From Roseobacter cerasinus (GTDB lineage Bacteria; Pseudomonadota; Alphaproteobacteria; Rhodobacterales; Rhodobacteraceae): a stretch of 64,000 nt of DNA. The stretch is taken from assembly GCF_009811755.1 (NCBI RefSeq), contig NZ_BLIV01000003.1:1-64000 (forward strand). Direction: 5' to 3'. Below the pieces are notes generated by a model. The model was not told where the DNA came from, ran no database searches, and saw only the letters and a program-made list of their open reading frames with translations. Position numbers and translations under genes: made by a program. The stretch's first letter is position 1. Each line of letters starts with the position of its first letter. This document shows positions 1-64,000 of this stretch, one piece after another.

Positions 1-62
1 CCAGCCTGGTGCTCTTTCAGAATGCCAATGATCTGTTCTTCGCTGAAACGGCTTCTCTTCAT
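1..62 (-). CDS. IS3-family transposase OrfA, N-terminal fragment (runs off window)
   Basis: The minus-strand ATG at 62 opens MKRSRFSEEQIIGILKEHQA, the very characteristic N-terminus of the small OrfA transposase subunit of IS3-family (IS407-like) elements, where a helix-turn-helix domain binds the element ends. OrfA is normally joined to the OrfB DDE integrase by programmed -1 frameshifting; OrfB lies outside the window. A purine-rich GAGGAGA stretch just upstream could be its ribosome site. Only 20 residues are visible. Confidence 0.85.
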   Translation of the reverse strand, partial: MKRSRFSEEQIIGILKEHQA

Positions 63-127
63 CGTCTGTCTCCTCAGTTGGAGAACAGGCTAACCAAAAT
101 TCGAGGACATTTCAGGGGAGCAGGTCA
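1..127 (-). mobile_element. IS3-family insertion sequence, one terminus (partial)
   Basis: Read on the minus strand the element begins at 127 with a terminus starting TGACCTGCTCCCCTG, followed by an A/T-mixed leader and then a transposase start codon at 62. A TGACC-type terminus with a run of C, placed about 65 nt before an OrfA start, is typical of IS3-family elements of the IS407 type. The rest of the element lies outside the window, so the other inverted repeat and any target duplication cannot be checked. The insertion abuts an open frame at 130 that appears to be cut by it. Confidence 0.75.
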
Positions 128-129
128 CG

Positions 130-441
130 TGGTTCAAGCGACTGGGCACTGAAATCAGTATTCGATCTCTCGATCATTCAAGTGCTTCACCTTGGTGTGG
201 CTTGGAGTTGCGGAGAGTAGGCCGCGATTCCGATGTCACAACGCCAAGCGACTGGGAAGGCCTTCTAAGCGCCGCAGACGAAGCTGCGGCAACGGAAATC
301 ATGCTCTTCGACGAAGTCGAGCGTGTGCTCATCGGGCGGCTGTCGCAGCGCCGCTATTGGAGTGAAACCCAGGCTCGTTTGTTGGCCCAACGCATAGTCT
401 GGTCTCATCCGGATTTCATGCGAGGAGTGGCACGGGCATGA
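130..441 (+). pseudogene. Open frame cut by the IS insertion; unknown protein, C-terminal part
   Basis: The frame is open with no stop from the IS terminus at 127 through to the stop at 441. It encodes about 103 residues of soluble, acidic, helix-rich sequence ending PDFMRGVARA. A TTG at 202 could serve as a start, but the frame continues upstream to the IS boundary, so this is more likely the 3' part of a disrupted gene. I recognise no family. Its last 37 nt overlap the 3' end of the convergent minus-strand gene at 405-812. Confidence 0.4.
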
Positions 442-812
442 GTCTGGGCGCAATTCGGCCGCGACCCGATCAGATAGCCGAACTCACACGTGGCTTGGAA
501 CTGCCTCTCCCGGGGATAGGCAAAGCCGATCAAGGCAAGAGCCATCAACACAGCCCGCAGTTCTTTCCCCGCTGGGGAAAACAGCCAACCAATAGCAAAG
601 CCAACGCCGGTTGCGCCAACCATCAGCGTCACGCGCGAGGCGGACATCCAGGCCTGATACTGGCCGTTGGAGTCGTAGTGATATGGGTTGAAGTCGAACA
701 ACCCCTGCGCCGCTGCACTGCCCGCTGTCATCACGACCACTGCAACCGCACCAATCCCGGCACCCCACATCCAGCGGGACCCATCCCGCCCATTCATCAC
801 ATCACGTCTCAC
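405..812 (-). CDS. Hypothetical membrane protein, two TM segments, pilin-like layout
   Basis: About 135 residues. I place the start at the GTG at 812 because AGAGGAG lies 8 nt upstream; an ATG at 797 is the alternative. The sequence has a hydrophobic N-terminal segment ending in AGSAAAQG, which could be a signal-peptidase site. A short polar stretch (FDFNPYHYDSNGQ) follows, then a second hydrophobic helix, a short charged turn (SPAGKELR) and a third hydrophobic stretch. A cleaved leader followed by two helices and a charged turn resembles TrbC/VirB2-type conjugative pilins, but sequence identity is not evident. The mobilisation genes nearby make a transfer-related origin reasonable; no other type IV secretion genes are present. 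Function unknown. Confidence 0.45.
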   Translation of the reverse strand: MRRDVMNGRDGSRWMWGAGIGAVAVVVMTAGSAAAQGLFDFNPYHYDSNGQYQAWMSASRVTLMVGATGVGFAIGWLFSPAGKELRAVLMALALIGFAYPRERQFQATCEFGYLIGSRPNCAQTHARATPRMKSG

Positions 813-1022
813 AAGCACATCTCCTCTGATTGAGTTCAACGTGCTCGTGTCATCGCCCATCCCACCCACAACCCGCGCGGGTGTTCAGAGGGTGATTACG
901 GGTGGAAATCGCAGATGGCTGGCTTTGGCGGCTTGGGCAAAGACCCGCCTAAATTGGTTCATCACCCTACAAGCCCTTGCTCTTACGTTGCTTTGCAAAG
1001 GGGCGGCTGTTAGCTGCTGATC

Positions 1023-1349
1023 ATGCTCCGGTTTTCCAATGCTCAGATAGAGGCGGCGCGTGTTGGGTCGTTACAAGCGCTATGGCAACATCGTGCAACT
1101 CGAGAGGGATTGTCGCAGAAGCGAAGCGCGGAACTTGAGAACGATATCGTCAATTGGATCATTCAACACAGTATTGAGCGGCCTGAAAATGTTGATTTTA
1201 TCATGATTGCCAGTGCACGAAGCGATGGTGCCTTCCTCGAAGCTGATCCGATCAAAGCGGCCATGGATCATGCACGCGGAGAATATGAGATCGTCATTTC
1301 AGCCATTCGCCGTGAAGCAGCCATGCAAATCCAAAGCGGGGCAGCATAG
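1023..1349 (+). CDS. Hypothetical 108-residue protein, first gene of a three-gene cassette
   Basis: A soluble, helix-rich protein opening MLRFSNAQIEAARVGSLQAL, with no signal peptide, no TM segment and no motif I recognise. Its stop codon TAG (1347-1349) shares one base with the GTG start of the next gene, so the two are translationally coupled. The 210-nt gap upstream separates it from the divergent minus-strand gene at 812 and must hold the cassette promoter; I could not pick convincing -35/-10 boxes. In a toxin/immunity or effector/chaperone cassette a small soluble first gene could be the adaptor or chaperone, but that is inference from position only. Confidence 0.5.
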   Translation: MLRFSNAQIEAARVGSLQALWQHRATREGLSQKRSAELENDIVNWIIQHSIERPENVDFIMIASARSDGAFLEADPIKAAMDHARGEYEIVISAIRREAAMQIQSGAA

Positions 1350-1768
1350 TGCCGGCAGTCGCTCTTCTCTTTACACCACCCGCTTGGGCCGCAATTGGAG
1401 CCGCCGCGAAATGGACAGCCGTCACCTTAGGCGTTGCTGGTACCGCTGCTGCAACAGGTTATGCCATCAACGAAATGTCGCGTGACGACGACGAGGCTCC
1501 ACCCACGACCGACACCCGAGCATGCGAGACATGCAATAACAACTGCCCACCGTGTCACCCGCCCGCTGGCACGCGGATGTTTAAGCGTCTAGATCGGGTA
1601 CCGCCATCTAAACCCCACCATCCTTGTCCGGGAGACCACGTGCACATCCTGGTACAAAACCAAGACCCGCGCACCTGCATTTGTAGATGGAATAGACCCA
1701 AAAGTCCTAACGATGTTATCTGCATCCCGCAGGGCGGTGACGCCCCTACTGATCTCTTCTTCCCATAA
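1349..1768 (+). CDS. Cys-rich protein with hydrophobic N-terminus, effector or toxin-tail-like
   Basis: 139 residues from a GTG that overlaps the previous stop. Residues 1-45 are hydrophobic, alanine/glycine-rich and could be a membrane anchor or leader (AIGAAAKWTAVTLGVAGTAA). After an acidic linker comes a compact Cys/Pro/His-rich domain with CETCNNNCPPCHPP and then PSKPHHPCPGDHVHILVQNQ, which ends in CICRW. This last pattern (PPSKPHHPCPGDHxH...NQ(D/N)P..C.C.W) reminds me of small domains at the C-termini of Rhs or PAAR-associated and other polymorphic secreted proteins. That resemblance is from memory and unverified. Tight coupling with both neighbours suggests the three products act together. 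Confidence 0.45.
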   Translation: MPAVALLFTPPAWAAIGAAAKWTAVTLGVAGTAAATGYAINEMSRDDDEAPPTTDTRACETCNNNCPPCHPPAGTRMFKRLDRVPPSKPHHPCPGDHVHILVQNQDPRTCICRWNRPKSPNDVICIPQGGDAPTDLFFP

Positions 1769-1771
1769 CCC

Positions 1772-2422
1772 ATGCCTAGTCTCTCGCATATCCCAGATCG
1801 TCCTATCGCCATCGACCTACGTATCGATCTGCCCAAAGCCGCGCAAATAAGAGCGGCATGGCCCCCTGACTACTCTATCTGGCCGGACGAACCATTTGGC
1901 GCATCCGCCGATCAACATGTATGGCCAAGCGTTTTCGTATATCCGGAACAGGCTTCGGCAGATCGCGTCACAATTGGACCTGGCGAAGCACCCTATTGGG
2001 ACGCTTTCAATGTCTGGGACGATGTGCGCGATATGGTTGGCCACATGCGTCCACTTCCGGTCGTGAGCAACGTCGTCGCTCTCGGCCTTGACCAGGATCC
2101 ATCTGTGCACCTGCAACAAGACCTCGCCTTGGCCGGTCTTGCGCAAAACGGTGTCAGTTCAGAGACCTTGGAGATGGAGGCGGTGCTGATGGGATACGAC
2201 ATCACAGATGGCGTTCTCGAATCCGCACTCTTCGCCCATGACGGGCCTAGTCTGGAATTTGATGTGCGCGATGTTCAACGGACGGTCTACGGCCTCATCG
2301 ACACTCTAGAGGCCGCGCGCACCTTGCGGCGACGCCTAGAGACATGCGGGCCGCCAAATGCGCCACTTCACTGCATTTCCGTTTGGGCACTTGGCGAACG
2401 ACCAGCGACACCACCCACCTAA
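1772..2422 (+). CDS. Hypothetical 216-residue soluble protein, third gene of the cassette
   Basis: Starts 3 nt after the preceding stop, so it is certainly co-transcribed with it. The protein is acidic, Trp/Pro-rich in its first half (AAWPPDYSIWPDEPFGASAD, YWDAFNVWDDV) and contains no leader or TM helix. No catalytic motif is evident. Acidic soluble proteins directly downstream of a toxin-like gene are often immunity proteins, and this is the most natural guess from context. The downstream gap 2423-2487 separates it from the convergent relaxase gene. Confidence 0.45.
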   Translation: MPSLSHIPDRPIAIDLRIDLPKAAQIRAAWPPDYSIWPDEPFGASADQHVWPSVFVYPEQASADRVTIGPGEAPYWDAFNVWDDVRDMVGHMRPLPVVSNVVALGLDQDPSVHLQQDLALAGLAQNGVSSETLEMEAVLMGYDITDGVLESALFAHDGPSLEFDVRDVQRTVYGLIDTLEAARTLRRRLETCGPPNAPLHCISVWALGERPATPPT

Positions 2423-2487
2423 TGTGAAACCAACGGACCTATTACCTGGGCGAACTGCTTTCACCGGAAAGGTACTAACCTCACCGA

Positions 2488-3765
2488 TCAAAGCTCAATC
2501 CAGGCGGGCGATTGCGCTATCTGGCTGTTTGACCGAGGCCAGAGATATTCGGCTTTGGGTCGTTTGAGGTAGGTTGCGATGGTTTTGGCGAGGTGCTGCC
2601 GTTCGATCTTGTGCCTATCCCGGATGGTACTGGCGCGGGTTTGAATCTCTTTGCGCTCTGTCATTTGCGTCAGGATCAGACGGTCGCGCTGTTCCTGATC
2701 GCGGTGGAGGCAGGTAAGTGCTTCGCGTTCATTGCGTTTGATGGCGGCGCTGTGCGTGCCGGTCAGACGGTCAAAGATACCGCGTAGACCTTTGTTCAAC
2801 CGATCCTGTCGGGCTCTGGTTTCTTCGACCCAGCGTTGGTGCTGCTTAGCTTTGAGATCATCGCGTTCTTTCCGTTGCGCCATCACCATCTGGGCACGTT
2901 CATTGACAAAGGGCAGCATGTCTTTGCGATGCTGGTCTTTGACTTGCGAGATGTAGTTTTTGACCTGATCCGTTTTGCGCGATTGCAGCCATGCACCGAC
3001 ATCGGCGGCGGGCTGTAAGTCGGGTGTGGTGCCAAGACGGGCTTTGATCTCTTTGGTTTTGATGCCCGTCCAACGCGCCAGAGCGTAGATATTGCCATTG
3101 ATATCGAGGGCAACAACACCGCGCCGATGCCCCTGGGCCAAATACAGGCCTTTGTCTGACAAAGCATGCTTGAGGGATTTCAGATCATCCGATTGCGCCC
3201 AGGCGTCTTGAAAGAGCTGTTTCATCTCTCTGGGATCAATACCAATCCGCTGCGCTTGCTGCCATTCGGCCAGGGTGAAGTTCAACGGGTTTTTCTGGCC
3301 ATAGGTCTTCAGGCCTTGGGGCAAGTCCCAGCCATGATCCAGGAACATCTCGCGGGATAGGTCTCTGAGTTTCAGCTTGAAGTGCGGAAGGTTGATTGCC
3401 GTCATGGTCTCGGCGTCAATGCGGGACCACACAACATGTGCATGCCGCCGCCCGTTCTTCTCGTGAATGACAATGGCGCGCGGTTGGTTGGACAGGCCCA
3501 TCGCATCCGCCACTCGATCAGCGGCGTCATGAAACTCTTGCTCTTCGACAAAGGCCTCTTCGGGGGGATTGAGACTGACTGAGAACATGAATTGCTTACA
3601 CTGCGTGGCGGTGGAGATGGCATAAGCTTCATCCAATGCCCCGTGAAGATCATCGGCCATAAAGCCATCAATCTGCGGCAGGGTGACATGATCATTGTCA
3701 CGGTCATTCATAAGATGATCCGCCAGTGCTTTTGCGCCCGACCGTTGGGAGGCGACGATGATCAT
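2488..3765 (-). CDS. Relaxase/mobilisation nuclease (MobA/VirD2-like)
   Basis: About 425 residues from an ATG at 3765 that overlaps the mobC stop as ATGA; an in-frame ATG 15 codons further upstream would lie inside mobC and is less likely. The N-terminal 200 residues form a relaxase domain: the metal-binding histidine motif is seen as HEKNGRRHAHVVWSRID near residue 130 (HxxxxxxHxH). The protein would nick the origin of transfer and stay bound to the 5' end of the transferred strand. The C-terminal half is a charged coiled coil rich in Arg, Lys and Gln. The gene forms an operon with mobC and the recombinase remnant. No coupling protein or mating-pair genes lie in the window, so at best this is a mobilisable, not self-transmissible, element. 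Confidence 0.85.
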   Translation of the reverse strand: MIIVASQRSGAKALADHLMNDRDNDHVTLPQIDGFMADDLHGALDEAYAISTATQCKQFMFSVSLNPPEEAFVEEQEFHDAADRVADAMGLSNQPRAIVIHEKNGRRHAHVVWSRIDAETMTAINLPHFKLKLRDLSREMFLDHGWDLPQGLKTYGQKNPLNFTLAEWQQAQRIGIDPREMKQLFQDAWAQSDDLKSLKHALSDKGLYLAQGHRRGVVALDINGNIYALARWTGIKTKEIKARLGTTPDLQPAADVGAWLQSRKTDQVKNYISQVKDQHRKDMLPFVNERAQMVMAQRKERDDLKAKQHQRWVEETRARQDRLNKGLRGIFDRLTGTHSAAIKRNEREALTCLHRDQEQRDRLILTQMTERKEIQTRASTIRDRHKIERQHLAKTIATYLKRPKAEYLWPRSNSQIAQSPAWIEL

Positions 3766-4187
3766 AACCCATCCCCGCGCAGAGCTTTGATCAGTGTGGC
3801 CCGCATCCACGCGACTTCCGCGACAGCGCGGTGCAGATCGGCTGCCAGTTCATCATCAACGACCAGCGTGCCTTGATTGAGATGCTTTGCGATCTGGTTG
3901 AGATTGCTGGCCGTGCGTGTTTCTCCCAAACGCGCTAGGACTTCGGCGAGAAGCTGTTGCTCCGCAACAGGTGGTTTCCGCCGCCTCCGATGTATGGGAA
4001 CTCCATCGGCGAAAACCACGGACTTGATGTACGACCCAAGCGCCATGCCACCGGCCTGATGCTCTAGCTGCGCCCGTTCCTCCGCAGATAGTCGCAACGA
4101 CAACGGTGCACGGCGTCTCTTACGAGTACCGTCGTCATTGCCGACAGCACCAGCCGATCCGTTGAATTCAGAACGCACCCCACTCAT
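3762..4187 (-). CDS. mobC: MobC-like relaxosome accessory protein
   Basis: 141 residues. The N-terminus after a basic stretch (RKRRRAPLSLRLSAEERAQLE) is a ribbon-helix-helix-type DNA-binding segment. The C-terminal half carries the MobC-family pattern NLNQIAKHLNQG near residue 100. MobC proteins bind at oriT and help the relaxase melt and nick DNA. The start overlaps the preceding open frame (ATGA) and the stop overlaps the relaxase start (ATGA), so all three are translationally coupled. An oriT would be expected close to this operon, but I could not identify one with confidence. Confidence 0.8.
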   Translation of the reverse strand: MSGVRSEFNGSAGAVGNDDGTRKRRRAPLSLRLSAEERAQLEHQAGGMALGSYIKSVVFADGVPIHRRRRKPPVAEQQLLAEVLARLGETRTASNLNQIAKHLNQGTLVVDDELAADLHRAVAEVAWMRATLIKALRGDGL

Positions 4188-4762
4188 GGTCGCGGCCCTC
4201 GCAACTCGTCAGCATGCGGCTCAAGCACATCATGCCAGCGTTCAAGCTCTTCAAAAATGTCGTCAAAAGAGGGATTTGCGGGGTCGGAAGAATCATTAAA
4301 CTGATACGAAATCGAGTTCGATGTTTGTCCTTCCGGGGGCGCCAGTTCACATTTTGATGTAAAGCTCTCCAAAAGCTCAAATATTACAGGCGGCTGCGCA
4401 GTTCGAAAACCGCTTTTCTGATCGTATGCGAGTGACCCACCAAAAGCCAGTTTCACCACCAGTCTCTTCATGGAGAATGACCCATTTTGGCATAGATTCC
4501 AGGGGTTTGCCAGAATCGCCTTCTGCGCTTCTAGCTCTTTGATGCGCTTTGCAAAGGCCGTGATGACAGCTGAGTTGTTGCTACCTATGATCTTATCCAG
4601 CGTCTTTCGCAGTTTGTTCGATGAACTGATCAAGGGCTGCTCTACGCGAGGCCCTGTCGCAGGCAAGGGTGGTCTGCCTGAATTCCGCGCCATCCAGAAG
4701 GCCTTGGATAAATCCAGCGACCGAAAATTGGCAGCTTTCTTAAAGCGGCAGGTCAGTCCCAA
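4184..4762 (-). pseudogene. Decayed large serine recombinase, C-terminal remnant
   Basis: The frame contains two blocks typical of the C-terminal half of large serine recombinases of alphaproteobacterial mobile elements. One is a coiled-coil block (SNNSAVITAFAKRIKELEAQ). The other is the end block (LANPWNLCQNG...KRLVVKLAFGGSLAYDQKSGFRT). The roughly 35 residues normally between them are missing, and there is no catalytic N-terminal resolvase domain upstream, only stops in all minus frames. Codons just upstream of the coiled coil look better in another frame, suggesting a frameshift. A 60-residue acidic tail unlike the family precedes the stop, which overlaps mobC as ATGA. The remnant points to an integrated mobilisable element that lost its integrase. 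Confidence 0.6.
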
Positions 4763-5234
4763 GCCTGTTTGAGCAGCGCCCTCAAAATTTCGGAGAGGTT
4801 TTGGCCGGGTTGTAATGCTTGCAGGATATCCTTAAAGTTGCTCTCGACATCTGCACGACGGATCGACTTGCGCCGATAATCGCAACCTCACGTTCAGCAG
4901 AAGTCGTAAGGATACTTTTGTCGTCCTCGCAAAGCTCGGATGTGTGCCATATGCCCGACCAGGATACGAGGGGCGTGGTCGTCGTAGTGCTCATTGTATT
5001 CTTGCACGAAGTTACATTCAGCTGAGGTCAAGCCAGTGTTTTTCTGCGCAGTAGATGCAGGAGCCGCCGACAGCATGTGTGACACAAAAAAACAACCAAC
5101 TTTGACAAGTACAAGTCTCCCGGTTCTCTTTCGCTTGACACTTGGCGCTCTGCCAGACCATGCCTTATGTCTTTCCCCGCAACGCGCAACCGGAAGTGGT
5201 CGTCTGGACCCAATGTGGCCACCTGCGCCTCAGC
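4763..5234. other. 472-nt stretch without a convincing gene; edge of the accessory region
   Basis: Several short frames are open here on both strands, but none has a ribosome site, recognisable motif or core-like codon use. Composition changes from mixed AT (for example a run of A near 5088-5095) to GC-rich at about 5150-5230. That shift marks the junction between accessory DNA and the conserved FDH-linked genes. I see no tRNA, no clear direct repeats and no terminator with a U-tract. Confidence 0.5.
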
Positions 5235-5729
5235 TCAATGCTGGTGCGGTTCCCCATCCAATGAGCCGTGCACGGCGAACTGTTCGAGTCCGGCCTCTTG
5301 CGGTTCGATCACGCGGTAACTTTCCTTCACACCCGCGTCGGTCAGCTCTCGGGTGACGGTGAGCAGCGTGTTGAAGTCTTGATCCTCGCAGAGTGCCACC
5401 ATCTGGGCGATCTCCTCTTCGGCAACACCATGGGCAGCCTCAAGTGAAGGTGCGCCGTAGATGTCGACGAAATGCTGCGCCAACCCTTGAGCCAGCGCTG
5501 CGCGCTCGTTTTCCTCGATCTGCGTTACAGCCACAAAGCTTGCGCGCCCGAAGGTCTCCAGCCCCATCCAGCCATTGGTGAAGGCCTGTTTGGCCTTGCC
5601 GACCAGATCGCCTTCCGACCAGTTGGAGAACTCGAACCCGCCCGAGATGCACCACTCGCCCGTACGCGCGGGGCTGTGGAAGACACGGGTGTCGCTGTCG
5701 TCGAAATGGATGGCGCGGGCAAGTTTCAT
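5235..5729 (-). CDS. Conserved protein of the FDH-linked operon (DUF6505-like)
   Basis: 164 residues, MKLARAIHFDDSDTRVFHSP, soluble, no leader. I associate this family (DUF6505) with Rhodobacterales operons that also carry the lipoate/biotin-ligase-like protein, the Mrp ATPase and DUF6494; assignment is from memory. The start overlaps the preceding stop as ATGA. It is the last gene of the four-gene minus-strand operon. A role in cofactor or Fe-S maturation of formate dehydrogenase is inferred only from neighbours. Confidence 0.65.
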   Translation of the reverse strand: MKLARAIHFDDSDTRVFHSPARTGEWCISGGFEFSNWSEGDLVGKAKQAFTNGWMGLETFGRASFVAVTQIEENERAALAQGLAQHFVDIYGAPSLEAAHGVAEEEIAQMVALCEDQDFNTLLTVTRELTDAGVKESYRVIEPQEAGLEQFAVHGSLDGEPHQH

Positions 5730-6430
5730 GCGGTGTCCTTGAGTAGCCGGGTTAGCGGTATGATCTGCGCTCCACCACTCTGCTGCAAGAGCAAACCGAA
5801 GTCCTCGTCGATACCCCGGAAGGTGCCCGTGGCGCCGTCCACAGAGATCGGATCACCGATACCATGGGCAAGACCGGTCCATTCGGTATGCAGCGGTTTC
5901 ACCCCGTCCTCGTCCCAGCGGTTGATCCACACCAGTGTGTGCCGCATCCAGGCTTCCAGTAGGTCAACCGGCTCCACCTCACCGCAGCCCTCCGCCGAGA
6001 GCGCCGTGATATCGGGCGTCGCCCCCGTCTCTTCTTCGCCGGACCAGAGCGACAGGGTCAGGCCCACGACCATCCAGTCGGGTACGGTGCCGGGGTCCTG
6101 CTGGGCGGCTGCGACTTCAAGCACGCCGCAGCGGGCCCCGTTCAGACGCAACTCACCGGCCCATTGCAGTTGCAAGGAGACTTCAGGCGGTGCGATGGCG
6201 CCAAAGGCGTTCTGGAACCCAACCCCGCAAAGCGGCAGCATGATCACCGCCTGTTCCAGCGGCACTTCCGGGGCAAAAACTACCGCCGCGCGCAAATGCT
6301 CGGGCGTGATGTCATAGGTCACAAGCCCCGCGTCGCAGCCCTTTTGCGCCTCGCCACAGGCCGCCGCGAATGGGTCGGCCCCAGCAGTTGCCAGCGCGGA
6401 GAAGAGGGGAGGGAGCTCGGCCGCCCTCAT
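5726..6430 (-). CDS. Biotin/lipoate-protein ligase-like protein
   Basis: 234 residues. The fold-level features of the biotin/lipoate ligase family are visible: an early hydrophobic strand block (VVFAPEVPLEQAVIMLPLCG), a central AFGAIAPPEVSLQLQWAGELRL stretch that resembles the PNDL(Y/L) lysine region, and a C-terminal small domain (GTFRGIDEDFGLLLQQ) like the BirA cap. The usual catalytic lysine of the KWPND motif is not evident (the position reads QWAGE), so enzymatic activity is uncertain. ATGA overlaps join it to the Mrp gene before it and the DUF6505-like gene after it. It may act on a cofactor or carrier used by the FDH system; this is inference. Confidence 0.65.
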   Translation of the reverse strand: MRAAELPPLFSALATAGADPFAAACGEAQKGCDAGLVTYDITPEHLRAAVVFAPEVPLEQAVIMLPLCGVGFQNAFGAIAPPEVSLQLQWAGELRLNGARCGVLEVAAAQQDPGTVPDWMVVGLTLSLWSGEEETGATPDITALSAEGCGEVEPVDLLEAWMRHTLVWINRWDEDGVKPLHTEWTGLAHGIGDPISVDGATGTFRGIDEDFGLLLQQSGGAQIIPLTRLLKDTA

Positions 6431-7494
6431 GCCTTGCCGTCAGCCACCAGCGCCCGGGCCACGCTGCGGAACGCCTGTGCCTGCGCGCTGTCGGGTTTGG
6501 AGACGACGATCGGCGCACCGCCGTCTGCTGCCATGCGGATGTCCAGATGCAGCGGGATTTCCGCCAGCAGTGGCACAGCCAGCTTCTCGGCCTCCTTCGC
6601 CACGCCGCCATGGCCGAACACATGCTCCTCATGCCCGCAGTTGGAGCAGATGTGTGTTGACATATTCTCGATCATGCCAAGGATCGGCGTGCCCAGCTGG
6701 TTGAACATGTCGATGCCCTTGCGTGCATCCAGCAGCGCCACATCCTGCGGGGTGGAGACCACCACGGCACCGTCGACCTGAAACTTTTGCGTGAGGGTCA
6801 TCTGAACGTCGCCGGTGCCCGGCGGCAGGTCGACGATCAGGACGTCCAATGCGCCCCATTGCACCTGATTCATCATCTGTTGCAGCGCCCCCATCAACAT
6901 CGGACCGCGCCAGACGGTTGCCTGGTCGTCGTTGGTCATCAGCCCGATGGACATCATCGTGACGCCAAAATTGCGCATCGGCAGGATGGTCTTGCCATCC
7001 GGTGAGGCGGGCCGGCCGGAGACCCCCAGCATACGCGGCTGCGACGGCCCGTAGACATCCGCGTCCAGTAGACCCACACGCCGCCCCTCCGCCGCCAGGG
7101 CGCAGGCGAGATTGGAGGAGATGGTGGATTTGCCCACGCCGCCCTTACCTGATGCAATGGCCAGAATGCGGTCGATTCCGGGGACTTTCTGCGGCCCGGA
7201 GGGGGCTGCGCGTTGCGGCTTGAGGTCCGGCGGCGCGGCGGGCGTGCTGTGCGCTGTCATCATCACCGACACCGTGCCCACATCCGCCAGCGTCTTGACC
7301 ACAGCCTCTGCGCTGGACTGTACGTCGGCGTATTGTCCGGCCTGCGAGGGCGAGACCTCGATCACGAAGCGCACATCGCCTGTGTCGCTGACCGTCAAAG
7401 CCTTGATCAGACCGGCGGATACAAGATCGGAGCCGGAGACCGGATCGCTCACGGTTTTCAGCGCGGCCAGCACGCTGTCTCTGGACAGTGTCAT
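6427..7494 (-). CDS. apbC: Mrp/NBP35/ApbC-family Fe-S carrier ATPase
   Basis: 355 residues. Residues 1-90 form the DUF59 (MIP18-like) domain. After a Pro/Ala linker the deviant P-loop reads IASGKGGVGKSTISSNLA at about residue 110, with a Walker B-like VLIVDLPPGTGD. The metal-binding motif CSNCGHEE with CxxC lies near residue 283. Such proteins bind a 4Fe-4S cluster on the CxxC of a dimer and deliver it to apo-enzymes. Here it sits in the FDH maturation neighbourhood with seven or more Fe-S clusters to fill. It directly follows the DUF6494 gene (TAAATG junction) and overlaps the next gene as ATGA. Confidence 0.92.
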   Translation of the reverse strand: MTLSRDSVLAALKTVSDPVSGSDLVSAGLIKALTVSDTGDVRFVIEVSPSQAGQYADVQSSAEAVVKTLADVGTVSVMMTAHSTPAAPPDLKPQRAAPSGPQKVPGIDRILAIASGKGGVGKSTISSNLACALAAEGRRVGLLDADVYGPSQPRMLGVSGRPASPDGKTILPMRNFGVTMMSIGLMTNDDQATVWRGPMLMGALQQMMNQVQWGALDVLIVDLPPGTGDVQMTLTQKFQVDGAVVVSTPQDVALLDARKGIDMFNQLGTPILGMIENMSTHICSNCGHEEHVFGHGGVAKEAEKLAVPLLAEIPLHLDIRMAADGGAPIVVSKPDSAQAQAFRSVARALVADGKA

Positions 7495-7701
7495 TTAGGC
7501 GGCGTCCTCGTCGCGGCCCGTGATCTGGCCGGTGACCTCATGCTCAAGCTCAAGCCCGTCGACAGTCAGCACAACCTTGGCGGTGAAGCTCTTGCCGCCG
7601 GTGTCGCCCGCCTGGCGCATCGCGTCTTCGATGGCCTGTTGCGAGGTCACGCCGACCTGTTTGAGGAATTTGCGCATGGACATGTTGAAATCGTCACTCA
7701 T
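7495..7701 (-). CDS. Small DUF6494-like protein
   Basis: 68 residues, MSDDFNMSMRKFLKQVGVTS, a short helical N-terminus followed by a beta-rich tail (KVVLTVDGLELEHEVTGQI). I recognise it as the small family (DUF6494) that precedes Mrp ATPases next to alphaproteobacterial FDH clusters. It is the first gene of the minus-strand operon; a GGAGC ribosome site lies just upstream of the ATG at 7701. The 98-nt gap to the divergent gene at 7800 carries both promoters. Confidence 0.7.
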   Translation of the reverse strand: MSDDFNMSMRKFLKQVGVTSQQAIEDAMRQAGDTGGKSFTAKVVLTVDGLELEHEVTGQITGRDEDAA

Positions 7702-7799
7702 GATCCGGCTCCTTTGGATGTTGATGTCTGAGAGAAACTTGACTGGTCTGATCGGGCCGCCCTAGGTTGCCCTACTTGCCGAAGGGGGAGGCTATATAG

Positions 7800-8531
7800 A
7801 TGCGTCACGTGCTGACAGTCGTGCTTGCGATCTGGCTGGCGCTGCCGGTCCGGGCGGAAGAGGCGCTGCGCCTTGCCGTGCCCGAGGTTCTGGAGAGCGC
7901 GGGGTTTGCCGGGTATCTTGTGCCGCGGTTTGCCTTGAAAACTGGCGTCCGCATCACCCGGGTCGGTGAGGCGGAGGCGGCTGAGATGCGTCTGACCACC
8001 GACGCACCAGTTGTCTTCGGCGGTCTGGGGCAAAGCTGGGGTCTTGTTCATCAGGATGACCCGCGCGCACAGCGGTTTGCCGAGTGGCTGCGCTCTGAAA
8101 TTGGGCGCAAGACAATCGAGAGCTTCAAAGCCCCGGATGGCAGCGTGTTTGTGGCGGTGAAGGCGCGCGCCGTTGCGCCTGTGGCCTTGGAGTATGACGG
8201 TGATCGCATTGCGGGTGAGCGGCTGTCGCTGGCGCTCTGCGGGCGGTGTCATGTGGTCAATGAGACCAACCGCATGGATGGCATGGGCGCCACGCCGTCT
8301 TTCGCCGTGTTGCGGGCTCTGGGCGATTGGGATGACCGCTTTGCCACCTTCCATCTGCGCAATCCGCACCCGAGCTTTACGCAGATCGCCGATGTCACCG
8401 ACCCCTTCGATCCAACCCTGCCGCCGCCCATCGTCCCCTTGGAGATGACGCAGGCGGATCTGGAGGCGATCCTCGCCTATGTCTCCGGGATCCCCCCGGC
8501 GGATCTGGGCGCGCCGCTGCACCTTCAGTGA
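7800..8531 (+). CDS. Periplasmic cytochrome c protein with binding-protein-like N-terminal domain
   Basis: 243 residues with a clear Sec leader (MRHVLTVVLAIWLALPVRAEE). Residues 20-125 look like the first lobe of a type II solute-binding protein (LRLAVPEVLESAGFAGYLVP, FALKTGVRI), faintly like tungstate/molybdate-binding TupA. Residues 130-240 are a c-type cytochrome domain with the heme site CGRCH at 147-151, candidate Met ligands at 159 or 162 before PSFAVLR, and the C-terminal helix LEAILAYVSG. The gene faces the Mrp operon and converges with the polyferredoxin gene, with which it shares 7 nt at the 3' end. Its position suggests an electron-transfer or metal-sensing role in formate oxidation; that is inference. 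Confidence 0.7.
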   Translation: MRHVLTVVLAIWLALPVRAEEALRLAVPEVLESAGFAGYLVPRFALKTGVRITRVGEAEAAEMRLTTDAPVVFGGLGQSWGLVHQDDPRAQRFAEWLRSEIGRKTIESFKAPDGSVFVAVKARAVAPVALEYDGDRIAGERLSLALCGRCHVVNETNRMDGMGATPSFAVLRALGDWDDRFATFHLRNPHPSFTQIADVTDPFDPTLPPPIVPLEMTQADLEAILAYVSGIPPADLGAPLHLQ

Positions 8532-10477
8532 TCCTTGCGCTTGCTCAGATAGTCCGCTGATGTGCGGACGGGCGGGCGCTCGCCCCCCGCAAACGGGTTG
8601 TTCTCGGAGTGATACTGCGCCTGGATGCGGCAGTTGTCGCACATCTGGATCATGCGCGCGGCTTGCGGATTCGAGAACATGGAATGCTTGCCCGCGAGCT
8701 TCTCCATGATCCGCTCGACGGTTGATTTGGAGCCGAAGAGGCTGCCACACTCGACACAAGCAAAGGGTTCTTCTTCGTGCAACACCCGCTGGGCGAGGGC
8801 GGTATCGGAGAGGTTCAGTTGCGGTTCCAGCGTGATAGCCGTTTCCGGGCAGATCGTGGCACAGAGGCCGCATTGCAGGCAGGCGTCTTCCTGAAAGCGA
8901 AGTTGCGGTTTGTCCGGATTGTCGCCGAGCGCACCCGCGGGGCAGAGCGAGACACAAGACAGGCACAGCGTGCAGGCCTCCTGATCCAGCAGCACCGCGC
9001 CGTAGGGCGCGGCCTCGGGCAGTGGGAGAACCTCTGCGTCTGGTTGCAGGGCTTTCGCGGCGAGCCGGGTCACCTGACGCCGGGTGCCCAGCGGCAGGAT
9101 CGGTTCCGTCAGGCTGGTGGCGGGGGTCTGATCATAAAGCGCGTCACTCAGCGCGTCAGGGTCCGACAAATCCAGCAGATCAACGCTTGGCTGGCCCGCA
9201 ATGGCATTGGCCAGATCGGCCTCTTGCCGCAGCACATCCCGGTCGCTGCGCGGCGCCAGAAGCACGGAGACCCGGGCAAAGCCGCTCGCCAGCGCGGCGA
9301 GCATTTCGGCATGGCCGACGCCTGCCAGGGCCGAGACCGACAGCGGGATCACATCGCTTGGCAGCCCGCGCCCGTAGCGGGCGGCGAGCGAGATCATCTC
9401 CGCTCCATGATCGTCGTGCACGAGCAGGCGCGGGTCAGTGCCGCCCGCCTTGCGGAAGGTGTTGGCCAGCGTATTCATGCGCGCAAAGAGGCTGGCCACA
9501 GGGGGCGCGTCGTAGGTGATCGCCGCTGAGGGGCAGAGCGCGGCACAGGCGCCGCAGCCCGCGCAGATCAGCGGATCTATGGCCACATGTTCGCCCGCCG
9601 AGGTGATCGCGCCCGTCGGGCAGGCGTCGAGGCATTTGGAACAGGCGGCCTGTTCGGCACGCGAATGCGCGCAGAGCGGCTCCTCCAGCCGGACATAAAG
9701 CGGTTTTTCGAACGTTCCGATCATCTGCGAGGCCTGCAGCACTGCGTTGGCCACTGCGCTCTGGCTGCCCGGATCAGCCCGCAGATAACCATCGCGTTTC
9801 TCCGGCGCGGGGAAGAGGGGTCTGCCGCCGCTCAGATCGAGGATCACATCACATTGGCTGAGCGCACCGTTCTTGGGCTCGGTCCAACGGGCGGCGCCGC
9901 GCCCGCCCGCGATGATATGTTGAAAGCCATCGATTCGCAGGTCGAACTGGCCCAGGCTGCCGGTCACACGGGCGAGCGCACCGGCGACAACGTCGAACCC
10001 GCCGCCGGGCGTCACCTCATCCGGGGCGGGCAGCAGGACCGTCACCGCCAGGATACCCGCAAGATCCTGCGCTGCTTGCAGGGCAACCTCACCTTTGCCG
10101 ATGATCAGGCAGGCACCGGAGGACATGATGTCGATGGTCCGTTCCGGCGGAGCATCAAGCAACGCCTCCGCCGCAAGGGCCGCCATCTTGGGTGCAGCCT
10201 CCGCGCTTTCATCACTCCAGCCCGCGCGGTCGCGCAGGTCCACGAACCGGGGCTGGGCCGCGTTAATTTCCTCCGCAAGATCGCGAAACAGGGCGGCTTC
10301 CTGCTGGCAGGCGACCATGACGTCGCCCTCGGCCAGACGCTCGGCGGTCTGCGCCACCTCGGCGCCGCAGGCATGGGTCATGATCTTGGCGCAGGTCAGC
10401 CCCGTTGTGGCCGAGATCGCATCACCGTCGATGGGCTGGCTGCCCAGGCAGTCGCACAGCAGCAGTTTTTTTGTCAT
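8525..10477 (-). CDS. Polyferredoxin-type 4Fe-4S protein of the formate dehydrogenase cluster
   Basis: 650 residues from the ATG at 10477, preceded by GGGGGAGAG. An open extension upstream lacks a ribosome site and family support. The N-terminal third (MTKKLLLCDCLGSQPID) resembles HdrA-like domains. Ferredoxin Cys motifs then come in pairs: CSKCLDACP and CAGCGACAALCP near residues 275-310, and CTLCLSCVSLCP and CLQCGLCATICP near 505-545. Near the C-terminus CVECG and MCDNC could hold a further cluster or zinc. There is no leader, so it is cytoplasmic. Proteins of this type are conserved beside DUF3305/DUF3306 and TorD-like genes in FDH clusters of Shewanella and alphaproteobacteria. Its exact role, electron relay or maturation, is not settled as far as I know. 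Confidence 0.8.
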   Translation of the reverse strand: MTKKLLLCDCLGSQPIDGDAISATTGLTCAKIMTHACGAEVAQTAERLAEGDVMVACQQEAALFRDLAEEINAAQPRFVDLRDRAGWSDESAEAAPKMAALAAEALLDAPPERTIDIMSSGACLIIGKGEVALQAAQDLAGILAVTVLLPAPDEVTPGGGFDVVAGALARVTGSLGQFDLRIDGFQHIIAGGRGAARWTEPKNGALSQCDVILDLSGGRPLFPAPEKRDGYLRADPGSQSAVANAVLQASQMIGTFEKPLYVRLEEPLCAHSRAEQAACSKCLDACPTGAITSAGEHVAIDPLICAGCGACAALCPSAAITYDAPPVASLFARMNTLANTFRKAGGTDPRLLVHDDHGAEMISLAARYGRGLPSDVIPLSVSALAGVGHAEMLAALASGFARVSVLLAPRSDRDVLRQEADLANAIAGQPSVDLLDLSDPDALSDALYDQTPATSLTEPILPLGTRRQVTRLAAKALQPDAEVLPLPEAAPYGAVLLDQEACTLCLSCVSLCPAGALGDNPDKPQLRFQEDACLQCGLCATICPETAITLEPQLNLSDTALAQRVLHEEEPFACVECGSLFGSKSTVERIMEKLAGKHSMFSNPQAARMIQMCDNCRIQAQYHSENNPFAGGERPPVRTSADYLSKRKDH

Positions 10478-10806
10478 CTCTCCCCCTGATGGCGGTGGGC
10501 CGTCCTCCTCAACACCTAAGTCGGTGCCGGTGGATAGAAAGGCAGGAAATGCGGATGGGGTAAACCGGAATCGACATCCGCAAACCAACCCGCAGACGTC
10601 AATACCGGGCCGTCCGGACTAATAGGCCCGTCACTGAAAATGCAGGATCGTCAAAGCCTTATAAATTCAGACCCTTGCCGGGATGCAACCCAAAGATGGC
10701 GGCGCGTCTACGACCAATTGTGTACAGATGCGTGCAGATTTTTCTAGGATAATGAGGATGTTTTGCTAAGCTGCTGTCACAAACAGTGCGCACCTAAGGA
10801 GTAGTT
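10478..10806. promoter_or_regulatory. 329-nt divergent control region between polyferredoxin and FDH operon
   Basis: No gene is supported here. The left part is GC-rich and belongs to the leader of the minus-strand polyferredoxin gene. The right part (about 10640-10800) is more AT-rich, with CTTATAAATTCA near 10660, a TGTGTACAGATG stretch near 10719 and a TTTTTCTAGGATAATG segment, and should contain the promoter of the DUF3305-to-FDH operon. A strong ribosome site AAGGAG at 10796-10801 stands 5 nt before the TTG start of the next gene. I could not assign a regulator. Confidence 0.4.
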
Positions 10807-11385
10807 TTGGGAGTCGTCTATCCAGAGTCGGAGTCTGCGAGGCTCGGAGTCGTGATGCGCAGGTCGGCAGGCGTGACCGCCTGGGCGACGTCGATCTGGC
10901 GCGCGACCGCGGTGCTGCCCGGTGCTGGTGATGCCTCCTGGAAGCTTTTGCGCGAAGATGCGGATACGGCCGAGTATCACGCCTCCACCCATGATTTGTG
11001 GCTCTATGTGTCCGATACGGAAGCTTACGCGCACGAGCTTCAAGCGGAGGTGCCATCTGTCTATGTGATACTGCGCGACGTGCAGGACACGGGCGATGGC
11101 GATATGCCGATTGAGGTTCTGACTGTCACGGCCTCGCCTTACGAGGCGCAGGACTATTCCGACAGCGGCGAGGAGCTTGTCGAACGGGTGCCCATGCCCC
11201 CGTCAGTGCTGCGCTGGGTTGCGGGCTTTGTTGACCGTCACCATGAAGAAGAGCCTTTTGTGAAGCGGCGGCGCGACCGGCAGAATACGGATCAGGTGCA
11301 AACCGGGATCGGCGACGCACGCATCGCGCAGACCACGGATGTCTATCGCGCGCCCACGGCGTGGGTGCGGGAGGAGGCGGAATGA
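10807..11385 (+). CDS. DUF3305 protein, FDH cluster
   Basis: 192 residues starting at TTG, chosen because AAGGAG sits 5 nt upstream; GTG at 10851 is a weaker alternative. The family signature is the N-terminal LGVVMRRSAGVTAWATSIWR and the later VYVILRDVQD...VTASPYEAQDY block. DUF3305 proteins occur almost only beside DUF3306 and a TorD-like chaperone in front of membrane formate dehydrogenases and are assumed to assist assembly. The stop overlaps the next start as ATGA (11382-11385). It is soluble and has no leader, so it probably acts in the cytoplasm before TAT export. Confidence 0.85.
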   Translation: MGVVYPESESARLGVVMRRSAGVTAWATSIWRATAVLPGAGDASWKLLREDADTAEYHASTHDLWLYVSDTEAYAHELQAEVPSVYVILRDVQDTGDGDMPIEVLTVTASPYEAQDYSDSGEELVERVPMPPSVLRWVAGFVDRHHEEEPFVKRRRDRQNTDQVQTGIGDARIAQTTDVYRAPTAWVREEAE

Positions 11386-11972
11386 CAGACACCACCACAT
11401 TCTGGGGTCGCCGCCGCGCCGCAGTGCAGGCCGAAGCCGACAGTGAGGCCCGCCGCGAGGAAGAGGTACGCCTGGCCGCCGCACAGGCAGAGCTTGCCGA
11501 GAAAGATGACGACACCATCCTGCGCGACATGGGATTGCCGGATCCGGAGGCGATGCGGGCAGGCGACGACTTTGCCGCCTTCATGGCCAAGGAGGTCCCG
11601 ACCCATCTGCGCAACCGCGCGCTGCGCACGCTCTGGCGCAGCAACCCGGTGCTCGCCTGTGTGGATGGGCTGAACGAATACGACGATGATTATCGCGCGG
11701 CCATGCTGGCCGGTGGGCCTGTGAAGACAGCCTATCAGGTGGGCAAGGGCATGTTGTCTCATATCAAGGAAATGGCGCGGCAGGAGGAACTGGCTGCATC
11801 AGATCAAAGTGACATCGCGGAGGCGCCTGAAGCTGAGACGCCCACGGTCGAAGAGACCCCGGAAGAGGTGGTGGAGACTGCCCCTGTTGAGGTGGCCGAG
11901 GCGGAGGCACCCGATACCATCGCACCTGCGCCCCGTCGGATGCAGTTCCGCTTCGAGGAGGCAGGCGCATGA
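11382..11972 (+). CDS. DUF3306 protein, FDH cluster
   Basis: 196 residues, opening MTDTTTFWGRRRAAVQAEAD, with the family core LRNRALRTLWRSNPVLACVDGLNEYDDDY near residues 70-105. The C-terminal 60 residues are a low-complexity Glu/Pro/Ala/Val linker (EAPEAETPTVEETPEEVVE) that ends in a basic PRRMQFRF motif, which may be a docking tail. ATGA overlaps join it to DUF3305 upstream and the TorD-like gene downstream. A role in formate dehydrogenase biogenesis is inferred from its constant gene context. Confidence 0.85.
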   Translation: MTDTTTFWGRRRAAVQAEADSEARREEEVRLAAAQAELAEKDDDTILRDMGLPDPEAMRAGDDFAAFMAKEVPTHLRNRALRTLWRSNPVLACVDGLNEYDDDYRAAMLAGGPVKTAYQVGKGMLSHIKEMARQEELAASDQSDIAEAPEAETPTVEETPEEVVETAPVEVAEAEAPDTIAPAPRRMQFRFEEAGA

Positions 11973-12577
11973 CGGCAGTGGCTCAGACACCAGCTGTAAC
12001 GGACGAAGACCGTTTGCGCGCGGATCTCTACAACTATCTTGGCCTTTTGCTGGCGCGGCCGGCGGATCAGATGCTGCTTGACCAGACGGCGGGCCTGCAG
12101 GGCGATGAGGGTCAGCTTGGGCGGGCGATCAATGGTCTGGCCCGGGTTGCGAAATCGACCTCGCCGAAGGCAGTTGAACGTGAGTTCAACGCGCTGTTCA
12201 TTGGCCTGGGTCGGGGCGAATTGCTGCCCTACGCCAGCTACTACCTGACCGGCTTTCTGAACGAAAAGCCGCTGGCAAAGCTGCGCAAGGATATGGCGGC
12301 GCAGCAGATCACGCGCGCCGAGAACGCGTTCGAGCCTGAAGACAGCATGGCCGCGCTGATGGAGATGATGGGCGGCATGATCGTGGGTCGCTTTGGCGGG
12401 CCTGCGGGGCTGGAGCAGCAGCGCATGTTCTTCAACAACCATATCGCCCCTTGGGCTGTGCATTTCTACACGGACCTTGAAGGCGCAAAGACCTCGGTTT
12501 TCTACGCAGGGGTGGGCGCCGTCGGGCGCGCCTTCATGGAGATCGAGAAAGAAGCATTCAGAATGACGGCAGGCTGA
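11969..12577 (+). CDS. TorD/DmsD-family molybdoenzyme chaperone
   Basis: 202 residues, all-alpha. Family hallmarks are the N-terminal LRADLYNYLGLLLARPAD, the central FNALFIGLGRGELLPYASYY (compare the Y/F-x-x-L-F-x-G-x-G...P-Y-x-S motif) and the C-terminal NHIAPWAVHFYTDLE (HxxPW). TorD-type chaperones bind the twin-arginine leader of a molybdoenzyme and hold back export until the cofactor is inserted. The two TAT leaders encoded just downstream are the likely clients. The start overlaps the DUF3306 stop by 4 nt. Confidence 0.88.
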   Translation: MTAVAQTPAVTDEDRLRADLYNYLGLLLARPADQMLLDQTAGLQGDEGQLGRAINGLARVAKSTSPKAVEREFNALFIGLGRGELLPYASYYLTGFLNEKPLAKLRKDMAAQQITRAENAFEPEDSMAALMEMMGGMIVGRFGGPAGLEQQRMFFNNHIAPWAVHFYTDLEGAKTSVFYAGVGAVGRAFMEIEKEAFRMTAG

Positions 12578-12631
12578 TCTGCCAGGAGGGGCGGGACGCC
12601 GCCCGGAGAGAGACGAAATGGAGGAAAACTG

Positions 12632-12823
12632 ATGAGCAAAGATGCGCAAGACCAGACAAGTCGCCGGAGCTTTCTGAAGCTGGCGGGTACAGCGGCCCCG
12701 GCAGCGGCGGTTGCTGTGGCCGCAGGTGGGCAGCAGGCGGAGGCCGCCGAGGTCGATCCCGCGTCCGACAAGATGCAGGACACGGCCCACACCCGCGCCT
12801 ACTTCGACAGCGCGCGCTTCTGA
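12632..12823 (+). CDS. Small TAT-leader protein of the formate dehydrogenase region
   Basis: 63 residues, nearly all leader: SRRSFLKLAG with Arg11-Arg12, then an Ala/Val-rich hydrophobic stretch and a short polar tail DTAHTRAYFDSARF. This matches the small 'formate dehydrogenase region TAT target' family found just before FDH alpha subunits. A purine-rich GGAGGAAAA lies before the ATG. A perfect 6-bp GC hairpin (12589-12604) lies between it and the torD-like gene. Function in FDH assembly is unknown. Confidence 0.8.
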   Translation: MSKDAQDQTSRRSFLKLAGTAAPAAAVAVAAGGQQAEAAEVDPASDKMQDTAHTRAYFDSARF

Positions 12824-12903
12824 TCTGGCGGGGCCCGCCTCGCGGGTCTTGAAACCATTCGCTAACACCCAGCCACCTTCACGGGGCAGCAAGGGAGGGA
12901 AAC

Positions 12904-15801
12904 ATGCTAAGGAAAAAGACCAATTCGGTCACGCAACGCGCAGGACGGTCGAGCATCCTGTCGGACGTGGCAACAAAATCGGTGGATCGTCGCGCGTTCT
13001 TGCGCGGGTCCGGCTTGGCCATCGGCGGCTTGGCTGCGATCTCGGCGACCGGCGGTACGGTCACGCAAGCCTCGGCGCAGACAGCCGCCGCAGGGGCTGT
13101 GGAGACGATTAAATCGGTCTGCACCCACTGCTCGGTTGGCTGCACCGTAGTTGCCGAGGTGTCCAACGGGGTCTGGACCGGGCAGGAGCCAGGCTGGGAC
13201 AGCCCCTTCAACCTCGGGGCGCATTGCGCCAAGGGGGCGGCGGTGCGTGAGCACGCGCATGGCGAGCGCCGCCTCAAGTACCCGATGAAGAAAGAGGGTG
13301 GAGAGTGGAAGCGCATCTCCTGGGAGCAGGCCATCGAAGAGATTGGCGACGGTATGATGAAGGTGCGCGAGGAAAGCGGGCCGGATTCGATCTATCTGCT
13401 GGGCTCGGCCAAGCACAACAACGAACAGGCCTATCTGTTCCGTAAGTTCGCGGCCTATTGGGGCACCAACAACGTCGACCACCAGGCGCGGATTTGCCAC
13501 TCCACCACTGTGGCGGGTGTGGCGAACACATGGGGCTACGGCGCCATGACCAACAGCTACAACGACATGCACAATTCCAAGGCCATGTTCCTCATCGGCG
13601 GCAACCCGGCAGAGGCGCACCCCGTTTCGTTGCTGCACATGCTGAAAGCCAAGGAGCAGAACAACGCGCCACTGATTGTTTGCGATCCGCGCTTTACGCG
13701 CACGGCGGCGCATGCGGATGAATACGTGCGCTTCCGTCCGGGGACGGATGTGGCGCTGGTCTGGGGCATTCTCTACCACATCTTCGAGAACGGGTGGGAG
13801 GACAAAGAGTTCATCCGCACCCGTGTCTGGGGGATGGATCAGATCAAGGAAGAGGTGGCCAAGTGGACGCCCGAAGAAGTCGAACGCGTGACCGGCGCGC
13901 CGGGCAGCCAGTTGCGCCGTGTGGCGCGCACGCTGGTGAACAACCGCCCCGGCACTGTGATCTGGTGCATGGGCGGCACGCAGCACACCAATGGCAATAA
14001 CAATACGCGTGCGTATTGTGTGCTGCAGCTTGCGCTTGGCAACATGGGCACTGCAGGTGGCGGCACCAACATCTTCCGCGGCCACGACAACGTGCAGGGT
14101 GCCACGGACCTTGGCGTTCTGGCGAACACGCTGCCCGGCTACTATGGCCTCGCCCCCGGATCTTGGGCGCATTGGGCGCGGGTTTGGGAAGAGGATCTTG
14201 ATTGGCTCAAATCCCGCTTCTCGGTCATGGAAGGTGCGGGCAAGGATGGTGCCGACCGGCTGATGATGAACGAGACCGGCATTCCTGTGTCGCGCTGGAT
14301 CGACGGGGTTCTGGAAGAAAAGGACAACATCGACCAGCCTGACAACACCCGTATCATGATGCTCTGGGGCCACGCGCCCAACTCGCAGACCCGTCAGAAA
14401 GAGATGAAGACGGCGATGGAGAAGCTGGACATGATGGTGGTGGTCGATCCCTATCCGACCGTCTCTGCCGTCATGCAGGACCGGACGGATGGTGTATATC
14501 TGCTGCCCGCCTGCACGCAGTTCGAGACGCGCGGCTCCTGCACCGCGTCCAACCGCTCGTTGCAATGGCGCGACAAGGTGGTCGACCCGCTCTTTGAATC
14601 ACTGCCCGACCACACGATCATCTCCATGTTTGCGAAGAAACTGGGTTTCCACGACAAGCTCTTCCGCAACATCGAGATGGATGGCGAAGAGCCGGTGGTC
14701 GAAGACATCACCCGCGAGTTCAACAAGGGCATGTGGACCATTGGCTATACCGGCCAGTCGCCGGAGCGGCTCAAGATGCACATGGCGAACCAGCACACCT
14801 TTGACCGCACGACCCTGCGGGCTGTGGGTGGCCCGGCGGATGGGGATTTCTACGGTCTGCCATGGCCAAGCTGGGGTACAGCGGAGATGAACCATCCGGG
14901 TACGGCGAATCTCTATGACATGTCTCTGCCGGTGGCCGAAGGCGGGCTTGCCTTCCGCGCGCGCTTTGGCGTTGAGCGGGATGGTGACAATCTGCTGGCC
15001 GAGGGCGTCTCGAACCCCGGGGCGGAGATTCAGGACGGATACCCTGAGTTCACCATGCAGATGCTCATGGATCTCGGTTGGGATGGGGATCTGACGGCAG
15101 AGGAACGCGCGTCCATCGACGCCGTGGCTGGCCCTAAGACCAACTGGAAGACCGACCTCTCGGGCGGCATCCAGCGGGTGGCGATAAAGCACGGCTGTGC
15201 GCCCTTCGGCAACGCCAAGGCCCGTGCTGTGGTCTGGACCTTCCCCGATCCGGTGCCGGTGCACCGCGAACCGCTCTACACCAATCGGCGCGACCTCGTG
15301 GCCGACTATCCAACCTACGAGGACAAGAAGTTCTGGCGCCTGCCGACCATGTATAAGTCGATCCAGGACAAGGACTTCTCGGCTGAGTATCCGATCATCC
15401 TGACCTCCGGGCGTCTGGTCGAATACGAGGGTGGGGGCGACGAATCCCGTTCCAACCCCTGGCTGGCGGAACTGCAGCAGGACATGTTTGTCGAGGTGAA
15501 CCCGCGTGACGCCAACAACCTTGGCTTGCGTGACGGCGAACAGGTCTGGGTCGAAGGCCCCGAGGGCGGCAAGGTCAAGGTCATGGCCATGGTCACCGAG
15601 CGGGTCGAGGCCGGTGTGGCCTTCATGCCCTTCCACTTCGGGGGGCATATGGAGGGGCGCGATCTGAGGGACAAATACCCCGAGGGCGCTGACCCCTATG
15701 TGCTGGGTGAGGCGACGAACACCGCGCAGACCTATGGCTATGACAGTGTGACCCAGATGCAGGAGACGAAATCAACGCTCTGCAAGATCTGGGCAGCGTA
15801 A
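12904..15801 (+). CDS. fdh3A: Formate dehydrogenase (FDH3-type), molybdopterin alpha subunit
   Basis: 965 residues, usual for the large catalytic subunit. A twin-arginine leader (DRRAFLRGSG, Arg29-Arg30) sends it folded to the periplasm. The N-terminal 4Fe-4S site is Cys73, Cys76, Cys80 and Cys108 (CTHCSVGC...AHCAKG). The catalytic ligand to Mo or W is Cys198 in ARICHST; the codon is TGC, so this is a cysteine, not a selenocysteine enzyme. The C-terminal molybdopterin-dinucleotide-binding domain (about residues 830-960) includes ILTSGRLVEYEGGG. It oxidises formate to CO2 and passes electrons to the beta subunit. GGGAGGG stands just before the start. It is the major gene of the operon. Confidence 0.95.
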   Translation: MLRKKTNSVTQRAGRSSILSDVATKSVDRRAFLRGSGLAIGGLAAISATGGTVTQASAQTAAAGAVETIKSVCTHCSVGCTVVAEVSNGVWTGQEPGWDSPFNLGAHCAKGAAVREHAHGERRLKYPMKKEGGEWKRISWEQAIEEIGDGMMKVREESGPDSIYLLGSAKHNNEQAYLFRKFAAYWGTNNVDHQARICHSTTVAGVANTWGYGAMTNSYNDMHNSKAMFLIGGNPAEAHPVSLLHMLKAKEQNNAPLIVCDPRFTRTAAHADEYVRFRPGTDVALVWGILYHIFENGWEDKEFIRTRVWGMDQIKEEVAKWTPEEVERVTGAPGSQLRRVARTLVNNRPGTVIWCMGGTQHTNGNNNTRAYCVLQLALGNMGTAGGGTNIFRGHDNVQGATDLGVLANTLPGYYGLAPGSWAHWARVWEEDLDWLKSRFSVMEGAGKDGADRLMMNETGIPVSRWIDGVLEEKDNIDQPDNTRIMMLWGHAPNSQTRQKEMKTAMEKLDMMVVVDPYPTVSAVMQDRTDGVYLLPACTQFETRGSCTASNRSLQWRDKVVDPLFESLPDHTIISMFAKKLGFHDKLFRNIEMDGEEPVVEDITREFNKGMWTIGYTGQSPERLKMHMANQHTFDRTTLRAVGGPADGDFYGLPWPSWGTAEMNHPGTANLYDMSLPVAEGGLAFRARFGVERDGDNLLAEGVSNPGAEIQDGYPEFTMQMLMDLGWDGDLTAEERASIDAVAGPKTNWKTDLSGGIQRVAIKHGCAPFGNAKARAVVWTFPDPVPVHREPLYTNRRDLVADYPTYEDKKFWRLPTMYKSIQDKDFSAEYPIILTSGRLVEYEGGGDESRSNPWLAELQQDMFVEVNPRDANNLGLRDGEQVWVEGPEGGKVKVMAMVTERVEAGVAFMPFHFGGHMEGRDLRDKYPEGADPYVLGEATNTAQTYGYDSVTQMQETKSTLCKIWAA

Positions 15802-15816
15802 GGGAGGACATGAACA

Positions 15817-16413
15817 ATGGCCGCTAGAGCAAAATTTCTCGTCGACGCCGAACGCTGCATCGAATGCAACGCCTGCGTCACCGCCTGTAAGAACGAGCAC
15901 GAAGTGCCGTGGGGCATCAACCGCCGCAAGGTCGTGACGATCAATGACGGCAAGCCGGGGGAGAGGTCTATCTCCGTCGCCTGCATGCATTGTTCGGACG
16001 CGCCCTGCATGGCGGTTTGTCCGGTGGATTGCTTCTACCAGAACGAAGAAGGCGTTGTCCTGCACTCCAAGGACCTCTGCATCGGCTGTGGCTACTGCTT
16101 CTATGCCTGCCCCTTCGGTGCGCCGCAGTTCCCGCAGGCGGGCAACTTCGGGTCCCGTGGCAAGATGGACAAATGTACCTTCTGCGCCGGTGGCCCAGAA
16201 GAGAACAACTCCACTGCCGAGTTCGCCAAATATGGTCGCAACCGGATCGCGGAAGGCAAGCTGCCGATCTGCGCCGAGATGTGTGCCACCAAGGCCCTAC
16301 TGGCGGGCGACGGCGATGTTGTCTCCAGCATCTACCGCGAGCGCGTTGTGGCGCGGGGCTTTGGCTCCGGCGCCTGGGGGTGGGGGACAGCCTACGACCA
16401 GAAAGGCGGTTGA
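15817..16413 (+). CDS. fdh3B: Formate dehydrogenase FDH3 beta subunit, four 4Fe-4S clusters
   Basis: 198 residues. Cys motifs are CIECNACVTACKNEHEVP near residue 12, CMHCSDAPCMAVCPVDCF near 59, CIGCGYCFYACPFGAPQF near 88 and CTFCAGGP near 120, with a late CAEMCATKALL. That is the standard four-cluster electron relay between the molybdopterin subunit and cytochrome b. No leader is present; it is expected to be exported together with the alpha subunit. It starts 15 nt after the alpha stop with GGGAGGA upstream. Confidence 0.95.
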   Translation: MAARAKFLVDAERCIECNACVTACKNEHEVPWGINRRKVVTINDGKPGERSISVACMHCSDAPCMAVCPVDCFYQNEEGVVLHSKDLCIGCGYCFYACPFGAPQFPQAGNFGSRGKMDKCTFCAGGPEENNSTAEFAKYGRNRIAEGKLPICAEMCATKALLAGDGDVVSSIYRERVVARGFGSGAWGWGTAYDQKGG

Positions 16414-16493
16414 CCTTCGCCTTAAGGTTGTGAACTCTGATGGGGTGGCCCTGTTGGGTCGCCCCGACTGTCTTGACTGAATGGGAGAAACCC

Positions 16494-17675
16494 ATGCTTC
16501 GAGTTCTGTGTTTGCTGGTTGTCACCCTGATCTTGTCGGCTCCTCTTCACGCGCAGGAGGCCACGCCGGTCGATCGCAGTGCCACAGGGGGTGCGCAAAC
16601 GCTTGAGGATATTCTCAAGCGACAGGAAGGTCTCAAGATCGACGACAGCTTTCGCAGTGGCCTGACGGGCAATCCCGAGGCTGCTGCGGCGACAACCGAG
16701 CAGTTGGGGACACTGGGCGGGGCGTCTGATCCGGACCTCTGGCGCGCCTACCGCTACAACACCGCCGCCATCACGACGCAGGCGCGGGGCCCGGCAGCGG
16801 ATGTGCTGATCCAGGACGGCGGCATGCGTTGGTTGCTGTTCCGCGAGGGGCCGCTCTTGACCTACGGCAGCTGGCTGTTGGGCGGCATGATTGGTTTGCT
16901 GGTGCTGTTCTACCTGATCCGAGGTCGTATCCGCATTGATGGAGAGAAGACGGGCCGGACCATACAGCGTTTCAAAGCGGCGGAGCGGTTTGCCCATTGG
17001 CTGCTGGCGGGGTCCTTCATTCTGCTGGGGATCACGGGGCTGATCACGCTGGCGGGTCGCAAACTGCTGATCCCGGCCTTTGGGCACGAGGCATTTGCGA
17101 CCATCGCCGTGGCTTCAAAATGGGTGCACAACAACGTCTCCTGGGCCTTTATGCTGGCGCTCGTGTTGGTCTTTGTCTTCTGGGTCGTGCACAATCTGCC
17201 CGACAGGACGGACATCAACTGGATCCTGAAAGGCGGCGGCATCTTCGGCGGGGGACACCCGCCTGCCAAGAAATTCAACGCTGGGCAAAAGCTGATCTTC
17301 TGGTCCGTTATTGTGCTGGGCGCGTCGATTTCCGCCTCGGGCCTGTCGCTGCTCTTCCCCTTTGAGCTGCCGATGTTCGCCCCCACCTTCGAGAAGCTGA
17401 ACGCGCTGGGGCTGCCGCAAGCCGTGGGGCTGGGGGAGTTGAATACCGCGCTCGCCCCGCATGAAGAGATGCAATATGCGCAGCTTTGGCACGCGATTGT
17501 CAGCTTTTTGCTGATGGCGATCATCATAGCACATATCTATATCGGCTCGGTCGGCATGGAGGGCGCTTACGCGGCTATGGGGGATGGCGAGGTTGAGCTG
17601 CAGTGGGCGCGGGAGCACCACAGCATCTGGACTGCTGAGGTCGAAGAGCAACAATCCAAGGCGGGCACGTCATGA
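16494..17675 (+). CDS. fdh3C: Formate dehydrogenase gamma subunit, membrane cytochrome b
   Basis: 393 residues from ATG 16494 (GGGAGA 6 nt upstream); the open frame extends further up without a ribosome site. An N-terminal Sec leader (MLRVLCLLVVTLILSAPLHA) and a roughly 110-residue periplasmic domain come first. A TM helix follows near residues 120-140 (LLGGMIGLLVLFYLI), then the cytochrome b domain with helices and heme-ligand candidates in RFAHWLLAGSFILLG, WVHNNVSWAFM and LWHAIVSFLLMAIIIAHIYI. It takes electrons from the beta subunit and reduces quinone. The extra periplasmic domain is typical of long gamma subunits in this FDH type. The stop overlaps the next small gene as ATGA. Confidence 0.93.
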   Translation: MLRVLCLLVVTLILSAPLHAQEATPVDRSATGGAQTLEDILKRQEGLKIDDSFRSGLTGNPEAAAATTEQLGTLGGASDPDLWRAYRYNTAAITTQARGPAADVLIQDGGMRWLLFREGPLLTYGSWLLGGMIGLLVLFYLIRGRIRIDGEKTGRTIQRFKAAERFAHWLLAGSFILLGITGLITLAGRKLLIPAFGHEAFATIAVASKWVHNNVSWAFMLALVLVFVFWVVHNLPDRTDINWILKGGGIFGGGHPPAKKFNAGQKLIFWSVIVLGASISASGLSLLFPFELPMFAPTFEKLNALGLPQAVGLGELNTALAPHEEMQYAQLWHAIVSFLLMAIIIAHIYIGSVGMEGAYAAMGDGEVELQWAREHHSIWTAEVEEQQSKAGTS

Positions 17676-17797
17676 AAGAGATCATGCTGGCCTTTGCCGC
17701 TATGGCCGTGATCGCTGTTGGAGCTAACTTCGCGTTGAAAGAAGCTGGGTTCTCTGCGGCAGAGCAGGGCAGTGGCGAGGCCGTCCGCCTCGACTGA
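17672..17797 (+). CDS. 41-residue membrane peptide at the end of the FDH operon
   Basis: A small frame missed by usual length cut-offs. Its ATG at 17672 overlaps the gamma-subunit stop (ATGA) and it ends at the TGA at 17795-17797. It starts MKEIMLAFAAMAVIAVGANF, a single hydrophobic helix, followed by an acidic C-terminal tail (AAEQGSGEAVRLD). The coupling and core-like codon use make it very likely real. Single-helix peptides are common subunits of respiratory membrane complexes, so it may be an accessory subunit of FDH or a cytochrome b stabiliser; that is inference. The convergent matR gene ends 4 nt away. Confidence 0.65.
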   Translation: MKEIMLAFAAMAVIAVGANFALKEAGFSAAEQGSGEAVRLD

Positions 17798-17801
17798 CCG
17801 G

Positions 17802-18458
17802 CTATTGCGCCGCCGTGCGTAGCTCCGTGATCAGATGGCGGAACTTCTCGCCCTGAATGCCCACGTGATCGCGCAGCGCTGAGGCGGCGCGCTGGTCGTC
17901 ACCGGCTTTCAGGGCATCAACGATCTCTTCGTGCTCGGCCATGGACTGGGCCAGTCGCCCGCGCAGCCGCAATTGCAACCGCCGGAAAGGTTTTAGTCGC
18001 CGGTGCAGACGCAGCGCTTGCCCCGCCAGATAGCTATTGCCCGACTGCGCATAGATCGTGTGGTGAAACCGCTCGTTTTCACGGTAGTAGGCATCGGTGT
18101 CATGGGCGGTCACGGCCTCGCGGCAAAGCGCGTTGGCCTCTTCCAACTCGCGCAGCGCTTCATCACTGATCCGCCGCGCGGCGAGCCTGCCGCAGACCGC
18201 CTCGATCTCGGCCATGGTTTCAAACATCTCCATCAGCTCGACTGGCCCGGGCTGGCGCACAAAGACACCGCGCCGGGGGATCTGCTCGGCGATGCCTGAG
18301 GCCACAAGCCGCTGCAACGCCTCGCGAATGGGCGTGCGAGACACACCGAACTGCTTCGCCAGCCGGATCTCATCCAGCCGGTCGCCATCATTGAACTGGC
18401 CGGTGAAGACCAGCTCCTCCAGCGCATCCGCGATCCGATCTGCGTGACGTATCTCCAT
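17802..18458 (-). CDS. matR: GntR/FCD-family regulator, probable MatR of malonate genes
   Basis: 218 residues from the ATG at 18458 (an upstream ATG adds 12 residues without family support). The N-terminal winged helix contains DEIRLAKQFGVSRTPIREAL, the classic GntR recognition helix. The C-terminal FCD ligand domain shows the metal/ligand histidine pattern (YYRENERFHHTIY, SMAEHEEIVDALKAGD). The gene diverges from the malonate TRAP operon and sits 45 nt from a TTGTATACAA palindrome that matches what is known for rhizobial MatR (core TTGTATACA). It probably binds malonate or malonyl-CoA and controls matPQMAB and itself. Confidence 0.82.
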   Translation of the reverse strand: MEIRHADRIADALEELVFTGQFNDGDRLDEIRLAKQFGVSRTPIREALQRLVASGIAEQIPRRGVFVRQPGPVELMEMFETMAEIEAVCGRLAARRISDEALRELEEANALCREAVTAHDTDAYYRENERFHHTIYAQSGNSYLAGQALRLHRRLKPFRRLQLRLRGRLAQSMAEHEEIVDALKAGDDQRAASALRDHVGIQGEKFRHLITELRTAAQ

Positions 18459-18502
18459 AGCGCCACCGTAACCGCAAAGCGGCGTGTGCGACAATCACAT
18501 TA

Positions 18503-18512
18503 TTGTATACAA
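18503..18512. promoter_or_regulatory. Candidate MatR operator palindrome
   Basis: TTGTATACAA, a perfect 10-bp palindrome in the matR-matP divergent gap. It fits the FCD-type GntR core and the published rhizobial MatR site TCTTGTATACACGA. It lies 5 nt before the candidate -35 box of the matP promoter, so binding could block or stimulate polymerase. Confidence 0.7.
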
Positions 18513-18517
18513 AAAAG

Positions 18518-18546
18518 TTGACTTTGAATGCGTGACGCTCAATTCT
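18518..18546 (+). promoter_or_regulatory. Candidate sigma-70 promoter of matPQMAB
   Basis: TTGACT at 18518-18523, a 17-nt spacer and AATTCT at 18541-18546. The -35 element is close to consensus and the -10 is weak, as expected for a regulated promoter. Transcription would start about 35-40 nt before the matP ATG at 18590. Confidence 0.45.
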
Positions 18547-18589
18547 GAGGCATCGGCCGGGAGAAAATTTGGCCATCTGGGAGGAAAAC

Positions 18590-19576
18590 ATGAAACCAAC
18601 ATTGCTGTCCGCAGCGCTTGCCGCTGCTTTGTCCATGGGCGCTGCCGCAAGTCACGCGACCGAGCTGCGCCTGTCGCATCAGTGGTCCAACAAGGACGTG
18701 CGCCATCAGGTGGCGCAGATCATTGCCGACGAGGTTGCCGCCGCTGATGTCGATCTGGAGATCAAGATTTTCGGCTCGAAATCGCTGTTCAAACCGCGTG
18801 AGCAGTATAAGCCGCTGAGCCGCGGGCAACTTGACATGACCGTGCTGCCGCTGAGCTATGCGGGCGGTCAGCAACCGGCTTACAACCTCACCCTAATGCC
18901 GGGGCTGGTGAAAAACCACGACCATGCTGCGCGCCTCAGCGAAAGCCCGTTCATGCAAGCGTTGGAGGCCAAGATGGCCGATGATGACGTCATGGTGCTT
19001 GTGCACGGCTATCTGGCGGGTGGTTTCGTCGGCAAGGACAAATGCATCACCAAGCCCGAGGATGTGGTGGGCCAGCAGACCCGCGCCGCAGGCAAGGCGT
19101 TTGAGCAAATGCTGGCCGGGGCAGGGGCCTCGATTGCGTCGATGGCGTCGTCCGAGATCTACAACGCGATGCAGACGGGCGTGCTGACGGCAGCGAATAC
19201 CTCTTCGTCTTCCTTTGTCTCTTACCGGATTTATGAGCAGGTCAGCTGCTATACCCCGGCCTCCGACGTAGCGCTGTGGTTCATGTACCAGCCGGTGCTG
19301 ATGAACAAATCCACCTTCGAAGGCCTGAACGAAGCGCAGCAAACGGCGTTACTGGAGGCCTCCGAGAAGGCCGAGGCATTCTACCTCGAAGAGGCTAAGA
19401 AGCAGGATGCGGCCTCAGTGAAGGTATTCCAAGACGCAGGCGTGGAGATCGCGCAGATGACAGCGGAAGACTTCGCCGCTTGGCAGGCGGTTGCGCAAGA
19501 GACCTCGTTCAAGGCCTTTGTCGAAGAGGTCCCGGACGGACAGAAGCTGCTCGACATGGCGCTGTCGGTCGACTGA
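18590..19576 (+). CDS. matP: TRAP transporter solute-binding protein for malonate (DctP family)
   Basis: 328 residues from ATG 18590 with GGGAGGA upstream. A Sec leader (MKPTLLSAALAAALSMGAAASHA) is followed by a DctP fold; residues such as QLDMTVLPLSYAGGQQPAYN and the conserved Arg in QQTRAAGKAF near residue 170 fit the family's carboxylate-binding arginine. It is followed by DctQ and DctM subunits and by malonyl-CoA decarboxylase and synthetase, the same set as matPQMAB of Sinorhizobium, so malonate is the most likely ligand. A perfect hairpin follows 7 nt after the stop. Confidence 0.85.
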   Translation: MKPTLLSAALAAALSMGAAASHATELRLSHQWSNKDVRHQVAQIIADEVAAADVDLEIKIFGSKSLFKPREQYKPLSRGQLDMTVLPLSYAGGQQPAYNLTLMPGLVKNHDHAARLSESPFMQALEAKMADDDVMVLVHGYLAGGFVGKDKCITKPEDVVGQQTRAAGKAFEQMLAGAGASIASMASSEIYNAMQTGVLTAANTSSSSFVSYRIYEQVSCYTPASDVALWFMYQPVLMNKSTFEGLNEAQQTALLEASEKAEAFYLEEAKKQDAASVKVFQDAGVEIAQMTAEDFAAWQAVAQETSFKAFVEEVPDGQKLLDMALSVD

Positions 19577-19583
19577 TCCTCGC

Positions 19584-19607
19584 CGGGCGGTGCTGGCGCG
19601 CCGCCCG
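19584..19607 (+). other. Perfect GC hairpin after the matP binding-protein gene
   Basis: CGGGCGG pairs with CCGCCCG around a 10-nt loop, 7 nt after the matP stop and before matQ. There is no U-tract, so it is better read as an mRNA 3'-end stabiliser or partial attenuator that raises binding protein over permease. Similar hairpins follow the other four binding-protein genes in the window. Confidence 0.6.
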
Positions 19608-19633
19608 ACCCACTTCCTTAATGAGACATCCAC

Positions 19634-20182
19634 ATGGCTGGCCAGACCCCTGCCGCACCTGATGAGGTCGGCAATCATCCGTTCCTGCGCCTTGTTGCAG
19701 CCCTTTCAACCGTCGCCGGGTGGTGTTCGGCGGGCATGATCGTGCTCGCCGTGGCGATTACCTGCCAGATGATCTTTGTGCGCTTTGTGCTGAACGGCTC
19801 GACTGTCTGGCAAACCGAGATGGTGATCTATCTGGTCATCGGCGCGACGCTCGTGGGCCTGCCTTACGTGCAGCGGCTGCGTGGGCATGTGAATGTGGAT
19901 CTGATCCCGCTGGCATTGCCGATGGCCGCACGGCGGGGGCTGGCCATTCTCACCCTGTCGCTGTCCATTGCGATCATCGGCGTGATGCTCTGGTACGGCT
20001 ATGAGTACTGGCATTTCGCCTGGGAGCGCGGATGGAAATCCGACACGGTCTGGGGGGTCCGGCTGTGGATCCCGTATCTGGCGCTGCCGGTGGGTTTTGG
20101 GTTGCTGCTTCTGCAACTGATCGCCGATCTCGTCGGCGTGCTCACCCGCACGGAAACACCTTTCGGGCTGGGAGACGACTGA
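19634..20182 (+). CDS. matQ: TRAP transporter small membrane subunit (DctQ family), malonate
   Basis: 182 residues with four TM segments (for example AGMIVLAVAITCQMIFVRFVL, MVIYLVIGATLVGLPYVQRL, LAILTLSLSIAIIGVMLWYG and YLALPVGFGLLLLQLIADLV). The DctQ signature is the FVRFVLNGSTVWQTEMVIYL stretch (polar residues around the W-x-x-E) and the RGHVNVDLI segment. It supports the large DctM subunit. The stop overlaps the matM start as TGATG. Confidence 0.85.
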   Translation: MAGQTPAAPDEVGNHPFLRLVAALSTVAGWCSAGMIVLAVAITCQMIFVRFVLNGSTVWQTEMVIYLVIGATLVGLPYVQRLRGHVNVDLIPLALPMAARRGLAILTLSLSIAIIGVMLWYGYEYWHFAWERGWKSDTVWGVRLWIPYLALPVGFGLLLLQLIADLVGVLTRTETPFGLGDD

Positions 20183-21498
20183 TGGATCCGCTGGTTCTTG
20201 GCGCGCTGGTTGCTGTTTCGACGGTCATTGTTCTGTTCTCCGGCGTCTCTGTCGCCGTCGGTCTGCTGATTGTCTCCGCCGGGTTCCTGATGATATTCGA
20301 CGGCATGCGCAGCCTGGAGCTGATGCCGGAAATCCTCTTCGGCAAGCTCGACAATTTCGCGCTGCTCTCGATCCCGATGTTCATCATCATGGGCGCCTCG
20401 ATTGCGTCGACGCGGGCGGGCGCCGACCTCTATGAGGCGCTGGAACGCTGGCTCACCCGGGTGCCCGGCGGCCTCGTGATCTCCAACCTCGGGGCCTGCG
20501 CGCTCTTTGCCGCCATGTCCGGCTCCAGTCCTGCGACCTGTGCCGCCATTGGCAAGATGGGCATCCCCGAGATGCGCAAGCGCGGCTACCCCGATGGTGT
20601 GGCCGCAGGCTCCATAGCCGCCGGCGGCACGCTGGGCATCCTGATCCCGCCGTCCGTGACAATGATCGTCTATGGCATCGCGACCGAGACCTCGATTGGC
20701 CGCTTGTTTCTCGCGGGCGTGATCCCAGGGCTGATGCTCGTTGGCCTCTTCATGGCCTGGTCGCTTTACTCCACCTGGAAGACCGGCAGCGCTAGGCTGC
20801 TGACTGCGGGCAGCTACACATGGCGGCAACGGCTGGAAATCCTGCCGCGCGTCTTGCCCTTCATCGGTATCATCATCGGCGTGCTCTATGCGATGTACGG
20901 TGGCATCGCCACACCGTCCGAGACCGCTGCCGTGGGCGCGCTGCTCTGCCTGATCATCGCCATGTTGATCTACAAGCTGTGGAGCCCCAAGGCGCTCTGG
21001 CATGTGCTGCGCGACAGCACCAAGGAAAGCGTGATGATCCTCTTCATCATCGCTGCTGCCGGTGTCTTTTCCTACATGCTCTCCAGTCTGTTCATCACGC
21101 AATCCATCGCGGAATGGATTGGCACGCTGGACGTGAACCGCTGGGTGCTGATGGGCACGGTGAATGTCTTCCTGTTGATCGCGGGGTTCTTTCTGCCGCC
21201 CGTCGCGGTGATCCTGATGGCGGCGCCCATCCTGCTGCCGATCATCACCACCGCCGGGTTTGACCCGATCTGGTTTGCCGTGGTGCTGACGATCAATATG
21301 GAGATTGGCCTGATCTCGCCGCCCGTCGGCTTAAACCTCTATGTGATCAACGGCATCGCGCCCGACATCTCGCTGAAAACCATTCTCAAAGGCTCGCTAC
21401 CCTTCGTCGCCTGTATGGTGATCGCGATCATCCTGCTCTGCCTCTTTCCGGGCCTTGCCACCTGGCTGCCCGATGCTGTGATGGGCCCGTCGTTTTGA
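20182..21498 (+). CDS. matM: TRAP transporter large permease (DctM family), malonate
   Basis: 438 residues from the ATG at 20182 that shares one base with the matQ stop; the frame is open further upstream but that region is matQ. About twelve hydrophobic segments are visible, with family motifs FALLSIPMFIIMGA, the helix-breaking AAMSGSSPATCAAIGKMGIPEM and AAGGTLGILIPPSVTMIVYG, and the second pseudo-repeat IGLISPPVGLNLYVINGIAP. It imports malonate with sodium. The next gene starts within its last codons. Confidence 0.88.
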   Translation: MDPLVLGALVAVSTVIVLFSGVSVAVGLLIVSAGFLMIFDGMRSLELMPEILFGKLDNFALLSIPMFIIMGASIASTRAGADLYEALERWLTRVPGGLVISNLGACALFAAMSGSSPATCAAIGKMGIPEMRKRGYPDGVAAGSIAAGGTLGILIPPSVTMIVYGIATETSIGRLFLAGVIPGLMLVGLFMAWSLYSTWKTGSARLLTAGSYTWRQRLEILPRVLPFIGIIIGVLYAMYGGIATPSETAAVGALLCLIIAMLIYKLWSPKALWHVLRDSTKESVMILFIIAAAGVFSYMLSSLFITQSIAEWIGTLDVNRWVLMGTVNVFLLIAGFFLPPVAVILMAAPILLPIITTAGFDPIWFAVVLTINMEIGLISPPVGLNLYVINGIAPDISLKTILKGSLPFVACMVIAIILLCLFPGLATWLPDAVMGPSF

Positions 21499-22769
21499 GC
21501 TTTTTCGGTGATCTCCTCTCCACTGTTTTCGAGCGGCGTTATCGCAGTGCGTTAGAGCCGGATCTGGAACAGCGCAGCCTGCCGGAGCTTTGCGCCGATC
21601 TGCTGGGCCGCTCGGGTGAAGTGTCAGGGGCGGCCACCGCGCGGCACATCCTTGATCGCTACACGCGCATGAATGAAGGCGAGCGGCTGGAGTTCTTTGC
21701 CCTGCTCGCAGAGGACATGGGCCTGGTGCCCGACGCCGTGCGGGAGGCTCTGGCAGCCTTCGAGGCGGACCCGTCGAGCCAGACTTACCGCGCCTTCGCC
21801 GCCGCGGCGGAGCCGAAACGGCAGGAGCTTGCGCGGCGTCTCAACCAGGTGCCGGGCGCGACCGCGCAACTGGTCCAGATGCGCCGCGACCTGCTGGAAA
21901 CCTTGCCCGCGCACCCGGAGCTCGGCCCAGTGGATCAGGACTTGCAGCATCTGCTGTCCTCCTGGTTCAACCGGGGCTTTCTGGTGCTGCTGCCGATCAA
22001 CTGGGAAAGCCCGGCGGAGGTGCTAGAGAAGATCATCGCCTATGAGGCAGTGCACACCATCGACAGTTGGGACGACTTGCGCCGCCGGGTTCAGCCGACC
22101 GACCGGCGCTGCTTCGCCTATTTCCACCCGGCGATGCCGCATGAACCGTTGATTTTCGTCGAAGTGGCCCTGACGCGCGGCATCCCCGGCTCGGTGCAGG
22201 ATCTGCTGTCGGACAGCCGCGAGGCGCTGGCGGCAGAGGATGCGGATACAGCCGTGTTCTATTCCATTTCGAACTGTCAAGCAGGGCTCGCGGGCATCTC
22301 CTTCGGCAACTCGCTGATCAAGCAGGTGGTGGCCGATCTCTCCCGCGATTTGCCGGGTTTGGAGATCTTCGTGACGCTTTCACCCATTCCCGGCCTGATG
22401 CGCTGGGTGCAGGAGGCGGGGCTGACCATGGGCGATGATCCCGAACACCAACGCCAATGCGCGGCCCATTATCTTCTGCAGGCCAAGCGCACCAATAGCA
22501 GCCCGCGTGATCCGGTGGCGCGGTTCCACCTCGGCAATGGTGCGCTGGTGCACGATCTGCACGCGGGTGCGGATGTCTCCCCCAACGGGTTGGCACAATC
22601 CGGCGGGGTTATGGTGAACTATCTTTACGACCGCGCCCAGATCGCGCAAAACCACGAAGGCTATGCCGGTGGCTACCAGATCGCGGCCTCTCCGGATGTG
22701 CGCAGCCTTGCGGAGATGATCACGACCGGACAAGACCAAGGACAGCGCGATGGCGAACCCTCTCTTTGA
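21495..22769 (+). CDS. matA: Malonyl-CoA decarboxylase
   Basis: 424 residues starting at a TTG that overlaps the permease stop (TTGA). The first 180 residues form the helical MCD domain and the rest the acetyltransferase-like catalytic domain. Family landmarks are SWFNRGFLVLLPINWESPAE, FVTLSPIPGL near residue 295 with the catalytic serine, and FHLGNGA near residue 345 with the catalytic histidine. It converts malonyl-CoA to acetyl-CoA and CO2, the step that lets malonate be used as a carbon source. Its 3' end overlaps matB by 20 nt. Confidence 0.93.
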   Translation: MSFFGDLLSTVFERRYRSALEPDLEQRSLPELCADLLGRSGEVSGAATARHILDRYTRMNEGERLEFFALLAEDMGLVPDAVREALAAFEADPSSQTYRAFAAAAEPKRQELARRLNQVPGATAQLVQMRRDLLETLPAHPELGPVDQDLQHLLSSWFNRGFLVLLPINWESPAEVLEKIIAYEAVHTIDSWDDLRRRVQPTDRRCFAYFHPAMPHEPLIFVEVALTRGIPGSVQDLLSDSREALAAEDADTAVFYSISNCQAGLAGISFGNSLIKQVVADLSRDLPGLEIFVTLSPIPGLMRWVQEAGLTMGDDPEHQRQCAAHYLLQAKRTNSSPRDPVARFHLGNGALVHDLHAGADVSPNGLAQSGGVMVNYLYDRAQIAQNHEGYAGGYQIAASPDVRSLAEMITTGQDQGQRDGEPSL

Positions 22770-24282
22770 TCAGCTTTTTGGCCGCCACGCCGGGCAGACT
22801 ACGCCGTTTCTGCATCTGCCGGACGGCAGCACGCTCACTCATGCTGACTACCTCGCCATGGCCGCGCGATATGCCAATGCCTTTTCGCAGCTGGGCCTGA
22901 CGCCCGGCGACCGGCTGGCGCTCCAGGTTGAGAAATCCCCGCAGGCCCTTGCGGTTTATGCGGCGGCGGTGCAGGCGGGGGTGGTCTTTTTGCCGCTCAA
23001 CACCGGCTACACGGCGGCGGAACTGGCGTATTTCATTGAAAACAGTGGTGCGCGGCTGGTTGTGTGCGATCCTGACGCCGCAGAGCGCCTGCGCCCGATC
23101 GCATCAGCGTCGGGTGCGCAGTTGCAAACCTTGGACGCACATGGCGGTGGGACTCTGTCTGACCTTGCCGCTACGCAACCCGACAGTTTCGAGACTGTGG
23201 CGCGTAGCGCGGATGATCTGGCGGCTTTCCTCTACACCTCCGGCACCACGGGGCGTTCGAAGGGCGCGATGCTGACCCAGACCAACCTACTGTCGAACGC
23301 CGAAACACTGGTCGACTACTGGCGCTTTACCGAGCGGGACGTGCTGCTGCACGCGCTGCCGATCTTCCACACCCATGGGCTGTTTGTTGCCACAAATACG
23401 ATTCTGCTCTCGGGCGGGTCTATGATCTTTCTGCCGAAGTTTGACCTTGATGCTGTGATTGCACAGCTGCCGCATGCGACCACGATGATGGGGGTGCCGA
23501 CGTTCTATACCCGCCTGCTGGGCGATGCGCACTTCACCAAAGAGCTTGTACGTCACATGCGGCTTTTCGTGTCGGGCAGCGCGCCTTTACTGGCGGACAC
23601 GCATGTGCAGTTCGAAGAGCGCACGGACCACCGTATTCTCGAACGCTACGGCATGACCGAGACGAATATGAATACCTCCAACCCCTATGATGGCGTGCGC
23701 CGAGCAGGCACGGTGGGCTTGCCGCTACCGGGGGTTGAGCTGAAGGTGACTGATCCGGCAACGGGCAAGGCGCTGGCCGATGGCGAGATCGGCCAGATCG
23801 AAGTACGCGGCCCAAATGTGTTCAAAGGCTACTGGCAGATGCCGGAAAAGACCCGGGAGGAGCTGCGCGCCGACGGGTTCTTCATCACCGGCGATCTAGG
23901 GCTGATCGACGATCAGGGCTATGTGCAGATTGTCGGGCGCAACAAGGATCTGATCATTTCGGGCGGCTACAACATCTACCCCAAGGAGATCGAGAGCGTG
24001 CTGGATGAGCAGCCCGGTGTGCTGGAAAGTGCTGTTGTCGGCGTGCCGCACCCGGATTTTGGTGAGACGGTGGTGGGGTTTCTGGTTGCGGAGAACGGGC
24101 AGGCGCCTGATCTGTCGGCGATTGAGGTGGCAGTGGGCGCGGAGCTTGCGCGGTTCAAACATCCGCGCAAACTGATCATGTTGCCCGAGCTGCCGCGCAA
24201 CACCATGGGCAAGGTGCAAAAGAACGTGCTGCGTCTGGAGTATGGTGGGCTTTTCGCCGAAACCTCGGAGGGACAAACCTGA
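22750..24282 (+). CDS. matB: Malonyl-CoA synthetase (malonate-CoA ligase)
   Basis: 510 residues of the ANL adenylating family. Visible motifs are LYTSGTTGRSKGAML (ATP P-loop, about residue 160), RYGMTETNMNTSNPYDG (about 300, the MatB form of the YGxTE motif), GDLGLIDDQGYVQIVGR (about 378) and the C-terminal catalytic lysine in PRNTMGKVQKN (about 490). It activates malonate to malonyl-CoA, which matA then decarboxylates. The start at ATG 22750 lies inside the end of matA. Confidence 0.93.
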   Translation: MANPLFDQLFGRHAGQTTPFLHLPDGSTLTHADYLAMAARYANAFSQLGLTPGDRLALQVEKSPQALAVYAAAVQAGVVFLPLNTGYTAAELAYFIENSGARLVVCDPDAAERLRPIASASGAQLQTLDAHGGGTLSDLAATQPDSFETVARSADDLAAFLYTSGTTGRSKGAMLTQTNLLSNAETLVDYWRFTERDVLLHALPIFHTHGLFVATNTILLSGGSMIFLPKFDLDAVIAQLPHATTMMGVPTFYTRLLGDAHFTKELVRHMRLFVSGSAPLLADTHVQFEERTDHRILERYGMTETNMNTSNPYDGVRRAGTVGLPLPGVELKVTDPATGKALADGEIGQIEVRGPNVFKGYWQMPEKTREELRADGFFITGDLGLIDDQGYVQIVGRNKDLIISGGYNIYPKEIESVLDEQPGVLESAVVGVPHPDFGETVVGFLVAENGQAPDLSAIEVAVGAELARFKHPRKLIMLPELPRNTMGKVQKNVLRLEYGGLFAETSEGQT

Positions 24283-24395
24283 CGTTAGAGGGCGGCGCGC
24301 GAGCCTAGGGTGGGCGAGAAGCGCCCTCCCTGGCTGATGGTCGGGCGCTGCCCGGCTTTAGACGGGGCAGGGAGCTGCGATGCGAACGGCTTGCG

Positions 24396-24590
24396 TCACT
24401 TCTTCCGCACGCACTCATCCCAATAATCATAGATCGCCATGCCACAGACCAGAATGGCGATCACCATGAAGGGGAAGCCGCCCCAGAAGCCCGCGAACCC
24501 GGTGGAGATACTGTGTGACAGCCCCCCTACAAAGGTGACCAGCAGGGCGGTGCCAATCAGCCCCATGACCAGTTTGACCAGATATGACAT
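24396..24590 (-). CDS. Small two-helix membrane protein, last gene of the amidase-TRAP operon
   Basis: 64 residues, MSYLVKLVMGLIGTALLVTF, then FPFMVIAILVCGMAIYDYWDECVRKK: two TM helices with a charged C-terminus. It starts 15 nt after the amidase stop, with AGGACAGG upstream, so it belongs to that operon. No family recognised. It could be an accessory membrane protein of the transporter. The 113-nt gap to the convergent matB stop contains only a weak inverted repeat (GAGGGCG at 24288 and CGCCCTC at 24322). Confidence 0.6.
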   Translation of the reverse strand: MSYLVKLVMGLIGTALLVTFVGGLSHSISTGFAGFWGGFPFMVIAILVCGMAIYDYWDECVRKK

Positions 24591-24605
24591 AACCTGTCCT
24601 TTCCG

Positions 24606-25946
24606 TCAGGCGGCCGCGGCCGCGATGTGTCGTTGAACCCAGGCTGCGGTGCGCAGCAGCCGGTCGTCTTTATGCGCGGGGCCGATCAATTGCACCCCGA
24701 TGGGCAGGGCGGTTTCGCCCACCAGCAGGGGAAGGGTGACCGCAGGCAGCCCCGCCAGTGTCCAAAGTGTGCAGAAGATCGGATCGCCCGTGCTATCGCC
24801 AAAACGTGGCGCTTCCCCGGCAGCGGCAGGTGCGAGGATGGCGTCGTATTCCGTGAAGAAGTCGTCAAAGAAGCTCTGGGCCGAGGCTTTCACCGCCACC
24901 GCGTCTTCGTATTCCGTCTGGCTGATGTTCCGCGCCCGGGTGAGGATCGGTTTCAGCGTCTCGCTGATCTGATCCCAATGCGCGTCAAACACATGGCCCT
25001 GGTGCTGCACGATTTCGTATTCGTGGATGCGCGCCTGGACCGTCACCAGATCCGACAGCTGCTCTGCCGGGTCCATCCGGGACACGCGCGGGCCAAGCAC
25101 CTCCATCACGCCGTCAAAGCCTTCTCGTGCCGCTTCGCTGAGCCGGTCGTTGAAGGGCAGGTCGAACCAGACCAGATCGGGCTCAACCGGCGGCGTGGCG
25201 CGGGTGCCTGCGGCCATATTGGGGCGGGGGTGGGCAAAGCTCTCGCAGTCGCGCTGATCATAGCCTGCTATGGCATCGGCGAGCAGTGCGGCGTCTTCCA
25301 GTGTGCGGGCGAAGGTACCGAGCTGGTCGAGCGATTTGGACGTTTGCAGCACGCCTGTACGCGGGATTGTTCCGCGCGTGGGCTTGAGCCCGAAGGTGCC
25401 GCAGAAGGAGGCGGGGCGGATCACCGACCCGTTGGTCTGGGTGCCCACGGCCAGCGGCACATGGCCTGCCGCCACTGCCGCCGCCGACCCGCTGGACGAC
25501 CCACCGGGTGAATGCTCCGGGTTCATCGGGTTGCGTGTCTCACTCGGGTGCATGAAGGCCAGTTCGGTCGTGACCGTCTTGCCCATAATGACCGCGCCCG
25601 CCTCGCGCAGCATCTCCACGACCCGCGCGTCTTCTTCGGGTTGGCGCCCCGCAAAGATCGGCGTGCCGCGCTGGGTTGGCATATCGCGTGTGTCGATGAT
25701 GTCTTTGAGACCTACTGGGATGCCATGCAGCGGCCCTGTTGCCAGCCCCGCTTGCCGATGGGTGTCGCAGGCCACGGCCTGCGCCATCGCCGCCTCGGTG
25801 TCCAGATGCGCCCAGGCTTTGATGGTGCCATCTGTCTCTGCAATCCGGTCCAGGCAGGATTGCACTAGCTGCGCGGAAGACAGCCGCCCCGCGGCCATAT
25901 GCGCGGCGGCCTCCGTGGCGGTCAGCTCATAGGGTTTGATCTTCAT
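24606..25946 (-). CDS. Amidase-signature family hydrolase
   Basis: 446 residues. The catalytic triad region of the amidase signature family is complete: Lys in GIPVGLKDIIDTRD (about residue 82), the Gly/Ser-rich HSPGGSSSGSAAAVAAG (about 145-162) with the bridging cis-Ser, and the nucleophile Ser in TQTNGSVIRPASFCG (about 178). Such enzymes hydrolyse amides or ureas to acid plus ammonia. The start overlaps the TRAP permease stop (ATGA), so the amide or its acid product is probably the transported compound. It lacks the GatB/GatC partners and GatA-specific context, so it is not the tRNA amidotransferase. Confidence 0.85.
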   Translation of the reverse strand: MKIKPYELTATEAAAHMAAGRLSSAQLVQSCLDRIAETDGTIKAWAHLDTEAAMAQAVACDTHRQAGLATGPLHGIPVGLKDIIDTRDMPTQRGTPIFAGRQPEEDARVVEMLREAGAVIMGKTVTTELAFMHPSETRNPMNPEHSPGGSSSGSAAAVAAGHVPLAVGTQTNGSVIRPASFCGTFGLKPTRGTIPRTGVLQTSKSLDQLGTFARTLEDAALLADAIAGYDQRDCESFAHPRPNMAAGTRATPPVEPDLVWFDLPFNDRLSEAAREGFDGVMEVLGPRVSRMDPAEQLSDLVTVQARIHEYEIVQHQGHVFDAHWDQISETLKPILTRARNISQTEYEDAVAVKASAQSFFDDFFTEYDAILAPAAAGEAPRFGDSTGDPIFCTLWTLAGLPAVTLPLLVGETALPIGVQLIGPAHKDDRLLRTAAWVQRHIAAAAA

Positions 25947-27310
25947 GGAATATAGGGCCCAAAGAGATAGTCAGGGAACCAGAGTGCTATGCCGGGGAAT
26001 TGATACATCAAGACCATGGTCAGGATTACGATGCCCAGATATGGCATGATGCCCCGGAAGATCTCCATCAGTTCGATCTGCTTCTTGAGCACCCCTTTTA
26101 AGTAGTAAGCCGACATGGCCATGGGCGGGGTGAGGAAGGAGGTCTGCAGGTTCAACGCCACCAGCATGGCGAAGAAATAGGGGTTCACGCCGAAGACCTC
26201 CAGCAGCGGCAGGAAGATCGGCACGAAGATGATCAGGATTTCCGACCATTCCAGCGGCCAGCCCAAGAGGAAGATGATGATCTGTGCCAGCACCAGGAAC
26301 TGCCAGGGTTCCAGGCTCATGCCGCTGACCCAATCGGCGATGATGTCATGCCCGCCGAGGTAGGAGAAGACACTGGCAAATGTCCACGAGCCCACGAAGA
26401 GCCAGCAGACCATCGCAGTGGCCTTCGCGGTGAGGAAGACGCTTTCCTTGAGCTTGGTCCAGGTCATGGAGCGGTAAAGGACGGCCAATATCATGCCGCC
26501 AAGCGCGCCCATAGCGGCGGCTTCGGCAGGGGTGGCCAACCCGCCGAGGATAGAGCCGAGCACCAGTGCGATCAGCACCGTGAGCGGCACGAAGCTGACC
26601 AGCAGGTTCCAGTAGATCTCACGCTGCGGGGGCACGTCATCCATCTGCGGACGGGGGGCAAGATGTGGCTGAAAGTAGACCCGCACGATCACATAGACGA
26701 TGTAGAGCCCGGCGAGCAGCAGCCCCGGAAAGACCGCCGCTGCGTAAAGCCTGAGCGGAGAGAGATCTGCAATTGCCGAATAGACGATCAGCATGATCGA
26801 CGGGGGGATCAGGATGCCCAGCGTGCCGCCTGCGCAGATCACGCCGGAGGCAAAGCTCTTGTTGTAGTTCGCGTTGGCCATGGCCGGGAATGCGAGCAGA
26901 CCCATCAGGGTGACCACGGCGCCAACGATGCCGGAGGCGGTGGAGAAGACCGCGCAGGTGAGCAGGGCGGCGATTGCGAGCGATCCGGGCAGATTGCGCG
27001 CGGCCTGGTAGAGCGAAAAGAACAGCTTGTCGACAATGTTCGCGCGTTCGACCACATAGCCCATGAAGAGGAAGAGGGGGATGGCGACCAGCGTCGGATT
27101 TTCCATCACCGAATAGGTGTTCTGGTTCAGCAGATAGAATATGTTGTTGTTGAAGATATCGCTGAAACTCTCCACCGGGCCGCCCTGGTGATAGGCGTAG
27201 TAGCCAAAGGCCACACCCATGGCCAAGAGCGTGAAGGCGATCGGAAAGCCCAGCAAAACCAGCACGATAAACAGGCCGAGCATCAAAAGGGCGACTTCGG
27301 GATTGGTCAT
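25943..27310 (-). CDS. TRAP transporter large permease (DctM family)
   Basis: 455 residues, about twelve TM helices. Motifs include LVAIPLFLFMGYVVERANIV, the pseudo-repeat loops TASGIVGAVVTLMGLLAFPAM and CAGGTLGILIPPSIMLIVYS, and a late SFLTPPMAMSAYYLKGV. The length and the extra cytoplasmic loop (HLAPRPQMDDVPPQRE) fit the subgroup that works with long DctQ proteins and TakP-like binding proteins. It lies between the small subunit and the amidase in one minus-strand operon. Confidence 0.88.
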   Translation of the reverse strand: MTNPEVALLMLGLFIVLVLLGFPIAFTLLAMGVAFGYYAYHQGGPVESFSDIFNNNIFYLLNQNTYSVMENPTLVAIPLFLFMGYVVERANIVDKLFFSLYQAARNLPGSLAIAALLTCAVFSTASGIVGAVVTLMGLLAFPAMANANYNKSFASGVICAGGTLGILIPPSIMLIVYSAIADLSPLRLYAAAVFPGLLLAGLYIVYVIVRVYFQPHLAPRPQMDDVPPQREIYWNLLVSFVPLTVLIALVLGSILGGLATPAEAAAMGALGGMILAVLYRSMTWTKLKESVFLTAKATAMVCWLFVGSWTFASVFSYLGGHDIIADWVSGMSLEPWQFLVLAQIIIFLLGWPLEWSEILIIFVPIFLPLLEVFGVNPYFFAMLVALNLQTSFLTPPMAMSAYYLKGVLKKQIELMEIFRGIMPYLGIVILTMVLMYQFPGIALWFPDYLFGPYIP

Positions 27311-27340
27311 CTTGTCAACTTTCGTGAAGCGTCAGCGCGG

Positions 27341-27931
27341 CTATTGCTTGCCGGGGTGAATGGCGCGGATCTCGGCCAGATCGGCCTCTGAGAGCAGATC
27401 TTCGGTTTCCTTGACGTCGGCCAGACGCTCGGGCCACTGACCGGTGCGAAAGGCCATGCCGCAGCGCACCAGTTCGGCCAGCCCCTGGATCATCAGCAGC
27501 ACACCCGCGACCGGGATCAGCGACTTGAAGAAATAGACCTGAATGCTCGCCGGGCTGTTGAAGCTGACCTCTTTCCAGCGCCAGCTGTCGGAAGCGATTT
27601 CATAGCCGTACCAGGCCAGTGCCGTGACGCCTGGGAAGAAGAAGAGGAAATAGAGCAGGAAATCGAGCCCCGCCTGCACCCGGATGGGTAGCAGGCGATA
27701 GATCACATCGGCGCGCACATGGGTATCCTGCGCCAGCGCGTAGGCACCGCACATCAGAAACAGCGCGCCATACATCTGGATCATCATGTCGAAGGCCCAG
27801 ACGGTGGGCGCGTTCAATACGTAGCGTACGAAGACTTCATAGGACACTGAGAGCGTCAGGATCAGGATGCACCAGCCAAAGGCGCGCCCGACCCAAAGGC
27901 TCAGCCCCTCGATGGCGTGAACGAATTTCAT
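27341..27931 (-). CDS. TRAP transporter small membrane subunit (DctQ family)
   Basis: 196 residues from the ATG at 27931 (an upstream ATG extends into the hairpin region and is unlikely). Four TM segments are visible, with the DctQ signature SYEVFVRYVLNAPTVWAFDM and QDTHVRADVIYRLLP. The loop before the last helix (DSWRWKEVSFNSPASIQVYF) is typical of the mannitol/chloroaromatic-type DctQ group. The large permease starts 30 nt downstream. Confidence 0.85.
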   Translation of the reverse strand: MKFVHAIEGLSLWVGRAFGWCILILTLSVSYEVFVRYVLNAPTVWAFDMMIQMYGALFLMCGAYALAQDTHVRADVIYRLLPIRVQAGLDFLLYFLFFFPGVTALAWYGYEIASDSWRWKEVSFNSPASIQVYFFKSLIPVAGVLLMIQGLAELVRCGMAFRTGQWPERLADVKETEDLLSEADLAEIRAIHPGKQ

Positions 27932-27981
27932 CTGGTCTCTTCCCTGTGACGAGGCGGGCGGTATGTCCACCGCTCAAAGAC

Positions 27982-28002
27982 CGGGCGCCACTTGGGCGCC
28001 CG
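27982..28002 (-). other. Perfect GC hairpin after the second TRAP binding-protein gene
   Basis: CGGGCGCC and GGCGCCCG pair perfectly (8 bp) around a 5-nt loop. On the transcribed minus strand it begins 17 nt after the binding-protein stop and precedes the DctQ gene. There is no U-tract. Its likely role is mRNA stabilisation or attenuation, as with the other binding-protein genes here. Confidence 0.6.
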
Positions 28003-28019
28003 ATGCAGGTGCACTCAAC

Positions 28020-29114
28020 TCACCCGAAGTAGTGGTTGTAGGCCAGCTTGTAGTCAGGCTGGTTCAGGTTGAGGTAGTTCATCACGTTCTTCGCGTAGGC
28101 CTTTTGGGACTCCATGACCTTGGCGAAGAAGGGGTCATCCTCGGCGATGCGGTTCGCCACGGTGTCCCAGGCTTCGAGCTGGGCGGCCATCACCGAATCC
28201 GGCGTGCGGTAGACGGTCACGCCATCAGACTCCTGCAGTTTGATCAGGTCGTCGGAATAGCGCTTGGTATTGCCCCAGTAGAAGCCGGAATTCTCCGCCA
28301 TCGATGCATTGCGAATGATCGCCTTGTGCTCATCCGCCAGCGCGTTGAACTTGTCCTTGTTGAAGGTCACCTCAAAGCATTCCTGGCTCTGGTGATAGGA
28401 TGCCAGGTGGTAGTGCTTGGAGACGTCCTGCATGCCAAAGTCGCGGTCGGATGTGGGATTGTTGAACTCGGCTGCGTCAATCAGGCCCGACTTCATGGCT
28501 GGTTGGATTTCACCACCCGGAAGCTGCACCACCGACATGCCCATTTCCAGAAGCACATCTGCGGCCAGACCGACTGTGCGGTACTTCAGGCCGTTCATTT
28601 GGCTCGCATCGGTGATTTCTTCCTGGAACCAACCCAACGGCTGCGCGGGCATCGGCGAGTTGAAGAAAGAGACGACGTTCAGGCGCAGGTTCTCCATCAA
28701 CTCATCAAAGAGCTCTTGTCCGCCACCTGCGTGGATCCATCCCAGCATTTCTTGGCTGGACCAGCCAAAGCAGGGGCCTGTCCCAAAGAGCGAGGCGGCC
28801 TTGGATTTGCCATACCAATAGGCGGAAACATAGTGCGCCGCATCCAGAACGCCGCGGTGCACCGCGTCCTGCATCTGGCTGGTTTTCACAACCGCGTCGA
28901 CCGAGAGCACCTCGATCGTCAGCGAGCCGCCGGACATCTCATTCACCCGTGCGGCGAAGGATTGCGCGTTTTCAAGAAAGATACCGCCACCCCAGGCGGC
29001 CTGCATTTTCAATGTCGTACCGTGCCCATCTGCGATGGCAGGCGTTGCAAGGGCTGCGGCACCAGCCACAGCTGATCCGCGCAGGAATTTTCTGCGGTTC
29101 AAAGTATCTGTCAT
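28020..29114 (-). CDS. TRAP transporter solute-binding protein with TAT leader (TakP-like)
   Basis: 364 residues from the ATG at 29114. A twin-arginine leader (LNRRKFLRGSAVAGAAALAT, Arg7-Arg8) indicates export in folded form. Residues EIQPAMKSGLIDAAEFNNPTSD and FGMQDVSKHYHLA match the ligand region of the TakP/lactate-type DctP group, which binds 2-oxo or 2-hydroxy monocarboxylates, often with a metal ion. Being next to bhcR, a ligand that yields glycolate or glyoxylate is possible but unproven. The divergence of this protein from MatP argues for a different substrate. Confidence 0.82.
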   Translation of the reverse strand: MTDTLNRRKFLRGSAVAGAAALATPAIADGHGTTLKMQAAWGGGIFLENAQSFAARVNEMSGGSLTIEVLSVDAVVKTSQMQDAVHRGVLDAAHYVSAYWYGKSKAASLFGTGPCFGWSSQEMLGWIHAGGGQELFDELMENLRLNVVSFFNSPMPAQPLGWFQEEITDASQMNGLKYRTVGLAADVLLEMGMSVVQLPGGEIQPAMKSGLIDAAEFNNPTSDRDFGMQDVSKHYHLASYHQSQECFEVTFNKDKFNALADEHKAIIRNASMAENSGFYWGNTKRYSDDLIKLQESDGVTVYRTPDSVMAAQLEAWDTVANRIAEDDPFFAKVMESQKAYAKNVMNYLNLNQPDYKLAYNHYFG

Positions 29115-29422
29115 AGTTCCTCCCTGGGTCCGGCCCTTCATGTCCGGGTTGGTGGTGAGCGTTGCGCTCGGTCAAGGTTTGGATCGCAAGGCGATCCTGG
29201 CGGTGCCTCTTGTTTGGCTCCGACACCCGTGCCTCCACACACGGGTCGTCGGCGCGGTTATCCCGCTACGCGCTGTTATGAAGTTAGTCTGCTCAGCCCA
29301 TCTGGCAAGGATTTAGTCAGGGAAAACAACTTATTAGTTCAACCAGAAAGTGAATTTTCCGTGATCCGTGCTGCGTCTGTCTTGTCCTCCTTCGTGTCTC
29401 GCCTCGCGGCGTCATGACTGTC
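29115..29422. promoter_or_regulatory. 308-nt gap between bhcR and the amidase-TRAP operon
   Basis: No gene supported. It must contain the bhcR 3' end and the promoter of the TRAP operon, both on the minus strand. A strong hairpin is visible at 29225-29246 (ACCCGTG and CACGGGT, extendable with one bulge), which could end bhcR transcription or lie in the TRAP leader. An AT-rich part at 29310-29365 contains GGAAAA and TTTTCC facing each other 28 nt apart, similar in base content to the BhcR-type sites near bhcA, and is a possible operator. Confidence 0.4.
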
Positions 29423-30268
29423 TTAGGCTGTGATCTGGTCCGGGTCTCGGTGATCCGGGAACCGTCCTCCTATCAACAGTGTAATCTCTCGGGCCGCATC
29501 TGCAACAGGGGCCGCAAGTTCTGGCAGACGCGGGCCATCAAACCGGGTGCTCGGCCCGGAAATGGACACGCCTGCATAGGGGTCGCCATATTCATCATAG
29601 ATGGCTGCCCCAATGCAGGACATGCCGCCATACCGTTCCTCCCGGTCAAAGGACCAGCCGCGCCTGCGGGTCTCGGACAGATCAGCAAACAGGGCGCCGG
29701 GCGTCACATGGGTCTGATCGGTGAATCTGGTCAGGCCGGTGGCCTGCAGCAACCCGCGCACGCGGGCGTCGGGCAGGGCGGACAGAATGGCTTTGCCAGT
29801 GCCGGAAGCATGCATCGACGTGCGCGTCCCGCGCGCAAAGAAGGCGCGGATGGGATTGGTGGTTTCCACCTGAGCCACAAAGACAACCTCCGTGCCATCC
29901 GCCACGGCGAGGTTCGCCGTCTCGCCCGTGGTCTCCATCAAACGCCGCATGATGGGCCGGCTCACCTCGCCAAGGCCGGTGTTGTTCATGAAGCAGACCC
30001 CGACCCTGTAGGCTTCAAGGCCGATGGCCCAATCCTGCCTCTCTTCGTTGAATGTCACGAACCCATGTTTCTGCAGCGTCGTGAGAATGCGGTGTGTCGT
30101 GGCCGTCGGCACACCGACCGACAGCGACAGATCGGTCAGGGTGCTCCGCTCCACCTCAGCGACGGCCTTGAGCAGACCAAGCGCCCGGTCGAGCGATTGC
30201 AAAGTCCCCGCTGAGCTGTCGCGAAACTGCGACTTCGGGCGTCCGCGTTGCCTGCCTTTGGTGCTCAT
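29423..30268 (-). CDS. bhcR: IclR-family regulator BhcR of the beta-hydroxyaspartate cycle
   Basis: 281 residues. The N-terminal winged helix (LQSLDRALGLLKAVAEVERS ... VGVPTATTHRILTTLQKHGF) and the C-terminal IclR ligand domain (VFVAQVETTNPIRAF, HASGTGKAILSALPD, SFDREERYGGMSCIGAAIYD) are complete. In Paracoccus an IclR protein at the same place, divergent from bhcA, senses glyoxylate and controls bhcABCD. The divergent gap of 199 nt carries two TGAAAA-N3-TTTTC(A/G) inverted repeats. Whether it also controls the TRAP-amidase operon directly downstream on its own strand is an open question. Confidence 0.9.
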   Translation of the reverse strand: MSTKGRQRGRPKSQFRDSSAGTLQSLDRALGLLKAVAEVERSTLTDLSLSVGVPTATTHRILTTLQKHGFVTFNEERQDWAIGLEAYRVGVCFMNNTGLGEVSRPIMRRLMETTGETANLAVADGTEVVFVAQVETTNPIRAFFARGTRTSMHASGTGKAILSALPDARVRGLLQATGLTRFTDQTHVTPGALFADLSETRRRGWSFDREERYGGMSCIGAAIYDEYGDPYAGVSISGPSTRFDGPRLPELAAPVADAAREITLLIGGRFPDHRDPDQITA

Positions 30269-30310
30269 GTGTCATATCCGCTGAGTGATCTTCTGAAGTT
30301 TACGTCTGAA

Positions 30311-30325
30311 TGAAAATCTTTTTCA
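30311..30325. promoter_or_regulatory. Candidate BhcR operator 1
   Basis: TGAAAA-TCT-TTTTCA, a perfect 6-bp inverted repeat with a 3-nt spacer, 43 nt from the bhcR start. A 15-bp AT-rich palindrome is typical of IclR-family sites. Confidence 0.6.
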
Positions 30326-30397
30326 AGTAGATTTGGATTGGGAAAATGAAAACATAAATATGATTAAAAACAATATGCTAAACTCGGTTTTACAAAA

Positions 30398-30412
30398 TGA
30401 AAAACTTTTTCG
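30398..30412. promoter_or_regulatory. Candidate BhcR operator 2
   Basis: TGAAAA-ACT-TTTTCG, the same inverted repeat with one mismatch, centred 87 bp from the first copy (about eight helical turns) and 56 nt before bhcA. A plausible bhcA promoter (TTGGAT at 30333, TAAATA at 30355) lies between the two copies. Confidence 0.6.
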
Positions 30413-30467
30413 AAAAAATTGCATCTGCGGACCTGGCTGTTATCCTCAGGCCAAGAGGAGGCACAGC

Positions 30468-31658
30468 ATGTCAGATCAAAATCCGGTTTTCATTCCAGGC
30501 CCGACCAATATTCCAGATCGCTTGATGCGTGCGATGCAGGTGCAGACCCGCGACCATCGCGCGCCGGATTTCGTGAAGACCTTTGCACCCGTTCTGCGGG
30601 ACCTGAAAGCGATTTTCGGCACGACCGACGGCACCGTCATCACATTCCCCGCCAGCGGGACGGGGGGCTGGGAGGCGGCGGTCTGCAACACGCTGAGCGC
30701 AGGCGACACTGTTCTGGTGGCCCGCTATGGCATGTTCAGCCACCGTTGGATTGAGCTGTGCGAGCGGCACGGGCTTGATGTGCAGGTGATCGACTGCGCC
30801 TGGGGCGCGGGCGCGCCGGTCGATGATTTCCGCGCCGCGCTCGCCGCCGACAGCGGGCATGAGATCAAGGCGGTGCTGGTGACGCACAATGAGACCGCGA
30901 CGGGCGTGACCTCGGACATCGCAGGTGTGCGAGCGGCTATGGACGCGGCTGACCATCCGGCAATGCTGTTTGTCGATTGCGTCAGTTCACTTGCGTCCAT
31001 TCCCTTCCACATGGACAATTGGGGCGTCGATATTGCGGTCTCGGGCTCACAAAAAGGCTTCATGCTGGCGACCGGCATGGCTATTCTCGGCGTCAGCCCC
31101 AAGGCGCTCGCAGCGATGGACCAGGCAACCCTGCCGCGCAGTTTCTTTGATTTCCGCGATATGACGGCGGCCAATGCGTCGGGTGGGTTTCCCTACACGC
31201 CGCCTTTGCAGCTGATCTATGGCCTTCGCGAAAGCCTGGACATGCTCTTTGAGGAAGGATTGGATAACGTCTATGCCCGCCACGCCCGGCTAGCAGAGGG
31301 CGTGCGCCGTGCGGTGCAGGCCTGGGGGCTGCAACTGGTGGCGCAAAGTCCGGGGTTGTATTCCGACACGGTGAGCGCGGTCTATGTGCCGCAGGGTTTT
31401 GACAGCAATGTGCTGACCGATCATGCGTTCAACGCCTATGGTGTGTCCTTCGGGATTGGTCTGGGGCAGATGAACTGCAGGGTGTTCCGCATCGGCCATC
31501 TGGGCAGCCTCACGGACGTCATGCTGCTGTCTGGTCTGGCCACGCTTGAGATGGCGATGGCCGATCTCAACTATCCGGTGACCCTCGGCAGCGGTGTGGC
31601 CGCTGCGCAGGACTACTATCGCATGACAGCCGGTGCGGCCGTGCGCTCAGCGGCTTGA
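30468..31658 (+). CDS. bhcA: L-aspartate:glyoxylate aminotransferase BhcA
   Basis: 396 residues from ATG 30468 with AAGAGGAGG upstream; the open frame above it is AT-rich leader, not coding. The protein is a fold-type I class V aminotransferase related to serine-glyoxylate transaminase: FIPGPTNIPDRLMRAM at the N-terminus, FPASGTGGWEAAV, FVDCVSSLASIPFHMDNWGV and the PLP-binding lysine Lys196 in SGSQKGFMLATG. It moves the amino group from aspartate to glyoxylate to make glycine and oxaloacetate, the first step and the amino recycling step of the beta-hydroxyaspartate cycle. Gene order bhcA-B-C-D with bhcR divergent is diagnostic. Confidence 0.93.
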   Translation: MSDQNPVFIPGPTNIPDRLMRAMQVQTRDHRAPDFVKTFAPVLRDLKAIFGTTDGTVITFPASGTGGWEAAVCNTLSAGDTVLVARYGMFSHRWIELCERHGLDVQVIDCAWGAGAPVDDFRAALAADSGHEIKAVLVTHNETATGVTSDIAGVRAAMDAADHPAMLFVDCVSSLASIPFHMDNWGVDIAVSGSQKGFMLATGMAILGVSPKALAAMDQATLPRSFFDFRDMTAANASGGFPYTPPLQLIYGLRESLDMLFEEGLDNVYARHARLAEGVRRAVQAWGLQLVAQSPGLYSDTVSAVYVPQGFDSNVLTDHAFNAYGVSFGIGLGQMNCRVFRIGHLGSLTDVMLLSGLATLEMAMADLNYPVTLGSGVAAAQDYYRMTAGAAVRSAA

Positions 31659-31671
31659 GGAGGCGCGGGGG

Positions 31672-32643
31672 GTGTTGGACAGAGTGACCGGACCAGACCT
31701 GACGTTGGACCATGTGAAAGCCGCACAGGCGCGGATTGCGCCGCATATTCACAGAACACCCGTTCTGACCTCCGCCTATTTCAATGCGCTGACAGGGGCG
31801 GAGCTGTTCTTCAAATGCGAGAACTTCCAGAAGGCCGGTGCGTTCAAGGTCCGTGGTGCGTCGAATGCGGTGTTTGGCCTCAGCGATGAGATGGCCGCGC
31901 GCGGCGTGGCCACGCATTCCTCGGGCAACCATGCCCTGTCGCTCAGCTATGCCGCCGGGCGGCGCGGCATTCCCTGCCATGTGGTGATGCCCCGGACCGC
32001 GCCGGAGGCCAAAAAGGCCGCAGTGCGCGGATACGGCGGGATCATCACCGAATGTGAGCCGTCGACCACCAGTCGCGAGGCCGTTTTTGCTGAGGTGCAG
32101 GCCGACACTAGCGCGGACTTCGTGCATCCCTATAACGATCCGCGCGTGATCGCCGGGCAGGCCACCTGCTCCATGGAATTGCTGGAGCAGGTGGACGGGC
32201 TGGACGCGATGATCGCGCCGATTGGCGGTGGGGGCATGATCTCGGGCACCTGCCTGACCCTGTCGCATCTGGCGCCGGAGGTTGAAATTTATGCCGCTGA
32301 GCCGGACCAAGCCGATGATGCCGCGCGCTCCTTCCGGGCGGGGCATATCATTGCCGAGGACGCGCCGGTCACCATCGCCGATGGCCTCAAGGTGCCGCTG
32401 AAGGAGAACACCTGGCACTTTGTCTCCCGCTTCGTGACGGATGTGCTGACGGCCAGCGAGCAGGAGATCATCGACGCGATGAAGCTCACCTGGGAGCGGA
32501 TGAAAATCGTGATGGAGCCAAGCTGCGCCGTGCCGATGGCCACGATCCTGCGCAACCCGGAGGTGTTTCGCGGCAAACGCGTGGGCGTCATCATCACCGG
32601 CGGCAATGTGGATTTGGACAAACTTCCCTGGATGAAAAGCTGA
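31672..32643 (+). CDS. bhcB: beta-Hydroxyaspartate dehydratase BhcB
   Basis: 323 residues from GTG 31672, with GAGGAGG 9 nt upstream; a GTG at 31633 inside bhcA is unlikely. Fold-type II PLP enzyme of the serine/threonine dehydratase family: Lys59 in GAFKVRGASNA holds PLP, SSGNHALSLSYAAG binds the substrate carboxylate, and IGGGGMISGTCL binds the PLP phosphate. It removes water from (2R,3S)-beta-hydroxyaspartate to give iminosuccinate. The gene starts 13 nt after bhcA. Confidence 0.9.
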   Translation: MLDRVTGPDLTLDHVKAAQARIAPHIHRTPVLTSAYFNALTGAELFFKCENFQKAGAFKVRGASNAVFGLSDEMAARGVATHSSGNHALSLSYAAGRRGIPCHVVMPRTAPEAKKAAVRGYGGIITECEPSTTSREAVFAEVQADTSADFVHPYNDPRVIAGQATCSMELLEQVDGLDAMIAPIGGGGMISGTCLTLSHLAPEVEIYAAEPDQADDAARSFRAGHIIAEDAPVTIADGLKVPLKENTWHFVSRFVTDVLTASEQEIIDAMKLTWERMKIVMEPSCAVPMATILRNPEVFRGKRVGVIITGGNVDLDKLPWMKS

Positions 32644-32654
32644 GGAGAGCGGAT

Positions 32655-33818
32655 ATGAACACGCATGTGAAATTCGACGACTATGAGGTTGGCTACGATA
32701 TTCCCGCCGCGATTGGCATGGACGAGGCGCAGATCCAGACCCCCTGTCTGGTGCTCGACCTCGACGCGCTGGAGCGCAACATCAAGAAGATGGGCGACTG
32801 GGCCAAAGCCCACGGCATGCGGCACCGCGTGCACGGCAAGATGCACAAATCGGTCGATGTGGCGCTGTTGCAGGAACGATTGGGGGGCGCTTGCGGTGTC
32901 TGTTGCCAGAAGGTGTCAGAGGCCGAAGTCTTTGCCCGTGGCGGCATCAAGGACGTGCTGGTCTCCAACCAGGTGCGACAGCCTGAGAAGATCGACCGGC
33001 TGGCCAGGCTGCCCAAACAGGGCGCGCGTGCGATCTGCTGCGTGGATGACATCGAGAATGTGGCGGACCTGTCGGAGGCTGCCGTACGCCATGGTACGGA
33101 AATCGAATGTCTGGTCGAGATTGACTGTGGTGCCGGTCGCTGCGGGGTGACGACGACGCCTGACGTGGTTGCGATTGCGAAGGCCATTGATGCGGCTGAG
33201 GGTCTGAAGTTCGCCGGTCTGCAGGCCTATCAGGGCGCGATGCAGCACATGGACAGCTATGCCGACCGCAAAGCCAAGATCGATTTGGCCGTAGCCATGG
33301 TCAAAGACGCGGTTGATGCGCTGAAAGCGCAGGGGTTGGACTGTGACATCGTCGGTGGCGGCGGCACCGGCTCTTACTACTTCGAGGGCAACTCGGGCGT
33401 TTACAATGAGCTGCAATGTGGCTCTTACGCGTTCATGGACGCCGACTATGGCCGCATCCTCGATGAGAGCGGCCAACGCATCGATCAGGGAGAGTGGGAG
33501 AACGCGCTCTTCATCCTGACCTCGGTCATGAGCCACGCCAAGGCGGACAAGGCGATAGTGGACGCCGGGCTCAAGGCGCAATCGGTCGACAGCGGGCTGC
33601 CGGTCATCTTTGGGCGCACGGATGTGGAATACGTCAAATGCTCGGACGAGCACGGCGTCGTGGCCGACCCGGACGGTGTGTTGAAGGTGAACGACAAGCT
33701 CAAGCTGGTGCCCGGTCACTGCGACCCCACCTGCAACGTGCATGATTGGTACGTGGGGGTGCGGAACGGCAAGGTGGAAACGCTGTGGCCGGTCTCGGCC
33801 CGTGGCAAAGCCTTTTGA
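32655..33818 (+). CDS. bhcC: beta-Hydroxyaspartate aldolase BhcC
   Basis: 387 residues, fold-type III PLP enzyme of the D-threonine aldolase/D-serine dehydratase family. The N-terminal barrel carries TPCLVLDLDALERNIKKMGD and the PLP lysine in HGKMHKSVDVA (Lys62 most likely). The C-terminal metal-binding pair is the late His/Cys motif in LVPGHCDPTCNVHDW. It condenses glycine with glyoxylate to make beta-hydroxyaspartate, needing a divalent metal. GAGGAG precedes the start and it follows bhcB by 11 nt. Confidence 0.92.
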   Translation: MNTHVKFDDYEVGYDIPAAIGMDEAQIQTPCLVLDLDALERNIKKMGDWAKAHGMRHRVHGKMHKSVDVALLQERLGGACGVCCQKVSEAEVFARGGIKDVLVSNQVRQPEKIDRLARLPKQGARAICCVDDIENVADLSEAAVRHGTEIECLVEIDCGAGRCGVTTTPDVVAIAKAIDAAEGLKFAGLQAYQGAMQHMDSYADRKAKIDLAVAMVKDAVDALKAQGLDCDIVGGGGTGSYYFEGNSGVYNELQCGSYAFMDADYGRILDESGQRIDQGEWENALFILTSVMSHAKADKAIVDAGLKAQSVDSGLPVIFGRTDVEYVKCSDEHGVVADPDGVLKVNDKLKLVPGHCDPTCNVHDWYVGVRNGKVETLWPVSARGKAF

Positions 33819-33827
33819 GGTGCCGTT

Positions 33828-34841
33828 GTGAGCATTCAGGCAACAGAAAGACTGGAAAATTCGATGAGTGATGGCGTGTTGATCGTCGGCGAAGACCTCT
33901 GCGCAGAGGTGGTGAGCCGCAAGGCGGCCTTCGACGCGGTCGAGGCTGTCTTTGGCGCCATGGCCTCGGACGACGCCTACAACTTCCCGGTCATCCGCGA
34001 GGCCATCGGCTATGCCGACGCGCTTTATGGGTTCAAATCGGGCTTTGACCGGGCGGGCAAGGCGCTGGGGTTAAAGTCAGGCGGCTACTGGCCAGGCAAT
34101 GCGGAGAAGGGGCTGACGAACCACCAGTCGACGATTTTCCTGTTTGATCCTGACACGGGCCTCTTGCGCGCGCTTGTGGGCGGCAACTACCTGACAGCGA
34201 TCCGTACGGCAGCGTCTTCTTCGGTGTCCATCGCGCATCTGGCGCGTGAGGAGTCGAAAGTGCTGGGTATGGTCGGAGCCGGGCATCAGTCGACTTTTCA
34301 ACTGCGCGCTGCGGCAGAGCGGCGAGCGTTTGAAAAAGTCGTGGCCTGGAACCCGCATCCCGAGATGCTGCCGAGGCTTGCCGCAGAAGCGGAGGCGCTG
34401 GGTCTGGCCTTTGAAGCGGTCAGCCCCGAAGAACTCGGCGCCGAAGCGGATGTGATCATCACCATCACCTCAGCCTTTGAGCCGCTGCTGATGAAAGACT
34501 GGATCAAACCCGGCACCCACATCGCCTGCATGGGCACCGACACCAAGGGCAAGCAGGAGGTTGACCCGGCGCTCCTCGCAGGCGCGACTGTCTTTACCGA
34601 TGAAATCGCCCAATCGATCACCATCGGAGAGGCGCAGCACGCCGTGCAAGCCGGGCTGCTGGCGGAGGCGGAGATCACGCCCATCGGCGCGGTCATCAAT
34701 GGCGATCACCCGGGCCGTCGCTCCGATGCTGAGATCACTGTCTTCGACGGGACAGGGGTTGGCCTGCAAGATCTTGCGGTCGCCTCCGTTGCAGCCGCAC
34801 AGGCGGAACAGACCGGGACGGCGGTGCGGGTCACGCTCTAG
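33828..34841 (+). CDS. bhcD: Iminosuccinate reductase BhcD
   Basis: 337 residues from GTG 33828, chosen for GAGG 7 nt upstream; ATG 33864 would give 325 residues, closer to known BhcD proteins, and cannot be excluded. Member of the ornithine cyclodeaminase/mu-crystallin family: substrate residues in GFKSGFDRAGKALGLKSGGY and a Rossmann motif LGMVGAGHQSTFQLRAA followed by DVIITITSAFEPLL. It reduces iminosuccinate to L-aspartate with NAD(P)H, closing the cycle. A hairpin with a T-rich tail follows at 34851. Confidence 0.92.
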   Translation: MSIQATERLENSMSDGVLIVGEDLCAEVVSRKAAFDAVEAVFGAMASDDAYNFPVIREAIGYADALYGFKSGFDRAGKALGLKSGGYWPGNAEKGLTNHQSTIFLFDPDTGLLRALVGGNYLTAIRTAASSSVSIAHLAREESKVLGMVGAGHQSTFQLRAAAERRAFEKVVAWNPHPEMLPRLAAEAEALGLAFEAVSPEELGAEADVIITITSAFEPLLMKDWIKPGTHIACMGTDTKGKQEVDPALLAGATVFTDEIAQSITIGEAQHAVQAGLLAEAEITPIGAVINGDHPGRRSDAEITVFDGTGVGLQDLAVASVAAAQAEQTGTAVRVTL

Positions 34842-34850
34842 AGGGCCCAT

Positions 34851-34890
34851 CGCGCGCCCGGCGTCGAAAACCGGGATCGCGTAATTTTTG
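34851..34890 (+). terminator. Candidate terminator after bhcD
   Basis: Stem CGCG..CCCGG pairs with CCGGG..CGCG across a 2x2 internal loop and a 9-nt loop, followed by TAATTTTTG. It separates bhcABCD from the next operon 126 nt downstream, although read-through is possible. Confidence 0.5.
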
Positions 34891-35015
34891 AACAGATGTG
34901 TGGAATTTGCCGGATTTTTAGTCGAACATGATGCGCAAGGGTGAATTCATGTGCGCGCGGCTTCCACTGGGTCAGCGCGCTCCGGACACTCTCAAAAAAC
35001 AACTCGGAGGTCACC

Positions 35016-36017
35016 ATGTTCCTTTCACGTATATCCGCATTGGCGTGCGGCGCGGCGTTCAGCGCGACGGCAAGTTTCGCCGATGGCCATCTGACGCCCG
35101 TCGTCTTTGGAACCAACTGGCTGGCGCAGGCGGAACACGGCGGCTTCTACCAGTCGGTCGCGGATGGCACCTATGCAGCCTGTGGGCTAGACGTCGAGAT
35201 CATCTCCGGCGGGCCGCAGGTGAACAACCGCGCGCTGATGCTGGCGGGCCGCATCGACTTTCACATGGGCGGCGACATGCTGCAGGCCTTCAACGCGGTG
35301 AAAGAGGGCATCCCGGTTGTCTCCGTCGCCGCGATCTTCCAGAAACACCCGCAGGTGATCCTCGCCCACCCGGGTGAGGCGGAAAGCTGGGAGGATCTGA
35401 AAGACCTCACCCTGCTGATCGGCGACAACGGCTTCACATCTTACTATCAGTGGATGATTGCCGAGCATGGTTTTACCGTCGAGCAGCGCGAGCCCTACAC
35501 GTTCAACCCCGCGCCTTTCATCGCCGATACTCAGAAAGGCATGCAGGGGTATCTGAGCTCGGAGCCTTATGCGGTTGAGAAGGAATCCGGGATCAAGCCG
35601 AATGTCTTCTTGATCGCGGATGCGGGCTATTCCTCTTACGCCACCACCATTGAGACCATGGCCGACACCATCGCCAATGAGCCGGAGAAGGTGGAGTGTT
35701 TTGTCGATGCCTCGCTGACCGGCTGGTACAATTACCTCTACGGCGATAGTGCTGCGGCGGATGAGCTGATCAAGGCGGCCAATCCGGACATGACGCAGGA
35801 CAAGATCGACTTTGCCAAGCAGATGATGATCGACGAGGGCATCGTTGACAGCGGTGAGGCGCTGGAAACCGGCATCGGGTCGATGAGTGACGCGGTGATT
35901 GGCGACTTCTATGAAAAGATGGTCGCCTCCGGTGTGCTGGACGAGGGGTTGGATTGGCAATCCGCCTATACGCTCGACTTCACCAACAAGTCAGTTGGCA
36001 AAGACATCAAACCCTGA
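35016..36017 (+). CDS. ABC transporter binding protein, NMT1/THI5-like
   Basis: 333 residues from ATG 35016 with CGGAGG upstream; the open frame above has no family support. A Sec leader (MFLSRISALACGAAFSATASFA) is followed by the NMT1/THI5 pattern FGTNWLAQAEHGGFYQSVADGTY and CGLDVEIISGGPQVNNRALMLAG. Relatives bind pyrimidines such as the thiamine breakdown product FAMP (ThiY), riboflavin or sulfonates. It is the first gene of a nine-gene operon whose enzymes suggest a nitrogen heterocycle or cyclic amide as substrate. A hairpin follows 13 nt after the stop. Confidence 0.85.
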   Translation: MFLSRISALACGAAFSATASFADGHLTPVVFGTNWLAQAEHGGFYQSVADGTYAACGLDVEIISGGPQVNNRALMLAGRIDFHMGGDMLQAFNAVKEGIPVVSVAAIFQKHPQVILAHPGEAESWEDLKDLTLLIGDNGFTSYYQWMIAEHGFTVEQREPYTFNPAPFIADTQKGMQGYLSSEPYAVEKESGIKPNVFLIADAGYSSYATTIETMADTIANEPEKVECFVDASLTGWYNYLYGDSAAADELIKAANPDMTQDKIDFAKQMMIDEGIVDSGEALETGIGSMSDAVIGDFYEKMVASGVLDEGLDWQSAYTLDFTNKSVGKDIKP

Positions 36018-36030
36018 GACGCAGGGCTGC

Positions 36031-36056
36031 GCCCCGGTGCTATGGTGCGCCGGGGC
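36031..36056 (+). other. Perfect GC hairpin after the NMT1-like binding-protein gene
   Basis: GCCCCGG pairs with CCGGGGC around a 12-nt loop, between the binding-protein stop and the ATPase start. It is the same arrangement as after the other binding-protein genes of this window; no U-tract. Confidence 0.6.
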
Positions 36057-36074
36057 AATTGTGTCGGGGGACCC

Positions 36075-36860
36075 ATGACTGCACCGGAGCGGCCGCACGC
36101 CACGCGGCCCGAACTTTTGAGACTGGACAGGGTCGGCAAGACCTTCAACGGCGATGTGGTGGCGCTGCGCGGCATGTCATTGCAGGTGCGCGAGGGCGAT
36201 TTCATCTCGCTTCTGGGGCCGTCGGGTTGCGGCAAATCGACGGCACTGCGGCTGATTTCGGACCTCATGCACCCCAGCGAAGGGCGCATCACCTGGGCCG
36301 GGCCACAGGAAACGGGTGATCTGGGTGTCGTCTTCCAGGAACCGACGCTGATGCCCTGGGCCACGGTGGCGCAAAACGTCTGGCTGCCCTTCCGGCTGCG
36401 CGGCAAATCCTACGCCTCGGTGCGAGATGACGTGCTTGAAGCGCTGAAATTGGTCGGGCTGGAGAAATTCCAGAACAGTTATCCGCGAGAGCTGTCGGGC
36501 GGCATGAAGATGCGCGTCTCCATCGCCCGTGCCATGGTCACGCGGCCCCGGCTGATCCTGATGGATGAACCTTTTGCGGCGCTGGATGAGATCACGCGCT
36601 TCAAGCTGAACAACGACCTGCTGACGCTGAAAGAAGCCATCGGCTGCACCGTGATCTTCGTGACCCATTCGGTGTTCGAATCCGTGTTCCTGTCGGACCG
36701 CATTGTCGTCATGGCTGCAAGGCCCGGGCGCGTCATCACCGAGTTGCAGGTGGATGCGGCCTATCCTCGGCCGGAGAGCTTCCGCACCTCTGCCGAATAC
36801 GCAGCCTACACGCGGCAAGCGACGGATGCGCTGCACGAAGCGATGGGAGAGGTCGCATGA
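36075..36860 (+). CDS. ABC transporter ATP-binding protein (nitrate/sulfonate/pyrimidine type)
   Basis: 261 residues from ATG 36075 (an earlier GTG/ATG would overlap the hairpin). Walker A is LLGPSGCGKSTALR near residue 45, the Q-loop VVFQEPTLMPW, the signature LSGGMKMRVSIARAM near 140 and Walker B LILMDEPFAALDE. The LSGGM signature and overall pattern fit the SsuB/TauB/ThiZ subgroup that partners NMT1-type binding proteins. It overlaps the permease gene as ATGA. Confidence 0.9.
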   Translation: MTAPERPHATRPELLRLDRVGKTFNGDVVALRGMSLQVREGDFISLLGPSGCGKSTALRLISDLMHPSEGRITWAGPQETGDLGVVFQEPTLMPWATVAQNVWLPFRLRGKSYASVRDDVLEALKLVGLEKFQNSYPRELSGGMKMRVSIARAMVTRPRLILMDEPFAALDEITRFKLNNDLLTLKEAIGCTVIFVTHSVFESVFLSDRIVVMAARPGRVITELQVDAAYPRPESFRTSAEYAAYTRQATDALHEAMGEVA

Positions 36861-37714
36861 GCATCGCAGACTCGACCGAGACCACCATGGAGCCGGATGC
36901 CGACGAGATCGCGCGGCAGCGTCGCAAACGCGTCGAGACGTTCGGCAAATGGCTGCTGCCCGCCGTCGTGCTGGTGCTGATGCTGGTCATTTGGGACCGC
37001 ATCGTCGTGTGGAACGAGATCCCGCACTACATCCTGCCGGGGCCAGGGCTGGTCTTTGAGACACTGATCAAGGATTGGGCGATGCTCTTTGAGGCCCTGC
37101 TGGTCACGGTGCAGATCACGCTTATGGCGCTGGCTGTGGCGGTGATCGGCGGGGTTGGGCTTGCGGTGCTCTTCACCCAGTCGCGGCTGGTGGAGATGAG
37201 TTTTTACCCCTACGCCGTGATCCTGCAGGTCACGCCGATTGTGGCTATCGCACCCCTGATTTTCATTTATGTGGACAGCCGGATTGCGGGGCTTTTGCTC
37301 TGCGCCTGGCTGGTGGCGTTTTTCCCGGTGCTCAGCAACACAACGCTGGGGCTGAACTCCGCCGATCACAACCTGCGCGATCTCTTCCGCATCTACGGCG
37401 CCTCGCGCTGGCAGACGCTGCGGTTTCTACAGCTACCGTCGGCCTTGCCCTACTTCCTCGGCGGGCTGCGCATCGCCGGGGGGCTGTCGCTGATCGGGGC
37501 TGTGGTGGCGGAATATGTGGCGGGCACGGGCGGGCTGAAATCCGGGCTGGCCTTCCGCATTCTGGAGGCGGGGTATCGGCTCAACATCCCGCGCATGTTC
37601 GCGGCGCTTATCCTCATCGCGGGCACCGGGGTGATCATCTTCGCGGGCCTCAGTTTCCTCAGCCATATGCTTCTGCGCAAATGGCATGAGAGCGCATTGA
37701 AGCGGGACCACTGA
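36857..37714 (+). CDS. ABC transporter permease (SsuC/ThiX type)
   Basis: 285 residues with six hydrophobic segments, for example WLLPAVVLVLMLVIWDRIV, LLVTVQITLMALAVAVIGGV and FAALILIAGTGVIIFAGLSF. The EAA-type cytoplasmic loop reads LRDLFRIYGASRWQTLRFLQ followed by LPSALPYFLGGLRIAGGLSL. It forms the channel of the importer with the upstream ATPase. The stop and the next start share one base (TGATG). Confidence 0.9.
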   Translation: MSIADSTETTMEPDADEIARQRRKRVETFGKWLLPAVVLVLMLVIWDRIVVWNEIPHYILPGPGLVFETLIKDWAMLFEALLVTVQITLMALAVAVIGGVGLAVLFTQSRLVEMSFYPYAVILQVTPIVAIAPLIFIYVDSRIAGLLLCAWLVAFFPVLSNTTLGLNSADHNLRDLFRIYGASRWQTLRFLQLPSALPYFLGGLRIAGGLSLIGAVVAEYVAGTGGLKSGLAFRILEAGYRLNIPRMFAALILIAGTGVIIFAGLSFLSHMLLRKWHESALKRDH

Positions 37715-38976
37715 TGGATTTTCGCACGCTGCCCAATGGCCATATCACGCTGAAAAATGTGACTGTACCGGCCTGCCTGATCGGTGTGGAGGGCGATCTA
37801 GTTCAGCGCGATCTCTCCATCAATGCAGGCCGGATCACTGAGGCGCCGGGGCAGGCGGTCGATATGAAAGGCGCGATGATCTTCCCGGCCTTTGTCGACA
37901 TGCATACACATCTCGACAAGGGGCACATCTGGCCCCGCGCGGCCAACCCGGACGGCAGCTTTGACGGGGCGCTGCGCACGGTGGGCGAAGACCGGCTGGC
38001 AAATTGGAGCGCGGAGGATGTGGCCACACGCATGGATTTTGCCCTGCGCTGCGCCTACGCCCATGGCACCCGCGCGATCCGCACACATCTCGACAGTATT
38101 CCGCCGCAGGACGATATCTCTTGGCCCGTGTTCGAAGAGATGCGGGCCAAATGGCAAGGGCGCATTGCGCTGCAGGCCGCCTGTCTTGTGGGCTGCGACC
38201 GGGTTGAGGAGGGCAGCGGCTTTGCCCATACCGCTGATCTGGTGGCGGGAGCCGGGGGCGTCTTGGGCATGGTGAGCTATCCGGTGCCGGACATTGCCGC
38301 CCGTGTGCGGTATTTTCTGGCGCTGGCGGCAGAGCGCGGGCTGCACGCGGATTTCCACGTGGATGAAACGCTCGATCCGGCCTCCGAGACCCTGCGCGTC
38401 ATTGCGGAGGCGGTGCTGGAGACGGGGTTCGACGCCCCTGTGACCGTGGGCCACCTCTGCTCGCTTTCGGCGCAAGAGCCAGACCGCGCCGCCAGTACGA
38501 TGGATCTGGTGGCCAAGGCCGGTCTGCATGTGGTCTCGCTGCCCATGTGCAACCTCTACCTGCAGGACCGGCAAGAGGGCACGCCGCGCATGCGGGGCCT
38601 CACACTGGTGCATGAGCTAAAGGCGCGCGGCGTGAACGTCAGCTTTGCCTCCGACAACACCCGCGACCCGTTCTATGCTTACGGCGATCTCGACATGATC
38701 GAGGTGATGCGCGAGGCCACGCGGATCGGCCATCTGGACCATTCCGATACCGACTGGGTGCAGGCCTTCACCGCGAACCCCGCCCATGCCTGCGGTTTTG
38801 ACAGTCCAAGTCTTGCGCCTGGCGTACCGGCGGACCTGGTGATCTGCCGCGCGCGCAGCTGGACGGAGCTTTTTGCTCGCCCGCAGGCGGACCGCAGCGT
38901 GCTCCGCGATGGGAAACAAATCGACCGCATGCTGCCGGACTATGCCGAACTCGACCATCTGATGAGGACCTCATGA
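37714..38976 (+). CDS. Cytosine-deaminase-like amidohydrolase
   Basis: 420 residues. Metal and catalytic motifs of the CodA branch of the amidohydrolase superfamily are all present: MHTHLDKGH (about residue 63), HADFHVDETLD (about 210), VTVGHLCSLSA (about 245) and the late metal Asp in FASDNTRDPF (about 312). The enzyme should deaminate or hydrolyse a cyclic C=N or amide bond, as cytosine deaminase, creatinine deaminase or isopropylammelide hydrolase do. Coupling to the importer by TGATG and to the oxidase by ATGA indicates one catabolic route. True substrate unknown. Confidence 0.82.
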   Translation: MDFRTLPNGHITLKNVTVPACLIGVEGDLVQRDLSINAGRITEAPGQAVDMKGAMIFPAFVDMHTHLDKGHIWPRAANPDGSFDGALRTVGEDRLANWSAEDVATRMDFALRCAYAHGTRAIRTHLDSIPPQDDISWPVFEEMRAKWQGRIALQAACLVGCDRVEEGSGFAHTADLVAGAGGVLGMVSYPVPDIAARVRYFLALAAERGLHADFHVDETLDPASETLRVIAEAVLETGFDAPVTVGHLCSLSAQEPDRAASTMDLVAKAGLHVVSLPMCNLYLQDRQEGTPRMRGLTLVHELKARGVNVSFASDNTRDPFYAYGDLDMIEVMREATRIGHLDHSDTDWVQAFTANPAHACGFDSPSLAPGVPADLVICRARSWTELFARPQADRSVLRDGKQIDRMLPDYAELDHLMRTS

Positions 38977-40379
38977 CCGCCAATCTCGCCGCTGCCAAAG
39001 CCGCTCTGTCGCATCTGGATCTGGAAGAAAGCGGCGCGGGCCTGAAGGCCAAGAGCCGCGATTTCTTCTGGTACTCGCCGGTGCTGAAAGCGCGGCTCGA
39101 TGAGGTTTGCGCGGATTTCGTGGTGAGCCCGCGCAGCGAGGCGGAGGTGATTGAGGTTCTGAAGGTCTGCTATGCCTATGATGTGCCGGTCACCACGCGC
39201 GGAGCGGGCACGGGCAACTATGGTCAGGCGATGCCATTGGCGGGCGGCTGCGTCATGCATCTGCGGCACATGGCGGCGGTGAAGGACATTCAACCCGGCC
39301 GTGTTGTGGTCGAGCCGGGGTGCCTGCTGAAAGATCTGGATGCGGCCTGCAAGGAACACTCGGTGCAGGAGATCCGAATGTTCTCCTCCACCTGGGCCAC
39401 GGCGACCATTGGCGGCTTCATCGCCGGTGGCTCTGGCGGGGTCGGCTCCTGCACCTGGGGGTCTTTGCGCGATCTGGGCAATATCATCCGCCTGCGCGTG
39501 GTGACCATGGAGGAAGAGCCGCGCGTGCTGGAGTTTCAGGGCGAGGAGCTCGCGCGCGTCAGCCACGCCTATGGCACGAATGGGATCATCACCGAAATCG
39601 AAATGCCGCTCGCGCCCGCCTACGACTGGGTGGATCTGTTCGTGGCAACCGATGACTTCATGGACGCTGCCCGCTTTGCCGAAGAGCTGGCCAATGAAGA
39701 CGGCATCCTGATCAAGCTCGCCACGGTCTTTGAAGCGCCCATTGCCAAGGACTACTTCCAACGGGTCGCCCCGCATGTGGAGGAGGGCACCAACCTCATC
39801 GGCCTGATGGTGGCGCCGCACAGCATGGACGGGTTCCTGACCTTCCTTGGGAGGCGGCCACATGCTCGTCTGATCTACCGCAGCGACGATCACGACTGGC
39901 CGCGCGGGCCTGGCATGGTCTTTGAATACGGCTGGAACCACACGACGCTGCGTGCGCTGAAAGTGGACCCCTCCATCACCTATCTGCAGGTGCGCTACGG
40001 CTTCCCGCAGCATCTGGAGCTGATTGAGCAAATGCGCGACGCGCTCAGCCCGGAGGTGCTGCAACACCTTGAAGTGCTAAAGGAAAACGGCAAGGTGATG
40101 TTCGCGGGTCTCAGCCTGGTGAAGTTCACGAGCGAGGAGCGGCTGGACGAAATCATTCGCCTGCATGAAGAGGCTGGTGCGATGATCTTCAACCCGCACC
40201 GCTACACGCTTGAAGAGGGCGGGCGGCAGACGGTTGATGACCGGCAGCTGGCCTTCAAGCGTGAGGCGGACCCCAAAGGGTTGCTGAACCCCGGCAAGAT
40301 GATCGCCTGGGATGATCCTGATTGGGCCTACGACCGGATGTACGCCTATCCCAAGCTGCGCGCCGCCGAATATCGATGA
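38973..40379 (+). CDS. FAD-binding oxidoreductase (PCMH/GlcD-type)
   Basis: 468 residues. The FAD-binding PCMH domain shows FVVSPRSEAEVIEVLKVCYA, PVTTRGAGTGNYGQAMPLAG (about residue 75) and WATATIGGFIAGGSGGVGS (about 140). The C-terminal cap resembles 2-hydroxyacid dehydrogenases and alcohol oxidases; the ending NPGKMIAWDDPDW is the family's terminal NPGK(M/L) motif. No GlcE or GlcF partners are encoded, so this is not the classical glycolate oxidase. It probably oxidises a hydroxylated intermediate of the operon's pathway. Confidence 0.85.
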   Translation: MTANLAAAKAALSHLDLEESGAGLKAKSRDFFWYSPVLKARLDEVCADFVVSPRSEAEVIEVLKVCYAYDVPVTTRGAGTGNYGQAMPLAGGCVMHLRHMAAVKDIQPGRVVVEPGCLLKDLDAACKEHSVQEIRMFSSTWATATIGGFIAGGSGGVGSCTWGSLRDLGNIIRLRVVTMEEEPRVLEFQGEELARVSHAYGTNGIITEIEMPLAPAYDWVDLFVATDDFMDAARFAEELANEDGILIKLATVFEAPIAKDYFQRVAPHVEEGTNLIGLMVAPHSMDGFLTFLGRRPHARLIYRSDDHDWPRGPGMVFEYGWNHTTLRALKVDPSITYLQVRYGFPQHLELIEQMRDALSPEVLQHLEVLKENGKVMFAGLSLVKFTSEERLDEIIRLHEEAGAMIFNPHRYTLEEGGRQTVDDRQLAFKREADPKGLLNPGKMIAWDDPDWAYDRMYAYPKLRAAEYR

Positions 40380-40957
40380 CCCGCGCGCTTGTCCTCTTTG
40401 CCCACCCTTGCGCGGAAAGTTTCTCCGCCGCGTTGCACGGGCAGGTGGTCGAGCGGTTGCAAAAGCGGGGCTGGGAGGTGGACGATTGCGACCTCAACGC
40501 CGAAGGGTTCTCGCCTATCCTCACGGCCGAGGAGCGGCGCGGTTATCATGAAGAGGCCTCAAACACCGACCCCGTTGCCTCCTATGTCGCCCGGCTGCAG
40601 CGGGCCGAGGCGCTGGTTCTGGTTTTCCCGGTGTGGAATTTCGGGTTTCCGGCCGTGCTGAAGGGGTTTTTCGACCGGGTCTTTCTGCCGGGCGTGTCCT
40701 TCAATCTTGAAGACGGCAAGGTCCGCCCAAACCTGCAGCACATCCGCAAGCTTGCGGCGGTCACGACCTATGGTGGCACCCGAACGCGGGCCTTTCTGGC
40801 CGGGGACCCGCCGCGCAAGGTGGTCACACGTGCCGTCTGGCACGTATGTCGCCCGCAGAAAATGCGGTACCTTGCGCTTTATGATATGAACCGCGCGACA
40901 GATGCACAAAGGGCAAGCTTTCTGTCGCGGGTGGATCAGGAAATGGAGATGTTTTGA
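40376..40957 (+). CDS. NAD(P)H-dependent FMN oxidoreductase (flavodoxin-2 fold), first copy
   Basis: 193 residues from ATG 40376 (ATGA overlap with the FAD oxidase). Flavodoxin-like quinone/flavin reductase: VLFAHPCAESFSAALH at the phosphate loop and LVFPVWNFGFPAVLKGFFDRVFLPG near residue 85, then TTYGGTRTRAFLAGDPPRK. These enzymes move hydride from NAD(P)H through FMN to quinones or flavins. It is the first of two tandem relatives, the second starting directly after the stop. Confidence 0.85.
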   Translation: MTRALVLFAHPCAESFSAALHGQVVERLQKRGWEVDDCDLNAEGFSPILTAEERRGYHEEASNTDPVASYVARLQRAEALVLVFPVWNFGFPAVLKGFFDRVFLPGVSFNLEDGKVRPNLQHIRKLAAVTTYGGTRTRAFLAGDPPRKVVTRAVWHVCRPQKMRYLALYDMNRATDAQRASFLSRVDQEMEMF

Positions 40958-41587
40958 ATGCGTGCGCTCATTGTTTATTGCCATCCGAAGGAGACGAGTT
41001 TCACCGCGTCTGTCCGCGAAACCGTGCTGGAGCGGCTGCGGTTTGCGGGCGCAGAGACGCGTGTAATCGATCTCTATCGCCGCAATTTCTCGCCCGCTCT
41101 GAGCAGCACGGAGCTGGACATCTACGAGGACACACCCGCCAACCGCGCGCCTGTGGCTCAGGATGTGGAGGATGTGCTCTGGTGTGACACGCTTATCTTT
41201 GTCTACCCGACCTGGTGGTACGGGTTGCCTGCCATGCTGAAAGGGTGGCTCGACCGGGTGCTGCTGCCCGATGTGGCGTTTCTGATGCCGGATGGCGAGA
41301 ACGACAACATTCGCCCCGGCCTCACCCATATCACCCGGCTGGGGCTCTTCACCACCTGTGGAGCCAGCTGGGGGCTGACGCAGATGATTGGCGCGCCGGG
41401 CAAACGCACGATCCTGCGCGGGGTGCGGGCGATCTGCGCACGACGGTGCAAGACGGCCTTTGCCGCACACTACCTGATGGACAGCTCGACCGACGCTAGC
41501 CGCAAGGCGCATCTGCGAAACGTGGCGGGCAAGATGGACAAGTTCATCGGGGCGGTCCCGCTGAAACACAGCGCGGTGCGGGCATGA
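40958..41587 (+). CDS. NAD(P)H-dependent FMN oxidoreductase (flavodoxin-2 fold), second copy
   Basis: 209 residues. Same family as the preceding gene: VYCHPKETSFTASVRETVLE, FVYPTWWYGLPAMLKGWLDR and TTCGASWGLTQMIGAPGKRT. Identity with its neighbour is visible but modest, so the duplication is old and the two likely have different partners or substrates. It starts immediately after the previous stop (TGAATG) and overlaps the oxygenase gene as ATGA. Confidence 0.85.
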   Translation: MRALIVYCHPKETSFTASVRETVLERLRFAGAETRVIDLYRRNFSPALSSTELDIYEDTPANRAPVAQDVEDVLWCDTLIFVYPTWWYGLPAMLKGWLDRVLLPDVAFLMPDGENDNIRPGLTHITRLGLFTTCGASWGLTQMIGAPGKRTILRGVRAICARRCKTAFAAHYLMDSSTDASRKAHLRNVAGKMDKFIGAVPLKHSAVRA

Positions 41588-42504
41588 TCCCGGTTCTCGA
41601 TTGGTCCCGGTTTGAGAGCGACCGGGCTGAGTTTTTGTCTGATTTAGGGCAGGCGGTGCGCGGGCCGGGATTCTTCCTGTTGCAGAACCATACGGTTTCG
41701 TCAGACCTGCGGGCCAAGGTGTTTGACATGGCCGAGGCGTTCTTTTCGCAGCCCCTCGCTGAGAAACAGGCGCTGTCGATCCTGAACACGCCGCATTATC
41801 GCGGCTGGGCGGCGGAAGGGGACGAGTCGCTCGATGACAGCTCGGCGCAGGTGGACCGGAAGGAAAGCTTCAACATCGGGTTTGATCTCGCGCCAGAAGA
41901 TCCCCGCGTCAAGCGCGGGGATGCGTTTCGCGGGGTGAATGTCTGGCCGCAGATCGACGGGTTTCGCGAGGTGATGCTGGCCTATTATGACGCGGCCCTC
42001 GCGTTGGGGGTCGACATCCACCGTGCCTTTGCCGCGGATCTGGGGCTGGAGGCGGAGCATTTCACGCCGGCCTTTGCCGATCCGATGGCGGCCCTGCGCC
42101 TCTTGCATTACCCGCCTGGGACCGGCGCGGAGAATGAGATCGGTGCAGGTGCGCATACGGACTACGGAGCCATCACGCTGTTGATGACGGACGGAGAGGG
42201 CGGTTTGCAGGTGAAGCCGCGCGGCGGCGATTGGGTCGATGTGCCTCATGTGCCCGATGCCTATGTGGTCAATATCGGCGATTGCCTGATGCGCTGGACC
42301 AATGACATTTATGTCTCCACCCCGCACCGCGTTCTGCCACCCAAGCGGCAGCGCCGCTCGGTTGCGTTTTTTGTCGAGGCGCATCCGGATGCGGTGGTTG
42401 CAGCCCTGCCGGGCACGGGGGAGCCGAAGTATCCGCCGGTACGTGCCGCCGACTATCTGCGCTCGCGACTCGATGCGACCTATGCCCCGAAAGAGGCCTC
42501 ATGA
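41584..42504 (+). CDS. 2-Oxoglutarate/Fe(II)-type oxygenase (isopenicillin N synthase family)
   Basis: 306 residues. The N-terminal DIOX_N block (GQAVRGPGFFLLQNHTVSS, EAFFSQPLAEKQALS) is followed by the jelly-roll core with the iron facial triad HTDYGAITLL (His-x-Asp, about residue 193) and the distal His in STPHRVLPP (about 251). RRSVAFF contains the Arg-x-Ser that binds 2-oxoglutarate or the substrate carboxylate. It should hydroxylate or desaturate an organic substrate using O2. Overlaps of 4 nt on both sides place it firmly in the operon. Confidence 0.88.
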   Translation: MIPVLDWSRFESDRAEFLSDLGQAVRGPGFFLLQNHTVSSDLRAKVFDMAEAFFSQPLAEKQALSILNTPHYRGWAAEGDESLDDSSAQVDRKESFNIGFDLAPEDPRVKRGDAFRGVNVWPQIDGFREVMLAYYDAALALGVDIHRAFAADLGLEAEHFTPAFADPMAALRLLHYPPGTGAENEIGAGAHTDYGAITLLMTDGEGGLQVKPRGGDWVDVPHVPDAYVVNIGDCLMRWTNDIYVSTPHRVLPPKRQRRSVAFFVEAHPDAVVAALPGTGEPKYPPVRAADYLRSRLDATYAPKEAS

Positions 42505-43274
42505 GCGGCCTGACGGATTGGGCTGATCTGCGCGCGCCGGACTTTGCCGAGATCGACCCAATGCAGACCATTGCGATCCTGCCCACGGCGGCGATTGAGC
42601 AGCACGGGCCGCATTTGCCGGTGGGCACCGATACGCTGATCGGGCAGGGCATGCTGGCGGAGCTGCGGCGACAGGCGCCCGATGATCTGGACCTACGGCT
42701 GCTGCCGCTGCAGGCGGTGGGGAAATCCAACGAACATCTCTGGGCGGCAGGCACCCTGACGTTGAGCGCGGCTACCGCACTGGCCGCCTGGACCGAGATT
42801 GGCCTAAGCGTGGCGCGGGCGGGCATACGGAAGATCGCGATTGTGAACTCACACGGTGGCAACCTTGATCTGGTGTCGATCCTGTCGCGGGAGCTGCGGG
42901 TGCAGGCGGATATGTTGGCGGTGAAATGCCAGTGGGGGTCTTTCGGCACGCCGAAGGGGCTCTATTCAGATCAGGAGAAGACCTTTGGTATCCATGGCGG
43001 TGATCTGGAGACCTCGCTGATGCTGTATTTCCGGCCTGAGACGCTGGATATGTCCGCGGCGCAGGATTTCCGCTCCACTGCTGAGACCAGTGCGATTTCG
43101 CCTATCGGGCCAGTATCCTACGGCTGGATTGCCAGTGATCTGAACCCGGCAGGCACGGTGGGTGAGGCGCATCTGGCCACGGCTGAGAAGGGGGCTGCCA
43201 CGGCTCGCCATCAGGTCGCCGGCTTCATTGATCTTTTGCGCAAGATGCGGGCAATGGAGCTTCCCGCGCCGTGA
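42501..43274 (+). CDS. Creatininase-family metallo-amidohydrolase
   Basis: 257 residues. Metal ligands of the family appear in PTAAIEQHGPHLPVGTDTLI (Glu, His and Asp), VNSHGGNLDL and IHGGDLETSLMLYF (Glu). Relatives open cyclic amides or hydrolyse amides: creatininase, the formamide hydrolase ArfB and the peptidase MftE. As the last gene of the operon it probably cleaves a ring or amide product made by the upstream steps. The stop is 4 nt from the convergent glpR stop. Confidence 0.87.
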   Translation: MSGLTDWADLRAPDFAEIDPMQTIAILPTAAIEQHGPHLPVGTDTLIGQGMLAELRRQAPDDLDLRLLPLQAVGKSNEHLWAAGTLTLSAATALAAWTEIGLSVARAGIRKIAIVNSHGGNLDLVSILSRELRVQADMLAVKCQWGSFGTPKGLYSDQEKTFGIHGGDLETSLMLYFRPETLDMSAAQDFRSTAETSAISPIGPVSYGWIASDLNPAGTVGEAHLATAEKGAATARHQVAGFIDLLRKMRAMELPAP

Positions 43275-43278
43275 TGGG

Positions 43279-44040
43279 CTAACCCGCCACAATCACCTTG
43301 GTGCCCCAATCCGCGCAGAGCTGCGGCAGGTTTCCGGGCAGGCGCTTGTCGGTCACGACCGTTGACACCGCGCGCATTGAGGCGATCCGCGCAGGGGCCG
43401 TCCGGCTGAATTTCGAATGATCCGCCACCAGCAGGCTGTTGCGCGATTGCGCGATGATGGTCTGGCTGACCCCCACTTCCTGAATGTCGAAGTCCAGAAT
43501 ATCGCCGTCCTCATCCATGGCCGAGCAGCCGATCACCGCGTAATCGAACTTGAATTGACGGATCGTGTCGATGGTCAGCGTACCCACAAGCCCGCCGTCA
43601 GAGCGGCGCAATGCCCCACCCGTCACGATCACCTGACAGTCGGAATTGTCGATCAGGATATTCGCGATATTCATGTTGTTGGTCACCACCATCAGATCGC
43701 GGTGGTCGAGCAGTTCCTGCGCCACCGCTTCTGTGCTGGTGCCGATGTTGAGGAACACCGAACAGCCCTCGGGGATCTGCGCGGCACAGGCGCGCGCCAT
43801 CGCCAGTTTGGAGGATTGGTTCAGCGTCCGCCGTTCTTCATACTGAATATTCGTGGTACCTGAGGGAAGAATCGCGCCGCCGTGCACACGTTCGAGTTTG
43901 TTCGCTTCGGCCAGTTCGGTCAGGTCCCGCCGGATTGTCTGCAGGGTGACACCGAAGTGTTCTGCCAGCCCTTCGACCGTCACTTTGCCCTCGCGTTGCG
44001 CGATTTTCAGAATGTCCGGCTGGCGAAATGTCTGCGACAT
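43279..44040 (-). CDS. glpR: DeoR-family repressor GlpR
   Basis: 253 residues. The DeoR helix-turn-helix is seen in VTVEGLAEHFGVTLQTIRRDL with the family's ERVHGGAILPSGTTNIQYEERR continuation. The sugar-phosphate domain has FLNIGTSTEAVAQELLDH and the C-terminal DHSKF and VVTDKRLP motifs. It is divergent from glpD and presumably releases DNA when glycerol-3-phosphate binds. A long inverted repeat lies in the 275-nt divergent gap. Confidence 0.9.
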   Translation of the reverse strand: MSQTFRQPDILKIAQREGKVTVEGLAEHFGVTLQTIRRDLTELAEANKLERVHGGAILPSGTTNIQYEERRTLNQSSKLAMARACAAQIPEGCSVFLNIGTSTEAVAQELLDHRDLMVVTNNMNIANILIDNSDCQVIVTGGALRRSDGGLVGTLTIDTIRQFKFDYAVIGCSAMDEDGDILDFDIQEVGVSQTIIAQSRNSLLVADHSKFSRTAPARIASMRAVSTVVTDKRLPGNLPQLCADWGTKVIVAG

Positions 44041-44197
44041 GTGGCTCCTCCTCTCCTGCTGAGTAGCTGAAAAATAGATGTAATTCTATAGTTTTCCTCT
44101 GACTTTCTGGAATTGTTCACCGGGATGTGTTCATGGATGAGAGACCTGTTCCGAAGAGCTGTTGGAGCATGCGGGACAGGTTCCATCATCCAGACAG

Positions 44198-44234
44198 ATG
44201 TTCGCTCAATCTTCGTTTTCCCAAAAGCGAACAT
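44198..44234. promoter_or_regulatory. Candidate GlpR operator: 9-bp inverted repeat
   Basis: ATGTTCGCT at 44198-44206 and AGCGAACAT at 44226-44234 are perfect inverted copies with a 19-nt spacer that itself holds a TTCGTTTT-like element. Further TTCG/CGAA half-sites follow up to about 44241. Repeated TTCGNTTT is typical of DeoR-family operators. It lies 82 nt before the proposed glpD start. Confidence 0.6.
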
Positions 44235-44315
44235 AAACGAAAAAATCCGCTTGATCCGTTGAACTAGGTGCGTTACGCCTTCCCGCAACGCACGCTGAGC
44301 AAGAAGGGGGGTCTT

Positions 44316-45920
44316 GTGTCGTCGCTGGAAAACCAATCCAAGACATATGATCTCTTTATCGTTGGTGGTGGCATCAACGGCTGTGGGATCGCGCGGGACG
44401 CGGCGGGACGTGGCCTGAGCGTGGCCCTGGCGGAGATGAACGATCTGGCCTCGGCGACGTCGTCGGCATCGACCAAGCTCTTCCACGGCGGGTTGCGGTA
44501 TCTGGAGTATTTCGAGATAAACCTTGTGCGCCACGCCCTGGCCGAGCGGGAGGTGCTGCTGACCGCGATGCCGCATATCAGCTGGCCGATGCGGTTCGTT
44601 CTGCCCTATCACAAGGATATGCGGTTTGAGGGCTCGACACCGACGTCGCGCATCCTGAACACGGTCATGCCTTGGATGAAGGGGCGGCGCCCTGCCTGGC
44701 TTATTCGCTTTGGCTTGTTCCTCTATGACAATCTCGGCGGGCGTAAGATCCTGCCCGGCACGCAGACCCTGCGTTTGAAAGGGCGGCCCGAAGGCGCGCC
44801 CATCGAGGATCGCTTTGAAAAGGCTTTCGAATACTCCGACTGCTGGATCGAAGATTCCCGTCTGGTAATCCTGAACGCCCGGGACGCCGAAGCGCGCGGA
44901 GCCGATATCATGGTGCGTACCAAGGTGGTCAGTGCGGCGCGCGTGGATGACCTCTGGGAGGTCACGCTGGAGGATGGCGCTACGGGCGAGACGTCCACCT
45001 TGCGTGCCAAGATGCTGGTGAACGCAGGCGGACCCTGGGTCGGTGACATCATCCAGCAGAAGGTGCGGATCAATTCCACCGAAGGCGTGCGGCTGGTGCG
45101 CGGCAGCCATATCGTAACGCGCAAGCTCTACGATCACGACAAGTGCTATTTCTTCCAGGGCACCGACGGGCGCATCATTTTTGCCATTCCTTATGAGACG
45201 GATTTCACGCTGATCGGCACCACGGATGCCGAGCACGGCGAGCCGGAGGCCAAGCCCGAATGCACCGATGACGAGCGCGACTATCTGATCGCCTTCATCA
45301 ACCAATATCTTAAGGAGGACATCACCGCGGACGATGTGGTGTGGAGCTATTCCGGGGTGCGCCCGCTCTATGACGATGGGGCCAGCAGCGCGACTGCGGC
45401 CACGCGAGACTACACGCTCAAGGTGGATGATGCCGGTGGCGCGCCGATCCTGAATGTCTTTGGCGGCAAGATCACCACCTATCGCAAGCTCGCCGAAGAT
45501 TCGATGGAGAAGATTGTGCCCTTCTTTCCGGGCACCTCCGGCCATTGGACAGCGGGTGTGGCCTTGCCGGGGGGCGATTTCGCCGTTGACGGGTTTGAAG
45601 CCCTGGTCACGCGATTGGCGCAGGAGTTTACGTTCCTGTCTCCTTTCTGGGCGCGGCGTCTTGTGCGCGCCTATGGCACCGAGGCCTGGGAGGTGCTGGG
45701 CGATGCCAAGGACGAGGCCGCTCTGGGCCAGTCGTTCGGGGCCACACTGACCGAACGCGAAGTGCTCTGGCTTTGCCGGAATGAATACGCGTGTACGGCT
45801 GAAGATATCATCTGGCGGCGGAACAAGCTGGGTCTGCGGATGAACAAAGACGAGGTCGCGGCGCTGGAGGGGTTCCTGCGGTCCACACCGGTGGACCAGC
45901 TGGCCAAGGCTGCAGAATAA
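44316..45920 (+). CDS. glpD: Aerobic glycerol-3-phosphate dehydrogenase
   Basis: 534 residues from GTG 44316, chosen for the AAGGGGGG site 4 nt upstream; the frame is open 16 codons further. FAD-binding GxGxxG appears as LFIVGGGINGCGIARDAAGR, the family motif as SSASTKLFHGGLRYLEYFE, and later NVFGGKITTYRKLAE. It oxidises glycerol-3-phosphate to DHAP at the membrane and reduces quinone. First gene of the glp operon, 13 nt before glpS. Confidence 0.94.
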   Translation: MSSLENQSKTYDLFIVGGGINGCGIARDAAGRGLSVALAEMNDLASATSSASTKLFHGGLRYLEYFEINLVRHALAEREVLLTAMPHISWPMRFVLPYHKDMRFEGSTPTSRILNTVMPWMKGRRPAWLIRFGLFLYDNLGGRKILPGTQTLRLKGRPEGAPIEDRFEKAFEYSDCWIEDSRLVILNARDAEARGADIMVRTKVVSAARVDDLWEVTLEDGATGETSTLRAKMLVNAGGPWVGDIIQQKVRINSTEGVRLVRGSHIVTRKLYDHDKCYFFQGTDGRIIFAIPYETDFTLIGTTDAEHGEPEAKPECTDDERDYLIAFINQYLKEDITADDVVWSYSGVRPLYDDGASSATAATRDYTLKVDDAGGAPILNVFGGKITTYRKLAEDSMEKIVPFFPGTSGHWTAGVALPGGDFAVDGFEALVTRLAQEFTFLSPFWARRLVRAYGTEAWEVLGDAKDEAALGQSFGATLTEREVLWLCRNEYACTAEDIIWRRNKLGLRMNKDEVAALEGFLRSTPVDQLAKAAE

Positions 45921-45933
45921 AAGGGGGACGGGC

Positions 45934-47022
45934 ATGAGTTTGATCCTGGAGGGGGTTTCCAAGACCGTGGGTGGGATGACGCACATCTACCCAACGGACA
46001 TCGAGTTGCAGAAGGGCACGATGAACGTACTGCTGGGGCCGACGCTCTCGGGTAAGACCTCGCTAATGCGGCTGATGGCGGGGCTGGATGTGCCTGCGAC
46101 GGGCCGCGTGATCTGGAACGGCGAAGACGTCACCGGCATGCGGGTGCAAGACCGCAAGGTCGCCATGGTCTACCAGCAGTTCATCAACTACCCGTCGATG
46201 ACCGTCTATGACAACATTGCCTCGCCCATGCGCCTACTTGGACAGTCGCGCGCCGAGATTGATGCGCGGGTGCGCGAGACGGCTGAGCTGATGAAGCTGA
46301 CGCCCATGCTCGACCGCAAGCCGCTGGAGCTGTCCGGTGGGCAGCAGCAGCGCTGTGCTCTGGCCCGCGCTTTGGTCAAGAACGCGGGTCTGGTGCTGCT
46401 GGATGAGCCGCTGGCCAATCTGGACTACAAGTTGCGTGAAGAGCTGCGGGCCGAGATCCCGCGCATCTTCGAGGAATCCGGTGCGATCTTTGTCTATGCC
46501 ACAACCGAGCCGGAAGAGGCGCTGCTCTTGGGCGGCAACACGGCGGCGCTCTGGGAAGGCAAGGTGACGCAGTTCGGGCCGACGCCATCGGTCTATCGCA
46601 AGCCGGTGAATGCCACGACTGCGCGTGTTTTCTCTGATCCGCCTATGAACTTTCTCCAGATACGCAAAGAGGCCGGGATGCTGTCTTTTGGCGATGGCCA
46701 GTCGATGCCGACGATGCCCGGGGCCGAAGCACTGCCTGATGGCACCTATACCGCCGGTTTCCGGCCCAACCATCTCGAACTCAGCCCGCATGTGGCAGGT
46801 GTGATGTCCTTCAAGACGCAGTTGACGGTGACCGAAATCACCGGGTCCGAGACCTTTGTGCACCTCGATCATCACGGCGAGCGCTGGGTCGGCCTTGTGC
46901 ACGGCATCCAGAGCTTGACGCCGGGGCAGGAGTTGGAGGTCTTTCTCGACCCGGCGCATGTGTATCTCTTTGGTCAGGACGGCGCACTGGTCGCCGCGGC
47001 CCCCTACGCAGAGGCGGCATAA
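45934..47022 (+). CDS. glpS: Glycerol ABC transporter ATPase GlpS
   Basis: 362 residues. Walker A LLGPTLSGKTSLMRL (about residue 32), signature LSGGQQQRCALARAL (about 134) and Walker B LVLLDEPLANLD are all standard. The C-terminal TOBE/MalK-like regulatory domain spans residues 240-360. In Rhizobium the GlpSTPQUV system imports glycerol. The gene shares one base with glpT (TAATG). Confidence 0.92.
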   Translation: MSLILEGVSKTVGGMTHIYPTDIELQKGTMNVLLGPTLSGKTSLMRLMAGLDVPATGRVIWNGEDVTGMRVQDRKVAMVYQQFINYPSMTVYDNIASPMRLLGQSRAEIDARVRETAELMKLTPMLDRKPLELSGGQQQRCALARALVKNAGLVLLDEPLANLDYKLREELRAEIPRIFEESGAIFVYATTEPEEALLLGGNTAALWEGKVTQFGPTPSVYRKPVNATTARVFSDPPMNFLQIRKEAGMLSFGDGQSMPTMPGAEALPDGTYTAGFRPNHLELSPHVAGVMSFKTQLTVTEITGSETFVHLDHHGERWVGLVHGIQSLTPGQELEVFLDPAHVYLFGQDGALVAAAPYAEAA

Positions 47023-48107
47023 TGGCCAAGATCACGCTTGACAATCTGGCACATTCCTACTTTCCCACGCCGAAATCCGAAGATGATTTTGCTTTGAAAG
47101 AGTTGAACCACGACTGGGTGGATGGCGAGGCCTATGCGCTTTTGGGCGCGTCGGGTTGCGGCAAATCCACGCTGCTCAACATCATTTCGGGGCTGCTGCA
47201 TCCCAGCCAGGGGCGCATTCTCTTCGACGATCAGGACGTCACGCATGCCCCCACGGCGGAGCGCAACATCGCGCAGGTGTTCCAGTTCCCGGTGGTCTAC
47301 GACACGATGACCGTGCGCGACAATCTGGCCTTCCCGCTGCGCAATCGCGGGGCGGATGCGAGTTACATCGCCAGCCGCGTGCAGCAGATCGGAAAGATGA
47401 TCGGCATGGAGGCGGAGCTCGACCGCAAGGCGCGCGGGCTCACGGCGGATGCCAAGCAGAAGATTTCTCTCGGGCGCGGTATGGTGCGCGAGGACGTAAA
47501 CGCGCTGCTCTTTGACGAGCCGCTCACGGTGATCGACCCGCATATGAAGTGGGAGCTGCGCACGCAACTCAAATCGCTGCACCACGAGTTTGGTCACACG
47601 ATGATCTATGTGACCCACGACCAGACCGAAGCGCTGACCTTCGCCGACAAGGTTGTGGTGATGTATGACGGGCGCGTGGTGCAGATCGGCACGCCGCAGG
47701 AGCTCTTCGAGCGCCCCGCGCATACCTTTGTGGGCTACTTCATCGGCTCGCCGGGCATGAACGTCTTTGACGCGCAGATTGACGGGGCCACGGCTCAGAT
47801 CGCAGGCACCGAGGTCGCACTTGGTGCGGGCTACACACCCAAAGGCGGCAAGCTACAGGTCGGCGTGCGGCCCGAGTTCATCCGCCTGACATCGGATGGC
47901 ACCGGTGTGCCCGCCAGCGTGCGCCGGGTTGAGGACGTGGGGCGGCACAAGATCGTGCGGCTGGATGTGGCCGGCCGCGAGGTCAGCGCCATTGCTGGTG
48001 AAGATGACGCGGTCTCGACCGACACCAACGGCATCACCTTCGATCCCAAGGGCATCAACGTCTACGCAGACGACTGGCGCGTGGCAGCAGAGGGGGAGGC
48101 CGCCTGA
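47022..48107 (+). CDS. glpT: Glycerol ABC transporter ATPase GlpT, degenerate signature
   Basis: 361 residues. Walker A LLGASGCGKSTLLNI (about residue 42) and Walker B ALLFDEPLTVIDP are intact. The place of the LSGGQ signature reads LTADAKQKISLGRG, so one composite ATP site of the GlpS/GlpT heterodimer may be inactive. This is a recurring feature of GlpT proteins as I remember them. TOBE domain at residues 240-355. Shares one base with glpP (TGATG). Confidence 0.92.
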   Translation: MAKITLDNLAHSYFPTPKSEDDFALKELNHDWVDGEAYALLGASGCGKSTLLNIISGLLHPSQGRILFDDQDVTHAPTAERNIAQVFQFPVVYDTMTVRDNLAFPLRNRGADASYIASRVQQIGKMIGMEAELDRKARGLTADAKQKISLGRGMVREDVNALLFDEPLTVIDPHMKWELRTQLKSLHHEFGHTMIYVTHDQTEALTFADKVVVMYDGRVVQIGTPQELFERPAHTFVGYFIGSPGMNVFDAQIDGATAQIAGTEVALGAGYTPKGGKLQVGVRPEFIRLTSDGTGVPASVRRVEDVGRHKIVRLDVAGREVSAIAGEDDAVSTDTNGITFDPKGINVYADDWRVAAEGEAA

Positions 48108-48981
48108 TGAACAAGACAGTCAATCAAAAGGCGTGGTTCCTCGTTCTGCCGGTGCTGGTACTGGTGGCCTTCTCGGCGGTGATCCCGCTGATGACGGTGG
48201 TGAACTATTCTGTGCAGGACACCTTTGGAGGTCAGTTCTTCCCACTTGATGACAAACTCCTCTGGTTCCGCGAGATGCTGCAGGACGACCGCATGTGGGG
48301 CGCGCTCTGGCGGCAGCTGACCTTCTCGGGCATCATTCTGGCGATTGAGATTCCGCTGGGAATCTACATCGCGCTGAACATGCCGAAGAGCGGCTTCTGG
48401 GCGTCTTTCTGCCTTGTGGTGATGTCGCTGCCGCTGCTGATTCCGTGGAATGTGGTGGGCACCATCTGGCAGATCTTTGGCCGCGTGGACATTGGCCTTC
48501 TGGGCTACACGCTGAACAAACTCGGCATCGATTATAACTACACGCAGGACGTTTTTGCCGCTTGGGTCACCGTGATCGTCATGGACGTCTGGCACTGGAC
48601 CTCGCTGGTGGCGCTCCTGGCCTATGCTGGGCTGCAGTCGATCCCCAACGCCTATTATCAGGCGGCCAAGATCGATCAGGCGAGCCGCTGGGCTGTGTTC
48701 CGCTATATCGAGTTGCCGAAGATGGCGGGCGTGCTGATGATCGCGATCCTGCTGCGCTTCATGGACAGTTTCATGATCTACACCGAGCCATTTGTTGTGA
48801 CCGGCGGCGGACCGGGATCTGCGACCACCTTCCTGTCGATTGACCTTGTGAAGATGGCGCTGGGGCAGTTTGACCTCGGACCGGCGGCGGCCTTCTCGAT
48901 CATGTACTTCCTTGTGATCCTGCTGATCTCCTGGGTGTTCTACACAGTCATGACCAACCTCGACAAAAGGGACGGCGTGTG

Positions 48982-48982
<1 letters not shown>
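48107..48982 (+). CDS. glpP: Glycerol ABC transporter permease GlpP
   Basis: 291 residues with six TM helices; MalF-type permease. The EAA loop reads YYQAAKIDQASRWAVFRYIE followed by LPKMAGVLMIAILLRFMDSF. N-terminal WFLVLPVLVLVAFSAVIPLM is the first helix. It pairs with GlpQ. Stop and next start overlap (GTGATG). Confidence 0.92.
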
Positions 48983-49857
<875 letters not shown>

Positions 49858-49858
49858 A

Positions 49859-50347
49859 ATGTCAATTTTTGAGATGCCAATTGAACTGCTGGGTATAGGG
49901 TTAGCTCTATCGGCCGTTGTTGTGTACTTGCAGGCTTTTGTGCGAGGCGCACCCATTAAATCAGAAGGCGGAGCGTGGTTCCCTCCACCGAAAGATGGAG
50001 AACTAAATTTTCCAGCGCTCTGTTTTTTAGTCGTAATTCTAATTTTTTGTGGCAGCATCTTCCACATTTTGCACAATGAGCCCGCAAATTTTTCACCTGA
50101 AGAGGGCGTTTTCCTTTTGACACGTGAACATAGTGTTCCCGGAAAAACCAATTGCCCCGAGCATACGGTACCTGCAGGCTCTGTAGTCGTCGGTGTAAAT
50201 AGCCAGCACAATGATGAGTTAGGCGTGTTAGGATCGGGGGTTCTTCAACGGGCAAATGCCGGGAGCTTCTTCAACGATGATAACTATTGGATCAAAGGTG
50301 TATTCGCACTGTGCGAAACCACTCAAGCACAGGAGGCGAAACCGTAA
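49859..50347 (+). CDS. AT-rich two-TM protein of unknown function inserted in the glp operon
   Basis: 162 residues, MSIFEMPIELLGIGLALSAV, with TM helices at about 8-28 and 52-70 and a C-terminal soluble domain of 90 residues (GVFLLTREHSVPGKTNCPEH, VLQRANAGSFFNDDNYW). Codon use is strikingly unlike its neighbours: many A/T third positions and TTT/AAT-rich stretches, against GC-ending codons in glpQ and glpV. It starts 1 nt after glpQ and shares one base with glpU (TAATG), so it is translated as part of the operon. No family recognised. The composition indicates recent transfer, yet the junctions are seamless. Confidence 0.7.
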   Translation: MSIFEMPIELLGIGLALSAVVVYLQAFVRGAPIKSEGGAWFPPPKDGELNFPALCFLVVILIFCGSIFHILHNEPANFSPEEGVFLLTREHSVPGKTNCPEHTVPAGSVVVGVNSQHNDELGVLGSGVLQRANAGSFFNDDNYWIKGVFALCETTQAQEAKP

Positions 50348-50619
50348 TGGCCTGGATGGCATGGACCCTACCCACCGCAATCTTCTTTGGCGTGATCGCA
50401 TCGCTGTTGATCATCTTCACGATCCTCGCCATCAAATACCCGGAGACCCCCCGCGTGGGTATTCTCCGTATCGAAACAACGCGGGGTGATCGTCTGTTCA
50501 TCACGCTGTTGGGCTCAGCCTTCATCAATCTGATCTGGCTGGGTCTGGAGGTCGCACCGCAGCCCTATGCGCTGCTCGCGTGCCTTGTCTATGCCGCAGC
50601 GGTGTTCCGCTGGGTGTAG
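50347..50619 (+). CDS. glpU: GlpU, small integral membrane protein (DUF2160-like)
   Basis: 90 residues with three hydrophobic stretches (LPTAIFFGVIASLLIIFTIL, LFITLLGSAFINLIWLGLEV, YALLACLVYAAAVFRWV). It is the conserved small membrane protein between glpQ and glpV in rhizobial glycerol ABC operons. Its role in transport is not well defined. The ATG at 50347 shares a base with the preceding TAA. Confidence 0.85.
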   Translation: MAWMAWTLPTAIFFGVIASLLIIFTILAIKYPETPRVGILRIETTRGDRLFITLLGSAFINLIWLGLEVAPQPYALLACLVYAAAVFRWV

Positions 50620-50693
50620 CTTCAGGAAGACCGGGTCGTCCGCGCGCCGGGCGATCCTCAAAAACAGTTCAATAACGTCTTGGGAGGACACAC

Positions 50694-52418
50694 ATGAACT
50701 TTTCTTTGAAATCAACCACAGCCGTGGGAGCGTTGATCACCTCGCTTCTGACGGTGCCGGCCTGGGCGGATATGGACGCCGCCATGCAGTTTCTCGACAA
50801 TGAGATCGGCGGCCTCTCGGTGCTGAGCCGGGAAGAGCAGGAAGCGGAGATGCAGTTCTTCGTCGATGCGGCCCAGCCGTTCCAGGGCATGGAGATCAAG
50901 GTGGTCTCCGAGACGATCACCACGCATGAGTACGAATCTCAGGTGCTGGCCCCGGCCTTCACTGCGATCACCGGCATTCAAGTCACGCATGACCTGATCG
51001 GCGAAGGCGACGTGGTCGAGAAGCTGCAAACGCAGATGCAGTCGGGCGAGAATATCTATGACGCCTACATCAACGACTCCGACCTGATCGGCACGCACTG
51101 GCGCTATCAGCAGGTGCGCAACCTGACCGACTGGATGGCGGGTGAGGGTGCCGATGTGACTCTGCCGACGCTTGATGTGGAGGATTTCATCGGCACCAGC
51201 TTCACCACCGGCCCCGATGGCAAGCTCTACCAGTTGCCCAGCCAGCAGTTCGCGAACCTCTACTGGTTCCGCTACGACTGGTTCAACGACGAGAAGAACA
51301 AGGCTGACTTCCAAGAGGCCTATGGCTATGAGCTGGGTGTTCCGGTCAACTGGTCTGCTTATGAGGACATCGCGGAGTTCTTCACGGGCCGCGACCTGAG
51401 CCACATGGGTGTCGAAGGCGAAGTCTTTGGCAACATGGACTACGGCAAGAAAGACCCGTCGCTGGGTTGGCGCTACACTGACGCGTGGATGTCCATGGCT
51501 GGCATGGGCGACGTGGGTGAGCCAAACGGTCTGCCGGTCGATGAGTGGGGCATTCGTGTGAACGAGAACTCGCAGCCCACAGGCTCCTGCGTGGCGCGCG
51601 GTGGCGCGACCAATTCACCGGCGGCTGTCTATGCGGTGACCAAGGCCATCGAATGGCTGCAGAAGTACTCGCCGCCCGCGGCTGCTGGCATGACCTTCTC
51701 AGAGGCGGGTCCGATCCCGGCGCAAGGCAATGTCGCACAGCAGATGTTCTGGTACACCGCCTTCACCGCCGCCACAGTTGAGCCTGACCTGCCGGTGATG
51801 AACGAGGACGGCACGCCCAAGTGGCGCATGGCGCCCAGCCCGCATGGTGTCTACTGGAAAGAAGGCCAGAAGATCGGTTATCAGGACGCTGGTTCCTGGA
51901 CGCTGATGGAAAGCACGCCGGTGGATCGCGCCAAGGCAGCCTGGCTCTACGCGCAGTTCGTGGTCTCCAAGACGGTGGACCTGAAAAAGTCTGACGTCGG
52001 TCTAACCTTCATCCGTGAGAGCACCATCGACAGCGATCACTTCACTGATCGTGCGGACAAGCTGGGCGGCCTAGTCGAGTTCTACCGCTCGCCCGCGCGG
52101 GTCGCGTGGTCGCCCACAGGCACCAACGTGCCGGACTATCCGAAGCTGGCGCAGCTGTGGTGGCAGAACATCGGCGATGCGATGTCCGGTGCAAAGACAC
52201 CTCAGGAAGCACTGGATGCGCTTTGTGCAGATCAGGAGCGTGTGCTTGAGCGTCTGGAACGTGCCGGTGTGCAGGGTGATCTTGGCCCGGTGATGAACGA
52301 GGAGCTGGGCGCAGAGCATTGGTTCGCGCAACCTGGCGCCCCGTTCCCGAAACTGGAGAACGAGGACGAAGAGCCCAAGACCGTCAGCTATGACGAGCTG
52401 ATCAAGTCCTGGCAGTAA
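50694..52418 (+). CDS. glpV: Glycerol ABC transporter binding protein GlpV
   Basis: 574 residues, long for a binding protein but usual for GlpV. A Sec leader (NFSLKSTTAVGALITSLLTV, cleaved after PAWA) is followed by a carbohydrate-type fold: AFTAITGIQVTHDLIGEGDV, YQLPSQQFANLYWFRYDWF and PSPHGVYWKEGQKIGYQDAG. GGGAGGA precedes the ATG. Placed after the permeases, with a strong hairpin 13 nt downstream and a repeat before glpK. Confidence 0.92.
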   Translation: MNFSLKSTTAVGALITSLLTVPAWADMDAAMQFLDNEIGGLSVLSREEQEAEMQFFVDAAQPFQGMEIKVVSETITTHEYESQVLAPAFTAITGIQVTHDLIGEGDVVEKLQTQMQSGENIYDAYINDSDLIGTHWRYQQVRNLTDWMAGEGADVTLPTLDVEDFIGTSFTTGPDGKLYQLPSQQFANLYWFRYDWFNDEKNKADFQEAYGYELGVPVNWSAYEDIAEFFTGRDLSHMGVEGEVFGNMDYGKKDPSLGWRYTDAWMSMAGMGDVGEPNGLPVDEWGIRVNENSQPTGSCVARGGATNSPAAVYAVTKAIEWLQKYSPPAAAGMTFSEAGPIPAQGNVAQQMFWYTAFTAATVEPDLPVMNEDGTPKWRMAPSPHGVYWKEGQKIGYQDAGSWTLMESTPVDRAKAAWLYAQFVVSKTVDLKKSDVGLTFIRESTIDSDHFTDRADKLGGLVEFYRSPARVAWSPTGTNVPDYPKLAQLWWQNIGDAMSGAKTPQEALDALCADQERVLERLERAGVQGDLGPVMNEELGAEHWFAQPGAPFPKLENEDEEPKTVSYDELIKSWQ

Positions 52419-52431
52419 GCCTTTGACTTTT

Positions 52432-52455
52432 GGCCGGGGCGGCAGCGCCCCGGCC
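52432..52455 (+). terminator. Perfect 10-bp GC hairpin after glpV
   Basis: GGCCGGGGCG and CGCCCCGGCC pair perfectly around the tetraloop GCAG, 13 nt after the glpV stop. The strongest of the five hairpins that follow binding-protein genes here. There is no clear U-run, so it may be a partial terminator or a 3'-end stabiliser. Confidence 0.6.
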
Positions 52456-52469
52456 TGCTTCAAATCCCG

Positions 52470-52539
52470 CCGTCATCCTCGGGCTCGACCCGAGGACCTC
52501 CGGCCACAAAGATCCTCGGGTCGAGCCCGAGGATGACGG
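52470..52539. repeat. 27-bp perfect inverted repeat, REP-like intergenic element
   Basis: Arms at 52470-52496 and 52513-52539 are exact inverted copies, 16 nt apart. Each arm contains an inner palindrome CCTCGGG-CTCGA-CCCGAGG and an outer CCGTCAT/ATGACGG end. Elements with the core GTCATCCTCGGGCTTGACCCG are scattered in many alphaproteobacterial genomes. Here it separates glpV from glpK and would fold into a long RNA hairpin. Confidence 0.85.
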
Positions 52540-52556
52540 ACGAAGAAAGCAAAGCC

Positions 52557-54040
<1,484 letters not shown>

Positions 54041-54044
<4 letters not shown>

Positions 54045-55192
54045 GCCTGCCTGATTTCAGTTTCCTGACCGCCGGGCGCATTCTCTTCGGGCGAGGTCAG
54101 GCGGCGCATCTCTGTGCCGAGACCCTGAGGATGGGCCGCAAGGTGCTGCTGGTGCGGGGCCGCTCGGGGCCTTGGGTCGATCAGGTAATCAAGGAGCTGA
54201 CGGCAGAGGGCGCGAAGGTTGAGGCTGTGCTCTGCACGGGAGAGCCAACCGTCGCCATGGTGCGCGCAGCAGTGAACGCCGGGCGCACCATGGGGGGTGA
54301 GGTCGTCGTTGCCATCGGCGGCGGGTCGGTCATCGATCTGGGTAAGGCTACGGCGGCGCTGCTGCCCGGCGATACGGACGTGATGGATCATCTGGAAGGT
54401 GTCGGACAGGCGCAGCCACTGAAGTCCAAGCCGTTGCCTTTCATCGCAGTGCCCAGCACGTCCGGGACCGGCGCGGAGGTGACCAAGAACGCCGTCATCG
54501 CGGTGCCCGAGGCACGTCGCAAGGTCAGCCTGCGCGATGACCGGATGCTACCCGATCTCGCGATTGTCGACCCGGCACTGACCGATCACGCGCCGCGCGC
54601 GCAGACGCTGGCCTCGGGCCTCGACGCGTTGACGCAGGTGATTGAGCCATATCTCTCCTGCCGGGCGAACCCGCTGACTGATGCGCTCTGCCGCGCGGCG
54701 ATCCCGAAGGGCGCGCGGGCCTTGGCGCGGCTGGCCAAAGGCGAAGATGCGGGGGCACGCGACGATATGGCCTTTGTCAGCCTCGTGGGCGGGCTGGCGC
54801 TGGCCAATGCCGGGCTTGGGGCCGTGCATGGGCTGGCAGGTGTTCTGGGCGGGCGCACCGGCGCGCCGCATGGGCTGATCTGCGGGCGGCTGTTGGGCCC
54901 GGTGTTGGTGGCCAATGCGGCAGCCCTTGACCGGGACGGCGCGGATCTCACCCGCTTTCACGAGGTCGCCGCGTGGTTGGGCGGCGGGTTTGGCATTGCG
55001 CCGGACGCTGTTGCACATCAACTGCCCGCTCTGCTGGACGAATGGCAGGTGCCGCGTCTGACGCAGTGGCTGACGCCGGAGACTGACCTCCTCGCCATTG
55101 CCGAAGAGGCCGCAGGCGCGTCCTCTATGAAGGCCAACCCTTGCGTGCTGTCGTCCGACGCGCTGGTCGAGATCATGACACAGGCGATCTGA
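54041..55192 (+). CDS. Iron-type (group III) alcohol dehydrogenase
   Basis: 383 residues starting at the TTG that overlaps the glpK stop; no better start is near. NAD(P) site [20 protein letters not shown] and [15 protein letters not shown]; metal ligands Asp in [11 protein letters not shown]-type context and His in [12 protein letters not shown] and GAPHGLICG. Substrates in this family include 1,3-propanediol, lactaldehyde, maleylacetate and short alcohols. Coupling to glpK suggests a three-carbon alcohol or aldehyde, but this is unproven. Confidence 0.85.
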
Positions 55193-55195
55193 GGC

Positions 55196-56428
55196 TCAGA
55201 CCGAGGACAGCCCCGCATTTGTGTTCAGAAAAAACTGCGAAAAGATCGGCCCGCTGGCGGCGCCGATAGCGCGGGCGTTGAAGCCGATTTCGCCCGCCTC
55301 GATGCGGGGTGTGAGCAGCCCGCGTGTGTCTTGGGTGACTAGGTAGCGGCGCACGCGGTCTACCAATTCGACCCGCACGGCGGCGGGGAAGGCGCCATCG
55401 ATCAGGATGGCTTCAAAGTCGATCACGGAACAAATCGACAGCGCCGCCTTGGCCAACTCCTGTGCTGTCTCGCCGATCCACGGATCGACGTAGCGTGACA
55501 GCGCGCTCCAATCCTGCGGCTGCCGCCAGAGCTGTTTCGGGTCGAGCCCAACCTCGACCAACCGCGCCTCAAGCAGGTGCAGGGAGGCGACATCAATCAA
55601 CTGGCGGCTTTCCCCCAACGGGCCAGTGCTGCGCAGCGACCCCAGCGCACCGGCATTGCCCTGATTGCCCTCAAACACCGTGTGGTTCAGCACGACGCCG
55701 CCGCCAATGAACGACCCGATGTAGACATAGGCGTAGTCGCGGTACTCCTTGCCGAGCCCATAAAGATGCTCTGCCCGACAGGCGGCGGTGGCGTCGTTGC
55801 AGACAAAGAGCGGCAGCGCGCTGAACTTCGCCACTTCATCCGCGAAATGGATGTCTTGCCACGAGCTGAAATCCTCCGCTGCCGGACCGGAGAGGTCATG
55901 CCATTTCCACAGCTCGAAGGGGGAGGCGACGCCGATGCCGCAAAGCCGCTCCTGCTGCGCGGTCGACAGCTCCTGCATCAACGTGTCGATCCCGTTTTCG
56001 AGAAAGCCGAAGACCACCTCGGGCGAAGGGTAGGCGTAAGACAGATGCAGCTGCCGGATCACGCGGCCCTTGAAGTTCAGCAGCAACAGCTCGGCACTGC
56101 GCCGCCCGATCTTGAGACCAAAGGCAAACACCCCCTCCGGCGACAGATCCATCGGGATGGAGGGTTTGCCGACCCTGCCGCGCTGCGGCTCGCCGCGCGC
56201 CAGCAACCCGTCATTTTCCAGCTTGCGCAGGATCACCGAGACCGTTTGAGGAGACAATCCGGCCATGCGCGCAAGGTCACTTCCCGGCAGGGCCCCATGG
56301 CGCAGGACCATGGACAGCAGCAGGCGCTCATTATGATTGCGCACGCCGCGCTGGTTCACGCCGATGCTAAGACCCTTGACCTTGTCGCCATCCATCAGGC
56401 CGCTCATGTCCCTTGTTTTCATGAGCAT
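55196..56428 (-). CDS. frcR: ROK-family repressor of the fructose operon
   Basis: 410 residues. N-terminal winged helix (LARMAGLSPQTVSVILRKLE) plus the C-terminal ROK sugar-kinase-like domain (YAYVYIGSFIGGGVVLNHTV, FEGNQGNAGALGSL). The ROK zinc motif CxCGxxGC is absent, as in many ROK regulators of sugar ABC systems. It is divergent from frcB with a 157-nt gap holding an AATAAA/TTTATT inverted repeat. The 3' end is 3 nt from the convergent alcohol dehydrogenase stop. Confidence 0.85.
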   Translation of the reverse strand: MLMKTRDMSGLMDGDKVKGLSIGVNQRGVRNHNERLLLSMVLRHGALPGSDLARMAGLSPQTVSVILRKLENDGLLARGEPQRGRVGKPSIPMDLSPEGVFAFGLKIGRRSAELLLLNFKGRVIRQLHLSYAYPSPEVVFGFLENGIDTLMQELSTAQQERLCGIGVASPFELWKWHDLSGPAAEDFSSWQDIHFADEVAKFSALPLFVCNDATAACRAEHLYGLGKEYRDYAYVYIGSFIGGGVVLNHTVFEGNQGNAGALGSLRSTGPLGESRQLIDVASLHLLEARLVEVGLDPKQLWRQPQDWSALSRYVDPWIGETAQELAKAALSICSVIDFEAILIDGAFPAAVRVELVDRVRRYLVTQDTRGLLTPRIEAGEIGFNARAIGAASGPIFSQFFLNTNAGLSSV

Positions 56429-56445
56429 TCTGATGTGTCCTCATT

Positions 56446-56462
56446 AATAAATCAAGTTTATT
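56446..56462. promoter_or_regulatory. Candidate ROK-regulator operator before frcB
   Basis: AATAAA-TCAAG-TTTATT, a perfect 6-bp inverted repeat in the AT-rich part of the divergent gap. A consensus -35 element TTGACA follows at 56469-56474, so binding here would affect the frcB promoter. Confidence 0.5.
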
Positions 56463-56585
56463 TATTTATTGACAGGCGATTTGAAATGATGTGTCGTGAG
56501 CGAGACCTGCAGGGGGAGATTCCGCAGGCAGGAGGGGCGCTGCGCCTCTCGACCAAGACAGTCAACGTTTCCTTGGGAGGAAAAG

Positions 56586-57608
56586 ATGAAGAAACTTCTT
56601 GCCAGCACGATACTGGGTTTCAGCGCTTTGGGCGCAACAAGCGGGGTGGCGGCTGCTGACGACATCACGGCCTGCCTGATCACCAAAACCGACACCAACC
56701 CGTTTTTCGTTAAGATGAAAGAGGGTGCTGAGGCCAAGGCGGCGGAGCTCGGCATGACGCTCAAAGCCTTCGCAGGCAAAGTCGACGGCGATCACGAGAC
56801 ACAGGTGCAGGCCATCGAGACCTGCATTCTGGATGGCGCCAAGGGCATTTTGATCACCGCGTCGGATACGTCTTCGATTGTCTCTGCGGTGACGCAGGCA
56901 CGCGATGCGGGGTTGCTGGTGATTGCGCTCGACACGCCGCTGGAGCCGATTGATGCCGCTGACGCGACCTTTGCGACCGACAACTACAAGGCCGGTATAC
57001 TGATCGGGGAGTGGGCACGGGCCCAGTTGGGGGATGCGGCAGACAGCGCCAAGATCGCAACGCTGGATCTGAACGTGAGCCAGCCTACGGTGGATGTGCT
57101 GCGCAATCAGGGGTTCCTAGACGGCTTTGGCATTGATCTGGCGGACCCGAAAGTGATCGGCGATGAGACGGATGCGCGGATCGTCGGCAGTGACGTGACC
57201 GACGGCAATGAAGAGGGCGGCCGCCGGGCGATGGAGAACCTGCTCGCCAAGGACCCGACCATCAACGTGGTGCATACCATCAACGAGCCTGCCGCCGCCG
57301 GAGCCTATGAGGCGCTGAAGGCGATTGGCCGTGAGAAAGAGGTGCTGATCGTTTCGGTCGATGGGGGGTGCCCGGGTGTGCAGAACGTGGCGGACGGCGT
57401 GATTGGCGCAACGTCGCAGCAGTACCCGCTGCTGATGGCCGCACTTGGGGTTGAGGCCATCAAGACTTGGGCTGATGAAGGCGTGAAGCCCGAGCCGACA
57501 CCGGGCAAGGATTTCTTTGACACCGGTGTGGCGCTGGTGACGGATGCCCCTGCGGATGGGGTCGAGTCGATCTCCGTCTCCGAAGGCAAGGATCTCTGCT
57601 GGGGCTGA
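56586..57608 (+). CDS. frcB: Fructose ABC transporter binding protein
   Basis: 340 residues from ATG 56586, GGGAGG upstream. Sec leader [20 protein letters not shown] followed by a periplasmic-binding type 1 fold: [57 protein letters not shown] and [20 protein letters not shown]. The [17 protein letters not shown] opening is that of FrcB. Together with FrcC, FrcA and FrcK it matches the Sinorhizobium frcBCAK set. A 9-bp hairpin follows 16 nt after the stop. Confidence 0.9.
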
Positions 57609-57624
57609 GCCGACCTTGAGACAG

Positions 57625-57650
57625 GTGGCGCGCGGCCCGTCGCGCGCCAC
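57625..57650 (+). other. Perfect GC hairpin after frcB
   Basis: GTGGCGCGC pairs with GCGCGCCAC around an 8-nt loop, between frcB and frcC. Likely to raise binding protein over permease by stabilising or attenuating the mRNA. Confidence 0.65.
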
Positions 57651-57733
57651 ATCCGGCCGGGACTTTTAGCGCCCGGTCTGGCAAGCTTAGCATCACACCA
57701 TGCGCATTTGATCTGCGGACAGAGGGGGGATCT

Positions 57734-58807
57734 GTGTCTGAGACCGCTGGAAATTCTCAAGGCTATGAGACCGACGTCTCAAAGCCACCCGAGGCTGTCG
57801 CTGAGTTCGACGATCCCCATCGCGGGGTGATCGGGACGGTGCAACACATGCTGCATGTGAACCCCTCACTGGTGCCGCTGATCGTACTGATCGCCTCCAT
57901 TGCGATCTTCGGTCTTTTGCTCGGCACCAAATTCTTTTCCCCCTTCGCTTTGACGCTGATTTTGCAGCAAGTACAGATTGTTGGCATCGTTGCCGCGGCG
58001 CAGAGTCTGGTGATCCTCACGGCGGGCATTGATCTGAGCGTCGGTGCCATCATGGTCATGTCCTCGGTGGTGATGGGGCAATTCACCTTCCGCTATGGCA
58101 TTCCCGTCGAGGTCTCGGTGGCCTGCGGGCTTCTCTGCGGCACGCTGATCGGGTTCCTGAATGGCTGGTTGGTGGCACGCGTCAAGCTGCCGCCCTTCAT
58201 TGTGACGCTGGGCATGTGGCAGATCGTGCTGGCGACCAATTTTCTCTATTCGGCCAATGAGACCATCCGAAGTCAGGACATTGAAGCCAACGCGCCGCTG
58301 CTGCAGGTCTTCGGAAACACGATCCAGCTGGGCGGCGCGCGGCTGACCTTTGGTGTCGTCTTCATGCTGGCGCTGGTCTTTGTGCTGGCCTATGCGCTCA
58401 AACACACCGCCTGGGGGCGGCATGTCTATGCGGTGGGCGATGACCCGGAGGCGGCGGAGCTGTCCGGCGTGAATGTGAAACGCACGCTCATCTCAGTCTA
58501 TGCGTTGGCGGGGCTGATCTGCGCCTTTGCCGGGTGGGCGCTCATCGGGCGGATCGGGTCCGTGTCGCCGACCTCGGGGCAGTTGGCCAATATCGAAAGC
58601 ATCACGGCGGTGGTGATCGGGGGCATCTCGCTCTTTGGTGGGCGTGGGTCGATCATGGGCACGCTCTTTGGCGCGCTGATCGTCGGGGTGTTCACCCTGG
58701 GGCTGCGCCTGATGGGCGCGGATGCGCAATGGACCTACCTGCTCATCGGCGTGCTCATCATCGCCGCCGTGGGTGTGGATCAATGGATCAGAAAGGTGTC
58801 GGTCTGA
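57734..58807 (+). CDS. frcC: Fructose ABC transporter permease
   Basis: 357 residues from GTG 57734 with AGAGGGGGG upstream. RbsC/FrcC-type permease with about ten hydrophobic segments: VPLIVLIASIAIFGLLLGTK, SLVILTAGIDLSVGAIMVMS (family TAGIDLSVG motif) and WALIGRIGSVSPTSGQ. Shares one base with frcA (TGATG). Confidence 0.92.
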   Translation: MSETAGNSQGYETDVSKPPEAVAEFDDPHRGVIGTVQHMLHVNPSLVPLIVLIASIAIFGLLLGTKFFSPFALTLILQQVQIVGIVAAAQSLVILTAGIDLSVGAIMVMSSVVMGQFTFRYGIPVEVSVACGLLCGTLIGFLNGWLVARVKLPPFIVTLGMWQIVLATNFLYSANETIRSQDIEANAPLLQVFGNTIQLGGARLTFGVVFMLALVFVLAYALKHTAWGRHVYAVGDDPEAAELSGVNVKRTLISVYALAGLICAFAGWALIGRIGSVSPTSGQLANIESITAVVIGGISLFGGRGSIMGTLFGALIVGVFTLGLRLMGADAQWTYLLIGVLIIAAVGVDQWIRKVSV

Positions 58808-59583
58808 TGGAACCTATTCTCAAGGCGCGCAACCTCGTGAAGCGCTATGGCAAGGTCACGGCGCTGGATCATTGCGACTTTGACCTGATGCCGGGCGAGA
58901 TCCTCGCGGTGATTGGTGACAATGGCGCGGGCAAATCCTCGCTGATCAAGGCCGTGTCTGGCGCGGTGATCCCGGATGAGGGCGAAGTTTTCCTCGAAGG
59001 TCGGAAGGTCCACTTCACCTCGCCAATCGACGCGCGGCACGAGGGCATCGAGACGGTATATCAGACCCTCGCGATGTCGCCCGCCCTGTCTATTGCGGAC
59101 AATATGTTCATGGGTCGCGAGATCCGTAAACCGGGGTTCCGGGGCAAATGGCTCCGCCAGCTCGACCGGGCGGAGATGGAGCGGATCGCGCGCGACAAGC
59201 TCTCGGAGCTTGGTTTGATGACCATTCAGAACATCAACCAGGCGGTGGAGACGCTCTCGGGCGGGCAGCGGCAGGGGGTGGCCGTGGCGCGGGCGGCGGC
59301 CTTTGGCTCAAAGGTGATCATCCTTGATGAGCCGACGGCGGCGCTTGGCGTGAAGGAATCGCGCCGGGTGCTGGAGCTGATCCTGGATGTGAAGTCACGC
59401 GGCATCCCGATCATTCTGATCAGCCACAACATGCCGCATGTCTTCGAGGTGGCGGACCGCATCCATGTGCACCGTCTGGGCAAACGGCTCTGCGTGATCG
59501 ACCCCAAGGACTATACGATGTCCGATGCGGTCGCCTTCATGACCGGCGCCAAAGAGCCACCTGCCCAAGACGTGGCCGCATGA
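58807..59583 (+). CDS. frcA: Fructose ABC transporter ATPase
   Basis: 258 residues from ATG 58807; the longer open frame upstream lies within frcC. Walker A VIGDNGAGKSSLIK, signature LSGGQRQGVAVARAA and Walker B VIILDEPTAALG. A single nucleotide-binding domain rather than the duplicated RbsA form, as is normal for FrcA. Overlaps frcK as ATGA. Confidence 0.93.
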   Translation: MEPILKARNLVKRYGKVTALDHCDFDLMPGEILAVIGDNGAGKSSLIKAVSGAVIPDEGEVFLEGRKVHFTSPIDARHEGIETVYQTLAMSPALSIADNMFMGREIRKPGFRGKWLRQLDRAEMERIARDKLSELGLMTIQNINQAVETLSGGQRQGVAVARAAAFGSKVIILDEPTAALGVKESRRVLELILDVKSRGIPIILISHNMPHVFEVADRIHVHRLGKRLCVIDPKDYTMSDAVAFMTGAKEPPAQDVAA

Positions 59584-60218
59584 GCCGGACAGTTGAAAGG
59601 TTCGAGACGCTGGTGGCCGCCGTGCAGGAGGCGCCGCGTCAAGCGCGGCGCGCCGTTGTCGCCGTGGCGGGCGCTCCGGGCAGTGGCAAATCGACCCTGG
59701 CGGAGCGCTTGGCCGAGGCTTTGACCCAGCGCGGCGCTGCGGCAGAGGTGGTGCCGATGGATGGCTTTCACCTAGACAACACGCAGCTGATGCGTCTCGG
59801 CCTGCTGGACCGGAAAGGCGCGCCGGAGACCTTCGATGCAGGTGGTTTTCGGCGGCTTGTGGCCGCGCTTGGGGGTGAGACTCCCGTCTACTACCCGCGC
59901 TTTGACCGTTCACGCGACATCGCCATTGCGGGCGCCGGGTGTCTGGATGACGCAAGCGACATCGTCATTGTTGAAGGCAACTATCTCCTACTTGATTCGC
60001 CCGGCTGGCGCGACTTGCGGCCCATGTGGGACCTGAGCATTTGCCTGGATGTGCCCATGGAGACGCTGCGCGCGCGGCTCATTGACCGCTGGCTCACTGA
60101 AGGTCTGGCTCAGGACGCCGCCGTGGCCCGCGCTGAAGATAACGATCTGCGCAACGCGTGGCTTGTTATCGAGACAACTCTATCCGCCGACATCGTCTTT
60201 GCAGAGGCGACGTCATAG
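59580..60218 (+). CDS. frcK: Nucleoside/pantothenate-kinase-like protein FrcK
   Basis: 212 residues. P-loop VAVAGAPGSGKSTLAERLAE near residue 25, a DGFHLDNTQL motif near 60 and DIVIVEGNYLLLDSPGW near 120 are those of the uridine-kinase/pantothenate-kinase fold. The gene closes the frcBCAK cluster in rhizobia too; the exact substrate of FrcK is uncertain. It probably phosphorylates a sugar or nucleoside connected with fructose use. Confidence 0.85.
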   Translation: MSRTVERFETLVAAVQEAPRQARRAVVAVAGAPGSGKSTLAERLAEALTQRGAAAEVVPMDGFHLDNTQLMRLGLLDRKGAPETFDAGGFRRLVAALGGETPVYYPRFDRSRDIAIAGAGCLDDASDIVIVEGNYLLLDSPGWRDLRPMWDLSICLDVPMETLRARLIDRWLTEGLAQDAAVARAEDNDLRNAWLVIETTLSADIVFAEATS

Positions 60219-60298
60219 GTCTGCAAAATGACCTGTTTATGGTAGACTCGCAGGAGATTGGCGCAATCGCCCATTGATATTCTGGGCGAAGTGTGATC

Positions 60299-60310
60299 GT
60301 TAGCGCTAAC
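60299..60310. promoter_or_regulatory. LacI-type operator candidate before gap
   Basis: GTTAGCGCTAAC, a perfect 12-bp palindrome with the central CG typical of LacI-family sites, 55 nt before the gap start in the 146-nt gap after frcK. No LacI-family gene is in the window, so the regulator must be elsewhere. Confidence 0.65.
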
Positions 60311-60364
60311 AAATGCGGGTCGAGTCTCATCGCCGCAAGACAGAAGACGTTCTGGAGGAAGAAG

Positions 60365-61372
60365 ATGTCTCATACGGTTGCAATCAATGGATTTGGTCGC
60401 ATTGGTCGCGGCGTGCTGCGCGCGCTGGTGGAAAACAAGGTGACCGATGTCGAGGTCACAGCGATCAACGATCTGTCGACACCCGAGACTCTGGCGCATC
60501 TTCTGAAATACGACAGTGTGCATGGCCGGTTTGACGGTGATGTGTCCGTGTCCGGCGATGCGTTGGTCGTCAATGGTAAGAGCATCGTTGTGACGGCGAT
60601 CCGCAACCCAGGGGAACTGCCTTGGGACGGCGTAGATGTGGCAATGGAATGCACCGGGCTCTTTACCGCGCGAGAGAAAGCGGCGCAGCATCTGGAGAAC
60701 GGATCAAAGCGCGTGCTGATTTCGGCGCCGGGGGCCGGGGCCGACCGCACGGTGGTCTACGGTGTGAACCACAAAGACATGACCAAGGATGACATCGTCA
60801 TTTCCAACGCCTCCTGCACGACGAACTGCCTCGCGCCGGTGGCCTACGTGCTCGACAAGGCCTTCGGGATCAAGACCGGCTATATGACCACGATTCACGC
60901 TTACACGGGTGATCAGCCGTCGCATGACGCGCCGCATAAGGATCTCTACCGTGGGCGGGCGGCGGCGCTCTCGATGGTGCCGACGTCGACGGGGGCGGCC
61001 AAGGCCATTTCTCTGGTTCTGCCACATCTGGAAGGCAAGCTCGAAGGCTCCGCTGTGCGGGTGCCGACCCCGAATGTCTCGCTGGTCGATCTGACCTGCA
61101 CCACCGAGAAGCCAGCCACCAAAGACGAAATCAATGCGGCCATGAAGGTTGCCGCCGAAGGCGAGCTCAAGGGTGTCTTGGCCTATGAGACCGACCCGAC
61201 CGTTTCCATCGACTACAACCACAACCCGCATTCCTCGTGCTTTGCCGCGCCGCAGACCAGTGTGACCGCAGATGGTCTGGTGCGTGTGGTCAGCTGGTAT
61301 GACAACGAATGGGGCTTTGCGAACCGTATGATCGACACCGGGCGCAGGCTGGCGGAGCTGTCCAAGATCTGA
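60365..61372 (+). CDS. gap: Glyceraldehyde-3-phosphate dehydrogenase, type I
   Basis: 335 residues from ATG 60365 with GGAGGAAG upstream. NAD site AINGFGRIGRGVLRAL, catalytic Cys in SNASCTTNCLAPVAYV and the late WYDNEWGFANRMIDT. It oxidises G3P from the Entner-Doudoroff aldolase. In the same operon as edd and eda, 41 nt before edd. Confidence 0.95.
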   Translation: MSHTVAINGFGRIGRGVLRALVENKVTDVEVTAINDLSTPETLAHLLKYDSVHGRFDGDVSVSGDALVVNGKSIVVTAIRNPGELPWDGVDVAMECTGLFTAREKAAQHLENGSKRVLISAPGAGADRTVVYGVNHKDMTKDDIVISNASCTTNCLAPVAYVLDKAFGIKTGYMTTIHAYTGDQPSHDAPHKDLYRGRAAALSMVPTSTGAAKAISLVLPHLEGKLEGSAVRVPTPNVSLVDLTCTTEKPATKDEINAAMKVAAEGELKGVLAYETDPTVSIDYNHNPHSSCFAAPQTSVTADGLVRVVSWYDNEWGFANRMIDTGRRLAELSKI

Positions 61373-61412
61373 GCTGCCGTCCGCGTCCTCAAGGGACCGA
61401 GAGGAACCGCAG

Positions 61413-63218
61413 ATGACATTGAACGACACCATTGCCCGCGTCACCGACCGGATCATTGCCCGCAGCGAGGGGCCGCGCGGCGAGTACCTCGCACGGATGC
61501 AAGCGGCGCGGGTTAAAGGCCCCGCGCGCGGGCACCTCAGTTGCAGCGGGCAGGCCCATGCCTATGCGGGTGCTGGATCGGATCAGGGCGCGCTGGCGAC
61601 CGAACAGGCGCCCAATCTGGCGATTGTGACGACCTACAACGACATGCTCTCGGCGCATCAGCCGTTTGAGCGCTACCCCGAGCTGATCCGCGAGGCCGCG
61701 CGCGAAGTGGGCGCGACGGCGCAGGTCGCGGGCGGCGTGCCGGCCATGTGCGACGGCGTCACCCAAGGCGAGCCGGGCATGGAGCTGAGCCTCTTTTCCC
61801 GCGACCTCATCGCCATGGCCACGGGCATCGCCATGACGCACAACACCTTTGATGCCGCAGTGTATCTTGGTGTCTGCGACAAGATCGTGCCGGGGCTGAT
61901 CATTGCGGCCCAGACCTTTGGGCACATCCCAACGGTGTTCCTACCTGCGGGGCCGATGACGTCCGGCCTCTCCAATGAGGAAAAATCGCAGGTCCGCCAA
62001 AAGTTCGCTGCAGGTGAAGTGGGCCGTGAGGAGCTGATGGCAGCGGAGATGGGCGCGTACCACGGCCCCGGCACCTGCACCTTCTATGGCACTGCGAACA
62101 CCAACCAGATGCTCATGGAATTCATGGGCATGCATCTGCCGGGCACGAGCTTTGTCACGCCGAACACCGGGATCCGCGACGCGCTGACCAAGGCAGGCGC
62201 CCAGCGGGCGCTGGCGCATTCCGATCTGGGCGACAATTACCTGCCGGTCTGCGATGTGCTCGACGAAAAGGCCTTCGTGAATGGCATCATTGGGCTGAAC
62301 GCGACCGGTGGCTCGACCAACCTGCTCATTCACCTCGTGGCCATGGCGCGGGCGGGCGGCATCCTCCTTGACTGGCAGGACTTTTCGGATCTCTCCGAAG
62401 TGACTCCGCTTTTGGCGCGCGTCTATCCGAACGGTCTGGCGGATGTGAACCACTTCCACGCCGCAGGCGGCTTGGGCTACATGATCCGCGAGTTGCTGGG
62501 TGCGGGCCTCCTGCACCCCGACACCAAGACCGTCGCGGGCGGCAGTCTGGAGGCCTATACACAGGAGCCCAAGCTCAAGGACGGCACGCTGGTCTGGGAA
62601 GAGGGCACGGCGCACAGTCTGAACGAAAAAATCCTGCGCCCTTCTGCGGACCCATTCCAACCTACGGGCGGGCTGAAACGCATGAGCGGCAGCCTTGGCA
62701 ATGCGGTCATGAAGGTCTCCGCCGTGAAACCCGAACATCAGATCGTGGAGGCGCCGGTGCGCGTGTTCCACGATCAGGAAGAGGTCAAAGCGGCCTGTCG
62801 CGCGCAGGAGATTACCGAGGACACGGTGGTCGTGGTGCGCTTCCAGGGCCCCAAGGCCAATGGCATGCCGGAGTTGCACAGCCTGACGCCGCTTCTGAAG
62901 AACCTGCAGGCGCGGGGGATCAATGTGGCGCTGGTGACCGATGGGCGCATGTCGGGCGCCTCCGGCTCGGTGCCTGCGGCGATCCACGTCAGCCCCGAAG
63001 CGCTGGATGGCGGCGCCATTTCCAAATTGCAGGACGGGGACGTGTTGCGCGTCGATGCAACAACCGGCACGCTTGACATCAAAACGCCCGGAGTGCTTGA
63101 CAGAGAGGCCGTTCGCGTGAATCTCGGCGCCAATGAATTTGGCCTCGGTCGCGAACTCTTTGCCCAGTTCCGCCGGTCGGTTGGCGCGGCGGACACCGGC
63201 GCCAGCGTGCTCTTTTAA
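61413..63218 (+). CDS. edd: 6-Phosphogluconate dehydratase
   Basis: 601 residues, IlvD/Edd family. Fe-S cysteines and motifs: [57 protein letters not shown] and [16 protein letters not shown]. Late [19 protein letters not shown] is the family end block. It converts 6-phosphogluconate to KDPG. Followed by eda after 14 nt. Confidence 0.95.
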
Positions 63219-63232
63219 GAAAGGACCTTCCC

Positions 63233-63874
63233 ATGACACCGCAAGAGGCCAGCGCGCGCGCGAGAGAGATTTGTTCGCTGGCGCCCATCGTTCCGGTGCT
63301 GGTTGTGAAAGACACAGCCCATGCCCGCCCCTTGGCCGAGGCTCTGGTGGCCGGTGGATTGCCCGCGCTGGAAGTCACCTTACGCACGCCTGCCGCGCTC
63401 GATGTCATTGCCGAGATGGCGCAGGTGCCCGGCGGTGTGGTCGGTGCAGGCACCTTGGTCACGCCTCAGGATGTCAAGAACGCCAAAGCGGCGGGCGCGA
63501 CCTTTGGCGTCTCGCCGGGCGCGACGGATGCGCTGATCGCTGCCTGTGAGGCCGAAGACCTGCCTTTGCTGGCGGGGGCCGCCACGGCCTCCGAGGCCAT
63601 GCGCTTGCTGGAACGCGGCTATGACGTGCTCAAGTTCTTCCCGGCGGAAGCTTCCGGTGGCGCGCCCGCGCTCAAGGCCATTGGCGCGCCGCTGCCACAG
63701 ATCAGCTTTTGCCCGACCGGTGGCGTCAGCCCGGAGAACGCGATGGACTATCTATCATTGCCCAATGTCATCTGCGCGGGCGGCAGCTGGGTTGCACCCT
63801 CTGACCTGGTTGTCTCCGGCGACTGGGCCGGCATCCAAGCACTGGCGAAGGATGCAGCCGCCCTGCGCGGCTAG
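63233..63874 (+). CDS. eda: KDPG aldolase
   Basis: 213 residues. The catalytic Schiff-base lysine is Lys134 in YDVLKFFPAEASGG; other motifs are APIVPVLVVKD, GLPALEVTLRTPAALDVI and SFCPTGGVSPENA. It splits KDPG into pyruvate and G3P. AAAGGA precedes the ATG. Confidence 0.95.
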   Translation: MTPQEASARAREICSLAPIVPVLVVKDTAHARPLAEALVAGGLPALEVTLRTPAALDVIAEMAQVPGGVVGAGTLVTPQDVKNAKAAGATFGVSPGATDALIAACEAEDLPLLAGAATASEAMRLLERGYDVLKFFPAEASGGAPALKAIGAPLPQISFCPTGGVSPENAMDYLSLPNVICAGGSWVAPSDLVVSGDWAGIQALAKDAAALRG

Positions 63875-63906
63875 GCATCCACGCCGCAGGCCAGGGGAGC
63901 CGGAGC

Positions 63907-64000
63907 ATGATATTCTGTTGTGGTGAAGCTCTGATCGACATGATCCCGGAGGCCACGGCCACCGGCGTATCTGGGTTTGTCCCGCATGCAGGCGGCGCTG
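63907..64000 (+). CDS. PfkB-family fructokinase, N-terminal part (runs off window)
   Basis: The ATG at 63907 with GGGGAG 12 nt upstream opens MIFCCGEALIDMIPEATATG and continues to the window end as PHAGGA. The CxGEALxDxxP opening is that of PfkB fructokinases. This would phosphorylate fructose imported by FrcBCA so that it can enter the pathway. Only 31 residues are visible. Confidence 0.85.
   Translation, partial: MIFCCGEALIDMIPEATATGVSGFVPHAGGA

Follow-up and report, generated by a model that had tools for sequence, protein, structure and literature searches.

The window analysed here, a stretch of 64,000 nt from Roseobacter cerasinus, carries an operon of nine genes at 35016-43274, designated A to I (Table 1), and all nine open reading frames were confirmed. 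A gap of 57 nt separates A from B, and the successive spacings from B to I are -4, -1, -4, -4, 0, -4 and -4 nt, in agreement with an earlier sequence-only reading of this DNA in which genes two to nine overlap by 4 or 1 nt or directly abut. The protein families named in that reading are likewise recovered by Pfam, though two of its labels, FAD oxidase and cytosine-deaminase-like, need mending, and the catalytic motifs that it described as intact are present as conserved residues in the amidohydrolase D, the oxygenase H and the creatininase-type protein I. The solute-binding protein A falls within PF09084, but this family is broad, with nine matches in the R. cerasinus genome, and A gave a single weak match (E-value 7e-5) among solved structures.

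Table 1. Genes of the operon, with coordinates in the window and supporting matches.
Gene	Product	Coordinates	Strand	Match
A	NMT1/THI5-like periplasmic solute-binding protein, 333 aa	35016..36017	+	Pfam PF09084, 74.5 bits
B	ABC transporter ATPase	36075..36860	+	Pfam PF00005
C	ABC transporter permease	36857..37714	+	Pfam PF00528
D	Amidohydrolase, probable pterin (2-amino-4-oxopteridine) deaminase	37714..38976	+	NCBIfam NF005759
E	FAD-binding protein, probable flavin oxygenase	38973..40379	+	Relative of PDB 6v42
F	Flavodoxin-fold NAD(P)H oxidoreductase, proposed electron donor	40376..40957	+	Pfam PF02525 (Flavodoxin_2)
G	Second flavodoxin-fold NAD(P)H oxidoreductase	40958..41587	+	Pfam PF02525 (Flavodoxin_2)
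H	Fe(II)/2-oxoglutarate-type oxygenase, optional	41584..42504	+	Pfam PF14226 (DIOX_N) and PF03171 (2OG-FeII_Oxy)
I	Creatininase-family metal amidohydrolase, proposed ring-opening amidase	42501..43274	+	Pfam PF02633

The operon was compared with other loci that encode relatives of E. Exact duplicates of part of E were dropped, which left 153 of 167 loci; near relatives remain among these, so the loci are not independent. The core set comprises the 98 non-redundant loci, the window itself counted, in which E is at least 60% identical to that of the window, left from 115 once truncated ones were excluded, and a gene was scored as present when it lies no more than 7 kb from E and shows at least 35% identity. 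On this basis A, B and C are present in all 98 core loci, D in 97, F in 94, G in 95, I in 85, the RidA gene in 80 and H in 49, and the order A-B-C-D-E-F-G-(H)-I is kept among the genes present. The complete run A-G occurs in 91 of the 98, and the search of relatives for the same gene set, which the sequence-only reading had suggested as a check, thus points to a conserved unit and not to chance adjacency. The E of the operon is found at 60% identity or more in 68 of 294 other sampled genomes of one bacterial family, within which the operon loci are spread over many genera.

The FAD protein, the reductases and the deaminase

The most informative match of the operon is that of E to PDB entry 6v42, which extends over residues 4-454 (phmmer, 563.9 bits; the next solved protein reaches 51 bits). 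A structure of E predicted with an alignment (pLDDT 85) superposes on 6v42 with a Z score of 49.3 and an rmsd of 2.4 over 452 aligned residues at 56% identity, the next entry having a Z score of 31.0. Entry 6v42, which was released in 2020, and its companion 6v43 carry the title "flavin oxygenase ... involved in folate catabolism". E is probably a flavin oxygenase and an orthologue-level relative of 6v42, a description that fits better than the earlier label of FAD oxidase. The folate role of E, and with it that of the operon, is claimed in this one PDB title and represents the depositors' assignment.

Matches to 6v42 at an E-value of 1e-150 or lower occur in 102 of 297 genomes of a Rhizobium-type family. 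Three of the four nearest 6v42-relative genomes were inspected (89%, 88% and 84% identity), and all three carry A-B-C-D-E-F-G in the order of the window, with D 53-58% and A 57-62% identical to the window proteins. The window thus resembles the 6v42 system in a full-length E of the same fold, an NF005759-type deaminase adjoining E, an NMT1-type ABC importer, flavodoxin-fold reductases and a creatininase-type protein, and the A-G block is accompanied by I and RidA in the three near-relative genomes. In those clusters, however, H is lacking and I and RidA are encoded divergently upstream, whereas in the window I lies at the 3' end and RidA is encoded elsewhere. Clusters in which E is 36-42% identical exist in alpha-, beta- and gammaproteobacteria, and their deaminases have diverged.

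A requirement of E for an external reductase is suggested by the conservation of the reductase genes and by their replacement in two enterobacterial clusters, those of Klebsiella and Pantoea, where a PDR/VanB reductase is first in the operon and tblastn found no match to F or G. At distant loci this argument is weak. Among the seven loci with E at 30-44% identity, F is present in one and G in two. The cluster of Ruegeria sp. TM1040 shows no reductase, nor does the one on a plasmid of Agrobacterium tumefaciens, which is also without an annotated deaminase.

D scores 603 bits against NCBIfam NF005759, a model named 'cytosine deaminase' (cut-off 403), as compared with 602 for the D protein beside the 89% relative of 6v42, 699.5 for that of Rhizobium johnstonii 3841 and 184.7, below the cut-off, for Escherichia coli CodA. 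Against NF006685, the model that contains CodA, D reaches 104.3 bits and falls short of the cut-off of 483, whereas CodA itself scores 895.7. The two proteins are alike in their metal ligands and catalytic Glu and Asp, and these metal and acid/base residues (His/Glu/Asp) are invariant in the 146 D orthologues that could be taken from the 153 loci, the rest being without a stop-free D match over 350 aa. They differ at Q156, D314 and W319, which we take to be the substrate-contacting residues of CodA and which are replaced by G160, N315 and F320 in the D of the window. The sites of D314 and W319 are Asn and Phe in all 146 orthologues, and no Gln occurs among the residues listed for the site of Q156. 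The resemblance to cytosine deaminase noted earlier holds at the level of the family but does not imply cytosine as the substrate; D is probably a pterin deaminase, and the name cytosine deaminase is probably wrong for it. NF005759, a curated equivalog model, is then very probably misnamed, and the name spreads to annotated genomes. The reaction proposed for D is that of the pterin deaminases Arad3529 of Agrobacterium radiobacter K84, which we take to be a member of COG0402, and PDA of Variovorax sp. F1; the pterin deaminases cloned so far belong to related hydrolases (PMC9513972).

The creatininase-type protein, the oxygenase and neighbouring genes

I scores 221.2 bits against PF02633, and its residues E33, H35, D44, H118 and E170, which are presumably those of the metal site, are conserved at 98% or more in 123 sequences. 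It shares both features with creatinine amidohydrolase, but at 79.5 bits it remains below the cut-off of 235 of the curated creatininase model TIGR04448 (EC 3.5.2.10). RidA is not encoded in the operon of the window; an orthologue, 68% identical, lies on another contig (C2:750554), and the other RidA homologues of the R. cerasinus genome show 33% identity or less. The position of the RidA gene varies among relatives, and it adjoins the cluster in 80 of the 98 core loci. Names were assigned to 28 representatives of gene groups that recur near the operon, which cover part of these groups, and four of the 28 are of the RidA type; apart from one further IPNS-type oxygenase (locus L063), no other representative fits the pathway. 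Since no folate-cleaving peptidase is found among the 28 representatives, folate itself may not be the form that is imported.

In H, the residues H191, D193, H248, R257 and S259 are conserved at 98% or more in 55 sequences, and we assign them to the HxD...H iron triad and the RxS motif, presumably the functional residues of 2-oxoglutarate-Fe(II) oxygenases. The best solved match of H is 9ovh, deposited as a 2-oxoglutarate-dependent ethylene/succinate-forming enzyme (191.9 bits). Its second-best solved relative is a thymine dioxygenase, and H matches thymine-7-hydroxylase (5c3p) over nearly its full length with 150.5 bits and with the HxD...H and RxS residues in place, though at a lower score than 9ovh. 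The sequence-only reading had made H a step of the pathway proper; it is instead an accessory gene, found in only 49 of the 98 core loci, and its presence changes at least 16 times along the tree of E. In R. johnstonii 3841, whose cluster lies on pRL12, PaoABC genes adjoin the cluster and offer a candidate lead for side-chain oxidation only; tblastn found none in 20 stretches of about 20 kb each (L209-L228).

A candidate route for pterins and its alternatives

Because E matches 6v42 and three genomes of 6v42 relatives carry the cluster, pterins and lumazines derived from folate are the favoured substrates, and we consider it probable that with this operon marine bacteria take up and break down pterins, the pteridine moiety of folate together with the products of its oxidation. 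The outline given by the sequence-only reading, in which a nitrogen heterocycle is taken up, deaminated, oxygenated and opened at an amide of its ring, remains the best inference, though the substrates that it named (a thiamine pyrimidine, cytosine, creatinine or a hydantoin) give way to pterins and lumazines in the light of the 6v42 match and the shared cluster. In the proposed route the ABC importer A-C would take up a pterin, such as pterin-6-carboxylate, 6-formylpterin or 6-hydroxymethylpterin. Thymine-7-hydroxylase oxidises the methyl group of thymine, and H, where present, might oxidise the C6 side chain in a similar way. D, whose family and catalytic residues are evident, would strip the 2-amino group to give a lumazine and ammonia. 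For the chemistry past deamination we infer that F and G may relay electrons from NAD(P)H while E oxygenates the lumazine ring, that I could hydrolyse the activated ring amide, and that RidA, whose gene adjoins the operon in most relatives but lies apart from it in R. cerasinus, might hydrolyse the imine or enamine released. More tentatively, the operon may represent a complete, reductase-fed pathway for pterin mineralisation, widespread yet patchily distributed among marine Rhodobacterales. A flavoprotein of the VAO fold would then act as a two-component ring oxygenase served by interchangeable reductases (flavodoxin-fold, PDR/VanB and perhaps ferredoxin), opening of the pteridine ring once oxidised would fall to an enzyme of the creatininase fold, and an oxygenase akin to thymine-7-hydroxylase, gained or lost repeatedly, would extend the range to pterins that bear a side chain.

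Degradation of another nitrogen heterocycle, fused or single, that is related to pterins, such as a purine (8-oxoguanine or isoguanine, for example), a product of flavin breakdown or a methylated uracil, with the role of 6v42 confined to rhizobia, would be compatible with an E that is only 56% identical to 6v42, with a thymine dioxygenase as the second-best solved relative of H and with the diverged deaminases of clusters with E at 36-42%, which make substrate drift within the family plausible. We regard this as unlikely, given the A-G order common to the window and the three relatives of the 6v42 source, the identities of D and A between them, and the identical Asn and Phe at the CodA D314 and W319 sites in all 146 orthologues. 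A good deal less likely is the breakdown of a thiamine-type aminopyrimidine (HMP or FAMP), cytosine, creatinine or a hydantoin feeding glyoxylate to BhcABCD, a reading prompted by the NMT1/THI5-like importer, by the cytosine-deaminase-named and creatininase-family proteins and by the genes called bhc, which do adjoin the operon. Neither NF006685 (104.3 vs 483 bits) nor TIGR04448 (79.5 vs 235) is reached, and the CodA substrate residues are lost in D. The bhc neighbourhood, moreover, is not conserved: bhcC lies near the operon in one of 143 other loci (duplicates included; 125 with at least 2.5 kb upstream of gene A), and within the family 38 of 68 genomes with the operon encode BhcC, as do 111 of 226 without it (Fisher p = 0.34). 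On these counts a link with the beta-hydroxyaspartate cycle was rejected, and the adjacency looks incidental.

Least credible of all is that unrelated genes adjoin by chance or that two pathways meet here, with H-I separate from A-G. The absence of H from 49 and of I from 13 of the 98 core loci could be read in this way, as could the rhizobial clusters, in which I is not part of the A-F(-G) run but is either encoded divergently next to RidA or placed upstream in the same orientation (the R. johnstonii type). Against this, A-G and I stand together in 79 of the 98 core loci, and the combination of E, I and the transporter is met again in alpha-, beta- and gammaproteobacteria.

Homarine catabolism, described as a conserved pathway of environmental bacteria (Ferrer-Gonzalez et al. 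2026, as cited in PMC13390433), was also considered. The enzymes to be expected of it presumably differ from the gene set described here. The statement that no described pathway has this gene set is partly wrong, since a folate-catabolism role was claimed in the 2020 PDB release for the relative of E, although in the open-licence literature searched we found no paper that describes 6v42/6v43, the gene set or the pathway, and none on enzymes acting after pterin deaminase. You et al. (2022) raise the question whether bacteria can decompose pteroate and deaminopteroate, and by what means; their Variovorax F1 study reports pteroate, deaminofolate and deaminopteroate, and it suspects that catabolism goes further, by steps that it does not identify (PMC9513972). 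Folate and its pterin fragments undergo turnover in nature, and the pterin route proposed here would provide a candidate pathway that is defined at the level of genes and can be tested in marine bacteria already in culture. PMC9513972 also places an 'endoribonuclease' gene downstream of predicted pterin deaminase genes of Variovorax paradoxus, and since PF01042 carries that name, this gene is probably of the RidA type.

Organisation and distribution of the operon

To judge from sequence relationships, the nine-gene operon very probably serves the catabolism of the pterin or folate ring. All nine reading frames proposed by the sequence-only reading were confirmed as described: an NMT1/THI5-like binding protein (A), ATPase (B), permease (C), an amidohydrolase named cytosine deaminase (D), a FAD-binding protein and probable flavin oxygenase (E), two oxidoreductases assigned to the flavodoxin-fold NAD(P)H family (F, G), an Fe(II)/2-oxoglutarate-type oxygenase (H) and a creatininase-family protein (I). 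A gap of 57 nt separates A from B, and the junctions from B to I measure -4, -1, -4, -4, 0, -4 and -4 nt, a spacing that makes translational coupling of B to I likely. Beyond the 3' end, on the opposite strand, lies a DeoR/GlpR-type regulator scoring under its model's cut-off, followed by what look like glycerol-type genes.

A tblastn search with the nine proteins found this gene set in other genomes, arranged as in the window at the majority of the first 60 loci. These 60, from same-family genomes, were joined by the best 80 named loci of a genome collection and by plasmid and rhizobial loci; removal of duplicates left 153 of 167, and dropping truncated loci left 98 core loci including the window (E at least 60% identical). 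The commonest core order, RidA(divergent)-A-B-C-D-E-F-G-I, occurs in 35 of the 98 and the second, which inserts H before I, in 31, RidA being an imine/enamine hydrolase type protein. The source genome keeps its RidA orthologue (68% identical) outside the operon, its remaining RidA homologues reaching 33% or less. The operon is real and widespread but patchy: E has homologues in 103 of 295 same-family genomes, its own counted (E-value <= 1e-30), and reaches at least 60% identity in 68 of the 294 others. Besides its own genome, 10 of 289 match in a class-level sample (<= 1e-110; best matches 46-53% identity) and 31 of 398, family members included, in a phylum-level sample (<= 1e-70). Among 72,556 plasmid records 149 match, 109 of them from Rhizobium.

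Presence of each gene among compared loci, by identity of E to the window
E identity	Loci	A	B	C	D	E	F	G	H	I	RidA
>=60% (core)	98	98	98	98	97	98	94	95	49	85	80
50-60%	26	24			25		22	9	0	24	24
30-44%	7	6			3		1	2		6	3

The sequence-only reading had also suggested that the pathway possibly feeds the beta-hydroxyaspartate cycle; the genes that it named bhc lie 5' of the operon. This connection is not supported, and the adjacency looks incidental: bhcC accompanies the operon in one of 143 other loci (L101, the only matching neighbourhood), a bhcA homologue (57%) without bhcC stands beside it in one further locus of the 143, and BhcC occurs in 38 of the 68 genomes that carry the operon and in 111 of the 226 that do not (Fisher p=0.34).

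Coordinates of the features discussed
Feature	Sequence	Position
Operon A to I	window	35016-43274
D (NF005759)	window	37714-38976
bhc gene set	window	29423-34841
RidA orthologue	C2 of source genome	750554
Tandem E copies	L226 (G421:C15)	7833-11901
Cluster adjoining paoABC-type genes	L179, Rhizobium johnstonii 3841 pRL12	1-12326
Related cluster, E 39%	L182, Ruegeria sp. TM1040 megaplasmid	6646-13973

Kinship with a flavin oxygenase assigned by its depositors to folate catabolism

In a phmmer search of solved structures, E matched PDB entries 6v42/6v43 at 563.9 bits, all others reaching at most 51 bits. An AlphaFold model of E from 28 sequences (pLDDT 85) superposes on 6v42 with Z 49.3 and rmsd 2.4 over 452 residues at 56% identity. 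The depositors title 6v42 a "flavin oxygenase with cofactor bound involved in folate catabolism"; our literature search of open-licence papers found none on it. The 6v42 sequence matches 102 of 297 Rhizobium-type-family genomes (E-value <= 1e-150; best 89%). At three of the four best matches (89%, 88% and 84%), I and RidA are divergent, followed by A-B-C-D-E-F-G. Because these loci share with the window both gene order and the identities of A (57-62%), B (58-63%), C (65-68%), D (53-58%), E (56-57%), F (53-54%), G (44-47%) and I (56-57%), the operon and the cluster around the nearest relatives of 6v42 very probably represent one system.

Reductase type varies among relatives. On plasmids of Klebsiella and Pantoea, the clusters (E 36-38%) yielded no F or G homologue and carry a PDR/VanB-family reductase at the operon head; in Roseateles, a 2Fe-2S protein is encoded next to RidA. 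Since reductases are exchanged while E, I, a deaminase, RidA and the transporter stay, E may need an external electron donor, though the Ruegeria sp. TM1040 and Agrobacterium tumefaciens plasmid clusters, in which no reductase gene was found, count against this proposal. The Klebsiella pneumoniae plasmid p2B17602 (L183) and the Pantoea plasmid (L232) place distant cluster versions in Enterobacterales. E is triplicated in L226 (41%, 47% and 39% to window E), flanked by deaminase and reductases, and L225 has two copies on opposite strands.

The amidohydrolase and the ring substrate

The catalytic motifs called intact in the sequence-only reading are indeed kept, and its "cytosine-deaminase-like" amidohydrolase stands as to family and catalytic residues, but not as to cytosine. 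D scores 603 bits under the NCBIfam equivalog NF005759, "cytosine deaminase" (cut-off 403), E. coli CodA scores 184.7 bits under that model, and D scores 104 bits under CodA's. In the alignment with CodA, every one of 146 D orthologues keeps H61, H63, H214, E217, H246 and D313; D314 is replaced by Asn and W319 by Phe in all 146, and the Q156 site is mostly Gly (83 of 136, closer set). We take Q156, D314 and W319 to be substrate or specificity residues, the functions of the other aligned residues being likewise assumed. Six deaminases of distant loci (E 36-41%) have identical Asn and Phe and lack the Gln; a seventh locus, on the A. tumefaciens plasmid, has no annotated deaminase. D's name should not be taken to mean cytosine deaminase. 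The curated equivalog covers proteins without CodA's substrate residues, and its name is probably wrong.

Chemically, the 2-amino-4-oxo edge of a pterin would present an amidine-amide group like that of cytosine deaminase's substrate. The substrates proposed for D and A, the oxygenation and its site, and the end products are putative. PMC9513972 describes cloned pterin deaminases, Arad3529 and a Variovorax F1 enzyme, which by description are related hydrolases. For V. paradoxus it also mentions conserved "endoribonuclease" genes 3' of the genes predicted to encode pterin deaminases; "endoribonuclease" is also Pfam's name for the RidA-type family.

Accessory enzymes and related clusters

The roles of F, G, I, RidA and H are likewise putative. 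I retains the creatininase metal site but does not reach the creatininase model, and would hydrolyse a ring amide. The IPNS-type Fe(II) oxygenase of the sequence-only reading is real, with HxD...H and RxS intact (among solved proteins it is closest to 9ovh at 191.9 bits, then to the thymine dioxygenase 5c3p at 150.5 bits), but belongs to only half of the core loci. As its presence switches at least 16 times on a quick tree of E, H is an accessory, and this optional character leads us to propose that it may oxidise the C6 side chain. The distant E clusters of Ruegeria sp. TM1040 and of the A. tumefaciens plasmid also have Fe(II)/2-oxoglutarate-type enzymes as neighbours, of TauD type in the former and IPNS type in the latter.

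The molybdenum aldehyde oxidoreductase encoded by the paoABC-type genes of L179 might oxidise 6-formylpterin; such genes were not found in the 20 stretches L209-L228. In the L182 stretch homologues of A, B and C were not found, and the cluster there has a different binding protein, a glutamine amidotransferase gene and a TauD/TfdA dioxygenase.
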